From Thermoanaerobaculia bacterium (GTDB lineage: Bacteria; Acidobacteriota; Thermoanaerobaculia; Thermoanaerobaculales; Sulfomarinibacteraceae), in the NCBI GenBank assembly GCA_027061805.1, contig JAMOWA010000020.1, positions 1 to 56,246 of the forward strand: a stretch of 56,246 nucleotides of DNA, written 5' to 3'. Positions 1 to 56,246 of the stretch are shown piece after piece. Position numbers and translations under genes: made by a program. Positions within the stretch are counted from its first letter, which is position 1. Each line of letters starts with the position of its first letter. The notes beneath the pieces are model-generated. The model worked only from the letters and a program-made list of their open reading frames with translations, had not been told where the DNA came from and did not search any database.

Positions 1-17
1 GGGGAAGGAGGTGCCGC

Positions 18-1241
18 ATGACCGTCTGGAGAGCGATCCGCCCGCTGGACGTGCTCTACCTTCGGGGCAACCGGCTGTTCGGCGCGGCGGCGGGGCACTC
101 GGAGGCGTTGATGCCGCCGTGGCCGTCGGTGTTCGCCGGGGCGATCCGGAGCCGGATGCTGGTGGACGCCGGAGTGGATCTCGGCCGGTTCACGAACGAG
201 GATGCCTCACCGCCGGCAGGGCTCGGTGGTGTGCTGGGAACGCCCGCGGAACCGGGCACCTTCCGGGTCGCCCACGTGGCGCTGCTCGCGCCCGGGAAGG
301 ACGGCGAGCCGGGAGAACCCGTCTTCCCCCTCCCAGCCGACCTCGTGGTGGTCCGTGAGTCCGGAAAGGCGGCTTCCGGCTGCGGAGGAGACGAGAAACG
401 GTCCCGCGACGGTCTGGAGGTGCACCGCCTGGTCCCGAGCCCCTGGCCCGATGCCATCGCGACCTCGGCGGCCCCGCAGCGGGCCCTCGCGTTGCGGCTG
501 TCAAGACCCGCGAAGCCGGAAACGGGATGGTGGCTCGACCTCGACGGGTACGAGACCTGGCTTGCGGGCGAGACGCCCTCCCCGGAGCGGCTCGTGGCGG
601 TCCGGGATCTCTGGAAGACCGACCTGCGGCTCGGCATCGCGCTCGACGACGCCAGCCGGACGTCGGCGACAGGCCAGCTCTACACCTCGGACGCCGTGGC
701 CATGGCCCGGGGGGCCGGGTTCCTCGTGGGGATCGAGGGGGCCTCCGATGGAGACGTCCCCTCGGAGGGGCTGCTCCGGCTCGGCGGTGATGGCCGCGGG
801 GCGGAGATCACGGCGTGGAGCGGCCCCGTGCCCGGCGATCCCGGGGTGCGCCCCGGCGAGCCGTTCGTGCTCTTCCTCGAGACGCCGGGGCTGTTCCCGG
901 ACGGCTGGGTCCCGCCCGGGGTGGATCCGGAGAGCCTCCGGCTGGAGGCGGACGGCCTCACCGCCCGTCTCGCCGCCGCCGCCGTGCCGCGGGCGCAGGT
1001 GGTGTCGGGGTGGGACGTGGCGGCGCACCGGCCCAAGCCCGCCCAGCGGGCCGTGCCCGCCGGGGCGGTCTACTGCTTCGACCGGGTGTCCGGCGATCCG
1101 GCGGCATCCGTGGAGAGCCTCTGGCGGCTGATCGAGGCGCGGCTCGGCGGAGGCTGGGACACGGTCTGGAAACAGCGCCGCGCCGAGGGGTTCAACGCCG
1201 TGCGCCTCGGCCGCTGGCCGGGAGAGGCCGGCCGTGACTGA
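18..1241 (+). CDS. cmr3: Type III-B CRISPR RAMP protein Cmr3
   Basis: Cmr3 is a RAMP subunit of the Cmr effector complex; with Cmr2/Cas10 it caps the 5' handle end of the crRNA. The 407-residue product begins with the family's typical strand and loop (IRPLDVLYLRGNRLFG, then MPPWPSVFAGAIRSRML), which is the RAMP fold's first strand and conserved helix. The C-terminus has a glycine-rich loop (GGGWDTVWKQ) as in other Cmr3 proteins. The ATG at 18 is preceded by a strong AAGGAGGTG ribosome binding site, so the start is secure. cmr2/cas10 should lie immediately upstream, outside the window. The next Cmr gene does not follow directly: about 280 bp of repeat-bearing DNA separates it from cmr4, which is unusual for a Cmr operon. 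Confidence 0.88.
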   Translation: MTVWRAIRPLDVLYLRGNRLFGAAAGHSEALMPPWPSVFAGAIRSRMLVDAGVDLGRFTNEDASPPAGLGGVLGTPAEPGTFRVAHVALLAPGKDGEPGEPVFPLPADLVVVRESGKAASGCGGDEKRSRDGLEVHRLVPSPWPDAIATSAAPQRALALRLSRPAKPETGWWLDLDGYETWLAGETPSPERLVAVRDLWKTDLRLGIALDDASRTSATGQLYTSDAVAMARGAGFLVGIEGASDGDVPSEGLLRLGGDGRGAEITAWSGPVPGDPGVRPGEPFVLFLETPGLFPDGWVPPGVDPESLRLEADGLTARLAAAAVPRAQVVSGWDVAAHRPKPAQRAVPAGAVYCFDRVSGDPAASVESLWRLIEARLGGGWDTVWKQRRAEGFNAVRLGRWPGEAGRD

Positions 1242-1329
1242 GCCTCGCCCGCGCGGCTCGATCGTGGAGCGCGGACCTCGGTCCGTGGGGAAGGGAATGG
1301 TCCCGGTGCTCTCCGTGCCGATTGAGGAA

Positions 1330-1462
1330 TGCGGGCTGAAGCCCGCGCTCCCACGGGGCCTTCGTGGAGCGCGGGCTTCAGCCCGCCATCACCGAGGTTG
1401 TGGCGGAGGAGCTGCGCGCGGCGGCCACAAAGGCCCCCTCGGAGCGCGGGTTTCAGCCCGCA
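1330..1462. repeat. Palindromic REP-like cluster between cmr3 and cmr4 (3 copies)
   Basis: The gap 1242-1519 contains three copies of a 22-bp palindromic element whose core is GCGGGCTGAAGCCCGC plus GCTCC. One copy reads forward (1330-1351) and two read in reverse (1366-1387 and 1441-1462, the last with one C-to-T change). The first two are arranged head to head, as in bacterial interspersed mosaic elements, and could form a long hairpin in RNA between cmr3 and cmr4. No gene is visible in the gap. Confidence 0.9.
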
Positions 1463-1519
1463 AGATTTCCGTGGGGATTCGAGAAGAACACGACGGACAG
1501 ATTGCGAGGAGGTGAATCC

Positions 1520-2440
1520 ATGTTCGAAGTGAAGCAACCACTGTTCATCTACTGCATCAGCCCGGTCCACATGGGCGCGGGCACGGCGCTGGGCGCCGTG
1601 GACAACCCGATCCAGCGGGAGGTCCACACGGGGCATCCGAACATGGCGGGGTCGGGCCTCAAGGGCGCGTTCCGGGATGTCTTCGAGGCTGCCACGAGCA
1701 AGGCCGAGGCCAACGCGATCTTCGGTCCCGCGGGAGAGGGGGCCAACGCCTCCGACCACGCCGGGGCGATCTCCTTCGCCGACGCCCAGCTCGTGCTGTT
1801 CCCGGTCCGGTCGCTGCGCCGTTCCTTCGTCTACGCCACCTGCCCCACCGCCCTGGGACGGCTCCAGCGGCTGCTCGCGATCGCCGGGATCGAGGATGCG
1901 AAAAGCTGGAGCATCCCCGACGTGACGGACGATCACTGCGTCGTCGTCGAGGGTTCGAAAGCCGTTGCAGACGGGAAACTCGTCCTCGAGGCGTACCAGT
2001 TCGAGGCCAGGTCCGATGCCGCGCTGAAGAACATCGCCAAGTGGCTCGCGGACAACGCGCTGCCGGCCGATGAGGGAACCGCCTACTTCCGGTCCAAGCT
2101 GGAATCGGACCTCGTGCTGCTTTCCGACGAGCGGTTCAACCACTTCGTCCGCCACGCCACGCTCGTGGAGCCCCACGTGCGGATCTCCGATGAGAGCGGC
2201 ACGGCGGATGACGGCGGGCTCTTCTACACCGAGAACCTGCCGCCCGAGTCGCTGCTGGTCTCCCTCGCCATGGCCTCCAAGCAGCGGGTGAAGAAGGGGA
2301 ACAGCGACGGCGATGGGAAGTCAGCGGCCGAGGTCCTGAAAGCGGTCCGGGGCTCCATCGACGGGGAGCTCGTCCAGGTGGGCGGCGACGCCACCACCGG
2401 CCGCGGCCAGGTGGTGCTGCGCTTCGCGGGAGGTGCGTGA
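1520..2440 (+). CDS. cmr4: Type III-B CRISPR RAMP protein Cmr4 (backbone, target-RNA cleavage)
   Basis: Cmr4 forms the repeated backbone of the Cmr complex and cuts target RNA every six nucleotides. The 306-residue product starts with the family hallmark: CISPVHMGAG, then VDNPIQRE, then GSGLKGAFRD. Asp28 in VDNPIQRE is at the position of the catalytic aspartate known in Cmr4 proteins, so the subunit looks active. The C-terminal GDATTGRGQV is the usual RAMP glycine-rich loop. The ATG at 1520 follows GAGGAGGTG; reading could extend upstream to 1364, but that part is repeat DNA and was excluded. The stop overlaps the start of cmr5 by one base (TGATG), indicating translational coupling. Confidence 0.92.
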   Translation: MFEVKQPLFIYCISPVHMGAGTALGAVDNPIQREVHTGHPNMAGSGLKGAFRDVFEAATSKAEANAIFGPAGEGANASDHAGAISFADAQLVLFPVRSLRRSFVYATCPTALGRLQRLLAIAGIEDAKSWSIPDVTDDHCVVVEGSKAVADGKLVLEAYQFEARSDAALKNIAKWLADNALPADEGTAYFRSKLESDLVLLSDERFNHFVRHATLVEPHVRISDESGTADDGGLFYTENLPPESLLVSLAMASKQRVKKGNSDGDGKSAAEVLKAVRGSIDGELVQVGGDATTGRGQVVLRFAGGA

Positions 2441-2829
2441 TGGCGGGCAAGAAGACGATGCAGACCCTCGACCAGGAACGGGCGGCGTTCGCGTGGCAGA
2501 AGGTGGCCGAGGCAAAGACAAAGCTGGGCGACAAGAGAAAGTTCGACAACTACACCAACCTGGCCAAGTCGGCACCAGCGCTCATCATGGGCAACGGTCT
2601 CATGGCGACACTCGCGTTCTTCCAGCAGAAGAGCGAAGAGTCCCGGGTTCTCAACGGTGCGATCTGCGGCTGGCTTGTGAAGAGCACCGCCTTCATCATG
2701 GGCTCCGAATACGCAACCGTGATGGAAGGTCTCCACGGCGCCGACGCCGCTCAGTACCTCCACGCCACCGAGGAGGCGCTCGAGATCCTCCGCTGGATCC
2801 GGCAGTTCGCGCCGACGCTGAAGGGGTGA
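2440..2829 (+). CDS. cmr5: Type III-B CRISPR small subunit Cmr5
   Basis: Cmr5 is the small helical subunit that lines the crRNA-target duplex in the Cmr complex. The product has 129 residues, the usual size, is predicted to be all helical, and has the family opening (LDQERAAFAWQKV) and the conserved KYxxLAKSAP-like segment (NYTNLAKSAPALIMGNGL) that places it confidently. I use the ATG at 2440, which overlaps the cmr4 stop; an in-frame GTG lies one codon earlier. It sits between cmr4 and cmr6 as in many Cmr operons, with only four bases before cmr6. Confidence 0.9.
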   Translation: MAGKKTMQTLDQERAAFAWQKVAEAKTKLGDKRKFDNYTNLAKSAPALIMGNGLMATLAFFQQKSEESRVLNGAICGWLVKSTAFIMGSEYATVMEGLHGADAAQYLHATEEALEILRWIRQFAPTLKG

Positions 2830-2833
2830 GGCC

Positions 2834-4249
2834 ATGCGAGCAGCGGTACCGAAAAAGGTGGGTACGGACTTCTCCAAGGCGCCGCCAGGCCACCGGTTCC
2901 GGCTGTACTTCGAGGTCTGGAACGACGGTTGGACCATTGACTCCCAGAAAAAGAAGGACGCGGTGGCCAGGGTCCTGGACATGGGCCCTGCACGTGAGAT
3001 CGTCGAGGCCCTGAACGCCCGCTCCCGGCACTTCGGTGAAGGGGTCTTTCGCCTCGATGCCGTCGCCACCGCCCCCTTCGTCACCGGGATGGGGATGGAG
3101 CACCCGCTGGAGAACGGCTTCGCCTTCCTCGATCCCTACGGCGTGCCCTACCTGCCGGGAAGCTCGGTCAAGGGCGTGCTGCGCCGCGCCGCCGAGGAGC
3201 TGGCGCTCTTCGAGGCGGACAGCCGGGGCTGGACCCTGGCCGCCGTCTGGTGGCTCTTCGGCTTCGACGCGAGCAGCGGCTTCTTCGGCCGGGGAAAGAA
3301 GGACGATCCCGAGCCGATCCGCGAGGAACGCGAGCGCTGGCACGGGGCCTACCGCAAATGGAGCGCGGGCTTCAGCCCGCAGACACCCCCCGGCGAATCC
3401 GGAAGCGCGGCCCCCGGCCCGCACGATCCCGGCGGCATCCTCGAGGCGTTTCGCAGACTCGTCGATCGCGGTGGCAAGCTCGGCACGACCGCGGCCGACT
3501 TCCTGCAGGCGCTCGAGGAAGACGCCTCCGCCCGCAACTCCATCCACACCCGCGGCTCCCTGGGCTTCCGCGACGTGATCCCCCTTCCGGGGAAGGGCGA
3601 CACAGCCAACCTGCGTGTGGACATCATGAACCCGCACTACACCCACTACTACCAGGGCAAGGAGCCGCCCCACGACGCGGGCAGCCCCAACCCGATCTTC
3701 TACCTGACCGTCCCGCCCGGCTGGCGGTTCCCCTTCACCGTGGACCTCCTGCCGGTCCGGGGCCTTCCAGCCTGGTTCACCGAGGAGACCGAAGGCGTCC
3801 CCCGCTGGCAGGCCCTCCTCCACGCCGCCTTCGAGCACGCCTTCGACTGGCTCGGCTTCGGCGCCAAGACCAGCCTGGGGTATGGGGGGATGGACGTGGA
3901 CCGGGAGGCGGAGGAACGGGCTCGGAAGGAGGCGGAAGCGAGACAGCGGGAGGAGGAGCGGCGGCAGAGGGAGGAAGAGGAGCGCCGTGCGCGGGAAGAG
4001 GAGGAGGCAAGGCTCGCTGCCATGACCCCACTGGAGAGAGAGCTGGAGAAGCTGCAATCGGCGGACCACGACGGATTCATCGAAGTCTTCCGGGAGCTCG
4101 ACAGGTTCGAGGGCGAGGAGCAGAGACGTCTTGCTGAGGCGCTCAAGGGATGGATGCAGGAACACGGTGAATGGAAGATCAAGAAGAAGAAGGGGAAGAA
4201 GTGGGACCGTGTCAGAACGATCAAGGAGATCCTCGGGGAGGCGACATGA
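2834..4249 (+). CDS. cmr6: Type III-B CRISPR RAMP protein Cmr6 with charged C-terminal extension
   Basis: Cmr6 is a RAMP subunit at the 3' end of the crRNA in the Cmr complex. Residues about 70-110 contain the diagnostic RAMP stretch (TGMGMEHPLENG, then PYLPGSSVKGVLRRA) and LGFGAKTSLGYGG is the glycine-rich loop near residue 345. At 471 residues it is much longer than usual. After the RAMP core comes a highly charged Glu/Arg helix (about residues 355-398), probably a coiled coil, and a lysine-rich tail ending near the stop. Residues 176-183 (WSAGFSPQ) are encoded by a complete copy of the local palindromic repeat, followed by a Pro/Gly/Ser-rich linker, so a repeat has been tolerated inside the gene. 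The stop overlaps cmr1 by four bases (ATGA). Confidence 0.88.
   Translation: MRAAVPKKVGTDFSKAPPGHRFRLYFEVWNDGWTIDSQKKKDAVARVLDMGPAREIVEALNARSRHFGEGVFRLDAVATAPFVTGMGMEHPLENGFAFLDPYGVPYLPGSSVKGVLRRAAEELALFEADSRGWTLAAVWWLFGFDASSGFFGRGKKDDPEPIREERERWHGAYRKWSAGFSPQTPPGESGSAAPGPHDPGGILEAFRRLVDRGGKLGTTAADFLQALEEDASARNSIHTRGSLGFRDVIPLPGKGDTANLRVDIMNPHYTHYYQGKEPPHDAGSPNPIFYLTVPPGWRFPFTVDLLPVRGLPAWFTEETEGVPRWQALLHAAFEHAFDWLGFGAKTSLGYGGMDVDREAEERARKEAEARQREEERRQREEEERRAREEEEARLAAMTPLERELEKLQSADHDGFIEVFRELDRFEGEEQRRLAEALKGWMQEHGEWKIKKKKGKKWDRVRTIKEILGEAT
3360..3381 (-). repeat. REP-like palindrome inside the cmr6 reading frame
   Basis: A full reverse-orientation copy of the 22-bp locus repeat (core GCGGGCTTCAGCCCGC) lies in frame within cmr6. 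It encodes WSAGFSPQ and does not interrupt translation. Confidence 0.9.
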
Positions 4250-5355
4250 AGACGCGAGCCGTCACGCTGGAGTTCGTCACGCCCGCGTTTCTGGGCGGGG
4301 CGGACCAGTCCTCCGAATGGCGCACGCCGCCGATCAAGGCGATGCTCCGCCAGTGGTGGAGGATCTGGGCCGCCTCGGGAAGCCGGTACAACTGGAAAGC
4401 GGTGCGGGAGATCGAGGGCGTCATCTTCGGTCATGCCGCGCTCGAACACAACGGAAAGGCCTGGCACATCAGGAGCCCGGTCAGGCTCCGGTTGAGACCA
4501 GTCCGCACCGATTGGATCGAAGACTGGTCTCCCACCGGGAAGGTCCATCATCCGGAAGTGGGCAAAGGGCCCAATGGCATGGACGTTGGCGCCGACCTGT
4601 ACCTCGGCTACGGTCCGCTGGCGTACCAGAAGGGCCCGGGCACGGTGCTGAAGGCGCCTCCCGCCCTCGGCCCAGGATCCTCGGGCGAGCTGCTCCTTCG
4701 CTATCCGGAGACGCTCCCGGTGGACGAGTTCACCTCCGTCGATGTGGATGCCGGGCTCTCGGCTGCGTTGCATCTCGCACACCTCTTCGGCACGGTGGGC
4801 TCCCGGAGCCGGAACGGCTGGGGTTCTTTCGAGCTCTCGCATGATGGAAGGCCACTCTTGCTGGAGAACGACCTCCGCGATCTGGCACAGAAGTACGCGC
4901 GCCCCCTCGACAAATGTCTCGAGCTGGAATGGCCCCATGCCATCGGGACCGATGAGAAAGGGCTGCTCCTCTGGAGGACGAAGGCGGCATTCCGCACCTG
5001 GGGCGAGGTCATGAAGGAGCTCGCCCGGGTGAAAATCGCGTTCAGGACGGCGCTTGATCCTGGGGGCAGGCTCACCGACGTCAGGGAGCGACATGTTTTG
5101 GCTTATCCAGTGACAAACCACACTGTCAACAGTTGGGGAAAGAACTCTCGTCTTGCCAACCAGCTGCGTTTCAAGGTCCACCGCACCGGTGATGGGAGGT
5201 TCCAGGGTTGGGCGTACCACCTGCCGTGTGGTCTCCCGCAGACGCTCGTCGAGAAACTGTCGGCGGAGGAGCAGCGGAACGTCCGCCAGATGGAGGCCCG
5301 TACCTGGCGAAAGGTCCACGGAATCCTTGACGAGAACATGGATCGTTGGATGTGA
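4246..5355 (+). CDS. cmr1: Type III-B CRISPR RAMP protein Cmr1
   Basis: Cmr1 is the RAMP subunit that, with Cmr6, closes the 3' end of the Cmr effector. The 369-residue product opens with the family signature: LEFVTPAFLGGADQ, then EWRTPPIKAMLRQWWR, and a later glycine-rich segment GTVGSRSRNGWGSF. I chose the ATG at 4246 because it overlaps the cmr6 stop as ATGA and begins exactly at the conserved first strand; an in-frame ATG at 4171 would only add cmr6-overlapping sequence. It is the last gene of the cmr4-5-6-1 block. Immediately downstream is a cluster of palindromic repeats rather than another cas gene. Confidence 0.9.
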   Translation: MKTRAVTLEFVTPAFLGGADQSSEWRTPPIKAMLRQWWRIWAASGSRYNWKAVREIEGVIFGHAALEHNGKAWHIRSPVRLRLRPVRTDWIEDWSPTGKVHHPEVGKGPNGMDVGADLYLGYGPLAYQKGPGTVLKAPPALGPGSSGELLLRYPETLPVDEFTSVDVDAGLSAALHLAHLFGTVGSRSRNGWGSFELSHDGRPLLLENDLRDLAQKYARPLDKCLELEWPHAIGTDEKGLLLWRTKAAFRTWGEVMKELARVKIAFRTALDPGGRLTDVRERHVLAYPVTNHTVNSWGKNSRLANQLRFKVHRTGDGRFQGWAYHLPCGLPQTLVEKLSAEEQRNVRQMEARTWRKVHGILDENMDRWM

Positions 5356-5406
5356 CCCTCATGGCGCCTCCCCAACCACCCCGTTTTCTGTTGAGAACAT
5401 GCCGGA

Positions 5407-5506
5407 TGCGGGCTGAAGCCCGCGCTCCCCAAGGGGGTAAGTTCATGCGGGCTGAAGCCCGCGCTCCGTGGGGGGACGCTTCGGGGAGCGCGGGCTTCAG
5501 CCCGCA
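5407..5506. repeat. REP-like cluster between cmr1 and vapBC (3 copies)
   Basis: Three copies of the 22-bp palindromic repeat: forward at 5407-5428 and 5446-5467, reverse at 5485-5506. It lies between the convergent ends of cmr1 and vapC, where such hairpins could also act as transcription terminators. Confidence 0.9.
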
Positions 5507-5534
5507 TTGGAATCGCCCGGATTGGTCTTGCTCG

Positions 5535-5909
5535 TCAGCTTTTCATTCCGTCCCACCCGCACCCCAGCTCCGTGGCCGCCGCGGCCAGTTTCCGGTCGAG
5601 GGTCCACAGGGGGGCGGAGGCGAGGCGGGCGGAGGCCAGGAGGTGTACGTCGATCCAGCCAAGGCCGCGGCCGTGCAGGCCGTGGGATTCGAGCAGCGTG
5701 AGGGCCTCGTCGAAGGTGGCCACAGAGACCCGGGGCAGATCCTGGAGCAGTCCGAGGATCTCCGCGCGGTTTCGCAGTCCGCCGCAGGCGAGCTCGCCGA
5801 TCACGTGCTCGTGGCACAGGACCAGGCCCTCGTCGAGCAGACGGACGAGCCTGGCATTCCCCCGGCGCAGGTGGTCCACCCACACGGAGGTGTCCACCAG
5901 GACGATCAT
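5535..5909 (-). CDS. vapC: VapC-type PIN-domain toxin ribonuclease
   Basis: VapC toxins are PIN-domain, metal-dependent RNases, usually directed at tRNA or rRNA. The 124-residue product is full length for the family. It begins MIVLVDTSVWVDHLR with the first acidic PIN residue (Asp6), has the second acidic site in HVIGELACGGL, and the third in LGWIDVHLLASA, so the acidic triad looks intact. Its start overlaps the end of the upstream vapB by four bases, the usual antitoxin-toxin coupling. The pair sits on the opposite strand in the middle of the CRISPR locus, between cmr1 and the CARF RNase, with palindromic repeats on both sides. Confidence 0.88.
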   Translation of the reverse strand: MIVLVDTSVWVDHLRRGNARLVRLLDEGLVLCHEHVIGELACGGLRNRAEILGLLQDLPRVSVATFDEALTLLESHGLHGRGLGWIDVHLLASARLASAPLWTLDRKLAAAATELGCGWDGMKS

Positions 5910-6097
5910 GCGCTCCTGCGCCTCGGAGGCAGCTCGAGCTCCGGCTCGGTGCCGCCGAGGCGGGCGAGCCGGCGGGCGCTCTCCAGGGCGATCAGCGCCT
6001 CCAGGCCCCGGCGGACCAGCGCCGTCTTCTCCTCGATCCCCGTCAGCCTCCGGGCCTTCTCGAGGAGGTCGTCGTCGATGTTGAGGGTCGTTCTCAT
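5906..6097 (-). CDS. vapB: VapB-type antitoxin
   Basis: This 63-residue protein has the short N-terminal strand (MRTTLNIDDDLLEKARRLTG) and helix pair of VapB antitoxins that bind DNA as ribbon-helix-helix-like dimers; the C-terminal tail, rich in Arg and Pro, would wrap the toxin. I start at the ATG at 6097 because it begins the conserved MRTTLNID strand; longer readings run into palindromic repeat DNA. A good promoter lies directly upstream, with TTGACA and CATCTT boxes 17 bases apart. Antitoxins of this type normally repress their own promoter together with the toxin. Confidence 0.82.
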   Translation of the reverse strand: MRTTLNIDDDLLEKARRLTGIEEKTALVRRGLEALIALESARRLARLGGTEPELELPPRRRSA

Positions 6098-6104
6098 GCA
6101 GATC

Positions 6105-6133
6105 AAGATGCCTCTTTCGTGCATCATTGTCAA
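6105..6133 (-). promoter_or_regulatory. Predicted vapBC promoter (leaderless)
   Basis: On the minus strand a perfect TTGACA box (6128-6133) is followed after 17 bases by CATCTT (6105-6110). The -10 box ends only seven bases before the vapB ATG, so the transcript would begin at or next to the start codon. Confidence 0.5.
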
Positions 6134-6179
6134 TGGGAAACCCATGAGGAGCGTGCAGGGGGCCACGGGTGGCGACGGA

Positions 6180-6279
6180 TGCGGGCTGAAGCCCGCGCTC
6201 CGTGGGGAGGCTCTTCGGGGAGCGCGGGCTTCAGCCCGCATGAGTCTTCTCGACAACGGAGCGCGGGCTTCAGCCCGCA
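6180..6279. repeat. REP-like cluster between vapBC and the CARF RNase (3 copies)
   Basis: Copies of the 22-bp palindrome at 6180-6201 (forward), 6219-6240 and 6258-6279 (reverse). With the cluster at 5407-5506 it brackets the vapBC pair. Confidence 0.9.
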
Positions 6280-6385
6280 TTCCAAACATTCAATCGCACC
6301 ACGCCGTTCTCCGGTCCCCCGGAGAAACCCGGCCTCGCCCACGGTGGGAGGGACGGTGCATCGCCGATGACTTGGAGGTCGTGAC

Positions 6386-7750
6386 ATGACGGATATCCTG
6401 CTGATCAACCTCGGGAAAGGGAGCACCGCACTCCCGCCCCTCGGCTACGACAGGACCGTGTACCGGTTCGAGGAGGATGGTTTCGAGCTGGAGACCGTCG
6501 TCGCGGGACTGGCGCTGTGGAAACACCTTGTCCACACTAGTTCCGCTCCAGTGTCGGTGCGCTTTGCCGCCACGCGGGAGGCCTGGGAGGGGAAGGAAAA
6601 GGCCATCCGAGAGGAGGTGGCCGCGGTGGGGCTCGATGCGGCGGCGCTGGGGCCTCCGTTCTTCGTGGAGATACCGCGGAGCATTGAGGGTCTCTGGTCC
6701 GTCCTGCCCCACCTGGAGGAATGGGCTGAACAGCACCGGGAAGACGGAGAGCCGCCGGTCCTCCACATGGACCTGACCCACGCCTGGCGCGCCATCCCAA
6801 TCTCGCAACCCTGGCTCGCCCTGTTCCTCCAGCGGATCGGCTTCGTCGAGATCGGCGTGATGGGGTATGGGGCGTACGTCCCGAATCAGCCGCCGGCGCC
6901 CTACATCGACCTCTCGGCGGTGATGGGGCTCGCGGAATGGGCCGCGGGGGTTCGCGACTTCGAGCGCTACGGGCGGGCGGGAACATTGCGTGAGCTGATG
7001 GATGGTCAGAGTCAGCGTTGGACGAGGGACGTCTTCGTGACCGGTAAGAAACGGGATCTCGAGGGTGCCCTGACGTACCTGAGGACCCTGGTGAACGCGG
7101 CCAAGGCCATGGAAGCCTTTCTCCCGGCAGGTCTTCCCATCGAGCTGGGGTTGGAGGCGCGGGGGGCCCTCGGAAGCTCCTCTGGCGAGGATCTTGCGGC
7201 TGGGCTGGAGCGTCTGGTCCCTGGAATGGGTCCCCTGGGGGAAAGGCTTCATCGAGCGGCGTCACGTTTCGCATGGAGAGGGGCCGTGCCTTCGAAGGGA
7301 GAGAAGGAGAAACGCGCACGGCTCGACGTGGGGGAAATCGAGCGCGAGCTGGACCTCGTGGAGTACTGGACCGAGCTTGGTGCGGTGGGAGAGGCCCTTC
7401 GTGCGTTGCGGGAGCTCATGGTCAACCGGGTGCTTCTGGCACGGGGGATGCAAACGAGATGGTTGTGTCCTGAGAACCGGAAAGCTGCGGAGAGCGCCTT
7501 GAACAGCATCCGGCCAACCAAGGATAGCCCTTGCTACTCCAGCCTGCCCGATCGGCTGCGAACGCTTGGAGGCCTCTGGCACGAAGTCTGCGAGGAGCGC
7601 AACGCCTTCGCCCACGCCGGGATGAAACCGGGCGCGGTCAGGGTTCGCGACAAGAAAGATCGGCTCCGCGGTTTCATCGAGCGCTTCAACGAGCTCGATG
7701 AACAGGGGGATGGTTTGTGGAAGCTCCGCGGTTCGCCGGAGGATGTGTGA
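6386..7750 (+). CDS. Csx1/Csx2-like CARF-HEPN ribonuclease (TM1812 family)
   Basis: Proteins of this type are ancillary RNases of type III CRISPR systems: the N-terminal CARF domain binds cyclic oligoadenylate made by Cas10 and switches on a C-terminal HEPN RNase. The 454-residue product starts with a Rossmann-like strand (DILLINLGKG) and has DLTHAWRAIP at about residues 129-138, the conserved DxTHxxR-type motif of the TM1812/Csx2 branch. The HEPN active site is visible as R405-N-A-F-A-H410, an Rx4H motif, so the nuclease should be active. The ATG at 6386 has a GGAGGT site upstream. The gene stands alone between two palindromic repeat clusters. Family is clear; whether it should be named csx1 or csx2 is not. 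Confidence 0.82.
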   Translation: MTDILLINLGKGSTALPPLGYDRTVYRFEEDGFELETVVAGLALWKHLVHTSSAPVSVRFAATREAWEGKEKAIREEVAAVGLDAAALGPPFFVEIPRSIEGLWSVLPHLEEWAEQHREDGEPPVLHMDLTHAWRAIPISQPWLALFLQRIGFVEIGVMGYGAYVPNQPPAPYIDLSAVMGLAEWAAGVRDFERYGRAGTLRELMDGQSQRWTRDVFVTGKKRDLEGALTYLRTLVNAAKAMEAFLPAGLPIELGLEARGALGSSSGEDLAAGLERLVPGMGPLGERLHRAASRFAWRGAVPSKGEKEKRARLDVGEIERELDLVEYWTELGAVGEALRALRELMVNRVLLARGMQTRWLCPENRKAAESALNSIRPTKDSPCYSSLPDRLRTLGGLWHEVCEERNAFAHAGMKPGAVRVRDKKDRLRGFIERFNELDEQGDGLWKLRGSPEDV

Positions 7751-7869
7751 TTCGACACCGTGATCGCCTCGTGGTCTCGTTCTTTCCGAAGCGTGGACGC
7801 GCTGCCCTGCGGAGCTGTTCCGGAGCACGGGCGTCAGTTCGCAAACGACGACATCGTTGGGAAAGGCAA

Positions 7870-8117
7870 TGCGGGCTGAAGCCTGCGCTTTGCAGGGAAG
7901 AAGGATTATGCGGGCTGAAGCCCGCGCTCCGATGGGTCGGACCGCCGGGTGAGGCCGCCACGGAGTGTCCGCAGGGATGCCGTGGACGGCGGCTGTGAAA
8001 GAAGCGGGAGGCGACGTTGCAGGGCCTCTTGGGTTCGACACGGCAAGAGAGCGACATGCGGGCTGAAGCCCGCGCTCCCTGAAAGATGTCCCCACGGAGC
8101 GCGGGCTTCAGCCCGCA
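7870..8117. repeat. REP-like cluster between CARF RNase and primase-polymerase (4 copies)
   Basis: The 449-bp gap 7751-8199 has four copies of the 22-bp palindrome: 7870-7891 (degenerate), 7909-7930 and 8057-8078 (forward) and 8096-8117 (reverse). I see no gene in the gap. Confidence 0.85.
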
Positions 8118-8199
8118 TCGTTCCATGTGGTGGTGGAATGGCGGTGAAACGTCGCGAGCCTTGGCCGGTGCCGGCTGACCGTGGAAAGGAGGCCCAATC

Positions 8200-10137
8200 A
8201 TGACGACAACTCTCGACGCTCTTCAGCACGCCCTCTCCCAGAACAACCGCGAGACGGCCCGGGCCGCCCTGGGCGAGCTGATCCGGAACGCACCCGGGGT
8301 GCGCGATCCAGCCCACCACCTGGCGCTGGGTGCCGCCGCGGAGGAGCTCGGGGCCTGGGAGGCCGCGGAGACGGCCTACAACCTGGTGCTGCGGGAGGAC
8401 GCGGCACATCCCGTGGCCCTGGAACGGCTGGCGGAGCTGGCAGCCGAGGCCGGTGACCTGGAGAGTGCGGCCATCCGGCGCGAGCGCCTGGCGGAGGCCC
8501 GGCCGGACGATGTGGAGAACCTCAAGGCATTGTTGCGTCTCTACCAGCGGCTGGGGTGGCGAGAGCAGGTGGAACGGATGGCCGGGAGGCTCGAGACCGC
8601 CGGGGTGCGGCTTCCGCGTTCCGGGACGCTGGAGGCACCGGTGCCGGCCGGAACGGAGGCAACGGAGGAGGAGGTCTCGTCATCTCTCCTGGAGCGGGTG
8701 GTGAACCCTCCCGATGCCGATGTGGCCCGCTTCCTTTCGCTCTTCTCGGGGAGGGAGGACGTGTACGCCCGTCAGTGGTACAACCCGAGGAAGGGCATTG
8801 CGGGGTACTCGCCGGTCGAGGAGCCGCTCACGGCCCGGGTGGTGCGGCGGCATCTCTTCGGTGACCTCACCGTGGGCGTCTATCCCATCCGGCTGGACGG
8901 GACGGTGGTGTTCATGGCGCTGGATCTGGACCTCACCCGGGCCGCCATGGAATGGGCCCGCCGGGGCCGGGAGGAGGCGGCCTCGGTGCGCCGGAACCTC
9001 GAGACGGCGGTGGCCGCGGCCCTGGATGCCTCGGAGAAGGCCGGCCTCACTCCTCTCGTGGAGGACTCAGGGTACAAGGGGCGGCACCTGTGGTTCTTCC
9101 TGGAGCAGCCGGAGCGCGTCACCGTGGTCCACTCGGTGATCCGGGCACTGGTGCGCTCCTTCGAGGAGCAGGTGCCTGCGGGTGTCGCGGTGGAACACTT
9201 CCCGAAGCAGGCGCGCCGTGGCGGCAAGGGCTACGGCAACCTCATCAAGCTGCCCCTGGGGGTCCACAGGCGGACGGGCCGGCGGGCATGGCTCCTGGAC
9301 GGAAGCGGGAAACCCCACCAGGACCCCTTCGGCCTGCTGCGCATGGTGCAGAGGCTGGGCCACGGTGCCCTCATGGTGGTGGCCGAGCGGCTGGGTGAGA
9401 CGGTGGGAGCTCCGCCCCTGGAAGCTCCCTGGGAGGGAGAGGAGACCCTACCGGCGCCGCCGCCCCCCGCGCCGGTCACGGATCCCGGCGTCCAGGCCGC
9501 GGTGCCACCCGCCTGGACCGGGGCGGACTTCGAGCGCCACCCGGTCATCGCCCACGTGCTGGCCCGCTGTCCTGTGCTCGCCGAGATCGTCCGGCGGGGC
9601 ATCGAGGATCGGAGCCTGGAGCACGACGAGATGATCGTGCTCCAGCAGACCTTCGGCTACCTGCCCGGTGGTGTGGCGGCGAGCAACTACGTGCTGGAAC
9701 GTGCTGTCGGGATCGGGGAGGACCGGCACCTCAAGTCGCCCTTGCGGGGCAATCCCATCTCCTGCCCGAAGATCCGTCAGAGGGTGCCGCACATCACGTC
9801 CAGGGTGGCATGCCGCTGCGAGTTCCCGGAGGACGTGGACCATTACCCCACACCCGTCCTCCACCTGAGAAGCGCCCCGCAGGAGGGGGCCGTTCCGGAA
9901 GGGGATTCGAGGGGTGACCTGGAGGGCCTGGCCCGCCGTTTCCTGACCCAGGCGGCCCTGGTGGAGGCCGCGCGGAGGGACCTGGCCGCCCTGGAGACGG
10001 CACTGGCCGGCCAGCTCGCGGCCGCTGGCGGTCTTCTGGTGGTGGACGGGGTCCAGTTGCATGTGGAGGTGCGGGAAGGCGTGCCCCACGTGGCTTGGAG
10101 CAAGAAGGAGGACAGCCGGAAGGAGAAGGGTCAGTGA
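8200..10137 (+). CDS. CRISPR-associated primase-polymerase (TPR + AEP + PriL-like Cys module)
   Basis: This 645-residue protein is an archaeo-eukaryotic-type primase-polymerase of the kind reported beside cas1 and cas2 in type III loci (CAPP). Residues about 1-130 are helical repeats of TPR type. The catalytic core follows: motif I LDLDLT with Asp242 and Asp244, motif II SGYKGRH at 290-296, and motif III around Glu332 (VEHFPK). Family members can make primers and fill gaps, and a role in spacer acquisition has been proposed. Beyond a Pro-rich linker (about 405-435), the C-terminal region has Cys457, Cys522, Cys538 and Cys540, spaced like the four Fe-S cysteines of the PriL primase subunit; that assignment is my inference. 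The ATG follows AAAGGAGG. cas1 lies 277 bp downstream. Confidence 0.8.
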   Translation: MTTTLDALQHALSQNNRETARAALGELIRNAPGVRDPAHHLALGAAAEELGAWEAAETAYNLVLREDAAHPVALERLAELAAEAGDLESAAIRRERLAEARPDDVENLKALLRLYQRLGWREQVERMAGRLETAGVRLPRSGTLEAPVPAGTEATEEEVSSSLLERVVNPPDADVARFLSLFSGREDVYARQWYNPRKGIAGYSPVEEPLTARVVRRHLFGDLTVGVYPIRLDGTVVFMALDLDLTRAAMEWARRGREEAASVRRNLETAVAAALDASEKAGLTPLVEDSGYKGRHLWFFLEQPERVTVVHSVIRALVRSFEEQVPAGVAVEHFPKQARRGGKGYGNLIKLPLGVHRRTGRRAWLLDGSGKPHQDPFGLLRMVQRLGHGALMVVAERLGETVGAPPLEAPWEGEETLPAPPPPAPVTDPGVQAAVPPAWTGADFERHPVIAHVLARCPVLAEIVRRGIEDRSLEHDEMIVLQQTFGYLPGGVAASNYVLERAVGIGEDRHLKSPLRGNPISCPKIRQRVPHITSRVACRCEFPEDVDHYPTPVLHLRSAPQEGAVPEGDSRGDLEGLARRFLTQAALVEAARRDLAALETALAGQLAAAGGLLVVDGVQLHVEVREGVPHVAWSKKEDSRKEKGQ

Positions 10138-10225
10138 ACGGGTGGTGCAAGGACCGGCGGGCGGCGCCCGACCGGTATCGTGGGGCCGCTCCCCGTGTCG
10201 CCGAACCACCGGGGAAGGCTGTCAC

Positions 10226-10353
10226 GGAGCGCAGACTTCAGCCCGCAGGGATCCTGGTAGTTGAGTTCTCGGTACCGCCGCATGGTGGCGCTGGACGAGC
10301 CCGTTGGCCTTCGTTGGCAAGAGAAAGAATATGCGGGCTGAAGCCCGCGCTCC
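10226..10353. repeat. REP-like pair upstream of cas1 (2 copies)
   Basis: One degenerate reverse copy (10226-10247) and one exact forward copy (10332-10353) of the 22-bp palindrome, in the 277-bp gap before cas1. Confidence 0.8.
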
Positions 10354-10414
10354 GTGGTGTTGTGTCTGGGGGCGCACGCCGCGGGCCCGTGTTTGAGAGG
10401 GCGGAGGAGGGCGC

Positions 10415-11491
10415 ATGTATTTCGTCGTGAACGAGGGAGGCGCTCGCCTCGCCTGCGAGGGGGAACGCCTCCGGGTGCTCCGCGAGGGGAAGGTGGTCCA
10501 GGAGGTACGTCTCCAGGACCTGGAGGGCGTGCTGGCCCTCCGTGCGGTGGGCCTCACTGCCCGCGCGGCCCGGAGTCTGTTGCGCCACGGCATCGAGGTC
10601 ACCTTCCTCGATACACAGGGCCGCTTCCTCGGGCGCCTGTCGGGGCCGGGCTCCCGGAACGCGGGGCTGCGCCTCGCGCAGGTCCGCAGGGCCCTTGACG
10701 AGCCGTTCCGGCTGGCGCTGGCCGCCCGGTTCGTCGAGGGCAAGCTGAGGAACCAGCGGGCGGTTCTGCTGCGGTACCGACGCAGGCACGACCGCGAGGC
10801 GATCCGGGACGCGGCCGGCCGGCTCCGGATCCTCGCCGAGCGGACGGGGGAGGCCGCGGACCTCGACGAGCTGATGGGGATCGAGGGGGCCGGTTCGCAG
10901 GTGTACTTCTCGGTCTTCGGCCGGCTGATCCGGAACCCGCTGTTCTCCTTCTCCGGAAGGAACAGGAGACCGCCGCGCGATCCCGTGAACGCCTGTCTCT
11001 CCTTCGGCTACACCATTACGGGGGCCATCATCGAGGGTGAGGTGGCCGGGGCCGGTCTCGATCCGGCGCAGGGGTATCTGCACCGTCCGGCGTGGAACCG
11101 TCCCTCGCTGGCACTGGATCTGCTGGAGGAGATGCGGGCCCCCGTGGTGGACTCCCTGGTGCTCACGCTGATCAACAGGAGCCAGCTGGGGCCAGCAGAT
11201 TTCGGACCGCCGGGCAGCAGGGTGGAGGAGGACGCCGGAGAGACCTCGCCGTGGCTGGAGGAGGATCGGGAACCCGCTCCAAACCGGGAGGGAGCCGTCC
11301 ACCTGGGTCGAACGGGGCGCCCGGTGTTCCTCAAGGCGCTTCTCGACAGGTTGCGGGAGCCGCGGCTGCACGTTCCCACGGGGCAGCAGCTCGAGATCCG
11401 TGAGATCTTCCGGAGGCAGGTGTGGAGCCTGGTCCGGGCCATCACGGAGGGAGACCCTGCCCTCTACGTCCCGTGGCAGGTGGAGGGTTGA
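10415..11491 (+). CDS. cas1: CRISPR adaptation integrase Cas1
   Basis: Cas1 is the integrase that inserts new spacers at the leader end of the array, acting as a complex with Cas2. The 358-residue product has all the family landmarks: Glu157 in the GIEG segment, His223 in YLHRP, and SLALDLLEEMRAPVVD with Asp235 and Glu238 at the third metal-ligand region, so the active site is complete. The N-terminal beta-rich domain begins at MYFVVNEGG. A GGAGGAGG site precedes the ATG. A stretch of about 45 residues after RSQLG (residues 255-300, rich in Pro, Gly and Glu) is an insertion relative to compact Cas1 proteins. cas2 begins three bases after the stop. No reverse transcriptase domain is fused to it. 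Confidence 0.95.
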   Translation: MYFVVNEGGARLACEGERLRVLREGKVVQEVRLQDLEGVLALRAVGLTARAARSLLRHGIEVTFLDTQGRFLGRLSGPGSRNAGLRLAQVRRALDEPFRLALAARFVEGKLRNQRAVLLRYRRRHDREAIRDAAGRLRILAERTGEAADLDELMGIEGAGSQVYFSVFGRLIRNPLFSFSGRNRRPPRDPVNACLSFGYTITGAIIEGEVAGAGLDPAQGYLHRPAWNRPSLALDLLEEMRAPVVDSLVLTLINRSQLGPADFGPPGSRVEEDAGETSPWLEEDREPAPNREGAVHLGRTGRPVFLKALLDRLREPRLHVPTGQQLEIREIFRRQVWSLVRAITEGDPALYVPWQVEG

Positions 11492-11493
11492 AG

Positions 11494-11772
11494 ATGTACG
11501 TACTGGTGGCCTACGACGTGGTGAGTGACCGGCGCCGTGCCAGGCTGGCCAGGCGGCTGGTGGACTTCCTGCCGAGGGTCCAGAAGTCCGTCTTCGAGGG
11601 AGAGGTGCCCGACCAGCGCTTCAGGGAGCTGGAACGGGTGCTCCAGGACGGAATCGACCCGGAGGTGGACTCCGTCCGGATCTACCACCTCTGCCGACGG
11701 TGCTGGGGCTCGGTGCTGGAGATGGGCAGGGGGAGCCTGCCGGTGGATTCGAGGGACGATGTCATCCTCTGA
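11494..11772 (+). CDS. cas2: CRISPR adaptation protein Cas2
   Basis: Cas2 is the dimeric scaffold of the Cas1-Cas2 integration complex. The 92-residue product is the normal size and starts MYVLVAYDVVSDRRRARLAR with the typical ferredoxin-like first strand and the conserved Asp8. The middle segment LPRVQKSVFEGEV and the strand DSVRIYHLC are likewise characteristic. The ATG at 11494 lies just after the cas1 stop; longer readings overlap cas1. The array's leader follows downstream. Confidence 0.93.
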   Translation: MYVLVAYDVVSDRRRARLARRLVDFLPRVQKSVFEGEVPDQRFRELERVLQDGIDPEVDSVRIYHLCRRCWGSVLEMGRGSLPVDSRDDVIL

Positions 11773-11941
11773 GTGTGGCGTCTCCGACGGCAGAGGGTCC
11801 CGGCCTCACGGGCCGGGCTCGACGCGGGAGAAACGTGAGCCACTTGCAGAACTTTCTGAAGATCATGCCTTTCGGCCTGGCGTGAAATCGAAGGTATGTC
11901 CGGATTCTTACCATCTTCTTCAAGATCCGAAAAATCCGTGG

Positions 11942-11973
11942 AATCCGTGGTTCATTCTCCCGGGCGGGTGGGG
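11942..11973 (+). repeat. Flanking repeat element, left copy
   Basis: The element reads AATCCGTGGTTCATTCTCC followed by CGGGCGGGTGGGGG. It is preceded by a partial AATCCGTGG repeat. A second copy with the same two parts occurs in inverted orientation at 16420-16453, on the other side of the array and cas6. Confidence 0.75.
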
Positions 11974-12169
11974 GCCGATGCCGCGAGAATCCTCCTCGAC
12001 CCAGGACTCTTGCAACAGGCTCACGTGGTACCTGGCGCTTCGGTGGTGGGCCGGTCCCGAGGCTGTTGCGTTGTTTCCAACGTGCGTGGATACGGGATGA
12101 TGTGATGGCATCGACATCTGCCTTGCCCCGGGGTCGGAGCTCTGTCCGTGCCGTGGAGGCCGATATCCC

Positions 12170-12254
12170 GGAGTGCGGGCGCAAGCCCGCATTCTCCCGA
12201 GCCGCAGGCGGATGGAGACGGATGATGGCCCCTGCGGACTGAAGCCCCCGCTCC
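12170..12254. repeat. Two decayed REP-like palindromes in the leader region
   Basis: Degenerate copies of the 22-bp palindrome at 12170-12191 (reverse) and 12233-12254 (forward), each with two or more changes. These are the last copies in the window. Confidence 0.65.
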
Positions 12255-12720
12255 GGGGGTTCCGACCCGAATGTGGTGGACACAGCTCCGACCTTGTCCC
12301 GGCAAGAAGTCCACCGTGGTGGGGGTTCCGCTGTAGAATTGAGCTGCGGGCCGGCACCGCCCGCCCCCGGTTTCCGGGTGGGCTCCTTGACAATCGAACG
12401 AGCAGGTGGGGACGGGGCCCGGCGGGAGGTCCCCTCCCGGCCGGGCATTCCGTCCGGAGCGTGCGCGACGCCAGCAGCGGAGACTCGGCCCGGTTTTCGG
12501 GACATCGCACGCCAATCTGGCACGATCGGACAGGTGCCGTGTTTCCGGGAACTTCCAGTTGAGACTGCCTGGAGATGTCCCAAGTCACAACATGCTGGTA
12601 TCGTGGGAGAAACGGGACGTTGGAGACTCCGTATCAACGGACCCGCACCCCCCCCACCGGGGGGTTGTCCCAAATGGCCGTTCCAAGTACCCTGACACCT
12701 GCAGGTTGCGGAGGGTGGGG

Positions 12721-15365
12721 GTTCCAATAGATGACCCGATGAAAAGGGGATTACGACCAAGTTCTGGGCTGCGTTCTCCCAGGCGTCGGCATCGGTTCCA
12801 ATAGATGACCCGATGAAAAGGGGATTACGACCCGCGTGCTCCCACGCGCCCCTCTCCGTGAACCCAGTGTTCCAATAGATGACCCGATGAAAAGGGGATT
12901 ACGACCCTGGCGTGCCCTTTACCGAGTCCTGATTGCCTCAAAAGTTCCAATAGATGACCCGATGAAAAGGGGATTACGACCGCGTGCTCCCACGCGCCCC
13001 TCTCCGTGAACCCAGTGCGTTCCAATAGATGACCCGATGAAAAGGGGATTACGACATCAGCTCACGCGCATGCCGCGCGTCACGCGCCACGTTCCAATAG
13101 ATGACCCGATGAAAAGGGGATTACGACCGGGTTGCCCTCACGTGTGCGTGCGCCTGGCCAACCAGGTTCCAATAGATGACCCGATGAAAAGGGGATTACG
13201 ACAGCCACCGCACGCGCCCGCACGGCATCACGTAGCCGGTTCCAATAGATGACCCGATGAAAAGGGGATTACGACTGTACGGGCAGCCCGTGGAGTGGTT
13301 GTGGCGGGAGATGGTTCCAATAGATGACCCGATGAAAAGGGGATTACGACTCTCGCTCGGCCCGTACCACTTACGACGTTGCATGATGTTCCAATAGATG
13401 ACCCGATGAAAAGGGGATTACGACGTCCACGACCTGCCAGCGCCCATCGTCCACAGCATGGTTCCAATAGATGACCCGATGAAAAGGGGATTACGACCCA
13501 CCCCCGACCGTCACCGTCACGGTCGGGGGGCAATGTTCCAATAGATGACCCGATGAAAAGGGGATTACGACTCGACCAGCGTCAACCGCTGATCGGGGTT
13601 GTAACAGGGGGTTCCAATAGATGACCCGATGAAAAGGGGATTACGACTCGACAGACCACCAGCCGCCGACCACGACAGTCTCGCGTTCCAATAGATGACC
13701 CGATGAAAAGGGGATTACGACATTGACAGTTGATTCTGGCACGAGTTCGACGGTCATGTTCCAATAGATGACCCGATGAAAAGGGGATTACGACGCACTC
13801 ATACGGGCGACCGTCGAGCTCATCGATGACGTTCCAATAGATGACCCGATGAAAAGGGGATTACGACGAAGGCAGAACTGCAGACTGTCGGCCGTCCCTA
13901 AATAGTTCCAATAGATGACCCGATGAAAAGGGGATTACGACAACGCTCCAGGATCGAGGAGATGATGACCTCGCGGGGTTCCAATAGATGACCCGATGAA
14001 AAGGGGATTACGACCCGGCCGGGCTCATGCGCCCCCCATGTCAAGCAGCAGTTCCAATAGATGACCCGATGAAAAGGGGATTACGACGAGGAACCCCTCA
14101 CGGACGTAGGTCTCAAAAGAGTCGTTCCAATAGATGACCCGATGAAAAGGGGATTACGACCCTTGTCCGTGCCATACACGGCATCGAGATAGAACACGTT
14201 CCAATAGATGACCCGATGAAAAGGGGATTACGACCCGGGCCTTCGTGGTTCACGATGGCGTAGTACATCTGTCTCGTTCCAATAGATGACCCGATGAAAA
14301 GGGGATTACGACTCGAGGGTGCGCACGGCCTCCGCCTCGATGCTGTACAGTTCCAATAGATGACCCGATGAAAAGGGGATTACGACAGCCCCGTTGTCCG
14401 CGATGGCAGTGATCCCGCGCGGGGTTCCAATAGATGACCCGATGAAAAGGGGATTACGACCGCCGGGCGGGAGAGAGCGGAGGAGCAGGTAGTCGTAAGT
14501 TCCAATAGATGACCCGATGAAAAGGGGATTACGACCCGCGTCCACGTCACGGTGGGGGACCCCGTACACGCACGGTTCCAATAGATGACCCGATGAAAAG
14601 GGGATTACGACCCGGACGCCGTCACGGTCCAGTCCTCGCCACCGTACAGGTTCCAATAGATGACCCGATGAAAAGGGGATTACGACCTCCGCGTCCTCAC
14701 GGAACTCACCGGCGGAGACCCGCCTGTTCCAATAGATGACCCGATGAAAAGGGGATTACGACTGGTCACGATGAGATCAACCATTGCCATTGCTTCCCTC
14801 GTTCCAATAGATGACCCGATGAAAAGGGGATTACGACAGCTGATCGAGCAGCGCTTCCGCGATATCCCACCGCCGGTTCCAATAGATGACCCGATGAAAA
14901 GGGGATTACGACTTCAACCACCCCAAATACCTCCAAACTATCCACAACCTTGTTCCAATAGATGACCCGATGAAAAGGGGATTACGACTTCAACCACCCC
15001 AAATACCTCCAAACTATCCACAACCTTGTTCCAATAGATGACCCGATGAAAAGGGGATTACGACCTCATCTCCTCCCTCCCTCCTCATACCACACCATAT
15101 CAAGTTCCAATAGATGACCCGATGAAAAGGGGATTACGACAATCTCATCCAAACTAATCTTCCCCTCCCTAATCATCTTCCAATAGATGACCCGATGAAA
15201 AGGGGATTACGACCCCCCTGCCAGGATGCAGCGATGGTGGTGAGCCCGCTGCGTTCCAATAGATGACCCGATGAAAAGGGGATTACGACCAGTAAGGTTG
15301 ACGGTCGCACGAACCGCAGGAACAAATGGTTCCAATTGATGACCCGATGAAAGGGGGGCCCGGTC
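12721..15365 (+). CRISPR. Type III CRISPR array: 36 repeats, 35 spacers
   Basis: The 37-bp repeat begins GTTCCAATAG, has a middle GACCCGATGAAAAGG and ends GGATTACGAC. Thirty-five copies are complete (one, at 15177, has its first G changed to C); the thirty-sixth, at 15329, is degenerate after the middle and marks the trailer end. Spacers are 36-39 bp. Transcription is expected left to right: the last eight bases ATTACGAC resemble the 5' handles of type III crRNAs, the decayed repeat is at the right, and cas1-cas2 are at the left. Spacers 2 and 4 overlap over 36 bases with a one-base offset; spacers 30 and 31 are identical; spacers 30-33 have no G; spacer 11 is a hairpin. Apparent reading frames through the array are repeat translations only. 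Confidence 0.98.
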
Positions 15366-15436
15366 ACCCGCCGTGGGATGCCCAGGATCCGCTGTTCCCG
15401 TCCCGTCCACCGTGCCCGGTGGGGGGATCGCGGGGT

Positions 15437-16342
15437 TCAGGCCCGGTGTGCGGGGTGGACCTCGAAGGCACCGTTGCCGAAGGCGCACCTCTTGCCCACG
15501 CCCACGAGGCTGCAGCCGGCGACGATGGGAAGCAGTTCGGGGGGTACGCCCCGCCAGAGGGCCTCGCCCGTGAACCCGGAGATGGAGTAGCTTTCCCCCG
15601 TCCTCCCGCTCCTGCGCCGCCGGCGGACCCAGGTGGTCCTGTCCTCGAGGAGGGCCACGGCATCGGCGAGCCTTCCCAGGGCGGCGAAGTCCCATTCCGG
15701 CGGCCCGCCGCACCAGGCGGCGGCGAGGGTGGACAGCCGGTCGCGCATCCTCCGGATGACCGGGCCGGGCTCGGGCCGGTCCACGGGCGAGCCGCCGGAG
15801 GCGATGCTGGCGGGGGCCGTGAAGCGGAGCAGGAGATCGGGACCCAGTCCGCCAGGAACCCAGTCGTCCAGGGGCCGGGGCGCCGGGGGATCATCGGGGG
15901 AGAGGGGGCGCTCACCCCCCGGTTCGAGGCAGGTGATCCCGGCCAGCTCGAAGGGAGGCCCCCCCCTGTGGAGGCCGCGGGACTCCAGCTTCAGGAAGAT
16001 GCGGGTGATCCGGGGCAGGAGGGCCGCCGCGGAGCCCACGAGGACCAGCTGGAACGTGGAGTCCACCCGGGGGTCCGGGCGGAAGACGTAGGGGCGGGGA
16101 ACCGCCGCGTTCCTGGTGAGCACCTTCATGTGGGCGGGCCGGGCGGCGAAGAGCTGGCCGTAGGAGCACTCCGCCAGGTGGGGGCAGGGATCGCAGGGAT
16201 CGTTCCATCGGGGCTTCGGGCACACCATGCGGCGGTACTGGAGGAGCAGGGCACCCCGGAGGATCACGGGGTCCACGCTGCCGCCGTCACCGTGGAAGCG
16301 GAGGCGCCAGCGGGTCACCAGGACCTTCAGCGGGGCAAGCAT
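15437..16342 (-). CDS. cas6: CRISPR pre-crRNA endoribonuclease Cas6
   Basis: Cas6 cuts the array transcript within each repeat to give crRNAs for the Cmr complex. The 301-residue product has the C-terminal Cas6 signature: a strand and helix FTGEALWRG, then LLPIVAGCSLVGVGKRCAFGNG with the glycine-rich loop. Near the N-terminus Cys41, Cys50, Cys53 and Cys59 form a CX8CX2CX5C set, seen in one branch of Cas6 proteins and likely to bind metal. I use the ATG at 16342, directly behind a TACAAT box; readings further upstream run through simple repeats. It is convergent with the array and ends 72 bp from the terminal repeat, and it is separated from the other cas genes by the array itself. Confidence 0.85.
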   Translation of the reverse strand: MLAPLKVLVTRWRLRFHGDGGSVDPVILRGALLLQYRRMVCPKPRWNDPCDPCPHLAECSYGQLFAARPAHMKVLTRNAAVPRPYVFRPDPRVDSTFQLVLVGSAAALLPRITRIFLKLESRGLHRGGPPFELAGITCLEPGGERPLSPDDPPAPRPLDDWVPGGLGPDLLLRFTAPASIASGGSPVDRPEPGPVIRRMRDRLSTLAAAWCGGPPEWDFAALGRLADAVALLEDRTTWVRRRRRSGRTGESYSISGFTGEALWRGVPPELLPIVAGCSLVGVGKRCAFGNGAFEVHPAHRA

Positions 16343-16348
16343 GGTCCC

Positions 16349-16354
16349 ATTGTA
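16349..16354 (-). promoter_or_regulatory. cas6 -10 box, predicted leaderless promoter
   Basis: TACAAT on the minus strand ends six bases before the cas6 ATG, so transcription should start at or beside the start codon. No clear -35 box or ribosome binding site is visible. Confidence 0.5.
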
Positions 16355-16382
16355 CCCGCCGGGAGGCCCCATCCGCCCGTCC

Positions 16383-16453
16383 CCGTGAAATGGGAAACGT
16401 GAAACGTGAAACGAAGGAGCCCCCGCCCGCCCGGGGAGAATGAACCACGGATT
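16383..16453. repeat. Composite repeat upstream of cas6: heptamers plus G-rich core plus flanking element
   Basis: Four heptamers (GTGAAAT, GGGAAAC, GTGAAAC, GTGAAAC) are followed by a C-rich core (on the minus strand CCGGGCGGGCGGGGG) and then by the inverted copy of the AATCCGTGGTTCATTCTCC element (16420-16453). Confidence 0.8.
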
Positions 16454-16590
16454 GTGCGGATTCGGTGGATTGGTGGGAAGACGGCGAAAACTCGACGTGT
16501 GTCCGATGCTGCACCAGGCCAATGGGTTCGTTCCGATGGAGCGTGTTGCAGGAAGCCCAGCGGGCTGCCGCCCGTCCGGCGGAGCGAAGA

Positions 16591-16730
16591 CACGGACAGG
16601 GACAGGGACACGGTCAGGGACACGGTCAGGGTCGGGGTCAGGGACAGGGTCGGGGACACGGACAGGGCCGGGGTCAAGGTCAGGATCGGGATCGGGGATT
16701 CGGACTGGGCCAGGGTCGGGGTCCGAGGCA
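16591..16730. repeat. Degenerate hexamer minisatellite
   Basis: About 140 bp built from six-base units such as GGGACA, CGGTCA, GGGTCG and CGGACA. It lies in the 630-bp gene-free interval between cas6 and icmF. Confidence 0.85.
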
Positions 16731-16733
16731 GTG

Positions 16734-16790
16734 ACCCCCCCGCCCACCCGGTGAAGGGCTGAAGGGTGAAGAAGGAAGTGAAGGCGTCCG
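16734..16790. repeat. Composite repeat: G-rich core with TTCACCC-like units
   Basis: On the minus strand, degenerate TTCACCC/TTCAGCCC units run into ACCGGGTGGGCGGGGGGG (16734-16752), a sequence able to form a G-quadruplex. The hexamer minisatellite begins immediately next to the core. Confidence 0.75.
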
Positions 16791-16805
16791 CCGTCCACCC
16801 GAGGG

Positions 16806-16893
16806 TCCGTGGCCGTGGCTCTGACCGTGGCCGTGACGGTGGCCGTGCCCGTGTCAGTGACCGTGGCCGTGACCGTGACGGTGCCCGTGTCGG
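16806..16893. repeat. Degenerate hexamer minisatellite
   Basis: Six-base units of the type GGCCGT, GACCGT and GACGGT repeat over about 90 bp. The remaining sequence to the icmF stop codon contains a CCGGCC/GGCCGG hairpin (about 16952-16970) without a T tract and no gene. Confidence 0.8.
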
Positions 16894-16973
16894 CTTCTCC
16901 CCCTCGCCCCTGCGCCCGTGCTCCTCTGCTCCTCTGTTCGGGATGATCTGCAGCCGGCCCCGCGGGCCGGTGA

Positions 16974-19900
16974 TCACATGCTCCTCCTGTACTGGCCGCC
17001 GACCTCGAAGAGGGCGTGGGTGATCTGGCCCAGGGAGCAGTGGCGGACGGTGTCGAGGAGCTCGGCGAAGGTGTTGCCGCCGGTGCGGGCCACCTCCTGC
17101 AGGCGCGCCAGGGCGGCCGGTGCGGTGTCGGCGTGGCGGGCCTGGAAGTCGGCCAGGTGGGCCAGGCGGGCGTCCTTCTCTTCGGGGGTGGAGCGGCTGA
17201 GCTGGATGGCGTCGGCCTCCTCCTCCAGGCTGGTGTCGGGGTTGAGGAAGGTGTTGACGCCCACGATGGGCAGCTCGCCGGTGTGCTTGAGCCGCTCGTA
17301 GTGCAGCGACTCCTCCTGGATCTTGGAGCGCTGGTACATGGTCTCCATGGCGCCGAGCACGTCGCCCCGCTCGGAGAGGGACTCGAACTCGTCCAGCACG
17401 GCCTCCTCCACCAGGTCGGTGAGCCACTCGATGAAGTGGGAGCCCTGCCAGGGGTTCTCGTTCTTCAGCAGGCCGAACTCCAGGGCGTTGATGAGCTGGA
17501 TGGCCACGGCGCGGCGCACGGACTCCTCGGTGGGGGTGGTGATGGCCTCGTCGTAGGCGTTGGTGTGCAGCGAGTTGCAGTTGTCGGCCATGGCGATGAG
17601 CGCCTGGAGGGTGGTGCGGATGTCGTTGAAGTCGATCTCCAGGGCGTGGAGGGAGCGGCCCGAGGTCTGGATGTGGTACTTGAGCTTCTGGGAGCGCTCG
17701 TTGCCGCCGTAACGGTTCCGGATGGCGGTGGCCCAGATGCGGCGGGCCACCCGGCCGATGACGGTGTACTCGGGGTCCATGCCGTTGGAGAAGAAGAAGC
17801 TCAGGTTGTGGGCGAAGTCGTCGATGTGCATGCCCCGGGCCAGGTAGTACTCCACGAAGGTGAAGCCGTTGGCCAGGGTGAAGGCCAGCTGGGTGATGGG
17901 GTTGGCGCCCGCCTCGGCGATGTGATAGCCCGAGATGGACACGGAGTAGAAGTTCTTCACGCCGTGGTCCACGAACCAGCGCTGGATGTCGCCCATCATG
18001 CGCAGGGCGAACTCGGTGGAGAAGATGCAGGTGTTCTGGGCCTGGTCCTCCTTGAGGATGTCGGCCTGGACGGTGCCCCGGACCACGGCCACGGTCCGGG
18101 CCAGGATCTCGTCCCACTCACCCTCGGCGAGCAGCGGCTCCAGGGCCTCCCAGTCCCTCCCGTCCACCACGGGCTGGAAGGCGGCCTCGGGCGGGGCCTC
18201 GAGGCGTCCGCTCTCGATGAGCCGCTTGCGGGCCTGCTGGCGGGCGGCGGCGTTCATGAACATGGCGAGGATCATGGGGGCCGGCCCGTTGATGGTCATG
18301 GAGACCGAGGTGGTGGGGGCGCAGAGGTCGAAGCCGGCGAAGAGGCGCTCCATGTCCTCCACGGTGCAGATGGAGACGCCGGACTCGCCGATCTTGCCGT
18401 AGATGTCGGGCCGGGTGTGGGGGTCCTCGCCGTAGAGGGTCACCGAGTCGAAGGCCGTGGAGAGGCGGGCGAAGCCCTGCCCGTCCGAGAGGTAGTGGAA
18501 GCGGCGGTTGGTGCGCTCGGGGCCGCCCTCGCCGGCGAACATGCGGGTGGGCAGCTCGCCGGTGCGCTTGAGGGGGAAGACGCCCGCGGTGTAGGGGTAG
18601 GCCCCGGGGAGGTTCTCCAGCAGCAGGTACTCCAGCACCTCGCCCCAGCGCTCGGAGTCGGGGAGCTTCACCTTGGGGATCTTCTTCCCCGCCAGCGAGG
18701 TGGTGACCAGCGGGACGCGGATCTCCCGGCCGCGGACCGTGTAGCTGAACTCCTCGCCGGCGTAGTCCTCCCGGATGCGGGGCCAGGCGGCCAGGAGCTC
18801 GCGGGCGTCGTCGTCCAGCTCGTGGGCCATGCGCCGGATCTCCGCGTCCAGGTCCGCCAGGGCGGGCTCCAGCCGGGTGTCACCCGCCACGATCTCCTCG
18901 AACAGCTTCCAGAGGTCCTCGGCCTCGCCGGAGCCGTTCCGGGCGCAGAGGATGGCCCGGGCGCCCGTGAGCTGCCAGAGCCGGTCCGCCACGCGCACCT
19001 GCTCGCGGGCCCAGGACTTGTAGGAGCGCACGGTGCGGGCGATCTCCCGGAGGTAGCCGGAGCGCTCGCCCCGGATGATGGGGTGCCGTTCGGGCGGGCC
19101 GGCCGGGGTGGCGTGGGTGTTCTCCGGCCGCCAGCTCTCGCCGAAGCGCTCGGCCAGCTTGCCGGCCAGCGCCAGGTAGAGGGCGTTGACGCCGTGGTCG
19201 TGGAACTGGCTGGCGATGGTGGGGTGGACGGGCAGCTCCTCGTCGGGGGGACCGTCGAAGAGGCCGTGGCAGCGCCGGTACTGCTTGCGCACGTCCCGGA
19301 GGGCATCCAGGGCCTTGGGGTGGTCGAACTTGTTGATGGCCACCAGGTCGGCGTAGTCCAGCATGTCGATCTTCTCGAGCTGCATGGGCGCGCCGTACTC
19401 GGGGGTCATCACGTAGAGGGAGAGGTCGGCCACGTCCACGATCTCGGTGTCGGCCTGGCCGATGCCGGAGGATTCCACGATGACGAGGCCGAAACCCGCG
19501 GCCTGGCAGGCGGCGATGGAGCGCTCGATGTTCTCCGACAGGGCCCGGTGGGCCTGGCGGGTGGCCAGGGAGCGCATGTAGACCCGCTCGGTGCCCAGCA
19601 CGTTCATGCGGATGCGGTCGCCCAGGAGTGCGCCACCCGTCCTGCGCTTGGTGGGGTCCACCGAGAGGATGGCCACGGTGAGCTCCGGGAAGTCCAGGAC
19701 GAAGCGGCGGGCCACCTCGTCGGTGAGCGAGCTCTTGCCGGCCCCGCCCGTGCCCGTGATGCCGAGGACCGGGGCGGGCGTCTCCCGCCGCGGGATCTCC
19801 ACCTCCCGGCCCGCCTCCACCAGCGTGATGAGGCGGGCGATCTCCAGCCAGCGCTCCGGTGTGAGCCGGTCGGGGTCGGTGCCTCCGAGCTCCGCGGGGT

Positions 19901-20336
19901 CGAAGTCGGCGGCCTCCATCATCACGTCGATCATCCCGTCGAGGCCCAGCCTCCGGCCGTCCTCGGGCGAGAAGATCTTCGCCACGCCGTAGGCCTCGAG
20001 CTCCTTGATCTCCCGGGGGATGATCACGCCGCCGCCGCCGCCGAAGACCTTGATGTGGCCCGCGCCCCGCTCCCGGAGCAGGTCGATCATGTAGGTGAAG
20101 AACTCCATGTGCCCGCCCTGGTAGGACGAGACGGAGATGGCCTGGGCATCCTCCTGGATGGCGGCGTCCACGATCTCGGCCACCGAGCGGTTGTGGCCCA
20201 GGTGGATCACCTCGGCTCCGTGGGCCTGGAGCAGGCGGCGGATGATGTTGATGGCCGCATCGTGGCCGTCGAACAGGGCCGCCGCCGTGACGAACCGGAC
20301 CTTGTTCTTCGGAACGTGGCGCGTGGACTCGGCCAT
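16974..20336 (-). CDS. icmF: Fused isobutyryl-CoA mutase IcmF (B12 domain, G-protein chaperone, mutase)
   Basis: IcmF rearranges branched and linear acyl-CoAs (isobutyryl-CoA to n-butyryl-CoA, and related pairs) with adenosylcobalamin, and carries its own GTPase chaperone. The 1120-residue product has the expected three parts. The B12-binding domain is at the N-terminus, with the ligand motif DGHDAA at residues 23-28 and the later GGGGGVI. A MeaB-like G domain has the P-loop GTGGAGKSS and the NKFD base-recognition motif. The mutase barrel follows, with [12 protein letters not shown] and [13 protein letters not shown]. This order is specific to IcmF rather than to methylmalonyl-CoA mutase. The ATG at 20336 has GGGAGGG upstream. 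It stands alone between repeat arrays. Confidence 0.93.
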
Positions 20337-20444
20337 GGGTCCCTCCCGTGCGCGGAGCGCACCGAGATGATAGCAGGGGAGGGAAGGTGAGGAGGTGATG
20401 ACATTCCCCTCGCAGCCACCGGGGAGCAGGAATGAAGCAGGGCC

Positions 20445-20577
20445 CGGGGACGGGGTCACGGGCAGGTTCGGGGTCACGGACAGGGTCAGGGACACGGACA
20501 GGGACACGGACAGGGACACGGACAGCGGCACGGTCACGGCCATGGACACGGCCATGGACACGGCCACGGTCACCGGG
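20445..20577. repeat. Degenerate hexamer minisatellite upstream of icmF
   Basis: Units GGGACA, CGGACA and related six-mers (with GGACACGGACAG-like higher-order repeats) fill most of the 300-bp gap between icmF and the next gene. Confidence 0.85.
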
Positions 20578-20637
20578 ATCCCCGGCTCCGCCGCCGCTCC
20601 CTGGAGCTCCGTATCCGGCGGGCCGGCCGGTGGACCT

Positions 20638-22668
20638 CTAACGCCCTGACGCCCTGTCGTCCCGACTCCTGCCCTCGGCGTGCTCCAGGGCAGGGGCGCG
20701 GAAGCGGCCCACGTGGCGCCGGAACGGCTCGGTGATGGGACGGGGGACCCAGAGGTAGGTCAGCCGGCCGGGGGCCTCCTGGCGGGCCCCGAAGATCCAG
20801 GAGCTCACCTGGTTGACGTTGACGCGGGCCAGGTCACGGCGCCCGAAGGCGTTGGCCAGGTAGAGGGGCACCAGGCGGCGGGCCTCGGGCTCCGGGGTGT
20901 GGACGGACCATGGCCCGGGTTTCTCCTCCAGGGGGAAGCGGTCGTCGCGAAGCTCGAAGCGGGTGGCCCGGGTGTGGCGGAAGATCCGGTTGAGGGCGTC
21001 GGTCCGGAGCCGGTCGTTGATGAGGCGGATGGCGGGCACCAGGATCTCGTCGCCACCCGTGGGGGCGTCGTCCCCGATCTGGTCCAGCTGGCCGTCGATG
21101 CCGTCGGTGAAGTGGGCCAGGTCCGCGAGGAGGGTGCCGTCCGCCGTCCGGACCCGGAAGGGGAAGCGCCAGAAGGGGACGAGGTCGGCGGGTCCCGTGG
21201 GGGGCGAGGCGGGGTGGGCGTAGGGGATCTCGGTCTTCCGCCCGTCCCGGATGGTGAAGACCCGGTGGCAGTTGGTGCAGAAGTGGGCCACGGCGGCGGG
21301 GTCGAAGGGGAACTCCCAGCCGCAGGTGGGGCACTCCATGGGGAGGAAGCGGAGCCCCCCGCCCGGGTGGACGGCCTCGTCGGGGAAATCGGAGAACGCG
21401 TCCTCCTCGAGGCCCGGGACCCCGGCGCTCACCGACCCGGAGCCTCCGTCCACCAGGACCGTCTCGTGGAGGCCGGAGGCGTGGACCTCCACGATCCAGA
21501 AGGGCCGCCAGACCACCGCCTGGACCTCCGGAACGAACACCCCGCCCAGCCGGATCACCTGCAGGGACCTGTCCAGCTGCTTCCGGTCCAGGTTCCCGTA
21601 GGCGGCACGCAGGGCCTCGGGGCCCTTCTCCAGCGGGAGTGTGGGGGGCCTGTCCGGCCAGGCGGCCAGGGGTCTGAGCGCCCTGAGGTAGCTGAGCTTG
21701 CCCATGGAGGGAAGGCCCTCCCGCTCCGTGGCCACGGCGGCGGCCTCCACGGTGCCCACCCTGAAGCGCAGCTGCTTCTCCTGGTCCTGCCGGGATCGCC
21801 CGAAGGTGGCCTGGTAGAGGGTGCCCATGCCGTGCCGGTAGGGCACGAGGAAGTGCTCCAGCACCCGCACCCTCAGCGACTCCGCGAGCTTCGCCCGGTG
21901 GGCGTCGGCCCTGGCCTGGACCATGCGCTCCGTGGCCTCCACGGCGGCCTCGGCCTCGGGCCGGTTGGTCATGACCCCGGTGGGGGAGATCTCCGTGACG
22001 CTCCGCGCCTGGGGCGCCACGAAGCGCTGGTACAGCTTGAGGTAGTGCTGGTACCTGTGGTGGTCGAGGAGGGCCTCCCGGAGCGTGTCGTCGTCGTGCA
22101 CCCTCTCGGGGATGGCCAGGTAGAGGGTCTCCTCGTGCCCCACCACCAGGTGGTGGCTCCCGCAGAAGTCGCACCGCGCCATGTGGTGGAGGACGGGGAC
22201 CTCCACGTCCGCGCCGCACTCGGTGCACCGGACGGTCACGGCGTAGCCGTGGTCCGCCTCGCCCTCCCCATCCCCATCGCTTCCGCCGGGAGGCGGCGTG
22301 GAGGTGGTGGCCGGGCGGGGAGGCTCCGCCGGAGCTGGCCGGGAGGGGCGGCTCGCGGTTTCCAGGACGGTGGCGAGGGGGTTGAACCCGGTGTGGAGCG
22401 AGGCCCAGAGGCCACCGAGGACCATGACCGGAACGTAGTAGCTCAGGTCGGACGGGCCGCCGACCGTCAGCAGGGCCGCGATGGTGACCAGGGTGCCGCC
22501 CACGAGCTCCAGGGTGCTGCGCCCCAGCAGGGCGAGCCCCGCCCCCGGGAAGAGGGCGTTGAGTGCGATGGCCGCCGCCGGAGGGAGCTTGGCGCTCCGG
22601 AGGGCGAGGGCGGCGATGGTGGCCGCCGGGGGGGCCAGGAGCGAGAACGCCACCCAGGCCGGGTTCAC
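20638..22668 (-). CDS. Membrane protein with two zinc ribbons, function unknown
   Basis: I do not recognise a named family. The 676-residue product starts with about four hydrophobic helices in the first 100 residues (for example [18 protein letters not shown] and [17 protein letters not shown]), followed by a Pro/Gly/Asp-rich linker. Two zinc ribbons are visible: CTECGADV with CDFCGSHH near residues 145-170, and CPTCGWEF with CTNCHRVF near 440-470. Between them lies a charged helical region. This suggests a membrane-anchored protein with metal-stabilised cytoplasmic domains. The start is a GTG at 22668 overlapping the upstream gene's stop (GTGA), so the two are translationally coupled. The reading frame continues far upstream without stops, but that is antisense to yegS and typA and was excluded. 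Confidence 0.75.
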
Positions 22669-22928
22669 AGCAGCTCCTCCGGCTGGACCGTGCCCCGGGC
22701 CAGGTTCTTCAGGAGCGGGACCACGAGCTGCGTGTCGTCGATCCCCAGCCGGGCATCGCCCAGCGCGCCCTCGAGCAGCATGCACAGCGCCGGGAAGGCC
22801 TCCTCCGAGGCCGGGTGCGCCCCGAGCACGGCCCGGCAGGCGTCGAAGGTCTCCCCCGAGGGGAGTGGCCCCTCGAGCAGCCGGCGGACCAGCTCGCGGT
22901 AGGCGTCGATGACGGGTTCGTCGTGCAT
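22665..22928 (-). CDS. Small conserved-looking hypothetical protein
   Basis: An 87-residue acidic, helical protein (MHDEPVIDAYRELVRRLLEG at the start) with no family I recognise. The coding assignment rests on a TACAAT promoter box 23 bases upstream (22952-22957, minus strand), a four-base overlap with the start of the zinc-ribbon gene, and third-position GC like its neighbours. The hydrophobic pattern suggests a small helical bundle. The pair probably works together. No signal peptide or membrane segment is visible. Confidence 0.65.
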   Translation of the reverse strand: MHDEPVIDAYRELVRRLLEGPLPSGETFDACRAVLGAHPASEEAFPALCMLLEGALGDARLGIDDTQLVVPLLKNLARGTVQPEELL

Positions 22929-22951
22929 GGCGGTTCGCAATCCGGAGTTCC

Positions 22952-22957
22952 ATTGTA
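22952..22957 (-). promoter_or_regulatory. TACAAT -10 box of the zinc-ribbon operon
   Basis: TACAAT on the minus strand, 23 bases before the ATG of the 87-residue gene. The same hexamer precedes cas6, the flavoprotein gene and the M3 peptidase gene. Confidence 0.45.
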
Positions 22958-23070
22958 CGTGTACGGCACCCCGGATTCCCGTATTCCCCCGGTGCCTTCC
23001 GGAGCACGGCCCGTCCGCGCCGGGAGGCGGACCGGAGTGGTAGGCTGATCCGGCGCGAAAGGACACGGGT

Positions 23071-23991
23071 ATGACGGGCAGGAGAACGGTTCGGATCGTC
23101 GTCCACGGCAAGGCCGCGGGCCGGCCGGAGATCCGGGGGGCGGTGGCCACCCTCCGGGAGCGGGGACACGCCGTGGAGGTCCGGGTCACCTGGGAGGGTG
23201 GCGACGCGGCCCTCTTCGCCATCGAGGCGGCCACCCAGGGGATCGACACGGTGGTGGCGGGGGGCGGCGACGGGACCATCAACGAGGTGGCGTCGGGCCT
23301 CCTGGGGGCCGTCAGGGGCCTGGGACGGTGCCCCTCGCTGGGGATCCTCCCCCTGGGAACGGCCAACGACTTCGCCCGCTCCGCAGGGATTCCCCTCGAG
23401 CCGCGCGCCGCCCTGGAGCTGGTGACGGCCGTGGAGCCCGTTGCGGTGGACGTGGGCCGGGCCGACGACCGTGTGTTCGTCAACGTGGCCACCGGCGGCT
23501 TCGGGACGCAGGTCACCGCCCGGACTCCGGAGCCCGTCAAGAAGCTCCTGGGCGGTGCGGCCTACCTGGTGACGGGCCTGACCCGCTTCAGCTCCATCCG
23601 CCCCGTACCGACGGCGTTCACGGGGCCGGAGTTCTCCTGGGAGGGTCCGGTGCTGGTGATGGCGGTGGGCAACGGCCGGCAGGCCGGGGGCGGCCACGTG
23701 CTGTGCCCGGACGCCACCGTGGACGACGGCCTGCTGGACCTGCGGATCCTTCCGGACGTGCCGCGGGAGGAGCTGGGCGGGGTCCTCCAGCGGATCCTCA
23801 CCGGCGGCATCGATGCCCTGGAGAGTATCGTGGTGAGCGCACGCCTCCCGTGGGTGGAGGTGGAGGCCGCGCAGCCCATCCAGGTCAACCTGGACGGCGA
23901 GCCCATCTCGAGCACCGCCTGCCGCTTCGACGTGCTCCCGGGAGCCCTGCGGATCCACCTTCCGGAGGGGTGCCCCCTGGTGGGGGGCTGA
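23071..23991 (+). CDS. YegS/DgkB-like lipid kinase
   Basis: This 306-residue protein belongs to the diacylglycerol kinase catalytic family (YegS/BmrU/DgkB), which phosphorylates lipids such as diacylglycerol or phosphatidylglycerol using ATP. The nucleotide-binding motif [10 protein letters not shown] is near residue 64, followed by the conserved [14 protein letters not shown]. The C-terminal beta-sandwich includes [17 protein letters not shown], typical of the family. The ATG at 23071 is preceded by a GAAAGGA site. Given the predicted sphingolipid genes elsewhere in the window, a sphingosine- or ceramide-directed kinase is conceivable but not shown. It is followed by typA in the same direction, about 96 bp away. 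Confidence 0.85.
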
Positions 23992-24087
23992 GCCCCGGCT
24001 CCCGGCCGGGCCCGGTGGAACATCCCCCGCCCCCGCGGTGTTCCTCCTGGGAGACCGGTCGTCCCGGCCGGCACCGAAGGAGACAGA

Positions 24088-25896
24088 GTGAACGAGCTGC
24101 CATTCCGGAACGTCGCCATCATCGCCCACGTGGACCACGGCAAGACCACCATCGTGGACGCCATGCTGTGGCAGAGCGGGACCTTCCGCGCCAACCAGAG
24201 GGTGGCCGAGCGGGTGATGGACTCGGAGGACCTGGAGCGCGAGCGGGGGATCACCATCCTGGCCAAGAACACCGCGGTCCGCTACCGGGGCGTGAAGATC
24301 AACATCGTGGACACGCCGGGCCACGCCGACTTCGGCGGCGAGGTGGAGCGGACCCTGCAGATGGTGGACGGCGTGCTCCTGCTGGTGGACGCCGCCGAGG
24401 GGCCCCTGCCCCAGACGCGCTTCGTGCTGGAGAAGGCGCTCTCGCTCAAGCTGCCCGTGGTGCTGGCCATCAACAAGATCGACCGTGACGACGCCCGCCC
24501 CGCCGAGGTGCTGGACGAGGTCTACGACCTCTTCATCGACCTCGGAGCCGGGGACGAGCAGCTGGAGTTCCCCGTCTTCTACACCAACGCCCGCAGGGGC
24601 GTGGCGCACCGGGAGCCCGGGGACGGCTCCACCACCCTGGAACCGCTGATGGACGCCATCCTGGAGACGGTGCCGCCACCGGCGGGAGATCCGGACTCGG
24701 GGCTCCAGCTCCTGGTGACGAACCTGGCGCCGGACGAGTACGTGGGCCGGCTGGCGGTGGGCCGCATGGTCGACGGCCGCCTCCGGGCGGGCACGTCCAT
24801 CGGCCTGGCCCGGGAGGAGGGCGTGGTCCCGGCGAAGGCCACGGTGGTCTACACCCACGAGGGGCTCGAGCGGATCGAGGTGGAGGAGGTGGTGGCCGGG
24901 GACATCGTGGCCGTGGCGGGCCTCGAGGAGGTCTCCATCGGGGACTCGCTGGTGGACCTGGAGAACCCCCGACCCCTGAAGCGGATCGCGGTGGAGGAGC
25001 CCACCCTGGCCATGGTCTTCGGCCCCAATACCTCGCCCTTCGGGGGCCGGGAGGGCCGCTGGGTGACCTCGCGGCAGATCCTGGCCCGCCTGGAGCGCGA
25101 GATGCTCCACAACGTGAGCCTCCGGCTCGAGGTGCTGGACGCCGACGCCTTCACGGTCATGGGCCGGGGCGAGCTGCAGCTGGCCATCCTCATCGAGACC
25201 CTGCGCCGGGAGGGCTACGAGCTCTCCGTGGGCCAGCCCAGGGTGCTCACCCGGGAGGTGGACGGGCGGCTCGAGGAGCCCATGGAGCTGGTGCTCGTGG
25301 ATTGCCCCGAGGAGTTCACGGGCGTGGTCACCCAGAAGCTCGGCGGCCGGCGGGGCCGCATGGTCCGGATGACCAACCACGGCCACGGGCGGGTACGCCT
25401 GGAGTTCCGGATCCCCTCGCGGGGGCTCATCGGCTTCCGCACGGAGTTCCTGACGGACACCCGCGGCACGGGGATCCTCAACACCATCTTCGACGGCTAC
25501 GAGCCGTGGCAGGGCGACCTGCCCGGGCGGACCACCGGCGCCATGGTGGCCGACCGGCCCGGCAAGGCCACGGCCTATGCCCTCTTCCACCTCCAGCCCC
25601 GCGGGACGCTCTTCATCCGGCCGGGGACCGAGGTCTACGAGGGGATGATCGTGGGCCAGTACAACCGGGAGAACGACCTGGATGTGAACGTGACCCGCGA
25701 GAAGAAGCTCACCAACATGCGGGCCGCCGGCTCCGACGAGGCGCTGCGGCTGGCGCCGCCCCAGCGCATGACCCTGGACCGCGCGCTGGAGTGGATCGAC
25801 GGCGACGAGCTGGTGGAGGTCACGCCGGGGTCCATCCGGCTGCGCAAGCGGGTCCTCCAGGCCAACCGGCGTCCCCGCACCCGCTCGGGGAAGTAG
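24088..25896 (+). CDS. typA: Ribosome-associated GTPase TypA/BipA
   Basis: TypA/BipA is a translational GTPase that binds the ribosome and helps 50S assembly and stress responses. The 602-residue product has the full G domain: P-loop [16 protein letters not shown] in switch [15 protein letters not shown] as switch II, and NKID for guanine recognition. Domains II, III and V follow, and the characteristic C-terminal domain contains [21 protein letters not shown] and [16 protein letters not shown]. The start is a GTG at 24088 (with AAGGAGA upstream) that begins directly before the conserved [11 protein letters not shown]. The length is normal and no residue is missing. Confidence 0.97.
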
Positions 25897-25925
25897 GCCG
25901 GAGGGAAGCGACGTCCCCGCCCGGG

Positions 25926-25931
25926 TACAAT
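25926..25931 (+). promoter_or_regulatory. TACAAT -10 box of the flavoprotein gene
   Basis: GGGTACAAT lies 25 bases upstream of the ATG, between typA and the flavoprotein gene, followed by a GGGAGGT ribosome binding site. Confidence 0.45.
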
Positions 25932-25956
25932 CCCGGGAGCGAACTGGGAGGTGGAC

Positions 25957-27555
25957 ATGCCAGCCATCGCCTGGAGGGACCTGGACGCGTCGAGCGGCCC
26001 ATTCGACGCCATCGTCATCGGTTCGGGGGTGGGCGGCCTGGGTGCCGCCGCGCTCCTGGCGCGGGAGGCGGGACGGCGGGTGCTGGTCCTGGAGCGGCAC
26101 ACGGTGGCGGGGGGGATGACCCACGTCTTCTCACGGAAGGGGTGGGAGTGGGACGTGGGTGTCCACTACATCGGTGGCGTCCACCGGCCGGACGCGCCGC
26201 TGCGCCGGGTCTTCGACCACGTCACCGACGGCAGCCTCGCCTGGGAGCCCATGGGCGAGCCGGTGGACACGGTGGTGGTGGGCGGTGGGCGCTACCCCTA
26301 CATGGTGGGCAGGCAGCGGTGGCGGGACGCCATGGTGGAGGCCTTCCCCGGAGAGGCCGGGGCCATCGACCGCTACCTGGAACTGGTCCGGGAGACGGTG
26401 CGGGCCACCGGGCCGTTCTTCACCGCCTCCGCCCTGCCGCGTCCGGCGCAGTGGCTGACCGGGTGGAAGCTCCGGCGCCCGTTCCTGAAGTGGTCGGACC
26501 GCACGGTGGCGGAGGTCCTGGACGGCCTCACGGAGAACGCCCTGCTGCGTGCGGTGCTCACCGCCCAGTGGGGTGACTACGGCCTGCCCCCCTCCAGGGC
26601 CAGCTGGGCCGTGCACGCCATGGTCTTCCACCACTACCTCGGGGGCGGCGCCTACCCGGTGGGTGGCAGCTCGTCCATCGCCGCCGCCATGATCCCGGTC
26701 ATCGAGGCCGCCGGTGGCGTGGTGGTGACGGGTGCCGGGGTGGAGCGGGTCCTGGTGGACGGGGGCCGGGCGGTCGGGGTCCGGATGGAGGACGGACGCG
26801 AGCTCCGGGCCCCGCTGGTGATCTCCGACGCCGGTGTGGCCACCACGGCCACGCGCCTGCTGCCTGAGGGGGCGCCCGGGAGGCGGGAGCTCCTGGGAAC
26901 GCTCCGCCGCGTCGGGCGCTCGGGGGGCCACGTCTGCCTCTACGTGGGTCTCGACGCCACCGATGCCGAGCTGGGTCTGGGGCGCTCCAACCTGTGGATC
27001 TACCCCCACGAGGACGTGGACCGCGCCATCGCCACCTACGAGGCCGACCCCGGGGCCCCGCTACCGCTGGCCTTTGTCTCCTTCCCCTCGGCCAAGGACC
27101 CCACCTTCGGCGAGCGACATCCCGGGAAGGCCACCATCGAGGTGGTGGGCTTCGCCCCCTTCGCCTGGTTCGAGCGGTGGAGGGACACCCCCTGGAGGCG
27201 TCGGGGCGAGGACTACGAGGCGCTCAAGGAGCGGCTGGCCGCGCGGTACCTGGAGGTGCTGTACGAGCACGTCCCGCAGGTGAGGGGCCGCGTGGCCCAC
27301 CAGGAGCTGTCCACGCCGCTCTCCACGCGGTGGTTCTGCAACTACGAGGAGGGCGAGATCTACGGCCTGGACCACACACCGGCGCGGTTCCGGGAGCGGA
27401 CGCTCCAGCCCAGGACGCCCCTGCGGGGCTTCTGGCTCACCGGGGCCGACGTCTGCACGGCGGGGGTCTCCGGGGCGCTGCTCGGCGGGGTGCTCTGCGC
27501 CTCGGCCATCCTCGGGAAGAACCTCATGGGGCGGATCCTCTCCGGCGGGGGATGA
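25957..27555 (+). CDS. CrtI/RetSat-like FAD-dependent oxidoreductase
   Basis: The 532-residue product is a flavin amine-oxidase-fold enzyme of the phytoene desaturase/carotenoid isomerase/retinol saturase group. The FAD-binding Rossmann motif is IVIGSGVGGLGAAALL near residue 15, followed by ERHTVAGGMTHVF. A second conserved block is YPVGGSSSIAAAMIPVIEAAGG, and the C-terminal FAD segment is FWLTGADVCTAGVSGALLGG. Substrate cannot be told from sequence; carotenoids, retinoids or other polyenes are possible. I use the ATG at 25957 because the GGGAGGT site is five bases away; a GTG two codons earlier overlaps that site. It appears to be a single-gene unit. Confidence 0.85.
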   Translation: MPAIAWRDLDASSGPFDAIVIGSGVGGLGAAALLAREAGRRVLVLERHTVAGGMTHVFSRKGWEWDVGVHYIGGVHRPDAPLRRVFDHVTDGSLAWEPMGEPVDTVVVGGGRYPYMVGRQRWRDAMVEAFPGEAGAIDRYLELVRETVRATGPFFTASALPRPAQWLTGWKLRRPFLKWSDRTVAEVLDGLTENALLRAVLTAQWGDYGLPPSRASWAVHAMVFHHYLGGGAYPVGGSSSIAAAMIPVIEAAGGVVVTGAGVERVLVDGGRAVGVRMEDGRELRAPLVISDAGVATTATRLLPEGAPGRRELLGTLRRVGRSGGHVCLYVGLDATDAELGLGRSNLWIYPHEDVDRAIATYEADPGAPLPLAFVSFPSAKDPTFGERHPGKATIEVVGFAPFAWFERWRDTPWRRRGEDYEALKERLAARYLEVLYEHVPQVRGRVAHQELSTPLSTRWFCNYEEGEIYGLDHTPARFRERTLQPRTPLRGFWLTGADVCTAGVSGALLGGVLCASAILGKNLMGRILSGGG

Positions 27556-27758
27556 CCCCGGCGGGAAGGACGCCGTACGGCGCGGTCCTTCCCGGTGGGT
27601 GAGGAGGTCATGGAAGGCGCCGGCCCCTCGGCTCCCGGAGTTCGCCTCGGGGCCATCCGCCGCTCGGGTCCGTCCGGTGCGCGCATCCCGGGGGACACCA
27701 CCGCGCTCGGCTCGCGGGGAGGGCCGTGCTCGCCGTCCGGACCCTCGCCGCGGTGGCG

Positions 27759-27807
27759 CCCCCGCCCACCCGCCCGGTCGTGAAACGTGAAACGTGAAAC
27801 GTGAAAC
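27759..27807 (-). repeat. Composite repeat: 4 x GTTTCAC plus G-quadruplex-like core
   Basis: Read on the minus strand, four exact GTTTCAC heptamers run directly into GACCGGGCGGGTGGGCGGGG. The junction GACCGGGCGGG is the same as in the 11-unit array at 44618. Confidence 0.85.
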
Positions 27808-27846
27808 GAATGAGGATGAGGGGAGGTGCGACGCCCGGCCACCCGT

Positions 27847-27957
27847 CCGTGCCCCCGACCCTGTCCGAGACCGTGTCCCTGTCCTTGACCCTGCCCCGAT
27901 CGTGACCCCGGTCATGATCCTGTCCGTGTCCTTGTCCCTGTCCGTGACCGTGACGGT
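27847..27957. repeat. Degenerate hexamer minisatellite
   Basis: Units GTCCGT, GTCCCT, GACCGT and GACGGT over about 110 bp. Confidence 0.8.
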
Positions 27958-28236
27958 ATGGCGCGCGGGGCGCGGCCGGGCCGCGCCTGCGGTGCATGTC
28001 GCCGTGCCGGACGGACGCGAGCGTCCGCCGTCCCGGCTCCCCGCCCCGCCGGGGCTTCGCCCCTCCGCGCGCGGGAGTGGAGCGAGCGCACGGGAACGGG
28101 AAGGTCTCTTTGAAAGTGTAGGCGCGTCCTTCAGGGCGCGCCCCCGGCTCCGTACGGTCGTAGGAACGCATCCGGTCGAGGTGTTCTCCCCTGCACCCCT
28201 GCACCCTTGCCCCCCTGCCCCCGGGCAGGAGACGCC

Positions 28237-28283
28237 TTCACCTCTTCACGTCTTCACCTCCTCACCGGGTGGACGGGTGGGGG
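28237..28283 (+). repeat. Composite repeat: 3 x TTCACSTC plus G-rich core
   Basis: Three octamers (TTCACCTC, TTCACGTC, TTCACCTC) are followed by CTCACCGGGTGGACGGGTGG. The core includes the last codons and stop of the four-helix-bundle gene, which reads the opposite way. Confidence 0.75.
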
Positions 28284-28618
28284 TTCAGATGCCTCCACGC
28301 GATGGCGCGGACCTGGTCGAGGAGGTCGAGGGCCGTGGTGGCCTCCCGGGCATCGATGGCGCCAGCCCCGGCGAGGAGGCGAAGCTGGACGTCGGCCTCC
28401 CGGGCCGAGCCATACGCGATGCGCCAGTGGTTGGCTCCGGCCCGCCCGGGTCGTCCCAGCCCCTCGGCCAGGTTCGAGGGAACCGAAGAGGCCGAGCGGA
28501 CGAGCTGGTCCGCCACGGGCCGCAACGTCGGGGGGACCCGCTGGGCCAGCTTCAGGGCGATGGATGCGGCCTCCAGGGCCAGGTCGAGGACGACGGTGTG
28601 GGAGCGCGAGCGGTTCAT
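28262..28618 (-). CDS. Four-helix-bundle protein (23S rRNA intervening-sequence/S23 family)
   Basis: The 118-residue product matches the small four-helix-bundle family first found in 23S rRNA intervening sequences and related to the Avd accessory protein of diversity-generating retroelements; most members have no known function. The defining stretch is visible: PPTLRPVADQLVRSASSVPS, then NLAEGLGRPGR, ending with a long helix LDLLDQVRAIAWRHLN. The ATG at 28618 and its GGAGGTGACC ribosome binding site lie inside the outer arm of a 155-bp nested palindrome, whose other arm carries the same site and ATG pointing the other way. The 3' end overlaps a composite repeat core. No reverse transcriptase or rRNA gene is nearby. 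Confidence 0.82.
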   Translation of the reverse strand: MNRSRSHTVVLDLALEAASIALKLAQRVPPTLRPVADQLVRSASSVPSNLAEGLGRPGRAGANHWRIAYGSAREADVQLRLLAGAGAIDAREATTALDLLDQVRAIAWRHLNPHPSTR

Positions 28619-28770
28619 GGTCACCTCCGGGTCGTTCATACCCCTCCCACAGCCTCCGGGCGTCCCGGAGTCAAGGGTCGCGGCGTCTGCGCCGCGACCG
28701 CAGGCGTGCCCTTGACGCCGGGGCGCCCGGAGGCTACCCACCCACACAGAACGACCCGGAGGTGACCATG
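28616..28770. repeat. 155-bp nested palindrome at the start of the four-helix-bundle gene
   Basis: Three nested arm pairs: a perfect 22-bp outer pair (28616-28637 with 28749-28770), a 27-bp middle pair with two mismatches (28651-28677 with 28709-28735), and a perfect 9-bp central hairpin with loop TCTG (28677-28685 with 28690-28698). Each outer arm encodes GGAGGTGACCATG, giving two outward-facing translation starts. Only the left one opens a real gene; the right one ends after 15 codons. Confidence 0.9.
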
Positions 28771-28790
28771 GCCACGCGCTTCCGGCTTCG

Positions 28791-28905
28791 TCCCCGACCC
28801 TGTCCCCGACAGTGACCTTGCCCCTGACCGTGTTCGTGATCCTGGCCCTGCCCGTGACCCTGACCATGTCCGTGTCCATGTTCTTGTTCGTGTTCCTGGC
28901 CATGG
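28791..28905. repeat. Degenerate hexamer minisatellite
   Basis: Units GACCCT, GTCCGT, GTCCAT and GTTCGT over about 115 bp, directly right of the nested palindrome. Confidence 0.75.
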
Positions 28906-29030
28906 AAGGTGTGACTGGTACCGTGTTCGTCTCCACAACCAGATCACCTCTCGCAGTGGAATGTGGGAGAGGGGAAGGAGAGCAGGTTTGCGAAACAGCA
29001 GTTAGAGGTAATTGAAACCCTCTCAATTTC

Positions 29031-29393
29031 TCAAAGGCACCCCTCGCACCCATTTTTGAACGCCTTTTTATGGATGGCACCCGTTTTGGCGCCCTTTTGA
29101 ATAATCTCGTCTATTCGTTCCGTCAGCCAATCAGCAATCTCGCGTTCTATAAAGTCGGTCCCAATGGTCTTGTCAAGCGGGAACTCCAAGATGTCAAAGA
29201 GATCATTAAGCCGGTTGCCGGTGTCGTCACATCTCCAGAAATAGAGTCGTGCTTCCCTTGAGGGGCCTGTCGTATCAATTTCCCATTCCAATACCAGACC
29301 GCTCTTTCTGAGCCTTTCACCAGATCCATTCGAAATCTGGTGAAGGAGCGAGGCGATCTGTTGCGAAAAGGTATCCTTCACCGCTCTACACAC
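29031..29393 (-). CDS. Orphan hypothetical protein in a lower-GC patch
   Basis: A 120-residue protein of unknown function. It is acidic in the middle (EWEIDTTGPSREARLYFWRC, then LNDLFDILEFPLDKTIG) and ends with a Lys/Cys-rich tail (KAFKNGCEGC). The pattern suggests a small alpha/beta domain. The likely start is a GTG at 29393, but a later start is possible. About 29000-29420 has clearly lower GC and different codon use from everything around it, pointing to recent transfer. No partner gene, integrase or terminal repeat is visible, although the nested palindrome and hexamer arrays flank the patch. Confidence 0.6.
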   Translation of the reverse strand: MCRAVKDTFSQQIASLLHQISNGSGERLRKSGLVLEWEIDTTGPSREARLYFWRCDDTGNRLNDLFDILEFPLDKTIGTDFIEREIADWLTERIDEIIQKGAKTGAIHKKAFKNGCEGCL

Positions 29394-29512
29394 CGTTTCT
29401 CACGTGGTATCCGTTGATGGTCCACCCATTCATCCGGAAACGTCCTGCGGGTACCATATGTCCGGGCTCCATGGGCGCAGTATACCCTCGGGCGGTTCCT
29501 ACGGGGGCGTTC

Positions 29513-29573
29513 CGACCCCGACCCCGACCCTGACCCTGCCCGTGCCCGTGCCCGTGTCCGTGGCAGTGTGGCG
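29513..29573. repeat. Degenerate hexamer minisatellite upstream of dnaE
   Basis: Units GACCCC, GACCCT, GCCCGT and GTCCGT over about 60 bp. Confidence 0.75.
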
Positions 29574-29621
29574 CGCTGGGTTCCGCCCCTCCGCGCGCCG
29601 GCTTCTGCGAGCTTCGCCCCT

Positions 29622-29679
29622 GCTCCCCTGCTCCCCTGCTCCCCTGCCCCCCTGCTCACCGGGCGGGTGGGCGGGGGGG
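29622..29679 (+). repeat. Composite repeat: 4 x GCTCCCCT plus G-quadruplex core
   Basis: Three exact and one variant GCTCCCCT octamers lead into ACCGGGCGGGTGGGCGGGG. GGGCGGGTGGGCGGGGGGG (29661-29679) is a textbook four-run G-quadruplex motif with single-base loops. It lies 40 bp upstream of the dnaE start codon. Confidence 0.85.
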
Positions 29680-29706
29680 AGCCGTCCCCCGTCGCGGCCG
29701 ATCCAG

Positions 29707-29712
29707 TATGAT
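29707..29712 (+). promoter_or_regulatory. dnaE -10 box, predicted leaderless promoter
   Basis: TATGAT ends six bases before the dnaE ATG. No ribosome binding site is visible, so the mRNA probably begins at the start codon. Confidence 0.5.
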
Positions 29713-29718
29713 GTGCCC

Positions 29719-32700
29719 ATGACGCGAGCCAGGGACGTGCCGCCCTTCGTCCACCTCCACCTCCACTCCCACTACTCGCTGCTGGACTCCACCATCCGGA
29801 TTCCGGAGCTGGTGCAGCAGGTGGCGGCGGCAGGGATGCCCGCGGTGGCCATCACGGACCACGGCAACCTTTTCGGCGCGTTCCAGTTCCACCGCGCGGC
29901 CCTGGACGCCGGGCTGCGGCCCGTGATCGGCTGCGAGGTCTACGTGGCGCCGGGGGACCACCGGGCCCGGGAGGGGAAGCCCACGGGCCAGAAGCGGGTG
30001 TACGACCACCTGGTGCTGCTCGCGGAGAACGACACGGGGTACCGGAACCTGGTCTGGCTGGTGAGCGAGGCCTACCTGGAGGGGTTCTACTACAAGCCAC
30101 GGATCTCCAAGGAGCTGCTGGCCGACCACTCGGAGGGGCTCATCGGGCTGTCGGCCTGCCTCTCGGGGGAGGTCTCCCGCCGCCTGCTGGGGCGGGACCA
30201 GGACGGCGCCGTGCGCGCCGCCGAGGAGTACCGGGAGATCCTGGGTTCCAGCAACTTCTTCCTGGAGATCCAGGACCACGGCACGGTGGACGAGGAGTTC
30301 GTCCGGCAGGGGATGGTGGAGGTCTCCCGGAAGACCGGCATCCCCCTGGTGGCCACCAACGACTGCCACTTCCACCGGAGGGAGGACCTCTTCGCCCACA
30401 AGATGCTCATCGGCATCGGCCAGGGCAACACGCTGGACGAGCTGGTGGGCCGCTATGCCTACAATGACCAGTTCTACGTCAGGAGCCCGCGGGAGATGTA
30501 CGAGCTCTTCGCGGACTACCCGGGTGCCTGCGAGCGGACCGCAGGGATTGCGGAGCGCTGCCACGTGCTCTTCGACACCTCCACGGCCCATCTGCCGTCC
30601 TACCCCGTACCCGAGGGGTCCACGCCCGCGTCCTACCTGGGGGAGGTGGCGCGGGAGGGCCTGGAGTGGCGGCTGGCGCGCAGGGCCTCCCGGCAGGCGA
30701 GGGCCGACGAGTACCGGAAGCGCCTGGCCCACGAGCTCGAGATCATCGACCGGATGGGTTTTCCCGGGTACTTCCTGGTGGTCTGGGACTTCATCCGCTA
30801 CGCCCGGGAGCACGAGATCCCCGTGGGTCCGGGACGCGGCTCGGCCGCCGGCTCCGTGGTGTCCTGGGCGCTGCGCGTCACCGACATCGACCCGCTGGAG
30901 CACGACCTCCTGTTCGAGCGCTTCCTGAACCCCGACCGGATCTCCATGCCCGACATCGACATCGACTTCTGCCAGCGCCGCCGGAACGAGATGATCGAGT
31001 ACGTGCGCCAGCGGTACGGCGCCGACTCGGTGGCCCAGATCGCCACCTTCAACATCCTGAAGGCCAAGTCGGCCGTGCGGGACGTGGGCCGGGTGATGGG
31101 CATGCCCTTCGGCGACGTGGACCGGATCGCCAAGCTCATCCCGGACGAGCTCAACATCACCATCGAGCAGGCGCTGAAGGACTCCCCGGACCTGCGCCGC
31201 CTGGTGGAAGGCGATGACGACGTGCGGCAGCTGGTGGAGACGGCGGCCAAGCTGGAGGGGCTGGCCCGCCACAGCGGCGTCCACGCCGCCGGGGTCGTGA
31301 TCGCTCCCGAGCCCCTCCGGAATCTGGTGCCCATCTTCACCACCCGCGACGGCGAGGTGGCCACCCAGTTCGACAAGGACGACGTGGAGACCCTGGGCCT
31401 GCTCAAGATGGACTTCCTGGGCCTCCGGACGCTGACGGTGATCTCCGACGCGCTGGAGAACATCGCGCGGACCGAGGGGACGGCCCCCGAGCTCGACGAG
31501 ATCCCCTTCGACGATCCCGCGGTCTACGAGCTGTTCTCGGCGGGCGACACCGACGGGATCTTCCAGTTCGAGTCCTCGGGCATGAAGGATGTGCTCCGCA
31601 AGGTCCAGCCGCGGGTCTTCGCCGACCTGGCCGCCTTGAACGCCCTCTACCGCCCGGGCCCCATGCAGTTCATCGACGACTACGCCGCGCGCAAGCACGG
31701 CAGCAAGTCCATCACCTACATCTTCCCCGAGCTCGAGGAGATCCTGGCCGAGACCTACGGGATCATCGTCTTCCAGGAGCAGGTGATGCGGATCGCCGTG
31801 AAGATCGCCGGCTTCTCCATGGCCAAGGCGGACACGCTGCGGAAGGCCATGGGCAAGAAGAAGAAGGAGATCATCGACCGCGAGGGCGAGAACTTCGTGG
31901 CCGGGGCCGTGGCCAACGGTTTCCCCGAGGACAAGGTCCGGAAACTCTGGGAGCAGATCGTCCCCTTCGCCCAGTACGGGTTCAACAAGTCCCACTCGGT
32001 GGCCTACGCCCACGTGGCCTACATCACGGCCTGGCTCAAGGCCCACTACCCGGCCCACTTCATGGCGGCCATGCTCACCTCGGAGGCCTCCAACTCCGAC
32101 AAGCTCCGGATGTACCTGGGGCGGTGCCGCCAGATGGGGCTCGAGATCCTCCCTCCCGACATCAACGCCTCGGAGGAGGCCTTCACGGTGGAGGGGGAGG
32201 GGATCCGCTTCGGACTCATCGCGGTCAAGGGGGTGGGGGAGAACGCCGTCCAGGCCATCATGGAGGCCCGCCGGAAGGAGGGGAGCTTCACTTCGGTGGC
32301 GCACTTCCTCCGGTCGTTGCCGGCCCGGGCGGTGAACCACAAGGTGGTGGAGTGCCTGGCCAAGGCGGGGTGCTTCGACGCGTTCGGGATCACCCGCAAG
32401 GGGCTGGTGGAGAACCTGGAGCACCTGCTGGAGCTGACCAACCGCGAGCGGGAGGACGCCCAGACGGGCCAGGGGTTCCTCTTCGACACGCTGCCCTCGG
32501 AGAAGCTGGAGGCGGACCTCGCGGGCGTGGAGGCGGCGGACGATGCGGTGCGTCTGGCGTGGGAGCGCGAGGTGCTCGAGTTCTACCTCTCGGGCCACCC
32601 GCTGGACCGCTACGCCAGGGCGCTGGAGCGGTTCGCGGACGGGACCGTGGCCGAGCTGCCCCTGCGCCTCGAGGAGGGCGGCGAGACGGCCACCGTGGGC

Positions 32701-33282
32701 GGCCTCATCAACGACCTCAAGAGGATCGTGATCCGGAAGGAGGGGAAGAACCAGGGGCGGACCATGGCCACCTTCCACCTGGAGGACGCCACGGGAAGCG
32801 TGCGGGTGGTGGTCTTCCCCGATGCCTTCGACCTGGTGGGGCCGAGGCTCGACAACGGCGCACCGGTGCTGGTGACGGCCTCGCTCCGGGGGGAGGGCGA
32901 GCACGTGGAGCTCATGGCCGAGGAGGTGGTTCCCCTGGACGGCATCGAGTCGCGCCGGGCTGCGGCCTTCAAGGTCGTGCTCGACCTGGACGCCGTGGAC
33001 GAGGCGCGCCTGGAGGAGCTCCGGGAGCTCCTGCTGGCCCACCCGGGCGAGCTCCCCGTGAGGTTCGAGCTGGTCCGCAGGGGGGCCTTCCGGGCCCGGC
33101 TGGTGCCGCCGCCGGCGCTCCGGGTGGAGCCCTCCGGCGAGCTCAAGACGGCCCTGGACGAGCTCCTGGGGCGGGGACGGTACGAGTTCGAGTTCGAGGC
33201 CCGGCCGGCCAACGGGAGGAGGCCCGCGGTGGCCCCGGTCCCGCCCCTGGCGGGCGAGCCCGACGGCGCCGTGGTGAACTGA
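29719..33282 (+). CDS. dnaE: DNA polymerase III alpha subunit DnaE
   Basis: DnaE is the replicative polymerase subunit. The 1187-residue product is of normal DnaE1 length. The N-terminal PHP domain (VHLHLHSHYSLLDSTIRI and ITDHGNLFG) keeps the histidines that bind metal, so it may retain proofreading activity. The palm has GRGSAAGSVVSW and the catalytic aspartates in MPDIDIDFCQRRR; fingers and the helix-hairpin-helix region follow, and the OB domain is near residue 990 (TVGGLINDLKRIVI). I start at the ATG at 29719 because the PHP domain begins directly after it; longer readings run through simple repeats. The gene stands alone downstream of a G-quadruplex motif. Confidence 0.96.
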   Translation: MTRARDVPPFVHLHLHSHYSLLDSTIRIPELVQQVAAAGMPAVAITDHGNLFGAFQFHRAALDAGLRPVIGCEVYVAPGDHRAREGKPTGQKRVYDHLVLLAENDTGYRNLVWLVSEAYLEGFYYKPRISKELLADHSEGLIGLSACLSGEVSRRLLGRDQDGAVRAAEEYREILGSSNFFLEIQDHGTVDEEFVRQGMVEVSRKTGIPLVATNDCHFHRREDLFAHKMLIGIGQGNTLDELVGRYAYNDQFYVRSPREMYELFADYPGACERTAGIAERCHVLFDTSTAHLPSYPVPEGSTPASYLGEVAREGLEWRLARRASRQARADEYRKRLAHELEIIDRMGFPGYFLVVWDFIRYAREHEIPVGPGRGSAAGSVVSWALRVTDIDPLEHDLLFERFLNPDRISMPDIDIDFCQRRRNEMIEYVRQRYGADSVAQIATFNILKAKSAVRDVGRVMGMPFGDVDRIAKLIPDELNITIEQALKDSPDLRRLVEGDDDVRQLVETAAKLEGLARHSGVHAAGVVIAPEPLRNLVPIFTTRDGEVATQFDKDDVETLGLLKMDFLGLRTLTVISDALENIARTEGTAPELDEIPFDDPAVYELFSAGDTDGIFQFESSGMKDVLRKVQPRVFADLAALNALYRPGPMQFIDDYAARKHGSKSITYIFPELEEILAETYGIIVFQEQVMRIAVKIAGFSMAKADTLRKAMGKKKKEIIDREGENFVAGAVANGFPEDKVRKLWEQIVPFAQYGFNKSHSVAYAHVAYITAWLKAHYPAHFMAAMLTSEASNSDKLRMYLGRCRQMGLEILPPDINASEEAFTVEGEGIRFGLIAVKGVGENAVQAIMEARRKEGSFTSVAHFLRSLPARAVNHKVVECLAKAGCFDAFGITRKGLVENLEHLLELTNREREDAQTGQGFLFDTLPSEKLEADLAGVEAADDAVRLAWEREVLEFYLSGHPLDRYARALERFADGTVAELPLRLEEGGETATVGGLINDLKRIVIRKEGKNQGRTMATFHLEDATGSVRVVVFPDAFDLVGPRLDNGAPVLVTASLRGEGEHVELMAEEVVPLDGIESRRAAAFKVVLDLDAVDEARLEELRELLLAHPGELPVRFELVRRGAFRARLVPPPALRVEPSGELKTALDELLGRGRYEFEFEARPANGRRPAVAPVPPLAGEPDGAVVN

Positions 33283-33587
33283 GCGTTCTCCACTGCGCTC
33301 GGCTTGCGGAGGGGCCACGCTCGTCGCCTTCCCATCGGGGACCCGGGCCAGGTTGGCTGCCACCTGGTTCCTCCGCGCCCTGCGTGCGGCGCCTCCGTGC
33401 GGCGCCTCCGTCCGGACCCTCACGGTGGTGGCGGGGAACCTGCAGCGGGCGGCCGACGGCCGCGGGAGGTGGCGGCGGGGGACCGGAACCGGTTTCTTCC
33501 CCTCGCCCCTGTTCCTTCCGGGTGGGCGGAGGGGCACCCTCGCATGACAGGGCGACCCGGAGGAGGCCGCCGATCACCGCCTTTCGG
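33283..33587. other. Gene-free interval between convergent dnaE and the tricorn-like gene
   Basis: No gene is visible. It contains two adjacent copies of a 13-base unit TGCGGCGCCTCCG (about 33384-33410) and no obvious terminator. Confidence 0.6.
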
Positions 33588-36500
33588 CTACGGCCTGGGG
33601 CTCACGCTCTTCACCGGGTCGGGCGGCTGCGGCACGATCCGCACGGGGTGCGCCTCCAGGAGCTTCAGCGCCTCGGCCACGGCCCTCTCGAGCTGGGGAT
33701 CGTGCCCCGCGGCCACGGCGGCGGGCTCCTGCTCCACCTCGATGTCCGGCGCCACGCCCTCGTTCTCCACGGCCCACCGGCCCTGGAGGTCGTAGAAGCC
33801 GCCCCGCGGCGCCGTGATGAACCCGCCGTCCACCAGCGGTGGGACGTCCCAGATCCCCACCAGGCCGCCCCAGGTGCGGGTGCCGATCAGTGGGCCGATC
33901 TTCCGGAACCGGAACATGTAGGGCAGCAGGTCGCCACCGGATCCCGCGGCGTCGTTGATCACCATGACCTTGGGACCCCAGATCCCCGCGTTGGGCAGGG
34001 TGAAGGGCTGCCTGTCGCCCACGGGGTTCGAGAAGAAGCCCATGAGCGGTCGGGCCATGAGGTCGATCATGTAGTCGGCCGCCGAGCCCCCGCCGTTGAA
34101 GCGCTCGTCGATCACGGCGCCCTTCCTGTCCTGCTGGGAGAAGTAGTAGCGGTTGAAGTTCACGTAGCCCCCGCGGCCGGTGTTGGGGAGCCAGACGTAG
34201 GCGAGCCTGCCGCCGGACAGGCGGTCCACCAGGCGCCGGTTGGCCTCGATCCAGGCGGCCCGGCGCAGCCGGACCTCGCCGGGTACGGGCACCACCGTCA
34301 CCTGCCGCGCGTCCCTGCCGGTGGGGTCCGCGGCCACCTCGATCACGGTCTGCCGCCTCGCGGTGCCCTCGAAGAGGGCGTGGGGGTTCATGCCGGCGGT
34401 GAGCTGCCGGCCGTTGACCGAGATCAGGTACTCGCCCTCGGCCACCTCCACGCCGGGCGCGGCCAGCGGGGCGTCCAGGTCGGGGTTCCAGCTCTCGCCG
34501 GTGTAGATCTTCGCGATCCTGAACCGGCCGCCGTCGGGGACGAGGTCGGCCCCCAGGAGCCCCACGGGCACCCTGTCCACCTCGGGCATGTCGCCACCGC
34601 GGACGAAGGAGTGCCCCACGCAGGTCTCACCCCCGAGGATGTCCAGGATGTAGTTGAGGTCGTCGCGGTGGTGGACGTGGGCCACCCAGGGGGCGTAGGT
34701 CCTCCACGCCCAGTCCATGTCGAGGCCGTGCACGTTCTCCACGTAGAAGTAGTCCCGCTGGAAGCGCCAGGCCTCCCGGAAGATCTGCCGCCACTCGGCG
34801 GGCGGGTCCACCCGCACCTTCAACCCGGAGGTCTTCAGCGCGCCCTTGCCCGGTTCGGGCTTGCCGGAGGCCGCGGCCACGGTCCACTGCCCGCCGGGCT
34901 TCCCGAAGAGGATCTTCTTCCCGTCGGCGGACACCTCGAAGGCCGTGATCCCCTCCAGGATCTTCTCGGCCTTGCGTTCCTTCAGGTCGTACCGGTGGAC
35001 CCTGAGCCCCGTTCCCTCGCGGGGCCGGTCGGCCAGGAAGAGCACGCCCTCCCGGCCCGCCACCAGGCCCTGGTAGTCCCGCTCGGGCAGGTCCACCGCC
35101 ACGATGCGCCGGGTGATCCCCTCCCAGTCGATCCGGACCTCGGGGGTCTTCTTCGAGCCGGCCTCCCCGGTCTTCCCATCCTTCCCGTTGCCGTCTCCGG
35201 TCTCGTCCTTCCCGTTCGCCTCCTTCGCCGTCTCCTCCTCCTCGTCGCTCTCGGGGAGCAGGGGCGAGGGCTCGTCCGCGCGCAGCACGGTCAGGTAGAG
35301 CGCCCGGTCCACGGGCCGCTCGTAGGAGGTCATGTCCAGCCAGCCCACGTTCAGGGCGTAGTCGGTGGAGGCCAGGAACCAGAGGTACTTCCCGCCGGCG
35401 TCCCAGACGGGATCGCGGCAGTCGGCCATCCCGTCGGTGAGCTGTCTCGTCCAGCCCTCCTCGAGGGAATGGACGAAGATGGCTCCGTACTGGTTGGGCA
35501 GGCGGGAAGCGAAGGCCAGGTGGCGGGAGTCCGGCGACCAGGCCGGCGCGATGATGCGCTCCGGATGGGCGAAGCGCCCGTTGCCCACGATCCGGGCCTC
35601 CCCGGTGTCCACGTCCAGCACCCAGAGGTTGCGGTCGGCGTCCCCGTAGGCGATGCGCTTCCCGTCGGGGGACCACACCGGGGTGTAGAAGAAGGTGGGC
35701 TGCGGCAGCTCCACGGTCCTCCGGTTGGCGCCGTGCTGGTCGGCGATCACCAGGTGGTACTCGCCGCCGGCGTCGGAGAACCAGGCCACCTTCGTGCCGT
35801 CTGGCGACCAGAAGGGCGTGCGGTCGGCCGAGGCCGGGTCGGCGCTGAGGTTGCGGGGGTCGCCCTTCTCCACGGGCACCGTGAGGATCTCGCCGCGCGC
35901 CTCGAAGGCCACGCGCCTGCCGTGGGGCGAGAGCGCGGGGTTGTCCAGGTCCTCGCCCACCTTCTCCCAGTGGGGGCGGGCCTGGGGGAAGTCCCCCCGG
36001 ACCTCCACGTGGAGCCGGCGGGGCGCGGAGCCGGCCTCCACGATCCAGAGCCCGGCGCCCTGCTCCACCACGAGGCGCTGGCCGTCCGAGTCGATCCCCT
36101 TGGCGTCCAGGGCGTCAAAGTGCGTCAGCTGCGTCAGCGAGCCGTCCCCCGCGTTCCAGCTCCAGACGTTGGTGATCCCATCACGGTCGGAGAGGAAGCA
36201 GACGGTGTCACCGAGCCACACCGGCTGCGTGTCCACGCTGCCGTCCCAGGGCAGCCTGGTGACCGCGAGGGTGTCCAGGTCGATGACGCGGATGGGGTTG
36301 GCCTGGCCTCCCCTGTAGCCGCGCCACTCGGGGTCCCAGCGCCGGATCATCTCGTAGGCCAGGCGCTCCCCGTCGGGTGAAAGGTCCCCCTCCCACACCC
36401 GGGGCAGCGGCATGGCCTCCGGTGGACCGCCCTCGAGGGAGACGGTCCAGAAGCGGGGGTAGGGGATGGGCGCCGTGTCGCGCCCCGAGGCGAAGATCAC

Positions 36501-36860
36501 GCGCGTCCCGTCCGGGGTCCAGCCGCGCACGGTGTCCCGACCGGGGTGCCAGGTGAGCCTGACGGGCTCGCCGCCCTCCACCGGGACCACGAACACGTCC
36601 ACGTTGCCGTCGTACTCCCCGGAGAAGGCCACCATGGTGCCGTCGGGGGAGAGGTGGGGCGAGCGTTCCTCGCCGATGGAGGTGGTCAGCCGGCGTGCCG
36701 TGCCGCCGTCGAGGCCCACCACCCACAGGTCGCCCCCGTGGGCGAAGACCACGTGGCCGCCCCCGATGGTGGGCTCACGCAGGATGAGGGTCTCTCCCGC
36801 CTGGCTCCAGGCGGCGGTCAGGCACAGCAGGGTGGCGATGACGAGACGGCGAACGGTCAT
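33588..36860 (-). CDS. Exported tricorn-like protease (beta-propellers, PDZ, S41 core)
   Basis: Tricorn proteases degrade peptides released by other proteases. The 1090-residue product has an N-terminal signal peptide (RRLVIATLLCLTAAWSQAG), so this version is probably periplasmic, unlike the cytoplasmic archaeal enzyme. Two propellers follow, seen as repeated blades such as SPHLSPDGTMVAFSG and PFWSPDGTKVAWFSD. A low-complexity Glu/Lys/Gly insert is near residue 545. Then come a helical domain, a PDZ domain and the S41-type catalytic core. The His of VGHSFVRGGD, the Ser of NDAAGSGGDLLPY and the Glu of NEGVAPD occupy catalytic positions of the family. Length matches tricorn. It is a single-gene unit between dnaE and an exporter operon. 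Confidence 0.88.
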   Translation of the reverse strand: MTVRRLVIATLLCLTAAWSQAGETLILREPTIGGGHVVFAHGGDLWVVGLDGGTARRLTTSIGEERSPHLSPDGTMVAFSGEYDGNVDVFVVPVEGGEPVRLTWHPGRDTVRGWTPDGTRVIFASGRDTAPIPYPRFWTVSLEGGPPEAMPLPRVWEGDLSPDGERLAYEMIRRWDPEWRGYRGGQANPIRVIDLDTLAVTRLPWDGSVDTQPVWLGDTVCFLSDRDGITNVWSWNAGDGSLTQLTHFDALDAKGIDSDGQRLVVEQGAGLWIVEAGSAPRRLHVEVRGDFPQARPHWEKVGEDLDNPALSPHGRRVAFEARGEILTVPVEKGDPRNLSADPASADRTPFWSPDGTKVAWFSDAGGEYHLVIADQHGANRRTVELPQPTFFYTPVWSPDGKRIAYGDADRNLWVLDVDTGEARIVGNGRFAHPERIIAPAWSPDSRHLAFASRLPNQYGAIFVHSLEEGWTRQLTDGMADCRDPVWDAGGKYLWFLASTDYALNVGWLDMTSYERPVDRALYLTVLRADEPSPLLPESDEEEETAKEANGKDETGDGNGKDGKTGEAGSKKTPEVRIDWEGITRRIVAVDLPERDYQGLVAGREGVLFLADRPREGTGLRVHRYDLKERKAEKILEGITAFEVSADGKKILFGKPGGQWTVAAASGKPEPGKGALKTSGLKVRVDPPAEWRQIFREAWRFQRDYFYVENVHGLDMDWAWRTYAPWVAHVHHRDDLNYILDILGGETCVGHSFVRGGDMPEVDRVPVGLLGADLVPDGGRFRIAKIYTGESWNPDLDAPLAAPGVEVAEGEYLISVNGRQLTAGMNPHALFEGTARRQTVIEVAADPTGRDARQVTVVPVPGEVRLRRAAWIEANRRLVDRLSGGRLAYVWLPNTGRGGYVNFNRYYFSQQDRKGAVIDERFNGGGSAADYMIDLMARPLMGFFSNPVGDRQPFTLPNAGIWGPKVMVINDAAGSGGDLLPYMFRFRKIGPLIGTRTWGGLVGIWDVPPLVDGGFITAPRGGFYDLQGRWAVENEGVAPDIEVEQEPAAVAAGHDPQLERAVAEALKLLEAHPVRIVPQPPDPVKSVSPRP

Positions 36861-36920
36861 GGATGGCCTCCTTCTTCCAGACGGTGGCGGGGCCGCGGGG
36901 CCGCTGCACCACCGGAGTGT

Positions 36921-38114
36921 TCAACGCGCAGAGTGCGAAAAGGTTTCCCCCTCCACGGCCCCCGCCGCGGACCGGGCGTTCCGGCGCAGGAGCCACCAGG
37001 CCAGGAGGCCGTAGACCACCGCCTGGACCCAGAGCTGCGTCCAGAGGGGGGCGATCTGCGAGAAGTCCGCCCCCATCTGGTTGAGGCGCAGGAAGGCCTG
37101 GATGGCCGGGGTGGAGGGCACCAGGGCGGCCAGTGCCAGCAGGGGCGCGGGAACCAGGTGCTCCGGCCACACGAAGCCCGAGGTGAAGACCAGCGGGAGC
37201 GAGGAGAAGAGCACGATCTGCGTGGCCAGGTCCCGGCGCTCGAGGAGCTGGCCCAGCACGGTGCCGAGCCCGATGACGGCCAGGAGGAAGGGCAGCGCGA
37301 GGCGGAGCAGCTCGCCCGGGGCGGCGTGGCGCGGCACCCCGTAGTACTCGAAGCAGAACCCCGTGGAGTAGAGGAAGAGGACCGCGTAGATCCCGAGGAA
37401 GATCAGGGTCCGGACGGTCAGGACCTGCCAGGCCGGGTGGTCCATCCAGTACCCCCGCTCGCCCCTCAGCCGGCGGGCGTTCTGGGTGCCGCCCAGCACG
37501 CCCAGGCCGATCAGCAGCGTCTGCTGGAGGATCAGGAGGAAGACGGCGGGGACCACGTAGTTGACGTAACCCAGCGTGGTGTTGAAGACGGGGCGGGCGT
37601 TGAGGCCGAAGGAGGTCCACCGGCGGGCGGCGAGCCGGATCTCCTGCCCGGAGGCCAGCAGGCGCCCCACCTTGATCTGGGCCCCCAGGGTGCCCGCGGC
37701 GGTGGCGGCCCCCTCGGCCACGGCGCCGTAGACCAGGAAGAAGGTGGCGTCTCCGGCCACCGCCAGGTGGACCGGCCTGCCCAGCAGGAGATCGCGGCGG
37801 AAGTTCTCGCGGATGACCACGAAGCCCGCCAGCTCGTGGCGGGTGACCAGGGCCTCGGCCTCGCCGATGGATCCCGGCCGGGCGCAGACCTGGAGCTCGG
37901 GCGTGGCGTCGATCCAGCGTGTCAGCTGCCGGGAGAGGACGGAGCCGTCCAGGTCCACCACGCCCACGGGCTGCTCCCGGGGCACCTGGCCCGAGTAGGG
38001 GAGGGGGTAGAGGAAGGAGTAGAAGACCACGCCCCCGAGGACCGTCAGCATGATGACGGGATCGGTGAGGATGGCCCGGGCCTCCTTCCGCACGAGCTCG
38101 AGGAAGCGGATCAC
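36921..38114 (-). CDS. ABC-2 type transporter permease (second of pair)
   Basis: A 397-residue membrane protein of the ABC-2 exporter family (YhhJ/YbhR-like). The N-terminal helix is followed by a large extracytoplasmic domain (starting VGVVDLDGSVLSRQL) and then five hydrophobic helices, for example FLLILQQTLLIGLGVLGG and LRLALPFLLAVIGLGTVLGQ. The start is a GTG at 38114 that overlaps the stop of the upstream permease (GTGA). It is the last gene of a four-gene operon TolC, HlyD, permease, permease. No ATP-binding subunit is encoded beside it. Confidence 0.85.
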   Translation of the reverse strand: MIRFLELVRKEARAILTDPVIMLTVLGGVVFYSFLYPLPYSGQVPREQPVGVVDLDGSVLSRQLTRWIDATPELQVCARPGSIGEAEALVTRHELAGFVVIRENFRRDLLLGRPVHLAVAGDATFFLVYGAVAEGAATAAGTLGAQIKVGRLLASGQEIRLAARRWTSFGLNARPVFNTTLGYVNYVVPAVFLLILQQTLLIGLGVLGGTQNARRLRGERGYWMDHPAWQVLTVRTLIFLGIYAVLFLYSTGFCFEYYGVPRHAAPGELLRLALPFLLAVIGLGTVLGQLLERRDLATQIVLFSSLPLVFTSGFVWPEHLVPAPLLALAALVPSTPAIQAFLRLNQMGADFSQIAPLWTQLWVQAVVYGLLAWWLLRRNARSAAGAVEGETFSHSAR

Positions 38115-39259
38115 CGGGGCTCCTCCTCCGGGAGCGGGGTCAGGCGGAGCAGCACCAGGGGCAGCACCCCCAGGAACACCAGGAGGGCCCCGAGGTGGGG
38201 GGCGGCCGCGGCCAGGGGGGCGGCCCGGCTCATCTCCAGGACCTGGACGTCCATGGAGTGGCAGACGGGGATGAGCTCCCGCCAGAGCCGGGCAGCCGCC
38301 GGCATGTTGTTGGTGGGGAAGGTGATCCCCAGGAAGGCGAAGGAGGGGGCCGTGTAGGCGGCGGCGAGGCTGAGGGCCCTCGGGATGTCCCGCACCGCCA
38401 CGTAGAGCGCGCCCGCCATCACCGCGGTGGCCACGGCCGCCAGCGCCATGGCCCCCAGCAGGATGGTCCACGAGCCCCGCACGGGCCAGCCCAGGACCCG
38501 GTAGAACACCAGCGTGAGGGCCCCCAGCGTCCAGTAGGCGGCCACGTAGGGGAGCATCTTGCCCGCCCAGGCCCGGAACGGCCCGGCGGCGAGCCAGGCG
38601 TTCCATGTGCCCTCCCGGAGCTCCCGCCCGATGGCATTGATCATGCCCACGATCATGATGACCTGCCAGAGGGCGGGGAGGATGGCGGGCACCAGGAAGA
38701 GCGCGGAGTTCATGGAGACGTTGTGGAGGGGCGTGATCTGGGGAACCAGGGGCGCCGCGAGGCCCGCGGCGCCGGGGATGGGGACGCCCTTCGCGAGCAC
38801 CCGGGCCCCGTCCACCGTGGCCGCCACCGTGCCCTGGGCCTGGACCAGGGCGGCCTTGATGGCCTTGCCCACGAGGATGAACTGGCCGTTGTAGAAGGCG
38901 GTCACCTCGGGCTTGAGCCCCTCCGTCACCCGGGCCTGGAAGTCGTACGGGATCACGATGAGGGCGCCGGTCTCCGCGTTGGACAGGGCGCGGCGGCCCT
39001 CCAGGACCGAGCCGGGGTGGTGGGCCACCCGGAGGGCGGGCGTGGCGTCCAGGGCCCGGATGAGGGACCGGGAGAGCCGGCTGCCGTCCAGGTCCACCAC
39101 GCTCACCTCGATGTCCGTCACGATACCGGCCGAGAAGATCCACCAGAGCATGGCGAAGAGCACCAGCGGCAGCCAGCTCACCAGGGCCAGCTGCCACGGG
39201 TCGCGCCCCCAGGCGGCCACCTCGCGGCGGACGGTGCTCCCCAGGCCGGGACCCGCCAT
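38111..39259 (-). CDS. ABC-2 type transporter permease (first of pair)
   Basis: A 382-residue relative of the next gene's product, with the same plan: one N-terminal helix (LALVSWLPLVLFAMLWWIF), a large loop beginning IEVSVVDLDGSRLSRSL, then a cluster of helices including ILPALWQVIMIVGMINAIGR. The shared VVDLDGS(R/V)LSR motif shows the pair arose by duplication. The ATG at 39259 overlaps the stop of the HlyD gene by one base. The two permeases would form a heterodimer in the inner membrane, joined to HlyD and TolC. Confidence 0.85.
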   Translation of the reverse strand: MAGPGLGSTVRREVAAWGRDPWQLALVSWLPLVLFAMLWWIFSAGIVTDIEVSVVDLDGSRLSRSLIRALDATPALRVAHHPGSVLEGRRALSNAETGALIVIPYDFQARVTEGLKPEVTAFYNGQFILVGKAIKAALVQAQGTVAATVDGARVLAKGVPIPGAAGLAAPLVPQITPLHNVSMNSALFLVPAILPALWQVIMIVGMINAIGRELREGTWNAWLAAGPFRAWAGKMLPYVAAYWTLGALTLVFYRVLGWPVRGSWTILLGAMALAAVATAVMAGALYVAVRDIPRALSLAAAYTAPSFAFLGITFPTNNMPAAARLWRELIPVCHSMDVQVLEMSRAAPLAAAAPHLGALLVFLGVLPLVLLRLTPLPEEEPR

Positions 39260-40236
39260 CACAGATCCACGAGCACGCTCATGCCCACCCTGAGACCCTC
39301 GATGGGCTCCAGGGGGCGGGCCTCGATCTCGAAGGTCCGCATGTCGAAGCCGGTGGAGGTGTCGGTGGGGCGCCAGGTGGCGAAGTCGCCCATGACCGCG
39401 AGGTAGGTGACCCTGAAGCGGTGGGTCCCCTCGCCCAGGGCGGGAATGCGGGCCTCGAACTCGGCACCCTTGTGGAAGCGCTCCAGGAGGTCCTCCCGGA
39501 CCTGGAGCACCACCCAGGCGTCCTCCATGTCCACGATGGTGACCACGGGGAAACCCTGCGGGGCGAGCTCACCGGCCCGCAGCAGGACCTGGGAGACCTC
39601 CCCGTCGTGGTAGGTCTTCACGGTGGTCTCGTCGGCGTAGGCCTCCACCTCCTTCACCATCGCCGCAGCCATGTTCTCCCTGGCCTTCGCTGCCTCCTTG
39701 ATCTCGGCGCGGGCCCCCTCCTCGGCCATCTCGTACACGGCCCGGGCCGCCTGCTCCGTGTGGAGGGCCGCCTGCCACTTCGTGTACACCTCGTCGCGCT
39801 TCTGCTCCGGCAGCACGCCGTCGTCGTAGAGGCTCTGGATCCGGACGTAGGTCTTCTCCATGAGCTCGGCGGCGGCCTTCGCCTTGAGCCACTGCTCCCG
39901 GGCGGCCTGCACCTCCTGGGGCCGGGCGCCGTTCTCGGCCTGGCGGGAGAGGGCGCCCGCGGCGGCCTTCCCGGCCTCGGCCTGCTCCAGCCTGGCCTCG
40001 ATCTCCGGGCTGGCCAGCGTGAAGATGGTCTGGCCGGCCGTCACCTGGTTGCCCCGGCGCACCAGCACCCGTGCGATCCGGCCGGGAAGCTTGGAGGAGA
40101 TGCTGTACTCCCGGGCCTCGATCTGGCCCTGGAGCCGCTCGGGACCGGGCTCGTACGCCCGGTGGAAGCGGATGGCCAGCCAGACGACGATCACGGCGAC
40201 GACGATCACGGCGGCAACGGTCTTGACGATCTTCAT
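39259..40236 (-). CDS. HlyD-family periplasmic adaptor
   Basis: Membrane fusion protein linking inner-membrane exporter and TolC channel. The 325-residue product has an N-terminal anchor helix (AAVIVVAVIVVWLAIRF), a first lipoyl half (SKLPGRIARVLVRRGNQVTAGQTIF), a long coiled-coil hairpin (about residues 80-195, rich in Ala, Glu and Lys), the second lipoyl half (DGEVSQVLLRAGELAPQGFPV) and a beta-barrel. The ATG at 40236 overlaps the TolC stop (ATGA). A longer upstream reading is antisense-free but lies inside the TolC gene and was excluded. Confidence 0.88.
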   Translation of the reverse strand: MKIVKTVAAVIVVAVIVVWLAIRFHRAYEPGPERLQGQIEAREYSISSKLPGRIARVLVRRGNQVTAGQTIFTLASPEIEARLEQAEAGKAAAGALSRQAENGARPQEVQAAREQWLKAKAAAELMEKTYVRIQSLYDDGVLPEQKRDEVYTKWQAALHTEQAARAVYEMAEEGARAEIKEAAKARENMAAAMVKEVEAYADETTVKTYHDGEVSQVLLRAGELAPQGFPVVTIVDMEDAWVVLQVREDLLERFHKGAEFEARIPALGEGTHRFRVTYLAVMGDFATWRPTDTSTGFDMRTFEIEARPLEPIEGLRVGMSVLVDL

Positions 40237-41714
40237 GGGGTCACCTCGACTCCGGTCTCCTGGTAGCTCGCCATGGCCTCCATCTGTCCGGAGAGCGACA
40301 GCAGCCGGGCCAGGGCGTTGACGTGGTTGTAGGCGGCGGCCATGCGGCGGGTCCGCACGGCCGTCACGAAGAGCTGGGCGTCCACCACCTCCAGCGAGGT
40401 GGAGAGCCCCTGGGCGAAGGCCTTCTCCCGGAGCCTCACGTTCTCCAGGGCCAGCTCCAGGCTGGAGGCCAGCCCCTCGTACTCGTTCCGGGCCTGCACG
40501 GCCTCGCGCCAGGTCTTCTCCACGAGCACGCGGAGGTCCCGCCGGGCCTGGGCGTCCAGGTGCTCCACCTGGAGCACGGCGCTCCGGGCCGCCTCGGTCT
40601 TCGCGGCGTGCCCGGACCTGTCCAGGATGTCGAAGCTCACCCCCATCCCCACGGCCCAGTCCGGGGCCATCTTCGACAGGAGGCTGTCGTCCTCGTGGAC
40701 CGTCAGGTTGCCGAAGGCGAAGACCTCGGGAAGCCTGGCACCGCTCTCCACCCGGATCAGGCCTTCGGCCTGTTCCCTGCGAGCGGCGAGAATCGCGAGG
40801 CCGGGGTGGCTGGCGAGGGTCTTCTCGACGAACTCCTCCACGGGGGGCAGCCCGGCGTTGACGAAGAGGGGGCTCGAGGGCTCGAAGTGGTCCTCCTGCC
40901 CCAGCAGGCTGGCCAGGGCCAGCCGGGCGATCTCCAGATCCTCCTCGGCCTTCCGGGTCTCCACGGCGGCCCTGTCTCGGTTGGCCTGGGCCGACAGGCG
41001 CTCCACCCGGGCGATCTGGCCCTGCTCCTCCAGCTTGACGGCGTTGTCGAGGTGCCGCTCGAGGCTGGCCTCGGCCATGCGGCGCGTCCGGATGACCTCG
41101 CTCGCGAGGACCACGCCGAAGTAGAGCCGGGCCGTCCGGTCGAAGACGGAGCGCAGCTCGAGCTCGAGGAGCTGGCCCGCCTCGGCGGTCTGCGCCTCGC
41201 GGATCCCCTGGGCGGCATCGATCCTGCCGCCGGCGTAGACCGGCCAGGCGGCCACGAGGTTCGAGTAGAGGATGTCCTGCTTCGTGAAATCCGTGGTGAA
41301 GGCCCGGTTCACGTCCTCGGGGGAGATCCCCAGCCGGGCCAGGAGCTCCGCCAGCATCTGGCCCAGCTCCGACTCCGAGATGGCCGGCATGGGGTTGAGG
41401 TCCATGAGGTTCAGCGAGACGGGGTCGGAGAGGTGCGTCCAGCTGGCCGCGAGCTTCAGACTGGGGCGCCTCAGGGCCCCCGCGGCCTTCTGCTCGTTCC
41501 GGGCACGCTCCAGGGCTGCCTCGCCGGCACGGAGCCCCTCGTGGGACTCGCGGACCCGTGCCCAGGCCTCCGTGAAGGAGAGCTCCTGGGCCACGCTTCC
41601 CACGGGCAGTGCCAGTGCAAGGAGCAGGGCCAGGGCCGGAAGGAGGCGGGGTGTGCGCCGCTCCCTCCACGGGACGCTGGTCCGGGTGCTGCATGGGGGT
41701 CGAAGATCTCGCAT
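40233..41714 (-). CDS. TolC-family outer membrane efflux protein
   Basis: Outer-membrane channel of a tripartite exporter. The 493-residue product has a signal peptide (LLPALALLLALALPVGSVAQ) and two structural repeats of long helices with short beta strands: the first begins SFTEAWARVRESHEGLRAGE, the second PPVEEFVEKTLASHPGLAIL, each with the typical alternation of Ala, Glu, Arg and Leu. It is the promoter-proximal gene of the operon. Its presence shows a two-membrane envelope. Confidence 0.88.
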   Translation of the reverse strand: MRDLRPPCSTRTSVPWRERRTPRLLPALALLLALALPVGSVAQELSFTEAWARVRESHEGLRAGEAALERARNEQKAAGALRRPSLKLAASWTHLSDPVSLNLMDLNPMPAISESELGQMLAELLARLGISPEDVNRAFTTDFTKQDILYSNLVAAWPVYAGGRIDAAQGIREAQTAEAGQLLELELRSVFDRTARLYFGVVLASEVIRTRRMAEASLERHLDNAVKLEEQGQIARVERLSAQANRDRAAVETRKAEEDLEIARLALASLLGQEDHFEPSSPLFVNAGLPPVEEFVEKTLASHPGLAILAARREQAEGLIRVESGARLPEVFAFGNLTVHEDDSLLSKMAPDWAVGMGVSFDILDRSGHAAKTEAARSAVLQVEHLDAQARRDLRVLVEKTWREAVQARNEYEGLASSLELALENVRLREKAFAQGLSTSLEVVDAQLFVTAVRTRRMAAAYNHVNALARLLSLSGQMEAMASYQETGVEVTP

Positions 41715-41900
41715 GCGCGGATCATAGCAGCGAGGCCGCCCCGCGTCTTTCGCTCCCCGTTTCGGAGAGCCCCCGGTGCGGCGACTCCATGGCGCAGGCC
41801 GCCTGTCGGGTTTCTGCGGTAGTTCCCGTCGGGTACGTCAGGCCCTGAGTCGCGGGGCCAGCGTCGTCAACGGGCCCTGGGGCTCGGGCCGTGATCCCGA

Positions 41901-42131
41901 TCATGGTCGATCTGTCCGGCGTGTCCTCGTGACCCGCCCCGCGGAGCCAGGGGAAACCGGTGGGCTTGCGGGCATGGACAGGCTGGCGCGGGAGAGCTCC
42001 TGGACGTGGAGCCGCGCGAAGAGCCGCGAGGCCTCGGGGTCGTCCTCGAAGACCCCGGAGAGCCACAGGTGCAGGTCGGCCATGGCGTGCTCCAGGTCGT
42101 TCAGGCGGCTGAGGAGGGTCGAGATGTTCAT
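41901..42131 (-). pseudogene. Short rubrerythrin-like helical remnant
   Basis: A 76-residue reading frame whose first 45 residues (NISTLLSRLNDLEHAMADLH, then GVFEDDPEASRLF) resemble one helix pair of ferritin-like/rubrerythrin-like proteins. The rest is Pro/Arg/Ser-rich and looks non-homologous, so the gene is either truncated or a small two-helix protein. No second helix pair or metal-binding His is seen. It lies between divergent tolC and M3 peptidase genes. Confidence is low. Confidence 0.35.
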
Positions 42132-42228
42132 GGAATCCTGCGGTGCTCCATTCAATGGATTGAGTGGATTGAGACGCATTCTACAATCTACAATAGTTTC
42201 CGGGGCCCGCTCCCCGGGGGCCGTGGGG

Positions 42229-42234
42229 TACAAT
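42229..42234 (+). promoter_or_regulatory. TACAAT -10 box of the M3 peptidase gene
   Basis: GGGGTACAAT lies 57 bases upstream of the start codon; an AAGGGAGA ribosome binding site is near the ATG. Confidence 0.45.
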
Positions 42235-42291
42235 CGCCGGGCCCGGCGCCCCGTGCGGGCGGCCGGGTCATTTCTTCAAGGGAGACACGAC

Positions 42292-44412
42292 ATGAACAAC
42301 GGAGCTCTTGTACTGGGTGTGGTGGCGCTTCTGGCGCTCGCGGCCTGCGCGGGACCGCAGGGCACTGCGGAGAACCCGCTCCTGGCGGAGTGGACCGGCC
42401 CCTTCCAGTCCCCGCCGTTCGACCGGATCCGCGACGAGGACTTCGAGCCGGCCTTCGAGGCCGCCATGGCGGCCCACGCCGCCGAGGTGAAGGCCATCGC
42501 CGACTCGGCCGAACCGCCCACCTTCGCCAACACGGTGGAGGCGCTGGAGCGGAGCGGCAAGCAGCTGGATCGCGTCTCGAAGGTGTTCTTCAACCTCAAC
42601 GCGGCGAGGACGAGCGACGTGCTCCAGGCCACGGCCCGGAAGGTGAGCCCCGAGCTCGCCGGCCACCGCGACGACATCATGCTCGACGAGAAGCTCTTCG
42701 CCCGCATCAAGGCGGTGTGGGACCGGCGGGAGGAGCTGGACCTGGATCCGGAGCAGCAGCGCCTGCTGGAGAGGCAGTACACGGAGTTCGTGCGCAACGG
42801 CGCCAACCTGGAGGGCGAGGACCGCGAGCGCTTCCGCCAGATCAACGCCGAGCTCTCGAAGCTCACCACCCGCTTCGGCGAGAACCTCCTCAAGGAGATG
42901 AACGCCGTGGCGCTGCTCATCGAGGACGAGGCCGACCTGGCCGGGCTGCCCCAGGGCGTCCGTGACGCCGCGGCGGCGCTGGCTGCGAGCCAGGGGCACG
43001 AGGGTGCGTGGGCCTTCAACCTCCAGCGCACGAGCTGGACCCCCTTCCTCCAGTACTCCGAGCGCCGGGACCTCCGGGAGAGGCTCCACACCGCCTACAC
43101 CAGCCTCTGCGCCCACGGCGGCGAGACCGACAACCGGGAGATCGCGGCCCGGATCGCGGCCCTCCGGGTGGAGCGGGCCAACCTCCTGGGCTACCCCACC
43201 CACGCGGCATGGGTCCTCGAGGAGAACATGGCGAAGACTCCCGAGGCCGTCTACGAGCTGCTGGACCAGCTCTGGACCCCGGCCCTGGCCCGGGCGAGGC
43301 GGGAGCGGGACGGGCTCCAGGACCTCGCCCACAGGCTCGGTGACGACATCACCCTGGCCAGCTGGGACTGGTGGTACTACGCCGAGAAGCTCCGCGCCGA
43401 GAAGTACGCCTTCGACGAGGCCGAGGTGAAGCCCTACCTGGAGCTCGAACGTGTCCGGCAGGCCGCCTTCGACACGGCCAACAGGCTCTGGGGCATCACC
43501 TTTGCGCGGCGTGACGACGTGCCCGTCTACCACCCCGACGTGCAGGCCTGGGAGGTCCGGGACGCCGACGGTTCCCTGCTGGGCCTCTACTTCACCGACC
43601 ACTTCGCCCGCGAGAGCAAGCGCGGCGGCGCCTGGATGGACAACTACCGCGACCAGTGGAAGGAGGACGGGAAGAACATCCGTCCCATCATCGTCAACGT
43701 CTGCAACTTCTCCAGGCCCCCCGAGGGCCAGCCCGCCCTCCTGAGCCTGGACGAGGCCTCCACCCTCTTCCACGAGTTCGGGCACTTCCTCCACGGGCTC
43801 TTCGCCCGGGGCACCTACGCCTCCCTCTCGGGAACCAACGTGGCCCAGGACTTCGTGGAGATGCCGTCCCAGATGATGGAGAACTGGGCCCTCGCCCCCG
43901 AGGTGCTGCCCACCTACGCCGTCCACTACCGGACCGGCGAGCCCATCCCGGCTGCGCTCATCGCCAAGCTCGAGCGTGCCAGGCGCTTCAACCAGGGCTT
44001 CGCCACCACCGAGTACCTGGCGGCCTCGCTCCTGGACATGGACTGGCACACGCTCACCACCCCCGAGGAGAAGGACCCCATGGCCTTCGAGGCGGCCGCC
44101 ATGGAGCGCCTGGGCCTGATCCCGGAGATCGAGCCCCGCTACCGGACGCCGTACTTCTCGCACATCTTCGCGGGGGGCTACTCCGCGGGCTACTACAGCT
44201 ACGTCTGGGCCGAGGTGCTGGACGCCGACGCCTTCGCCGCCTTCGAGAAGGCGGGCATCTTCGATCCCGAGCTCGCCCGCTCCTACCGTGAGAACATCCT
44301 GGAGAAGGGCGATTCCGAGCCCGCCATGGTGCTGTACGAGCGGTTCCGCGGGGCGAGGCCCAGCATCGAGCCGCTGCTCGAGCGCCGCGGCCTCACCGGC
44401 GAGGACGGCTGA
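42292..44412 (+). CDS. M3 family metallopeptidase lipoprotein (Dcp/oligopeptidase A-like)
   Basis: A zinc peptidase that cuts short peptides, of the Dcp/OpdA family. The 706-residue product begins with a lipoprotein signal (ALVLGVVALLALAACAG) whose lipobox ends at Cys19, so it should be membrane-anchored outside the cytoplasm, as are several bacterial Dcp homologues. The zinc motif is HEFGH in STLFHEFGHFLHG near residue 495, and the downstream substrate-binding loop HIFAGGYSAGYYSYVW is intact. The ATG at 42292 follows AAGGGAGACAC. A clear rho-independent terminator follows the gene. Confidence 0.93.
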   Translation: MNNGALVLGVVALLALAACAGPQGTAENPLLAEWTGPFQSPPFDRIRDEDFEPAFEAAMAAHAAEVKAIADSAEPPTFANTVEALERSGKQLDRVSKVFFNLNAARTSDVLQATARKVSPELAGHRDDIMLDEKLFARIKAVWDRREELDLDPEQQRLLERQYTEFVRNGANLEGEDRERFRQINAELSKLTTRFGENLLKEMNAVALLIEDEADLAGLPQGVRDAAAALAASQGHEGAWAFNLQRTSWTPFLQYSERRDLRERLHTAYTSLCAHGGETDNREIAARIAALRVERANLLGYPTHAAWVLEENMAKTPEAVYELLDQLWTPALARARRERDGLQDLAHRLGDDITLASWDWWYYAEKLRAEKYAFDEAEVKPYLELERVRQAAFDTANRLWGITFARRDDVPVYHPDVQAWEVRDADGSLLGLYFTDHFARESKRGGAWMDNYRDQWKEDGKNIRPIIVNVCNFSRPPEGQPALLSLDEASTLFHEFGHFLHGLFARGTYASLSGTNVAQDFVEMPSQMMENWALAPEVLPTYAVHYRTGEPIPAALIAKLERARRFNQGFATTEYLAASLLDMDWHTLTTPEEKDPMAFEAAAMERLGLIPEIEPRYRTPYFSHIFAGGYSAGYYSYVWAEVLDADAFAAFEKAGIFDPELARSYRENILEKGDSEPAMVLYERFRGARPSIEPLLERRGLTGEDG

Positions 44413-44434
44413 GCGGCCCACGATCACGATTCCA

Positions 44435-44467
44435 CGCCCCCGCGGTTCCGCCGCGGGGGCGTTCTTT
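44435..44467 (+). terminator. Rho-independent terminator after the M3 peptidase gene
   Basis: A perfect 11-bp stem (CGCCCCCGCGG with CCGCGGGGGCG), loop TTCCG, followed by TTCTTT. Confidence 0.85.
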
Positions 44468-44617
44468 GTGGAAGGTGAGGACGTGAAGAGTGAAGAGGTG
44501 AGGGGTGAAGGCCGACCGTCCGGCCGGCGGGGCGCAGGGGCGCAGGGGAGCGGGGGCGCCGGTACTCTCCATTCTGCCGCATCTTCCCTTGACATGCACA
44601 CTGGAAGTATTTCATCC

Positions 44618-44711
44618 GTTTCCCGTTTCCCGTTTCCCGTTTCCCGTTTCCCGTTTCCCGTTTCCCGTTTCCCGTTTCCCGTTTCCCGTTTCCCGACCGG
44701 GCGGGCGGGGG
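44618..44711 (+). repeat. Composite repeat: 11 x GTTTCCC plus G-rich core
   Basis: Eleven perfect head-to-tail GTTTCCC heptamers (44618-44694) end in GACCGGGCGGGCGGGGG. It fills the space just upstream of queE. A GTGAAGA-like degenerate repeat occupies 44468-44510. No gene lies in 44413-44739. Confidence 0.92.
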
Positions 44712-44739
44712 ACCTCCTCCCGTCCTCACGTCCGAACCG

Positions 44740-45432
44740 ATGTACCCTGTTCCCGTGTTCGTGGCCGAGACCTTCGCGTCGCTGCAGGGGGAGGGGATCC
44801 TGGCCGGGGTGCCCTCCTTCTTCGTGCGGACCTCCGGGTGCAACCTGCGCTGCGCGTGGTGCGACACGCCCTACGCCTCGTGGAAGCCGGAGGGGGAGCG
44901 CCGGAGCGTGGCGTCGCTGCTGGAGGAGGCCCGCGCCTCGGGCTGCCGCCACGTGGTGGTGACCGGGGGCGAGCCACTGCTCCAGCGGGAGATCGGGGCG
45001 CTGACCCGCGCGCTCCGGGAGGCCGGCCTCCACGTGACGGTGGAGACGGCCGGTACCCTGGCGCCGGACTTTTCCTGCGACCTGCTGTCGGTCTCGCCCA
45101 GGACCGCCAACTCGGACCCGGTGGGGCCCTGGCGGGAGCGGCACCGGAGGCTTCGGTCCCGCCTGGGACCGCTCCGCGAGCTCCTGGAGCGCTTCCCGGA
45201 GCACCAGCTCAAGTTCGTGGTCCACGGCCCCGAGGACATGCCGGAGGTGCTGGAGCTGCTCGGGCAGCTGCCCCCGCTGCGGCCGGAGCGGGTGCTGCTC
45301 ATGGCCGAGGGTTGCACCGCCGCCGAGGTGGCCGCGCGGGCGCCGGTGGTGGCGGCCTTGTGCCGGGAGCACGGCTTTCGATACACTCCCCGCCTGCACC
45401 TGGACCTCTTCGGTCCGGGCCGGGGAGTGTGA
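44740..45432 (+). CDS. queE: 7-carboxy-7-deazaguanine synthase QueE (radical SAM)
   Basis: QueE makes 7-carboxy-7-deazaguanine from carboxytetrahydropterin, an early step to queuosine and other 7-deazapurines. The 230-residue product starts with FVAETFASLQGEGILAGVPS, the QueE substrate loop, and has the radical SAM cluster motif in SGCNLRCAWCDTPYA (CX3CX2C). VTGGEPLLQ is the SAM-binding GGEP motif. Length is normal. Its stop overlaps the queD start (TGATG). Confidence 0.93.
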   Translation: MYPVPVFVAETFASLQGEGILAGVPSFFVRTSGCNLRCAWCDTPYASWKPEGERRSVASLLEEARASGCRHVVVTGGEPLLQREIGALTRALREAGLHVTVETAGTLAPDFSCDLLSVSPRTANSDPVGPWRERHRRLRSRLGPLRELLERFPEHQLKFVVHGPEDMPEVLELLGQLPPLRPERVLLMAEGCTAAEVAARAPVVAALCREHGFRYTPRLHLDLFGPGRGV

Positions 45433-45905
45433 TGGGCCTCTTCCGCATCGCCAAGACCTTCGAGGTGGAGTACGCGCACCGGCTGTCCAGACACCCGGAG
45501 AAGTGCCGCTTCCCCCACGGCCACCGCCTGCGCATCGAGGTGGTGGTGCGGGGCGAGCGCCTGGACGCCAACCACATGGTGGTGGACTACAAGGCGCTGA
45601 AGACCGTGGTGCTCGCGGTGGTCCGGAGGCTGGACCACGCCATGGCCATCAACTCGGACGATCCCCACCGGAAGGCCGTGGAGGCCATGAGCGGGCGGGT
45701 GCTCGTCTTCGAGGGCGCCGACCCCACCTCCGAGGTGGTGGCCCGCTGGATCTTCGAGGAGATCCGGGAGCGCCTGGAATCCGCCGGTGAGGTCACCACC
45801 GGTGACGGCGTCGTCTACTCCCTGCCGGAGGGCCTCCACCTGGAGCGCGTCCGGCTCTGGGAGACCTCCACGTCCTGGGCGGAGTACGAGGCCCATGACG
45901 GCTGA
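45432..45905 (+). CDS. queD: 6-carboxytetrahydropterin synthase QueD
   Basis: QueD converts dihydroneopterin triphosphate to 6-carboxytetrahydropterin, the QueE substrate. The 157-residue product shows the zinc and catalytic residues of the PTPS fold: His in EYAHRLS, the nucleophilic Cys and the HGH pair in KCRFPHGHRLRIEV, and LDHAMAIN. The C-terminal ETSTSWAEY contains the substrate-binding Glu. The gene overlaps queE by one base and the next gene by 11 bases, so all are in one transcription unit. Confidence 0.9.
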   Translation: MGLFRIAKTFEVEYAHRLSRHPEKCRFPHGHRLRIEVVVRGERLDANHMVVDYKALKTVVLAVVRRLDHAMAINSDDPHRKAVEAMSGRVLVFEGADPTSEVVARWIFEEIRERLESAGEVTTGDGVVYSLPEGLHLERVRLWETSTSWAEYEAHDG

Positions 45906-46935
45906 TCCCCCCCTCGTCCCCCCGGAGGCGGTGGCGGACGCACTGGAGGGGATGGCATGGCCGGTGGCCGTCACGGGCGGCACCGGTTTCGTGGGGTCGC
46001 ACCTGGTGGACACCCTCTGTGCCGCAGGGATCCGGCCCCGGGTGCTCGTGCGGGATCCCGCCGCTCCCCGCTGGATCGCGGACCGCGAGGTGGAGTGGGT
46101 CCCGGGCTCGCTCCACGACCCGGAGGCCCTGGAGCGCCTGGTGGCGGGCGCGGGTACCGTGCTCCACCTGGCGGGCGTGGTCCGCGCCCCCTCCGCGGCC
46201 GCCTTCGAGCGGGGCAACCGCCTGGGCACCGCCAACGTGGTGGCCGCGGTCCGCGGGGCCGCCCCGGGGGCGCGGCTGGTGCACGTCTCCTCCCAGGCGG
46301 CGCTGGGCCCCTCGCCGGAGATCGCGGGCCTGGGCCCCGAGGCGGAGCCCCACCCCGTCTCGGCCTACGGCCGGTCCAAGCTGGGCGCCGAGCGGGAGGT
46401 GCAGGCTCTCGGGGACGAGCTGCCCTGGCTGATCCTCCGGCCCCCGGCCATCCACGGTCCCCGGGACACGGACGTCCTCCAGTTCTTCAAGCTGGCGGCC
46501 TCCGGCACGGTGCCGCTGCCCTCGGGGGAACGCTGGGTCACCATGGCCTGGGTGGGCGACGTGGTCCGCGCCGTGCTGGCCGCCGCGGGCGGGAGGGGCG
46601 AGGCGGGGCGGACCTGCCACCTGGGCGAGCCCGAGCCCTACCGCATGCAGGCCATGGTGCGGCTGCTGGCCGAGGCGGGTGGGGTGCGGGCACGGGTGCT
46701 GCCGCTCCCCGGGGCCGTGCTCACGGCCGCGGGGCTTGTGGGAAGCGGCCTCCACCTCCTGGGCCTCCACCGGGTGCCCATGACCCGAGACAAGGCGCGG
46801 GAGCTCCTGGCCCGGCACTGGACCCTGCGGACGCGCGATTCCCTGGAGGCCCTGGGCCTCCATGACTGGACCGAGTTCTTCGACGGGGCCCGGGTCACCT
46901 GGGCCTGGTACCGCAGGGAGGGCTGGCTGCGCTAA
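45895..46935 (+). CDS. NAD-dependent epimerase/dehydratase-like protein, probable ceramide reductase CerR
   Basis: A 346-residue extended short-chain dehydrogenase. The NAD(P) motif is VTGGTGFVGSHLVDTL near residue 26, and the active-site Tyr and Lys are in SAYGRSKLGAER. Homologues next to serine palmitoyltransferase genes in Caulobacter act as CerR, reducing the ketone of oxidised ceramide. Its position directly before the SPT-like gene and the GNAT gene makes that role the best guess; a sugar or steroid dehydrogenase remains possible. The ATG at 45895 overlaps queD by 11 bases. Confidence 0.72.
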   Translation: MTADPPLVPPEAVADALEGMAWPVAVTGGTGFVGSHLVDTLCAAGIRPRVLVRDPAAPRWIADREVEWVPGSLHDPEALERLVAGAGTVLHLAGVVRAPSAAAFERGNRLGTANVVAAVRGAAPGARLVHVSSQAALGPSPEIAGLGPEAEPHPVSAYGRSKLGAEREVQALGDELPWLILRPPAIHGPRDTDVLQFFKLAASGTVPLPSGERWVTMAWVGDVVRAVLAAAGGRGEAGRTCHLGEPEPYRMQAMVRLLAEAGGVRARVLPLPGAVLTAAGLVGSGLHLLGLHRVPMTRDKARELLARHWTLRTRDSLEALGLHDWTEFFDGARVTWAWYRREGWLR

Positions 46936-46969
46936 GATGCCCGGCAGGGAAGGTCCTTCGGGAGGGTTC

Positions 46970-48154
46970 GTGGACGTATTCCAGAAGTGCTTTGACTTCG
47001 AAGATGCCGATGTGGCCCGCAGGATGGGATTCTATCCCTACTTCCGGGAGATCGCGTCGGCTCAGGATCCCGTGGTCACCATGGACGGCCACGAGCTGGT
47101 CATGCTGGGCTCCAACAACTACCTGGGGCTCACCAGCCATCCGGAGGTCAAGGAGGCCGCGGCGCGGGCCGCACTGGAGTACGGGAGCGGCACCGCGGGC
47201 TCCCGCTTCCTCAACGGCACGCTGGACATCCACGTGAAGCTCGAGGAGGAGCTGGCCGACTTCATGGGCCGGGAGGGGGTCATCACCTTCTCCACGGGCT
47301 TCCAGGTGAACCTGGGAACCATCTCCTGCCTGCTGGACCGCCGGGACACCGTCTTCCTGGACGCCCTGGACCACGCCTGCATCATCGACGGGGCCCGCCT
47401 GGGCTTCGGCCGCACCGTGAAGTTCAGGCACAATGACATGGCTGACTTGGAGGAGCGCCTCCGCGCCGCGGGCGAGGACCGCGGCAAGCTCATCGTGGTG
47501 GACGGCGTCTTCTCCATGGAGGGCGATCTGGCGCCGCTCCCGGAGCTCGTGGAGCTGAAGCAGCGCTTCGGCGCCCGCCTCATGGTGGACGACGCCCACG
47601 GTGTGGGCGTCTTCGGCGAGCACGGCCGGGGCACGCCGGAGCACTTCGGCCTGGAGGACCAGGTGGACCTGGTCATGGGGACCTTCTCCAAGTCGCTGGC
47701 CAGCGTGGGCGGCTTCGTGGCGGGCGATGCCGAGGTCATTGACTGGGTCAAGCACCACGCCCGGACCCTCATCTTCTCGGCCTCGCCGCCGCCGGCCTCG
47801 GTGGCCTCCGTGCGGAAGGCCCTCGAGATCATCCGCCGCGAGCCAGAGCGCCGGCAGCGCCTGTGGGAGAACACCGCCTACATGCTGCGGGAGTTCTCGG
47901 CGCTGGGCTTCGACACGGGCGACTCGGGCTCTCCCGTGATCCCCCTGGTGGTGGGGGAAGACGCCACGGCCTTCTCCATGACCATGCGCCTGGCCGAGAA
48001 GGGGGTCTTCGCCAATCCCGTGGTCTCCCCGGCGGTGCCGCCGGGGCGGGCCATGATCCGGACCTCGTACATGGCGACCCACACCCGGGAACACCTGGAC
48101 CGCGCACTGGGAGTGTTCGCCGAGGTGGGCCGGGAAATGGGGGTGATCTCCTGA
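46970..48154 (+). CDS. Serine palmitoyltransferase-like alpha-oxoamine synthase
   Basis: PLP enzyme that condenses an amino acid with an acyl-CoA/ACP and releases CO2. The 394-residue product matches bacterial serine palmitoyltransferases better than glycine acetyltransferase or BioF in its N-terminal FYPYFREIASAQDP, MLGSNNYLGLTSHPE, and the C-terminal GREMGVIS. The PLP lysine is Lys241 in GTFSKSLASVGG, with DDAH (207-210) and His135 in DALDHACIIDG around the cofactor. I start at the GTG at 46970 (GGGAGGG upstream) because homologues begin at the equivalent of VDVFQKC; an ATG at 46937 would add 11 unlike residues. The product would be 3-ketosphinganine, the first step to sphingolipids. Confidence 0.82.
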   Translation: MDVFQKCFDFEDADVARRMGFYPYFREIASAQDPVVTMDGHELVMLGSNNYLGLTSHPEVKEAAARAALEYGSGTAGSRFLNGTLDIHVKLEEELADFMGREGVITFSTGFQVNLGTISCLLDRRDTVFLDALDHACIIDGARLGFGRTVKFRHNDMADLEERLRAAGEDRGKLIVVDGVFSMEGDLAPLPELVELKQRFGARLMVDDAHGVGVFGEHGRGTPEHFGLEDQVDLVMGTFSKSLASVGGFVAGDAEVIDWVKHHARTLIFSASPPPASVASVRKALEIIRREPERRQRLWENTAYMLREFSALGFDTGDSGSPVIPLVVGEDATAFSMTMRLAEKGVFANPVVSPAVPPGRAMIRTSYMATHTREHLDRALGVFAEVGREMGVIS

Positions 48155-49296
48155 TGGCAACGCTCGAAGTTCGGCCGGTCCGCGGGCGGGCGCAGCTCGC
48201 CGCCTTCATCGACCTTCCCTGGAAGCTCTACCGGAACGACCCCCTGTGGGTCCCGCCGCTCAAGGCCTCCGTGCGCGAGCTGCTGGACCCGGAGCGGCAC
48301 CCCTTCTACGACGGGGGGAAGGGCGCCGAGCGGGAGCTCTTCCTGGCCTGGGATGGCCGGGACGTGGTGGGCCGCGTGGCCGCCATCCTCAACCACGCCC
48401 ACAACCGCGTCCACGGCGAGAACATCGCCTTCTTCGGCTTCTTCGAGTCCATCGACCGGCCCGACGTGGGGCGGGCCCTGCTGGGCGCCGTGGAGGCGTG
48501 GGCCCGGGAGAAGGGCCTCGATGGCGTCCGCGGCCCGGCCAACCCCTCCACCAACTACGAGTGCGGCCTGCTGGTGGAGGGCTTCACGAGGCCCCCCGTC
48601 CTGATGATGACCTACAACCCCCCCTACTACCAGGGGCTCATCGAGCGGGCGGGCTACGCCAAGGTCAAGGACCTCTACGCCTACATCTCGCCCGTGCACG
48701 GCGCCCACCTGGACCGCCTGATCCGCCTCGCGCAGAAGACACGGGACCGCCACCCCGGGTTCGAGACCCGGGGGGCCAACCTCAAGGAGTTCGAGGGCGA
48801 GGTGAAGCTCGTCCAGGAGATCTACAACGCCGCGTGGGAGAAGAACTGGGGCTTCATCCCCATGACCGACGCCGAGATCCGCTGGATGGCGAAGGAGCTC
48901 AAGCCGCTGGTCCAGGAGGACCTCCTCCGCTTCGCGTTCTGCGATGGCGAGCCCGCCGGCTTCCTCCTGGCCGTCCCCGACTGGAACCCCCTCCTCAAGC
49001 AGCTGGACGGGACCCCCTGGAAGCACCCCATCCGCCTGATCCGCGCACTGCTCACCGCCAGGCCCGAGAAGATGGAGGGTCTCCGCCTCATCACCATGGG
49101 CTTCAAGGAGAAGTTCCGCAAGCGCGGCTTCGAGGGCGTCCTCTTCGCCGAGGGGCTCGAGAAGGCCCTGGAGATCGGCTACAGGTGGTGCGAGTACTCC
49201 TGGATCCTCGAGGACAACGAGCTCACCAAGCGCACCGTCCGCCTCATGGACGCCGACCTGTACAAGAACTACAGGATGTATGAAAAGAGTGTGTAG
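48154..49296 (+). CDS. GNAT-fold acyltransferase, probable bacterial ceramide synthase (bCerS)
   Basis: The 380-residue product is a GNAT-superfamily protein (signature segments LPWKLYRNDPLWVPPL near the start, VRGPANPSTNYECGLL, and a C-terminal WILEDNELTKRTVRLMDAD). A GNAT-like family of this kind was shown in Caulobacter to be the bacterial ceramide synthase that acylates 3-ketosphinganine. Here it directly follows the SPT-like gene, its ATG overlapping that stop by one base, so the same role is inferred. It closes the queE-queD-reductase-SPT-acyltransferase operon. The following 240 bp hold no gene apart from GGGCGTGAGG-type short repeats. Confidence 0.72.
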   Translation: MATLEVRPVRGRAQLAAFIDLPWKLYRNDPLWVPPLKASVRELLDPERHPFYDGGKGAERELFLAWDGRDVVGRVAAILNHAHNRVHGENIAFFGFFESIDRPDVGRALLGAVEAWAREKGLDGVRGPANPSTNYECGLLVEGFTRPPVLMMTYNPPYYQGLIERAGYAKVKDLYAYISPVHGAHLDRLIRLAQKTRDRHPGFETRGANLKEFEGEVKLVQEIYNAAWEKNWGFIPMTDAEIRWMAKELKPLVQEDLLRFAFCDGEPAGFLLAVPDWNPLLKQLDGTPWKHPIRLIRALLTARPEKMEGLRLITMGFKEKFRKRGFEGVLFAEGLEKALEIGYRWCEYSWILEDNELTKRTVRLMDADLYKNYRMYEKSV

Positions 49297-49537
49297 GTGA
49301 GGAGGCCAGGGCGTGAGGGCGTGAGCAGGGGCGCGACGGAGGCCCACCCGTCCCGCTCCCGACCGGGCTCCTCCACCCTCTCTCAGCCTCCGCAGGATCG
49401 AAATGAGAGCGGGGCACGGGACATGGATTTCTGGGGATTGTCTGGTGATTGTCTGCCCCCCAGTCCCCTGCGATGATGGGCCGGAAGACGTGGAGATGCT
49501 GGTGAACGTGCTCCAGCCCGGGAAAGGAGACAGGAAC

Positions 49538-50548
49538 ATGCGAATCTGGATGAAGAGGGATGTGTGGATCGCAGCACTTTCGGGTGCACTCATCTTGGCG
49601 CTCTTGCCGTTGACGAACGGTTGCCGGCGGGTTTCGCAGCCCAGGAAACTGGTTCTGGCGTACAACTCCTGGGTGGGTTTCGCACCGATGTTTGTCGCAC
49701 AGGACAGGGGCTTCTTTCGCAAGGAAGGGGTGGAACTCGATCTCCGCCTCATGGAGGACACCGGAGCAAAAGGGGTTGCACTGAAGAGTGGCGATATCGA
49801 TGGAGTGGGCACGACCGTCGATTCGTTCGTCATCCAGGCGGGTCGTGGAGTGCCGGGCAAGATCATGATGGCTTTCGATCAATCCAATGGGGCGGATGGG
49901 ATCGTGGCGATCGAGGAGATCAGGTCCATTGAAGATCTTCCGGGGCACAAGGTGGCCCTCCAACCTGGGTTCGTGGGTCACTTCTTTCTGCTGTACCTGC
50001 TTGATGAGGCGGGTATTGAACCGTCTTCTGTGACCATCGAGCCGATGGAGACCGGCGCAGCAGGGGCAGCCTTCGTTGCCGGCAAGGTGGATGCCGCCGT
50101 CACGTGGGAGCCGTGGCTCTCCAAGGCCAGGGAGCGGCAGGGAGCGCATGTCCTTGTTTCGAGCAGGGAAGAGCCAGGCGTGATCGTTGACGTGTTCGTG
50201 ATGCGTCCCGACGTTCTGGCCGAGCGGCGTTCGGATGTTCTCGCATTCATGCGTGGGTGGTATCACGGCCTGGAATACCTTCAATCGCAACCGGACGAGG
50301 CCCTCCCCATCGTCGCTCGCGTCCTTCATGCGAACGAGTCTGATGTGAAGGAGATGCTCGAGGGCGTGAAGTTCATGAGCCTGGAGGAGAACCTCCAGTA
50401 CTTTGGAACTCGGGAAGAGCCCGGGTTCATCGATCACGTTGTGGATGTGGCAGCGCGGGTATGGCGTGAGGCAGGTTTCCTCGAGAGGAAGGTTGACGCT
50501 TCCACCATCGTGGACCCGGATCTCCTCACGGAGCTGGAGGCGAGGTGA
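49538..50548 (+). CDS. NitT/TauT-type ABC transporter substrate-binding lipoprotein
   Basis: Binding protein of the NMT1/SsuA/TauA class, which carries sulfonates, pyrimidine precursors, nitrate or similar small molecules. The 336-residue product has a signal peptide with lipobox (LILALLPLTNGC), then the family opening LVLAYNSWVGFAPMFVAQDRGFFRKEGVEL, and AAVTWEPWLSKA near residue 190. Substrate cannot be told. The ATG at 49538 has AAAGGAGA upstream. It heads a tightly overlapping five-gene operon; GC is a little lower here than in the preceding genes. Confidence 0.85.
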   Translation: MRIWMKRDVWIAALSGALILALLPLTNGCRRVSQPRKLVLAYNSWVGFAPMFVAQDRGFFRKEGVELDLRLMEDTGAKGVALKSGDIDGVGTTVDSFVIQAGRGVPGKIMMAFDQSNGADGIVAIEEIRSIEDLPGHKVALQPGFVGHFFLLYLLDEAGIEPSSVTIEPMETGAAGAAFVAGKVDAAVTWEPWLSKARERQGAHVLVSSREEPGVIVDVFVMRPDVLAERRSDVLAFMRGWYHGLEYLQSQPDEALPIVARVLHANESDVKEMLEGVKFMSLEENLQYFGTREEPGFIDHVVDVAARVWREAGFLERKVDASTIVDPDLLTELEAR

Positions 50549-51387
50549 GCTCTCACCTGCGTGTTTCACCAGGAGGAGGTCAAGGAGCAGGCTCCTGGTA
50601 CCGTGCCGTCCTGGAGCCGCACCGGCGCATCGCAACGGGAGCTTATGTCGGCCTGGCAGCCGCCAGCTTCGGATTTGTCGTGTTGCTGTGGTCGGTTCTC
50701 ACCTACGGGAGATTCGTCCAGCCATTCTTTCTGCCCTCGCCCGGGAACGTGGCCACCACGGTGTGGGAGCTCTTCACGACCCAGGGCGTCTGGCCGCACG
50801 TTGTTGCCAGCACCTACCGGGTCGTCGTCGGCTGGTTTCTCTCTGCGATCCTGGCAATACCACTTGGTGTGCTCATGGCCTCCTACCATTCCGTGGAGGC
50901 CCTGGCGGAGCCGCTGAACGATGTGATTCGCTACATGCCCGTGGTCGCCTTCGTTCCGCTCACCATCCTGTGGCTGGGAGTGGGTGACGAGCAGAAGATC
51001 GCCGTGATCTTCCTCGGGACCTTCTTTCAGCTTGTCTTGATGGTTGCGGATGCCGTGAGCAAGGTTCCCCGTTCACTTCTCGAGACTGCTCAGACGCTCG
51101 GGGTCGGGAGCCACGAGAGCGTCTGGAAGATCGCACTCCCCGGAGCCTGGCCGATGATCTTTGATCACCTGCGGGTGACCATGGGCTGGGCATGGTCATA
51201 CCTGGTTGTTGCCGAGCTTGTTGCCTCGAGCCGGGGAATCGGCTTCATGATCATCCAGGCGCAACGTCTTCTCCAGACCCGCGTGGTGATCGCGGGAATC
51301 CTGATTGTCGGTTTCCTCGGACTGGCGTTCGACCTCATGTTCAAGCTCCTCACACCGGTGGTCTGTCCATGGAACAGAAGACACTGA
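50545..51387 (+). CDS. NitT/TauT-type ABC transporter permease
   Basis: The 280-residue inner-membrane subunit has about six hydrophobic helices (GAYVGLAAASFGFVVLLWSVL first) and the EAA-loop for ATPase contact at LLETAQTLGVGSHESVWKIA. LPSPGNVATTVWEL is the characteristic family segment. It starts at a GTG at 50545 overlapping the binding-protein stop (GTGA), and overlaps the ATPase gene by 19 bases. Confidence 0.9.
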   Translation: MSSHLRVSPGGGQGAGSWYRAVLEPHRRIATGAYVGLAAASFGFVVLLWSVLTYGRFVQPFFLPSPGNVATTVWELFTTQGVWPHVVASTYRVVVGWFLSAILAIPLGVLMASYHSVEALAEPLNDVIRYMPVVAFVPLTILWLGVGDEQKIAVIFLGTFFQLVLMVADAVSKVPRSLLETAQTLGVGSHESVWKIALPGAWPMIFDHLRVTMGWAWSYLVVAELVASSRGIGFMIIQAQRLLQTRVVIAGILIVGFLGLAFDLMFKLLTPVVCPWNRRH

Positions 51388-52610
51388 AGCTCGCGCTGGA
51401 ATCCGTTGATTTTCGCTTTGCAGGCGGAATCCATGTCCTGAGGGGCCTCACCTTCGATGTGCGGGAGGGAGAGATCATCGTCATCGTCGGGCCGTCGGGA
51501 TGTGGAAAGACCACACTCTTGCGTGTCATCGCCGGTCTTCTGCAGCCAACCGCCGGCAGCATCTGGATCTCGCAAGAACGCCACGATGACCTCGGGGAAA
51601 TTCGAGGGCCGAGTCGTGAACGGGGCATGGTGTTCCAGCAATACACGTCGTTTCCCTGGCTCACGGTGGCAGGAAACGTTCGTTTCGCTGTCAGGCGGGC
51701 TCGGGGCGGCGGGGAGAAGATCGAGCAACGGGTTCAGGAGCTCATCGACATGGTCGGACTCACGGGGTTCGAGCACGCCTACCCTGCGCAGATCTCGGGG
51801 GGGATGCAGCAGAGAGTGGCGATTGCACGGACCTTGGGTGCCGAGCCGGAGGTGCTGCTGATGGACGAGCCGTTCGGCGCGCTTGATGCCGAGACACGCG
51901 GCGCCCTGCAGAACGAGCTCCTCCATCTGTGGCGTCTCACGGGCAAGACCATCATCTTCGTCACCCACGACATCGACGAGGCGCTCTATCTCGGCCAGAG
52001 AGTGCTGATCCTCACCAACCGGCCGGCACGGGTCGTCGAGGAGATCACGTTCCCCGCTCGGTATCCGCGGGACCGTTACTCGAAAGAGTTCCTTGAGATG
52101 AAACGCCGCTGTCGCAGGATCATCGAGAGGCTCGGCATCACGATCGGGCTGGGCCCGCTGGAGCCGTTTTACTTCCTCTATCTCGGGAAAGAACGCCTGA
52201 TCCTCGGAGATGGTGTCAAGCTCCGCTTCGGCCTTTCCGATGACGAGATACTGATCCGCTCCCGGTTCGGTGACATCGAGGCCTGTATCCGGCCTGCCGG
52301 GAGCGGGCGGCCCCTGCCGGGGTTCGTGGAATGGGCACTGCTGCTCACGTGCGAGGGCATCACGTACGCGCTCTACCTTCGTGAGGACCTGACGGGTGAC
52401 ACCATGTTCCTTCAGACCGTGAACGAGTTTCTCGGAGAGTACAGGGAGCTCGCGGCCGCAGTCAGTGCCCTCTCGATCGAGGACCGGGTCCGGCTGGCGA
52501 GGCAGCGGTTCCCCCACTCGGACCGAGACCTGCGGGACATGATCGTATCCACAGAGTTTCCCTCCTCCCATGGGGACCGGACGACGACGGAAGATCCGGC
52601 GGCATGCTGA
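51369..52610 (+). CDS. NitT/TauT-type ABC transporter ATPase with C-terminal extension
   Basis: The first 245 residues are a standard ABC ATPase: Walker A GPSGCGKTT, Q-loop FQQYTSF, signature ISGGMQQRVAIAR, Walker B LLMDEPFGALD and switch His in FVTHDIDEAL. The remaining 150 residues (from about ITIGLGPLEPFYFL) are an additional domain not found in plain NitT/TauT ATPases; it has no motif I recognise and could sense substrate or regulate activity. The ATG at 51369 lies inside the permease gene's end. The stop overlaps the next gene by seven bases. Confidence 0.88.
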   Translation: MEQKTLKLALESVDFRFAGGIHVLRGLTFDVREGEIIVIVGPSGCGKTTLLRVIAGLLQPTAGSIWISQERHDDLGEIRGPSRERGMVFQQYTSFPWLTVAGNVRFAVRRARGGGEKIEQRVQELIDMVGLTGFEHAYPAQISGGMQQRVAIARTLGAEPEVLLMDEPFGALDAETRGALQNELLHLWRLTGKTIIFVTHDIDEALYLGQRVLILTNRPARVVEEITFPARYPRDRYSKEFLEMKRRCRRIIERLGITIGLGPLEPFYFLYLGKERLILGDGVKLRFGLSDDEILIRSRFGDIEACIRPAGSGRPLPGFVEWALLLTCEGITYALYLREDLTGDTMFLQTVNEFLGEYRELAAAVSALSIEDRVRLARQRFPHSDRDLRDMIVSTEFPSSHGDRTTTEDPAAC

Positions 52611-54304
52611 CCATTCTCGGCATCAACTCGGCCTATCACGAGAGCGCGGCGGCACTCCTCGTGGACGGCCGATGTGTGGCCGCAGCGGAGGAAGAACGTT
52701 TCACGGGAATCAAGCATGCCAAGCGAGCACGCATCGACAATCCCGATGAGCTGCCCGTCCATTCCATGTGCTGGTGTCTCGAACGGGGGGGGCTGCAACT
52801 GGATCAGGTGGACGCGATCGCGTTCTCCTTCTCTCCCGGCCTTCGTCGTGCCAACGTGGGAGTCGATGGAGAATCCGGAGCGGAGGGTTGGGGTACCGTC
52901 GAGGGCGAGCGGGTATTCGAGGACCACCTGCTTGCCGTGCCACGTCGGCTCTCCGAGCTCGCCTCTTCTGACCTCACGGAACGTTTCTTCTGGGTGGAAC
53001 ACCACCATGCCCACGCCGCCAGCGCCTTCTTTCCTTCGCCATATCCATCGGCGGCGATCCTCAGCATCGATGGAATCGGAGAGGTCACGACCACGTGGCT
53101 GGGCCGCGGTGAAGGTATCGACCTGATCAAGGAGGGAGCGATCCGGTACCCCCACTCCCTCGGGCTCCTGTGGGAGAAGATCTCGCTCTTCCTCGGCTTC
53201 GACCGGTACGCCGCCGGTACCACGATGGGATTGGCCGCGTGGGGGCGACCGGGGCGGTACCGGCCCGAGATGGAAAGGCTCCTTCAGGTGGACGAGGGCC
53301 GGTTCCGGGTGGAAGCGAGCCTCGCTCGGCTGCGTTCGGACTCGTTTGCAGCGCTGGAGGGCCTGTTCGGGATCCCGCGGCGGAAACCTGGGGATCCCCT
53401 CGTGCGCGAGCACATGGATGTGGCCGCAGCTCTCCAGGAGGCGACCGAACGGGTGGGAGTGAGCCTCGCGCAATGGCTGCGCGAACGCACGGGAGAAAAG
53501 AGCCTCTGCCTCGCCGGCGGGGTGGCGCTCAACTGCCGGATGAACGAGGCCATCGCCCGGGCAGACCTTTTCGAGAGCATCTTCGTGCAACCCGCGGCAC
53601 ACGACGCGGGAACGGCGCTGGGGGCGGCGCTCTGGGTCTGGCACGTTCACCGGAGAGAGGCACGCCGGTGGACGATGAGCCACGCCTTCCTCGGCCCCGC
53701 GTTCGAACCTGACAGAGCTCTTGGTGCGCTCGAGCGGTTCCGCGGCCGTCTCCGCTGGGAGACGGTGCGCGATCCCGTCGAGGTGGCGGTGGAGCGGCTT
53801 GCGGGTGGAGAATGCATCGGGTGGTTCCACGGACAGCTGGAGTTCGGGCCGCGGGCGCTGGGCAACCGCTCGATCCTGTGTGACCCCAGGCAGGATGGGG
53901 CTGCCCGGCGCCTCAACGAGCGCGTGAAGCGGCGTGAGTGGTTCCGGCCGTTCGCCGGCTCGTTCCTGACGGAGGAAGCTGGAGGCTGGCTGGACCTGGC
54001 GGGCGAGCACCCCGCGTACCGGTACATGACGATGACAGCCGCCATGCGGTCAGGAGAGCTCCCCGGGGTGACCCATCGCGACGGCACATGTCGTCCCCAG
54101 CTTGTCACCCCGAAAGGCTTCACCTCTCTGCGCGCGGTGCTGGAAACGTTCCGTGACGCCGCGGGCGTTCCTGCCCTGCTGAACACATCGCTCAACCTCA
54201 GGGGCCGGCCGCTGGCCGGGCCCCCCTCGGCCGCGCTCCGCTGTCTCCTGGACAGCGAGCTCGATGCCCTGGTGATCCCTCCGTACCTGGTGGAAAGGAC
54301 ATGA
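52604..54304 (+). CDS. NodU/CmcH-family carbamoyltransferase
   Basis: These enzymes transfer a carbamoyl group from carbamoyl phosphate via carbamoyl-AMP to hydroxyls of sugars, antibiotics or other metabolites. The 566-residue product has the ASKHA-fold N-terminal domain: LGINSAYHESAAALLVDG, EEERFTGIKH, and the HHHAHAASAF metal/His motif. The C-terminal domain contains CIGWFHGQLEFGPRALGNRSIL, the typical NodU/CmcH block, and an end NTSLNLRGRPLAG. Residues look intact. It is translationally coupled to the ABC ATPase before it and to the radical-SAM-like gene after it (ATGA overlap), so its acceptor may be the imported molecule or its derivative. Confidence 0.9.
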   Translation: MLTILGINSAYHESAAALLVDGRCVAAAEEERFTGIKHAKRARIDNPDELPVHSMCWCLERGGLQLDQVDAIAFSFSPGLRRANVGVDGESGAEGWGTVEGERVFEDHLLAVPRRLSELASSDLTERFFWVEHHHAHAASAFFPSPYPSAAILSIDGIGEVTTTWLGRGEGIDLIKEGAIRYPHSLGLLWEKISLFLGFDRYAAGTTMGLAAWGRPGRYRPEMERLLQVDEGRFRVEASLARLRSDSFAALEGLFGIPRRKPGDPLVREHMDVAAALQEATERVGVSLAQWLRERTGEKSLCLAGGVALNCRMNEAIARADLFESIFVQPAAHDAGTALGAALWVWHVHRREARRWTMSHAFLGPAFEPDRALGALERFRGRLRWETVRDPVEVAVERLAGGECIGWFHGQLEFGPRALGNRSILCDPRQDGAARRLNERVKRREWFRPFAGSFLTEEAGGWLDLAGEHPAYRYMTMTAAMRSGELPGVTHRDGTCRPQLVTPKGFTSLRAVLETFRDAAGVPALLNTSLNLRGRPLAGPPSAALRCLLDSELDALVIPPYLVERT

Positions 54305-56246
54305 GCTCCATGAATAGTGACGAGACACCCGGATTCGAGCTGTCGGGCGGCCCCGGACAAGACCCTGGCGTGGAGGTCCTGTGGGAACGGCTCCCCAGGC
54401 CCCTGTACCCCGGTGGCCCGCTGCAACGGGTCATGATCCTGGTGGCCGACAGGATGTGCGGGTGGGCCGCCGAGCGCGGACCTTGCACCATGTGTCCCTT
54501 CTGGGGTGGCTGGTGGCCCCATGAAGCCGAGGGTGCTGAACACCCTGAGGAGAAGAACGGGAATGGCAGCGATACCGAAGCAAGAAAGGCGGCGCGGGAG
54601 GATCGCCTGCCGGAGCAGCTCCGGCAGCGGCTCGAGGCGCGGGAGGATCGCCTGCTGGAGCTGCTCCGCCAGCGGCTCGAGACGTGGAATCCGGGGCCGG
54701 AGGCGGAGAGCTGGCGGAGCGAGGGAGACTTCGGTCCCTGGGTGGAGCTCGACATCTTCATCGGAGGTTCATTCCTCAACGAGAAGGAGGTCTCGGCCAG
54801 CCTGGCGGAGCGCCTGCTGCGGGCCGCGGTGAACGGCGTGAGGGCTCACGGCTACGAGGTCACCGACGTGCTCGTGGAGACGCTGCCGGAGTACACGGTG
54901 GAGAAACCCGAGGACCCGAGCGCGGACCCGAGCCCGGATCCGAGCCGGGCCCTCGAGCGTGTCAGGAGTGTGGTCGAGAAGCTTGCCGTTCCCCTCGAAC
55001 CCGGCAGTGTTGCCGAGCGGGTCCTGGGATGGGCCGTCTCGGGAGGGGCCGACCTGTCCGGTGAAGAGCGGTGGCACGTCACCAGGATGCTTCGCGAGAC
55101 CGTCGCGGGCGCTCCGGGTGGCGACAGCGTCCGCGAGGCGCTGCGCGGGCTCCTGAAAGCTGCCTTCGCGTGGGACCCCGCCGGGACGACGGAGGCCCCA
55201 CACGGCCAGACTGAGAGTGGGGACACGGGCTCATCGGGTGACGGGGACTCCTTCTCGGTGAACGCCACCAGGTGGGCCGGGGAGATCGGCGACAAGAGCT
55301 GCACCCACGACCGGTGGTGCCGGACCTGGCGGCAGGTGGTGGAGGCGCTCGTCCCCCTGGCCGTCCGCGAGGAGCCGGATCCGGATTGTGGTGAGAACGG
55401 CCACGACTCCAGTGGCGAGGGAGAGGCGCCTCCCGGGAAAGATGCCGGGAGCGCGCTCGAGCTGCGTCTCCCCCACCTCTGGGTGGCGCTCGGTCTCGAG
55501 TGCCACGATAATGACGATGACAATGACATCCGGTTCGAGAAGCTCAACAAGGCGCCCGTCACCAGGAAACGTGTGACCCAAGCGTTCGAGGTGTTGCGCG
55601 GGAAACACATCGGTGCGATGGTCTACCTCCTCGTTGCTCCCCCGGGCCTGAATGAGAGTACGGCGGCGCTCGAGGACCTTGAGAAAGCGATTGCCTTCGT
55701 CGAGAATGAGGCTGGCAACATGCGCTGGCACGTTCGGTTCGGCCCGGTGATGGTGCGCGAGGGGTCGACCGTGGCCATGATGTTTCGGCGCGGGGAGTAC
55801 ACGCCGCCCCCGCTCGAGCTCCTCTTCGAGGCATGGTTCAAATGGCGCACGAATCCGCGTGTCAGCCTCGTCTACTCCGAGGAGGGGACCGGCTGGCTGT
55901 GGAAGCCGGACATGGAGTTTCCTGACCTGGGAAGCCCCCGGAAGCTCCGCTTCCTCGACGACCTGGCCGTCGTGATGGAGGCCGTCGACTACCTGCTGGA
56001 GGAGTTTCCCCTCCGCTTCTATCAGCTCTTCGTGCGTGCCGATTCCATGCCCGAGCCATGCCCGCCCTCGAAGGATGAAAGGGACCTGCCGAGCGGAAAG
56101 AAGCTCCTGGATCTCCGGCGTCGCCTGCGGATCCTCGAACGTGCAGGGCTCGTGGAGAGGCGGGGTACGATCCTCTCACCCAGGGTGGCGGTGGTCCCCC
56201 GCTTCATGTCCGGCGGGAAGGACGATGGCGCCCCCCCCTCCAAGAA
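54301..56246 (+). CDS. Diverged radical-SAM-like protein (TIGR01210/RaSEA-like), partial
   Basis: An uninterrupted frame of 648 codons runs from the ATG at 54301 (overlapping the carbamoyltransferase stop) off the right edge. It contains a likely [4Fe-4S] motif, Cys53-X8-Cys62-X2-Cys65 (RMCGWAAERGPCTMCPFWGG), matching the GCxxxxxGCTMCGY pattern of the Elp3-like TIGR01210/archaeosine-synthase radical SAM branch. IGGSFLNEKEVSASLAER and GAMVYLLVAPPGLNESTAAL fit the same family's later segments. The family core is broken by large Glu/Arg- and Asp/Pro/Ser-rich insertions (about residues 80-130 and 195-385). The last part ends in a winged-helix-like region (LRRRLRILERAGLVERRG). The 3' end is missing; family is inferred. 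Confidence 0.6.
   Translation, partial: MSSMNSDETPGFELSGGPGQDPGVEVLWERLPRPLYPGGPLQRVMILVADRMCGWAAERGPCTMCPFWGGWWPHEAEGAEHPEEKNGNGSDTEARKAAREDRLPEQLRQRLEAREDRLLELLRQRLETWNPGPEAESWRSEGDFGPWVELDIFIGGSFLNEKEVSASLAERLLRAAVNGVRAHGYEVTDVLVETLPEYTVEKPEDPSADPSPDPSRALERVRSVVEKLAVPLEPGSVAERVLGWAVSGGADLSGEERWHVTRMLRETVAGAPGGDSVREALRGLLKAAFAWDPAGTTEAPHGQTESGDTGSSGDGDSFSVNATRWAGEIGDKSCTHDRWCRTWRQVVEALVPLAVREEPDPDCGENGHDSSGEGEAPPGKDAGSALELRLPHLWVALGLECHDNDDDNDIRFEKLNKAPVTRKRVTQAFEVLRGKHIGAMVYLLVAPPGLNESTAALEDLEKAIAFVENEAGNMRWHVRFGPVMVREGSTVAMMFRRGEYTPPPLELLFEAWFKWRTNPRVSLVYSEEGTGWLWKPDMEFPDLGSPRKLRFLDDLAVVMEAVDYLLEEFPLRFYQLFVRADSMPEPCPPSKDERDLPSGKKLLDLRRRLRILERAGLVERRGTILSPRVAVVPRFMSGGKDDGAPPSK

Follow-up and report, generated by a model that had tools for sequence, protein, structure and literature searches.

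What kind of enzyme is encoded immediately upstream of cas1 and cas2 in the type III-B CRISPR locus of a Thermoanaerobaculia bacterium, and is the cysteine-bearing region that follows its catalytic core related to the Fe-S domain of PriL? We address both questions for the gene at positions 8200..10137 (+ strand) of a 56,246-nucleotide stretch of DNA, the whole of which is referred to below as the window.

The primase-polymerase gene and its locus

The reading frame is open and intact and encodes a protein of 645 aa with the order TPR region, AEP core, cysteine module and coiled-coil tail. It scores 268.5 bits against the curated cut-off of 200 for the NCBIfam family NF040561 ("CRISPR-associated primase-polymerase type A1"), and PADLOC labels it PrimPol, an 'adaptation polymerase' (9.8e-76). 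The first-pass annotation had pointed to a comparison with the described CRISPR-associated primase-polymerases (CAPPs), the family in which the protein falls. The score above the cut-off is joined by a complete AEP active site, a TPR region with a cysteine-bearing C-terminus and adjacency to cas1-cas2 in a type III locus, and we consider it very probable that the protein is a CAPP of type A1, of the CAPP-TPR class and belonging to a type III-B system, whose parts work as proposed below. It joins an already described family, and the system itself is not new, because its architecture, genomic place and proposed function have all been published.

The N-terminal TPR-like helical region (residues 4-133; 8209..8598, +) is recognised by eight predicted helices and by TPR structures among the Foldseek matches of the predicted fold, with a weak Pfam match to TPR_16 that lies below the family cut-off. 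The AEP catalytic core (residues 172-397; 8713..9390, +) matches AEP-TOTE (PF22548) at 7.9e-36 in Pfam, and the crystal structures of MsCAPP (7NQF, 7P9J and 7NQD) are matched both by sequence (3e-26) and by predicted fold (Foldseek TMt 0.90-0.93). In an alignment of 75 homologues and the query, Asp242, Asp244 and the S290, G291, K293, G294 and H296 of the SGYKGRH motif (residues 290-296) are each present in all 76 sequences, while the position of Glu332 holds E in 71 and D in five. The earlier description of a TPR region followed by a complete AEP core stands, with every residue that it named correctly placed and conserved.

As ordered by PADLOC, the locus runs from the III-B effector genes cmr3, cmr4, cmr5, cmr6 and cmr1 (18..5355, +) through a Csx1/Csm6-type CARF-HEPN accessory gene (6386..7750, +) to the CAPP gene, directly followed, as had been noted, by cas1 (10415..11491, +; PF01867, 1.1e-86) and cas2 (11494..11772, +; PADLOC Cas2). 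A CRISPR array (12721..15289, +) with 37-nt repeats and spacers of 35-41 nt lies beyond them, with a further degenerate repeat from 15329. The cas10/cmr2 gene is found on another contig, C27, the end of which overlaps the first bases of the window within cmr3; since the end of C27 repeats the window start, the two contigs adjoin and together carry the complete III-B operon. A second cas1 lies in a separate locus on contig C64 (L160), which looks like type I-C from its open reading frames. No RVT_1 match was obtained anywhere in the 96.9%-complete genome or in the CAPP protein, in agreement with the original remark that the locus lacks a reverse transcriptase (RT).

Several other features of this DNA were recorded. 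A VapBC-type toxin-antitoxin pair occupies the minus strand between cmr1 and csx1 (5535-6289). A 23-bp palindrome, ATGCGGGCTGAAGCCCGCGCTCC, has 34 copies in the genome when up to two mismatches are allowed, with copies in the window (1317-10366) and on contigs C27, C64, C2 and C29; roughly half lie within or close to the III-B locus. Some copies are intragenic, as in cmr6 near 3360 and in cas10 on C27, and encode in-frame peptides such as AGFSP and ERGLQ. Low-complexity repeats with a 6/12-nt period (ACGGACAGGGAC-like), mostly intergenic, lie at 16555-16906, 20409-20600, 27828-28909 and 29500-29670. Within the array, spacers 2 and 4 (12832-13018) derive from a single protospacer acquired twice, offset by 1 nt, and share 36 nt. 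Spacers 30 and 31, which are identical, and spacers 32 and 33 (14913-15179) are 39 nt each and, unlike the other spacers, contain no G on the + strand. They are the only G-free runs of at least 30 nt in the whole window, and spacers without G or C number only 8 of 696 in this and related CAPP loci. These spacers look like GC-rich sequence in which every G has been changed to A; searches of viral contigs, of related genomes and of phage records found no protospacers for them.

The four-cysteine module and the PriL Fe-S domain

The region behind the AEP core (residues 440-561; 9517..9882, +) carries four cysteines, which the first-pass annotation described as spaced like the Fe-S cysteines of PriL. 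A lack of conservation in close homologues would have spoken against that description, and the cysteines are in fact conserved across the 76 sequences: Cys457 and Cys522 in all, Cys538 in 72 and Cys540 in 75, with a shifted CxxC supplying a nearby cysteine in two of the exceptions. The spacing agrees with PriL in part. Fifty of the CAPP sequences have C-x64-C-x15-C-x1-C, whereas most archaeal PriL sequences in the comparison set have C-x70-C-x8-C-x6-C, so the first gap is close and the last two differ; by spacing as a whole, the module falls outside the PriL pattern.

Compared directly with the C-terminal domain (CTD) of PriL by hhalign, the module gives a score of 23.2 (E 0.0029, probability 10.6%), against at most 20.9 for 200 column-shuffled PriL profiles and at most 16.4 for 44 control windows taken from real protein alignments, either unrelated or reversed. 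The score stays the same after all cysteines are masked. A further comparison comes from phages: a profile HMM of the module matched eight proteins on phage contigs, in the four of which that were read an AEP-TOTE domain is followed by the cysteine module and then by a P-loop, weakly DUF927-like region. The modules of these phage proteins align with the CAPP module at a probability of 97.5% (E 7e-12) and with archaeal PriL-CTD at one of 92.6% (E 4.6e-7), the latter with a score of 45.9 where 100 shuffles reached at most 20.5. Because the phage modules bridge both, the CAPP cysteine module and the PriL Fe-S domain are probably true relatives, a relationship that the profiles support by transitivity. 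The earlier view of a PriL-like tail is therefore upheld for the relationship itself and not for the last two cysteine gaps. The four phage proteins that were read (loci L114, L117, L120 and L122, at about 5956-8739) are 889-914 aa long; in that of L117 the module covers residues 196-345 or so.

This relationship agrees with published work, in which PriCT domains are regarded as homologous to the PriL Fe-S domain (PMC5862659) and the CAPP CTD is proposed to act like Pri2/PriX (PMC10345425). Curated families do not extend as far. Pfam gave no family for the C-terminal region of the window protein, also when the module was scanned alone, and the families shown for 59 homologues include neither DNA_primase_lrg nor PriCT; the 'PriCT' label given to CAPP in PMC8211822 was likewise not recovered with Pfam. 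We therefore name the module PriL-like and keep it out of the Pfam PriL family. The model of the CTD is confidently predicted (pLDDT 91), and Foldseek and VIA searches with it returned coiled-coil and chance matches and no PriL. Only the tail was aligned in these searches, and since the tail took up the match list, the absence of PriL from it does not imply a different fold. An HMM of the CTD run against PDB sequences likewise gave coiled-coil and chance matches only.

The tail in question (residues 570-640; 9907..10119, +) is C-terminal to the cysteine module and is modelled as a long helix followed by three strands. Among 59 homologues, 24 show a CTD match to PF22709, the Mu Gam/Gp157-like domain of TOTE systems; in those examined the match occupies this position. 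The window protein gives no PF22709 match that reaches E 1. This Gam-like tail did not figure in the first-pass annotation, and PMC8211822 makes no mention of Gam. CTD-CTD self-association has been reported for Marinitoga CAPP (PMC8211822), and a Gam-like coiled coil could explain it.

Plasmid-borne relatives, mostly annotated as DEAD/DEAH helicases, are similar in the AEP domain only, and the distant chromosomal relatives (L008-L012 and L021-L029) gave no score with the module HMM. Our proposal, which we put forward tentatively and at somewhat less than even confidence, is that the module is a true PriL-CTD homologue with a 4Fe-4S cluster, acquired together with the AEP domain from phage replication proteins of the AEP-Cys-ATPase type, such that a phage primase became a type III spacer maker. 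If the module does carry Fe-S, the initiation step of cellular primases would be linked to CRISPR spacer acquisition, and tests with cysteine mutants would be meaningful. The phage intermediates in turn provide sequence evidence that places the CAPP tail in the PriL/PriCT/PriX lineage.

The four cysteines may instead bind zinc and form a knuckle, structural or DNA-binding, comparable in role to the zinc finger of human PrimPol. The last pair, a CxC preceded by x15 and unlike the x8 and x6 of archaeal PriL, would suit such a knuckle, as would the shifted CxxC of two homologues, but the module is related through its phage homologues to PriL-CTD, which binds 4Fe-4S (PMC5862659), and agrees with it in the order of cysteines and helices. 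We regard zinc as a possible reading on which we remain doubtful.

A proposed role in spacer acquisition

A profile scan of species genomes recovered 80 CAPP loci, in hosts that include Planctomycetota, Myxococcota, desulfobacterial groups, Latescibacterota, Aminicenantes, Cloacimonadota and ANME archaea, among others. The closest named relative is a Thermoanaerobaculia MAG whose CAPP is about 71-73% identical. A cas1 gene is present in 75 of the 80 loci, nearly always directly downstream, and in several of the others the available DNA ends near the CAPP gene. CAPP and Cas1 distances are correlated (Mantel r = 0.81, permuted maximum 0.13), as would be expected of co-inherited partners, although the value concerns this gene pair only and may in part be due to shared descent. 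Archaeal loci L104 and L107 encode an RT fused to TPR-AEP-CTD; the RT is split over two adjoining frames in L111 and lies nearby in at least seven further loci or ORFs, a lower bound set by short flanks. With only some loci having RT fused or near, the comparison of these loci indicates that RT is an optional addition to CAPP. The CAPPs of L104, L107 and L111 are from ANME/Methanophagales, with the RT, fused or adjacent, being of the group II intron-like kind.

Priming, polymerase activity, strand displacement and Cas1 binding were described for CAPPs in 2021, in work that included the biochemistry of MpCAPP (Marinitoga) and DbCAPP and showed a physical interaction of MpCAPP with Cas1 (PMC8211822). 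CAPP primes with a 5' purine NTP, and the contact of Marinitoga CAPP with Cas1 involves the part that precedes the CTD (PMC8211822, PMC10345425). By analogy, the AEP core of the window protein would bind single-stranded DNA, join a 5' purine NTP to a dNTP and extend the product, with strand displacement, as it does in Marinitoga CAPP. The PriL-like cysteine module, fused here to the AEP core, might pack near the initiation site and, like Pri2/PriX, steady the 5' triphosphate or the end of the primer-template. The AEP domain of MsCAPP primes without its CTD (PMC10345425), and priming in vitro thus does not require the cysteine module. The N-terminal TPR-AEP part would dock on Cas1, as shown in Marinitoga, and the Gam-like coiled coil may dimerise or hold DNA ends. 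The output would be either a double-stranded prespacer to be used by Cas1-Cas2 or the filling of repeat gaps after integration. CAPP-dependent spacer acquisition is not shown in the CAPP papers cited. The original suggestion of a self-contained enzyme for priming or filling in spacer DNA is accordingly reasonable in content, but it coincides with the published CAPP proposal (PMC8211822) and is not new.

CAPP may alternatively serve mainly to complete integration, filling in and displacing strands at the repeats, with no part in making prespacers. The strand displacement and Cas1 binding of CAPP (PMC8211822) are in keeping with this, as is its co-inheritance with cas1 seen in the locus counts and the distance correlation. 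De novo initiation is unneeded for fill-in, however, and is what the retained primase motifs and the PriL-like module point to, and such gaps can be filled by host polymerases; we judge this restricted role rather unlikely. That the gene is a mobile-element replication primase merely lying beside cas genes is very improbable, given the 75 of 80 cas1 associations of the TPR type, the lack of a replication helicase in the window protein and the NCBIfam equivalog match, notwithstanding the phage-encoded AEP-Cys-ATPase relatives and the helicase-annotated relatives on plasmids.

A CAPP that primes DNA in partnership with Cas1 thus remains our preferred reading. It would place a dedicated, Cas1-tied DNA-priming enzyme in a III-B system that lacks an RT and belongs to none of the organisms studied to date.

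Comparison with known primase-polymerases

The closest described counterpart is the TPR-type CAPP_A of Marinitoga piezophila and Marinitoga sp. 1137 (NF040561; PMC8211822), which has the same order of TPR, AEP and C-terminal cysteines, the same catalytic motifs and the same position ahead of cas1-cas2 in a III-B locus. The window protein is longer (645 aa versus 546 aa), its host is an acidobacterium, and no Argonaute gene was seen beside cas2 in its locus, unlike in Marinitoga. Its AEP domain is about 27% identical to that of MsCAPP. CART-CAPP, the RT-CAPP of Caloramator australicus (PMC10415136), has the AEP and CTD in common with the window protein but carries an RT, which the window protein and genome lack.

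An older single-chain fusion of PriS and PriL is found in PolpTN2 of the Thermococcus plasmid pTN2, which likewise combines a catalytic AEP with a PriL-like part with a predicted 4Fe-4S in one chain, and which differs in serving plasmid replication, in having a PriCT-1 between these parts and, following them, a winged helix, and in its lack of any tie to CRISPR (PMC5862659). With the PriL/Pri2 CTD and PriCT/PriX (PMC5862659) the CAPP module shares, in this order, an N-terminal Cys, a Cys at the start of a helix, two further Cys and a Pro/aromatic motif. It differs in the last two cysteine gaps, in a shorter linker and in its fusion to AEP.

TPR-AEP-cysteine CAPPs beside cas1-cas2 were thus already published in 2021 (PMC8211822). 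What is new here is an acidobacterial CAPP, the conservation of the four cysteines over 76 sequences, the link to PriL-CTD by way of phage proteins and a tail that resembles Gam, all of which are refinements of a known family.

Follow-up and report, generated by a model that had tools for sequence, protein, structure and literature searches.

The window analysed here, 56,246 nt long, makes up the entire contig C20 of a host genome of 3.1 Mb and 68.6% GC, and it opens with a type III-B (Cmr) CRISPR-Cas operon on bases 1-12100, followed by a CRISPR array and then by cas6 on the opposite strand (Table 1). Cas10/Cmr2 is encoded on another contig of the same genome (TIGR02577, 228 bits), and together with Cmr3, Cmr4, Cmr6 and Cmr1, the last of them a weak match (5e-14), it identifies the system as type III-B; in a scan of the larger ORFs for Cmr5, the ORF at 5346-6389 had no match in Pfam, NCBIfam or PADLOC. 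The CRISPR-associated primase-polymerase (CAPP) scores above the curated PrimPol_Msp cut-off of 200 bits and adjoins cas1 and a probable cas2, so that a CAPP adaptation module is present. This adjacency, the Cmr genes, the CARF-HEPN nuclease, the 37-bp repeat and spacers of 35-41 nt are all shared with CAPP type III-B systems of the Marinitoga piezophila type, whereas the block of G-free spacers described below sets the present array apart, such spacers not being mentioned in the passages of that work drawn on here (PMC8211822). A perfect tandem CCGTTTC array of 11.4 copies lies further along the contig, at 44616-44695.

Table 1. Genes of the CRISPR-Cas locus, the array and its G-free spacers, with positions in the window.
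Feature	Position	Strand	Evidence or remarks
cmr3	18..1241	+	Pfam 3.4e-60
cmr4	1364..2440	+	PADLOC 4e-63
cmr6	2834..4249	+	PADLOC 4.3e-38
cmr1-like	4171..5355	+	PADLOC 5.1e-14, weak
Csx1/Csm6-type CARF-HEPN ancillary nuclease	6386..7750	+	PADLOC CARF-HEPN ~1e-35
CRISPR-associated primase-polymerase (CAPP)	8200..10137	+	NCBIfam PrimPol_Msp 268.5 bits; PADLOC PrimPol 9.8e-76
cas1	10415..11491	+	Pfam Cas_Cas1 1.1e-86; PADLOC
probable cas2	11494..11772	+	92 aa, MYVLVAYDVVSDRRRARLARRL...; ORF position and sequence appearance
CRISPR array	12721..15365	+	36 repeats GTTCCAATAGATGACCCGATGAAAAGGGGATTACGAC, 35 spacers; last repeat degenerate, trailer end right
spacer 30	14913..14951	+	G-free, 39 nt; reverse complement open in frame 1: KVVDSLEVFGVVE (direct translation)
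spacer 31	14989..15027	+	G-free, exact duplicate of spacer 30
spacer 32	15065..15103	+	G-free, 39 nt, pyrimidine-rich
spacer 33	15141..15176	+	G-free, 36 nt; reverse complement reads MIREGKISLDEI
cas6	15437..16798	-	Pfam 3.7e-07; PADLOC 3.3e-50

The orientation of the array is given by its two ends. The final copy of the repeat is degenerate, with 8 mismatches, and repeat 34 (15177-15213) carries one change, its first base being C instead of G; cas1, cas2 and a leader-like gap lie at the left end. The decay on the right marks that side as the old end and the crRNAs as copies of the + strand, and the left-to-right reading in the first-pass annotation is thus borne out. An array with a nearly identical repeat occurs in a different genus of the same family (genome G009, contig C170; L077 1-1722), and every repeat listed for it likewise starts with CTTCC. 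Spacers 2 (12832-12868) and 4 (12981-13018) of the present array derive from one protospacer with boundaries 1-2 nt apart, so that one site was sampled twice independently. Spacer 11 (13498-13534) forms an almost perfect hairpin with an 11-bp stem (-23.8 kcal/mol, z -3.6), and its source is possibly a transcription terminator; a spacer of a related-class array (L055), TAGCAGGGCCGAAAGGCCCTGCTACCTAATTTTCAT, also looks hairpin-like by eye.

Spacers 30 to 33 contain no G, as had been noted from the letters of the sequence. Spacers 30 and 31 are identical, spacer 31 being a later duplication, and thus the four positions hold three independent sequences, which sum to 114 nt with A34, C51, T29 and G0. 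With C as the first base of repeat 34, the G-free run that includes spacer 33 extends over 15139-15185, and the window otherwise has no G-less or C-less run of at least 36 nt, the longest being 34 nt. Ordinary spacers flank the block, and the remaining 31 spacers carry 7-19 G each (29.4% G). The strand targeted by the crRNAs of the three sequences has no C and about 45% G, 30% T and 25% A, so that the earlier description of the matched RNA as C-free and G-rich holds, given crRNAs read left to right. All three sequences lie in one orientation and in neighbouring slots, and the block therefore probably reflects one event, not three independent ones.

A plain binomial product gives 5.8e-18 for the three G-free spacers. 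Since spacers derive from elements of differing composition, an overdispersed null was fitted as well, a beta-binomial on 115 spacers from this array and five arrays of related CAPP-family-bearing genomes, and the joint probability was 1.1e-13 when G was scored per length and 1.4e-12 when it was scored as G/(G+C), in keeping with the initial claim that the absence of G is far from chance. Rare events do get spotted when many arrays are read, but at about 1e-12 for three adjacent spacers there is next to no prospect that chance alone yielded the block, which is real, old and not accidental. If the source was homogeneous, its spacer strand held no more than 2.6% G (95% upper bound). Taken together, the six arrays have a longer tail at low G than at low C, and one spacer of the G009 array has only 3 G against 14 C.

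It had been suggested that C was lost from the invader by deamination or was replaced by a modified base. Four composition models were compared, namely ordinary sequence conditioned on the absence of C, and conversion of C to T, to G or to A. With the other spacers as the source, the first of these models fits (p = 0.50), one-step C-to-T conversion is rejected (chi-square p = 4e-4), and C-to-G and C-to-A are rejected at 4e-5 and lower. With symmetric sources of 40-70% GC, C-to-T (p 1e-4 or lower) and C-to-A are rejected throughout, and C-to-G fits only at about 40-55% GC. Simple deamination fails because T makes up 30% of the target strand, against the 45-48% or so that C-to-T conversion predicts. 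Base replacement confined to one strand fails on logic, since a spacer is double-stranded and its opposite strand here is about 45% C; the invader DNA was not short of C, and the unusual feature is the asymmetry between its strands. Hypermutation by C-to-U deamination of invader RNA or single-stranded DNA ahead of capture would leave one strand entirely without C, and reverting T to C in spacer 30 could yield KAADSLEVFGAAE, by eye nearer the tape-measure motif discussed below, but the same shortage of T and the rejections over symmetric sources make it very improbable.

A bias in capture would place the cause in the adaptation machinery. Published CAPPs prime and copy single-stranded DNA, with GTP preferred for the start (PMC8211822), and it has been asked whether the primase-polymerase favours such spacers. 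Among 84 spacers of five other arrays in CAPP-family-bearing genomes, none has fewer than 3 G or fewer than 5 C, thus no general association was found. One could suppose that the source was ordinary and that only G-free templates became spacers, e.g. because dCTP was scarce during CAPP copying of single-stranded prespacers, possibly through a phage dCTPase or a dCTP-deaminase defence. A dCTP shortage would indeed give the observed composition, ordinary GC-rich DNA conditioned on no C; repeat duplication, on the other hand, requires all four dNTPs, and no experiment known to us speaks for de novo synthesis of spacers during dNTP starvation. A DCD-family match is present in the host genome and is uninformative, as this family is nearly universal. 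With the 84 other spacers showing no such bias, we rate capture bias as very improbable.

The next question is which strand of the source was the sense strand. Interference by type III-B systems requires crRNAs antisense to transcripts (PMC5576922). Strand was called by the better frame under host codon usage, a procedure that is 73% correct on host gene fragments, and the better coding frame lay opposite the crRNA strand in 22 of the 31 ordinary spacers (p = 0.03), including 12 of the 13 in positions 17-29, a subset picked out post hoc. This lean is the one that RNA targeting requires. The array of Marinomonas mediterranea, a type III-B system with RT-Cas1, shares the need for antisense crRNAs; it differs in that we noticed no reverse transcriptase among the present cas genes, and in that spacers there enter either way whereas the best coding frames here lean antisense (PMC5576922). 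For the G-free spacers themselves the strand call is ambiguous, spacer 30 scoring better on the + strand and spacer 33 marginally better on the - strand. If spacers 30 and 33 are read in their reverse-complement frames, the third codon positions are G13, T10, A2 and C0, a pattern that on direct reading is leading-strand-like, if the frames are right. Genomes with replication-linked strand asymmetry, whose leading strand is G/T-rich and C-poor, show the same enrichment of G and T and depletion of C (PMC5291525), but the source fitted in the present case, with at most 2.6% C, falls below any genome examined here.

It is conceivable that the sense is the opposite one, i.e. that the G-free strand codes for an A/C-rich gene (FNHPKYLQTIHNL, NLIQTNLPLPNH), that spacers were inserted regardless of transcription and that the crRNAs miss the mRNA. 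Spacer 30 speaks for this with its better score on the + strand and with C at 9 of the 13 third positions there, and the Marinomonas type III-B system does accept spacers in either orientation (PMC5576922). The ordinary spacers point in the opposite direction (22 of 31), MIREGKISLDEI sits on the - strand, and an open + strand says little since TAG and TGA are impossible in a G-free sequence, which leaves most such sequences open; we thus consider the opposite sense unlikely, while leaving it a real share of the probability.

The search of metagenomic viruses for C-free matches that the first-pass annotation had proposed was run on IMG/VR and gave no protospacer. There, spacer 33 had no exact match, spacer 32 none in the one reading frame used, and codon-degenerate versions of spacers 30 and 33 only unrelated or motif-level matches; two C-free Walker-A patterns found nothing, and a C-free REGK-type motif found only an A-rich phage group with 13% C. 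In the genome contigs, a codon-degenerate or amino-acid-level pattern of spacer 30 had no match and codon-degenerate spacer 33 only two AT-rich motif matches, and in 100 relatives spacer 33 with up to 3 mismatches recovered only the array itself. BLASTN against phages and plasmids, for spacer 32 against phages only, gave mostly partial matches of 17-22 nt with E of 0.6 or higher. A Paenibacillus plasmid covering 90% of spacer 30 at 86% identity was set aside, its E of 6 being at chance level. No gene with a Shine-Dalgarno sequence, an ATG and 14 C-free, G/T-ending codons was found in 147 genomes of the class. In three thermophile phages C makes up 14-30% of the sense strand over the sampled genes, and C-free, G-rich 39-mers account for no more than 0.06% of all their 39-mers. 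As neither the sampled phages nor the Walker-A searches revealed such a strand, a virus depleted in C and rich in G throughout its genome would be new. Of the suggestion that the invader has purine-loaded, C-poor transcripts, the composition stands, the target strand being 70% purine, and the reading stays viable; a matching virus was not found.

Alternatively, the block may record just one short C-free, G-rich stretch, low-complexity or intergenic, of an ordinary element or a related chromosome. Genomes of the host family hold many C-free tracts of at least 36 nt, more than the host itself, with as many as about 2000 overlapping 36-mer windows in one genome, and spacer 32 resembles these tracts in texture. 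The host genome itself has 137 overlapping C-free windows in all, the array included, and outside the array its C-free tracts of at least 36 nt are, among those listed, nearly all minisatellites of the GTGAAG type, unlike spacers 30 and 33, which are non-repetitive; in a self-targeting search, spacers 30, 32 and 33 had no second copy anywhere in the host genome. The host minisatellites were rejected as the spacer source by texture. Minisatellites with C-free GTGAAG units are dispersed on host contigs C5, C15, C18, C25, C36 and C40. A single local tract is on the whole unlikely, yet a serious contender.

A lead to the kind of element involved comes from spacer 33. A relaxed codon-level pattern of this spacer matched a Mu-F-like head protein (L009/L011) and a tape-measure protein, family names that were assigned by ORF inspection. 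The pattern E[VIL]FG-x11-[RKQ]EGK occurred in 44 contigs, and in about two dozen of these there are long ORFs that share ..ALEVFGAKAGPRLAAMIREGKLSFEEM.. and that we read, from their sequence, as putative tape-measure proteins. Against a motif profile of 24 of these ORFs, MIREGKISLDEI ranked first among 162 open spacer frames and was matched by 1 in 200,000 shuffles; this value is optimistic, as the idea came from spacer 33 before the profile existed and the sequences in the profile were chosen for sharing part of the motif. Spacer 30 scored weakly on the profile, 3% of its shuffles doing as well, and a tape-measure identity was dropped for it. Spacer-encoded peptides had no match to PF10145, and the X-linked peptide gave only a weak SHOCT-like match in Pfam, PHROGs and phages, so that the REGK-type motif is not confined to phage proteins. 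The tape-measure proteins of the class are encoded by ordinary GC-rich genes. The motif in spacer 33 is thus weak evidence for a tailed-phage source, to be taken as a lead.

The explanation we prefer, which we place at about an even chance, is that the array took up the G-free spacers in one short burst, all from the same mobile element, probably a tailed phage, and that the targeted strand of this element had almost no C, either where it was sampled or throughout. All three G-free spacers would come from this one element; its C-free strand would be the sense strand, and the crRNAs, antisense to a C-free mRNA, would be able to activate Cmr/Cas10. Its poverty in C would be an evolved strand asymmetry, leading-strand-like and G/T-rich, and not the product of chemical conversion. 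Far more tentatively, and as a reading that we hold to be unlikely on balance, there may be a dsDNA virus of the host family with an almost C-free coding strand of about 45% G, sampled repeatedly by the type III-B system. The messages and even the protein composition of this proposed virus would be shaped by avoidance of C, with very little Ala, Pro, Thr, His or Gln.

Should the source prove to be depleted in C over its whole length, no DNA virus known to us would be more strand-asymmetric, and the question would arise of what drives such a composition, whether replication mode, R-loops, dCTP limitation or escape from RNA-guided defence. If the protospacers are instead isolated C-free islands of an ordinary phage, that would be evidence for a choice of templates by composition in the adaptation machinery, a trait of the primase-polymerase that could be tested. 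In both cases the G-free block, with its three sequences of 36-39 nt, makes a precise search probe.

Follow-up and report, generated by a model that had tools for sequence, protein, structure and literature searches.

The five co-directional genes at the right edge of the window, which is the whole 56,246-nt contig analysed (C20), are the first half of a ten-gene operon. We read this operon, tentatively and at a little under an even chance, as a horizontally acquired unit that imports, modifies and senses a small molecule. Its anatomy is well supported, while the ligand, the chemistry and the signalling are what we infer. The five genes overlap by 4, 19, 7 and 4 bases, which bears out their earlier description as a coupled operon. 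Because the contig, and with it the window, breaks off within gene 5 in a 27-bp tandem repeat, the earlier note covered only half of the system. The last 30 bp of C20 (56217..56246, + strand), one repeat unit plus 3 bp, are also found at the end of contig C21, in frame and with the same polarity, marking an assembly break. The gene 5 frame resumes on C21 (L064:12988-8738, minus strand) with methyltransferase and histidine-kinase-like regions. Read across this putative join, which is based on the single shared repeat, gene 5 would encode about 2,052 residues. A RaSEA-like radical SAM domain makes up only the first third of this fusion; behind it come a methyltransferase domain and then a histidine-kinase-like region of atypical make-up. 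Five tightly spaced genes follow on C21, overlapping or abutting; a response regulator comes last, behind four genes of which one has several hydrophobic segments. The right end and the distribution of the operon had been left to be found; the end is this response regulator, and the full gene set was seen in one genome only, the exact set of the first five genes not being found elsewhere. If our reading is right, it also shows that weakly matching, repeat-rich fusions lie hidden where contigs break. The GC3 of the operon is lower than that of its upstream neighbours.

The first three genes (all + strand) match all three families of a NitT/TauT importer. The substrate-binding protein (49538..50548; PF09084, NMT1, 8e-23) matches the taurine-binding protein 6ssy (9e-15) and has, judged by eye, a lipoprotein-like signal (LTNGC). 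It scored 150.5 bits against SsuA_fam, slightly below the cut-off of 163.5, and 60.7 bits against the taurine-specific model, for which the cut-off is 304.25; neither score places it with the sulfonate/taurine-specific importers. The TauC/SsuC-like permease (50545..51387; PF00528, BPD_transp_1, 1.3e-27) has TauC as its best NCBIfam match (4.7e-44, below its cut-off). The ATPase (51369..52610; PF00005, ABC_tran, 3.6e-36) carries about 160 additional C-terminal residues (~250-413) in which Pfam detected nothing above cut-off. Both the importer type and the extra ATPase domain, put at 150 residues, had been named correctly by the first reading. The importer thus shares its binding protein, permease and ATPase families with SsuABC and TauABC but differs from them in the extra domain and in reaching no equivalog cut-off. 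Among 148 genomes of the class, the extra domain was found in its own genome only (1/148), and its structure model (pLDDT 35.5) was too poor to use. Going by the importer type, the imported molecule would be sulfonate-, amino-acid- or pyrimidine-like.

The fourth gene (52604..54304, + strand) encodes a NodU/TobZ/GdmN-type carbamoyltransferase, again as first proposed, with both Pfam halves above cut-off: Carbam_trans_N (PF02543) at 3.6e-50 and 171.8 bits (cut-off 24) and Carbam_trans_C (PF16861) at 6.2e-52 and 176 bits (cut-off 27). Among solved structures it matches GdmN (1.3e-78) and TobZ (~1e-69). In a comparison with two relatives the HHxxHA metal motif and the distal Asp, the metal ligands of TobZ, were invariant (His133, His134, His137, Asp156, Asp334). 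Used as a single query against the genome contigs, the enzyme found no relative; a search with alignment A2 yielded at least 80 loci. It belongs to a seven-row clade (SH-aLRT 99) in a tree where long branches meet, and the same tree groups it with a planctomycete carbamoyltransferase (L113) whose gene is ATGA-overlapped with a RaSEA-like gene (TIGR01210, 2.1e-13). Ten other query pieces of the operon, searched against 20 carbamoyltransferase neighbourhoods of the phylum, recovered just generic ABC ATPases (3/20). An importer at locus L106 was rejected as the same system: 6-9 kb separate it from its carbamoyltransferase, which is on the opposite strand, and its binding protein and permease are only 21-25% identical.

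The surroundings of these relatives bear on a different reading, in which the operon is a small specialised-metabolite pathway: the product would be carbamoylated, methylated and radical-modified, the importer would take up a precursor or bring the product back in, and all that the kinase and regulator would do is turn the cluster on. We consider this possible, though on the unlikely side. The nearest carbamoyltransferases of Polyangium, Scytonema and Mycetohabitans lie inside NRPS clusters, a Photorhabdus relative adjoins SbnA-like and arginine-metabolism genes, and the solved relatives are antibiotic carbamoyltransferases. Against the pathway, neither an exporter nor a scaffold maker (NRPS, PKS or RiPP precursor) could be recognised in the ten-gene operon, the kinase-like region is itself fused to two of the enzyme domains, and related loci with other enzymes retain the kinase class. 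GdmN, decarbamoylnovobiocin carbamoyltransferase and TobZ share both Pfam halves with the operon enzyme (E ~1e-78 to 1e-69) but lie in antibiotic clusters, while the operon enzyme lies with an importer and a kinase.

The window part of gene 5 (54301..56246, + strand, to the contig end) comprises its first 648 codons. It matches TIGR01210 at 2.8e-13 (49.8 bits), short of the RaSEA equivalog cut-off of 212.15, and PF04055 was not listed for it at E <= 1. The CX8CX2C motif (Cys53, Cys62 and Cys65; 54457..54495, + strand) has its three Cys columns invariant across the eight rows of alignment A1. The same alignment confirmed two insertions, the first containing two copies of a 45-bp tandem repeat (54591..54681, + strand) and the second (residues ~200-390; 54910..55470, + strand) giving no Pfam match. 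In the structure model, pLDDT was 51.6 overall and ~70-84 in most core blocks. The top Foldseek matches among solved structures were Elp3, and VIA-align rows 1-37 were radical SAM enzymes throughout (best Z 13.5 over 256 residues). The motif and the model support placing this part in the radical SAM superfamily, with a predicted partial (beta/alpha)6 barrel. The cysteine motif, the TIGR01210-branch affinity (below the family cut-off) and the large insertions noticed in the first reading were all recovered, and the predicted fold contains the barrel whose absence would have spoken against it. With RaSEA, gene 5 shares the three-cysteine motif, the GS[FI][LF] and NK segments and the motif order; it differs in falling below the family cut-off, in being bacterial, in its two large insertions and in its fusion to methyltransferase and kinase-like regions.

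RaSEA acts, together with ArcS, on preQ0-lysine in archaeal tRNA. Since the archaeal enzyme has 7-deazaguanine in tRNA as its substrate and Elp3-type enzymes also act on tRNA, the TIGR01210 similarity and the Elp3 fold match could suggest that a modified nucleobase or nucleoside is imported, salvaged and modified further. (ArcS is described in PMC11298593.) We regard such salvage as improbable: the score is far under the RaSEA cut-off, weak TIGR01210 matches are common in the phylum (103/396 genomes, none above cut-off), and the relatives of the carbamoyltransferase act on small molecules. Among 59 relatives, the window part of gene 5 found itself and one weak match in G050 (residues 102-243, E 3e-4), mostly in an insertion. 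Weak RaSEA-profile matches near carbamoyltransferases at two of 122 loci (L077 and L182) were set aside, their length and partial profile cover resembling other radical SAM families. For the same reason we did not count the weak TIGR01210 matches that five genomes have at 3.3-4.7 kb from a carbamoyltransferase.

The methyltransferase domain of gene 5 is recognised in the C21 part, where residues 36-260 are similar to free-standing MTS-type methyltransferases encoded next to related carbamoyltransferases in Scytonema (L109, 3e-7) and Polyangium (L108 and L110). A Mycetohabitans methyltransferase whose gene overlaps its carbamoyltransferase gene matches at 7e-10, with a second, downstream segment also homologous to gene 5. 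A profile of four relatives, gene 5 left out, found the gene 5 domain at 3.4e-10; the domain's own Pfam match was just Eco57I (E 0.15). It carries NPPFEP, which conforms to the catalytic NPP[FY] pattern and is shared with the MTS/HemK-type enzymes of the NRPS clusters; those enzymes stand alone, whereas the gene 5 domain is fused.

The kinase-like region of gene 5 is homologous to proteins of three other genomes (G021, G083 and G182). A profile of these proteins matched canonical histidine kinases with 92% probability, compared with 0.1-0.2% for three controls. In a four-row alignment the HNxGxH and ENxxRN columns are invariant and DxGxG is not recognisable. Pfam, HATPase_c included, gave no match to the gene 5 region, and its relatives scored 13.9 and 15.6 bits against HATPase_c (cut-off 26.4). 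Since it lacks a clear DxGxG box and a Pfam match, the region may be inactive. The response regulator has a receiver domain above cut-off (PF00072, 1.1e-10, 42 bits against 30.2). The operon shares HNxGxH, an N-box-like motif and a receiver domain with two-component systems; unlike in these, the G1 box is degenerate, the kinase-like region is fused to enzymes, and the receiver protein has an additional C-terminal domain without family assignment.

Given the kinase-like region in gene 5 and the response regulator as last gene, we consider import, modification and sensing more likely than a plain biosynthetic pathway, a pathway with its own regulator being the alternative. The earlier note had proposed import and a carbamoylated or radical-modified product; our reading keeps import and modification and adds sensing by the fused kinase-like region and the regulator. 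Judged by their families, the enzymes look able to modify an imported small molecule. The importer would bring in, or the cell would supply, a small molecule bearing a hydroxyl or an amino group; the carbamoyltransferase, radical SAM enzyme and methyltransferase would form a single complex that tailors it; and the fused kinase-like module would read the product or enzyme occupancy and control the response regulator. If so, one protein would link import to unusual enzyme chemistry and to a signalling output, bacterial RaSEA-like and NodU-like proteins would have a shared context, and the binding protein and the regulator's targets would offer a handle for finding the molecule. A bolder and more doubtful proposal is that the operon belongs to a novel type of signal-transduction operon: the sensor kinase would not bind its stimulus directly, and the cell would instead sense what a reaction on the receptor has produced. 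A dedicated importer would deliver the precursor and an enzyme cassette would convert it covalently, here by carbamoylation, radical SAM chemistry and methylation, with two of the three enzymes fused to the kinase.

The related loci bear on our main reading as well as on this proposal. The kinase class occurs in four of 297 phylum genomes; the kinase half as query recovered itself and two kinase-domain relatives in these 297, and searching the five genomes around the class of G083 added nothing further. In three of the four loci an ABC importer and enzyme genes stand in front of the kinase, the fourth being cut by a contig end. By comparison, importer components of these types (binding protein or permease) turned up in 2/80 control regions (>=15 kb, taken from carbamoyltransferase neighbourhoods and not random). 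In the front ends of the relatives a Liv-type importer is accompanied in one case by a KamA-like radical SAM enzyme and in another by enzymes resembling asparagine synthases and carbamoyltransferases; in their back ends the loci resemble the operon in little else than the kinase region and a regulator. A variable front-end cassette with a constant kinase class fits a receptor platform with exchangeable chemistry, and if importers and enzymes can indeed be exchanged in front of a shared atypical kinase, this would amount to a general chemical-sensing platform. A 20-bp overlap between contigs C18 and C25 of G021 added no importer. At abstract level, with subscription papers outside the scope, the literature yielded no description of this gene set.

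That unrelated genes lie together by chance is very improbable. The exact five-gene set was found nowhere else, but the reading frames overlap throughout and importers precede the kinase in three loci. The carbamoyltransferase-RaSEA-like pair of L113 and the carbamoyltransferase-methyltransferase pairs in NRPS clusters, all in other phyla, argue that the adjacency is not accidental; the homologues thus show repeated linkage where the earlier note had allowed for accidental neighbours. A conflict or defence system, with a modified small molecule or nucleotide as effector under a large phosphorelay, has in our view a small chance of being correct. The rarity (4/297 genomes), the mosaic make-up, the lowered GC3 and the giant repeat-rich protein would suit it, but PADLOC 2.0.0 matched none of seven own proteins and, among ten proteins of related loci, gave a weak spbK match only (E 0.0038), and no nuclease, toxin or NTPase effector was recognised. 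Against plasmids, the window part of gene 5, the L113 radical SAM protein and the kinases L067 and L194 gave no match, and the C21 part gave one Microcystis match (E 6e-3) in unrelated surroundings, taken as chance. Pieces of gene 5 had no match on viral contigs, on which 17 carbamoyltransferases were matched.

The five-gene make-up proposed in the earlier note was borne out, with coordinates, overlaps and Pfam and NCBIfam families all in agreement. An NMT1/SsuA-like binding protein (49538-50548), a TauC/SsuC-like permease (50545-51387), an ABC ATPase (51369-52610) and a NodU-type carbamoyltransferase (52604-54304) are followed, from 54301, by a gene (gene 5) whose product is a weak relative of TIGR01210 (RaSEA, the radical SAM subunit of archaeosine synthase); consecutive overlaps are 4, 19, 7 and 4 bases. 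Promoter-like and terminator-like sites in the operon region showed no excess over shuffled sequence. Immediately before the operon (45874-49296) lie genes of sugar-epimerase-like, serine-palmitoyltransferase-like and GNAT-fold type that seem to form a lipid-related operon of their own; their GC3 (0.90-0.97) is much higher than that of the operon genes (0.71-0.86). The extra domain of the ATPase was found in none of the other 147 genomes of the class searched. The operon was likely acquired horizontally.

The window is contig C20 in its entirety, and its final 30 bases have one exact second copy in the genome, on the minus strand of contig C21 (12951-12980), near the terminus of this 12,990-bp contig. 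These bases consist of a single 27-bp unit (KDDGAPPSK) and 3 extra bases; as more units are present on C21, the assembly broke inside a tandem repeat. The gene 5 frame continues for 1,416 codons in C21, and joining the contigs at one repeat unit gives a product of 2,052 residues. The C21 part contains four in-frame tandem arrays (L064, the C21 stretch with the rest of gene 5: 11935-12178, 10459-10546, 9699-9780 and 12915-12990, with units of 39, 30, 15/30 and 27 bp, respectively), which make up several stretches of the product that are probably disordered. Overlapping or abutting genes for products of 294, 478, 622, 188 and 276 residues follow, and the gene beyond them begins about 160 bp further. 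The series ends with a response regulator (PF00072, 1.1e-10); the 622-residue product has, by eye, several hydrophobic segments. The C21 part of gene 5 and the other four downstream products gave nothing above cut-off in Pfam, NCBIfam or PADLOC.

In an eight-row alignment of the radical SAM part of gene 5, Cys53, Cys62 and Cys65 are invariant, and GS[FI][LF]- and LNK-like segments are common to most rows. Relative to these rows, gene 5 has two insertions (residues ~72-145 and ~200-390), the first containing two copies of a 45-bp repeat. The predicted structure is poor overall (pLDDT 51.6), with ~70-84 in most core blocks. Its best Foldseek matches were Elp3 radical SAM structures (best E 1.3e-3, none at E <= 0.001), and VIA-align rows 1-37 were radical SAM enzymes throughout (best Z 13.5 over 256 residues, 5.0 A). 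Together, the alignment, model and both structural searches support a predicted radical SAM fold, as the earlier note had supposed, and argue against a fold lacking the barrel.

The METHYLTRANSFERASE part of gene 5 (residues 36-260 of the C21 part) matches, among the matches listed, proteins near the closest carbamoyltransferases: one from Scytonema (L109; E 3e-7), directly downstream of the carbamoyltransferase, and two from Polyangium (L108 and L110), on the opposite strand ~5 kb away. Such matches occurred in 3 of 80 carbamoyltransferase loci, again among the matches listed. Pfam assigns the Scytonema and the first Polyangium protein to MTS-type methyltransferases; the former also has HemK/PrmC-like NCBIfam matches. 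On Mycetohabitans rhizoxinica pBRH01, a methyltransferase overlapping a carbamoyltransferase matches gene 5 at 7e-10 and is similar to it over a further stretch as well. A profile of the four relatives, with gene 5 left out, recovered the gene 5 protein at 3.4e-10, versus E 2 for the next operon gene.

Residues ~650-970 of the C21 part match proteins of two other genomes of the phylum, G182 and G021, and, of the 297 phylum genomes covered by a profile search, four hold this class (G000, the operon's own, G021, G083 and G182). HNxGxH and ENxxRN are among its common columns. A three-relative profile, built without gene 5, aligned with four canonical histidine kinases, taken from loci fetched in the analysis, at 91.8% probability; three unrelated control alignments reached 0.1-0.2%. 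No DxGxG box was recognisable in the region, which is more degenerate in gene 5 than in its relatives. By its sequence we regard it as kinase-like, and as a kinase only putatively. A weak segment resembling 'VIHQGLLDK ... ITSGRG', which matched no family in the analysis, recurs at the C-termini of gene 5 (L064) and the G083 kinase and in a 543-residue G182 protein, either fused to the kinase class or encoded beside it.

In a planctomycete locus (L113), the carbamoyltransferase stop overlaps (ATGA) the start of a 327-residue RaSEA-like protein (TIGR01210 2.1e-13, CX7CX2C), whose likeness to the radical SAM part of gene 5 is at family level only (BLAST E 0.005). It is the sole strong RaSEA-like case in the 80 carbamoyltransferase loci, among the matches listed; the RaSEA-like profile run covered 122 loci, its training set including L113 itself. 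A 102-row quick tree placed the operon carbamoyltransferase in a seven-row clade with L113 and L106-L110 (SH-aLRT 99), adjoining L113 (81) where, the program warns, long branches meet. The other kinase-class loci are three more atypical-kinase operons (L194, G182:C240; L193, G083:C128; L192, G021:C25) that differ in the importers and enzymes in front and have regulators of receiver or sigma-54 type. In G182, a Liv-type permease, two ABC ATPases, a binding protein and a KamA-family radical SAM protein precede the kinase. In G083, the genes ahead of the kinase encode a Liv-type binding protein along with permeases and ATPases, followed by asparagine-synthase-like and aspartate/ornithine-carbamoyltransferase-like products (some Liv assignments were made by eye and by BLAST to the operon ATPase). 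The G021 locus begins at a contig edge with a partial lysine-2,3-aminomutase-like radical SAM gene, no importer being visible. An importer thus precedes the kinase in three of the four loci; binding proteins or permeases of these types occur in 2 of 80 carbamoyltransferase neighbourhoods, each of at least 15 kb, which serve as a yardstick and not as a test. The terminal response regulators of G021 and G182 are 64% alike, the former of sigma-54 type (Pfam); the operon's own differs from them. At the sequence level, the L113 pair, the carbamoyltransferase-methyltransferase pairs and the importer-kinase association indicate that the linkage proposed in the earlier note is real rather than accidental adjacency.

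The sequences establish the parts, the fusion in gene 5, the coupling of the genes and their recurrent association; the likeliest reading is that the operon acts in sensing. An imported or internal small molecule would undergo O-carbamoylation, and the radical SAM and methyltransferase domains would alter the same molecule, in whatever order; the fused kinase-like module would signal the change to the response regulator. The main rival is a regulated metabolite pathway. We favour sensing because both enzyme domains share one chain with the kinase-like region and because relatives exchange importer and enzymes yet keep the kinase class. The literature searched, represented by abstract openings at most, yielded no description of the gene set or of the kinase class, and we read the operon as a variant of two-component signalling.

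Apart from the operon, carbamoyltransferase and MTS-type methyltransferase form a small enzyme pair; they adjoin within NRPS clusters in M. rhizoxinica pBRH01 (L206:12001-14719) and Scytonema (L109:10001-12563). In Photorhabdus asymbiotica (L107:6929-14313), SbnA-like, argininosuccinate-synthase-like, dimethylargininase-like, carbamoyltransferase and transporter-like genes stand in a row, likely a small amino-acid-derived metabolite cluster.
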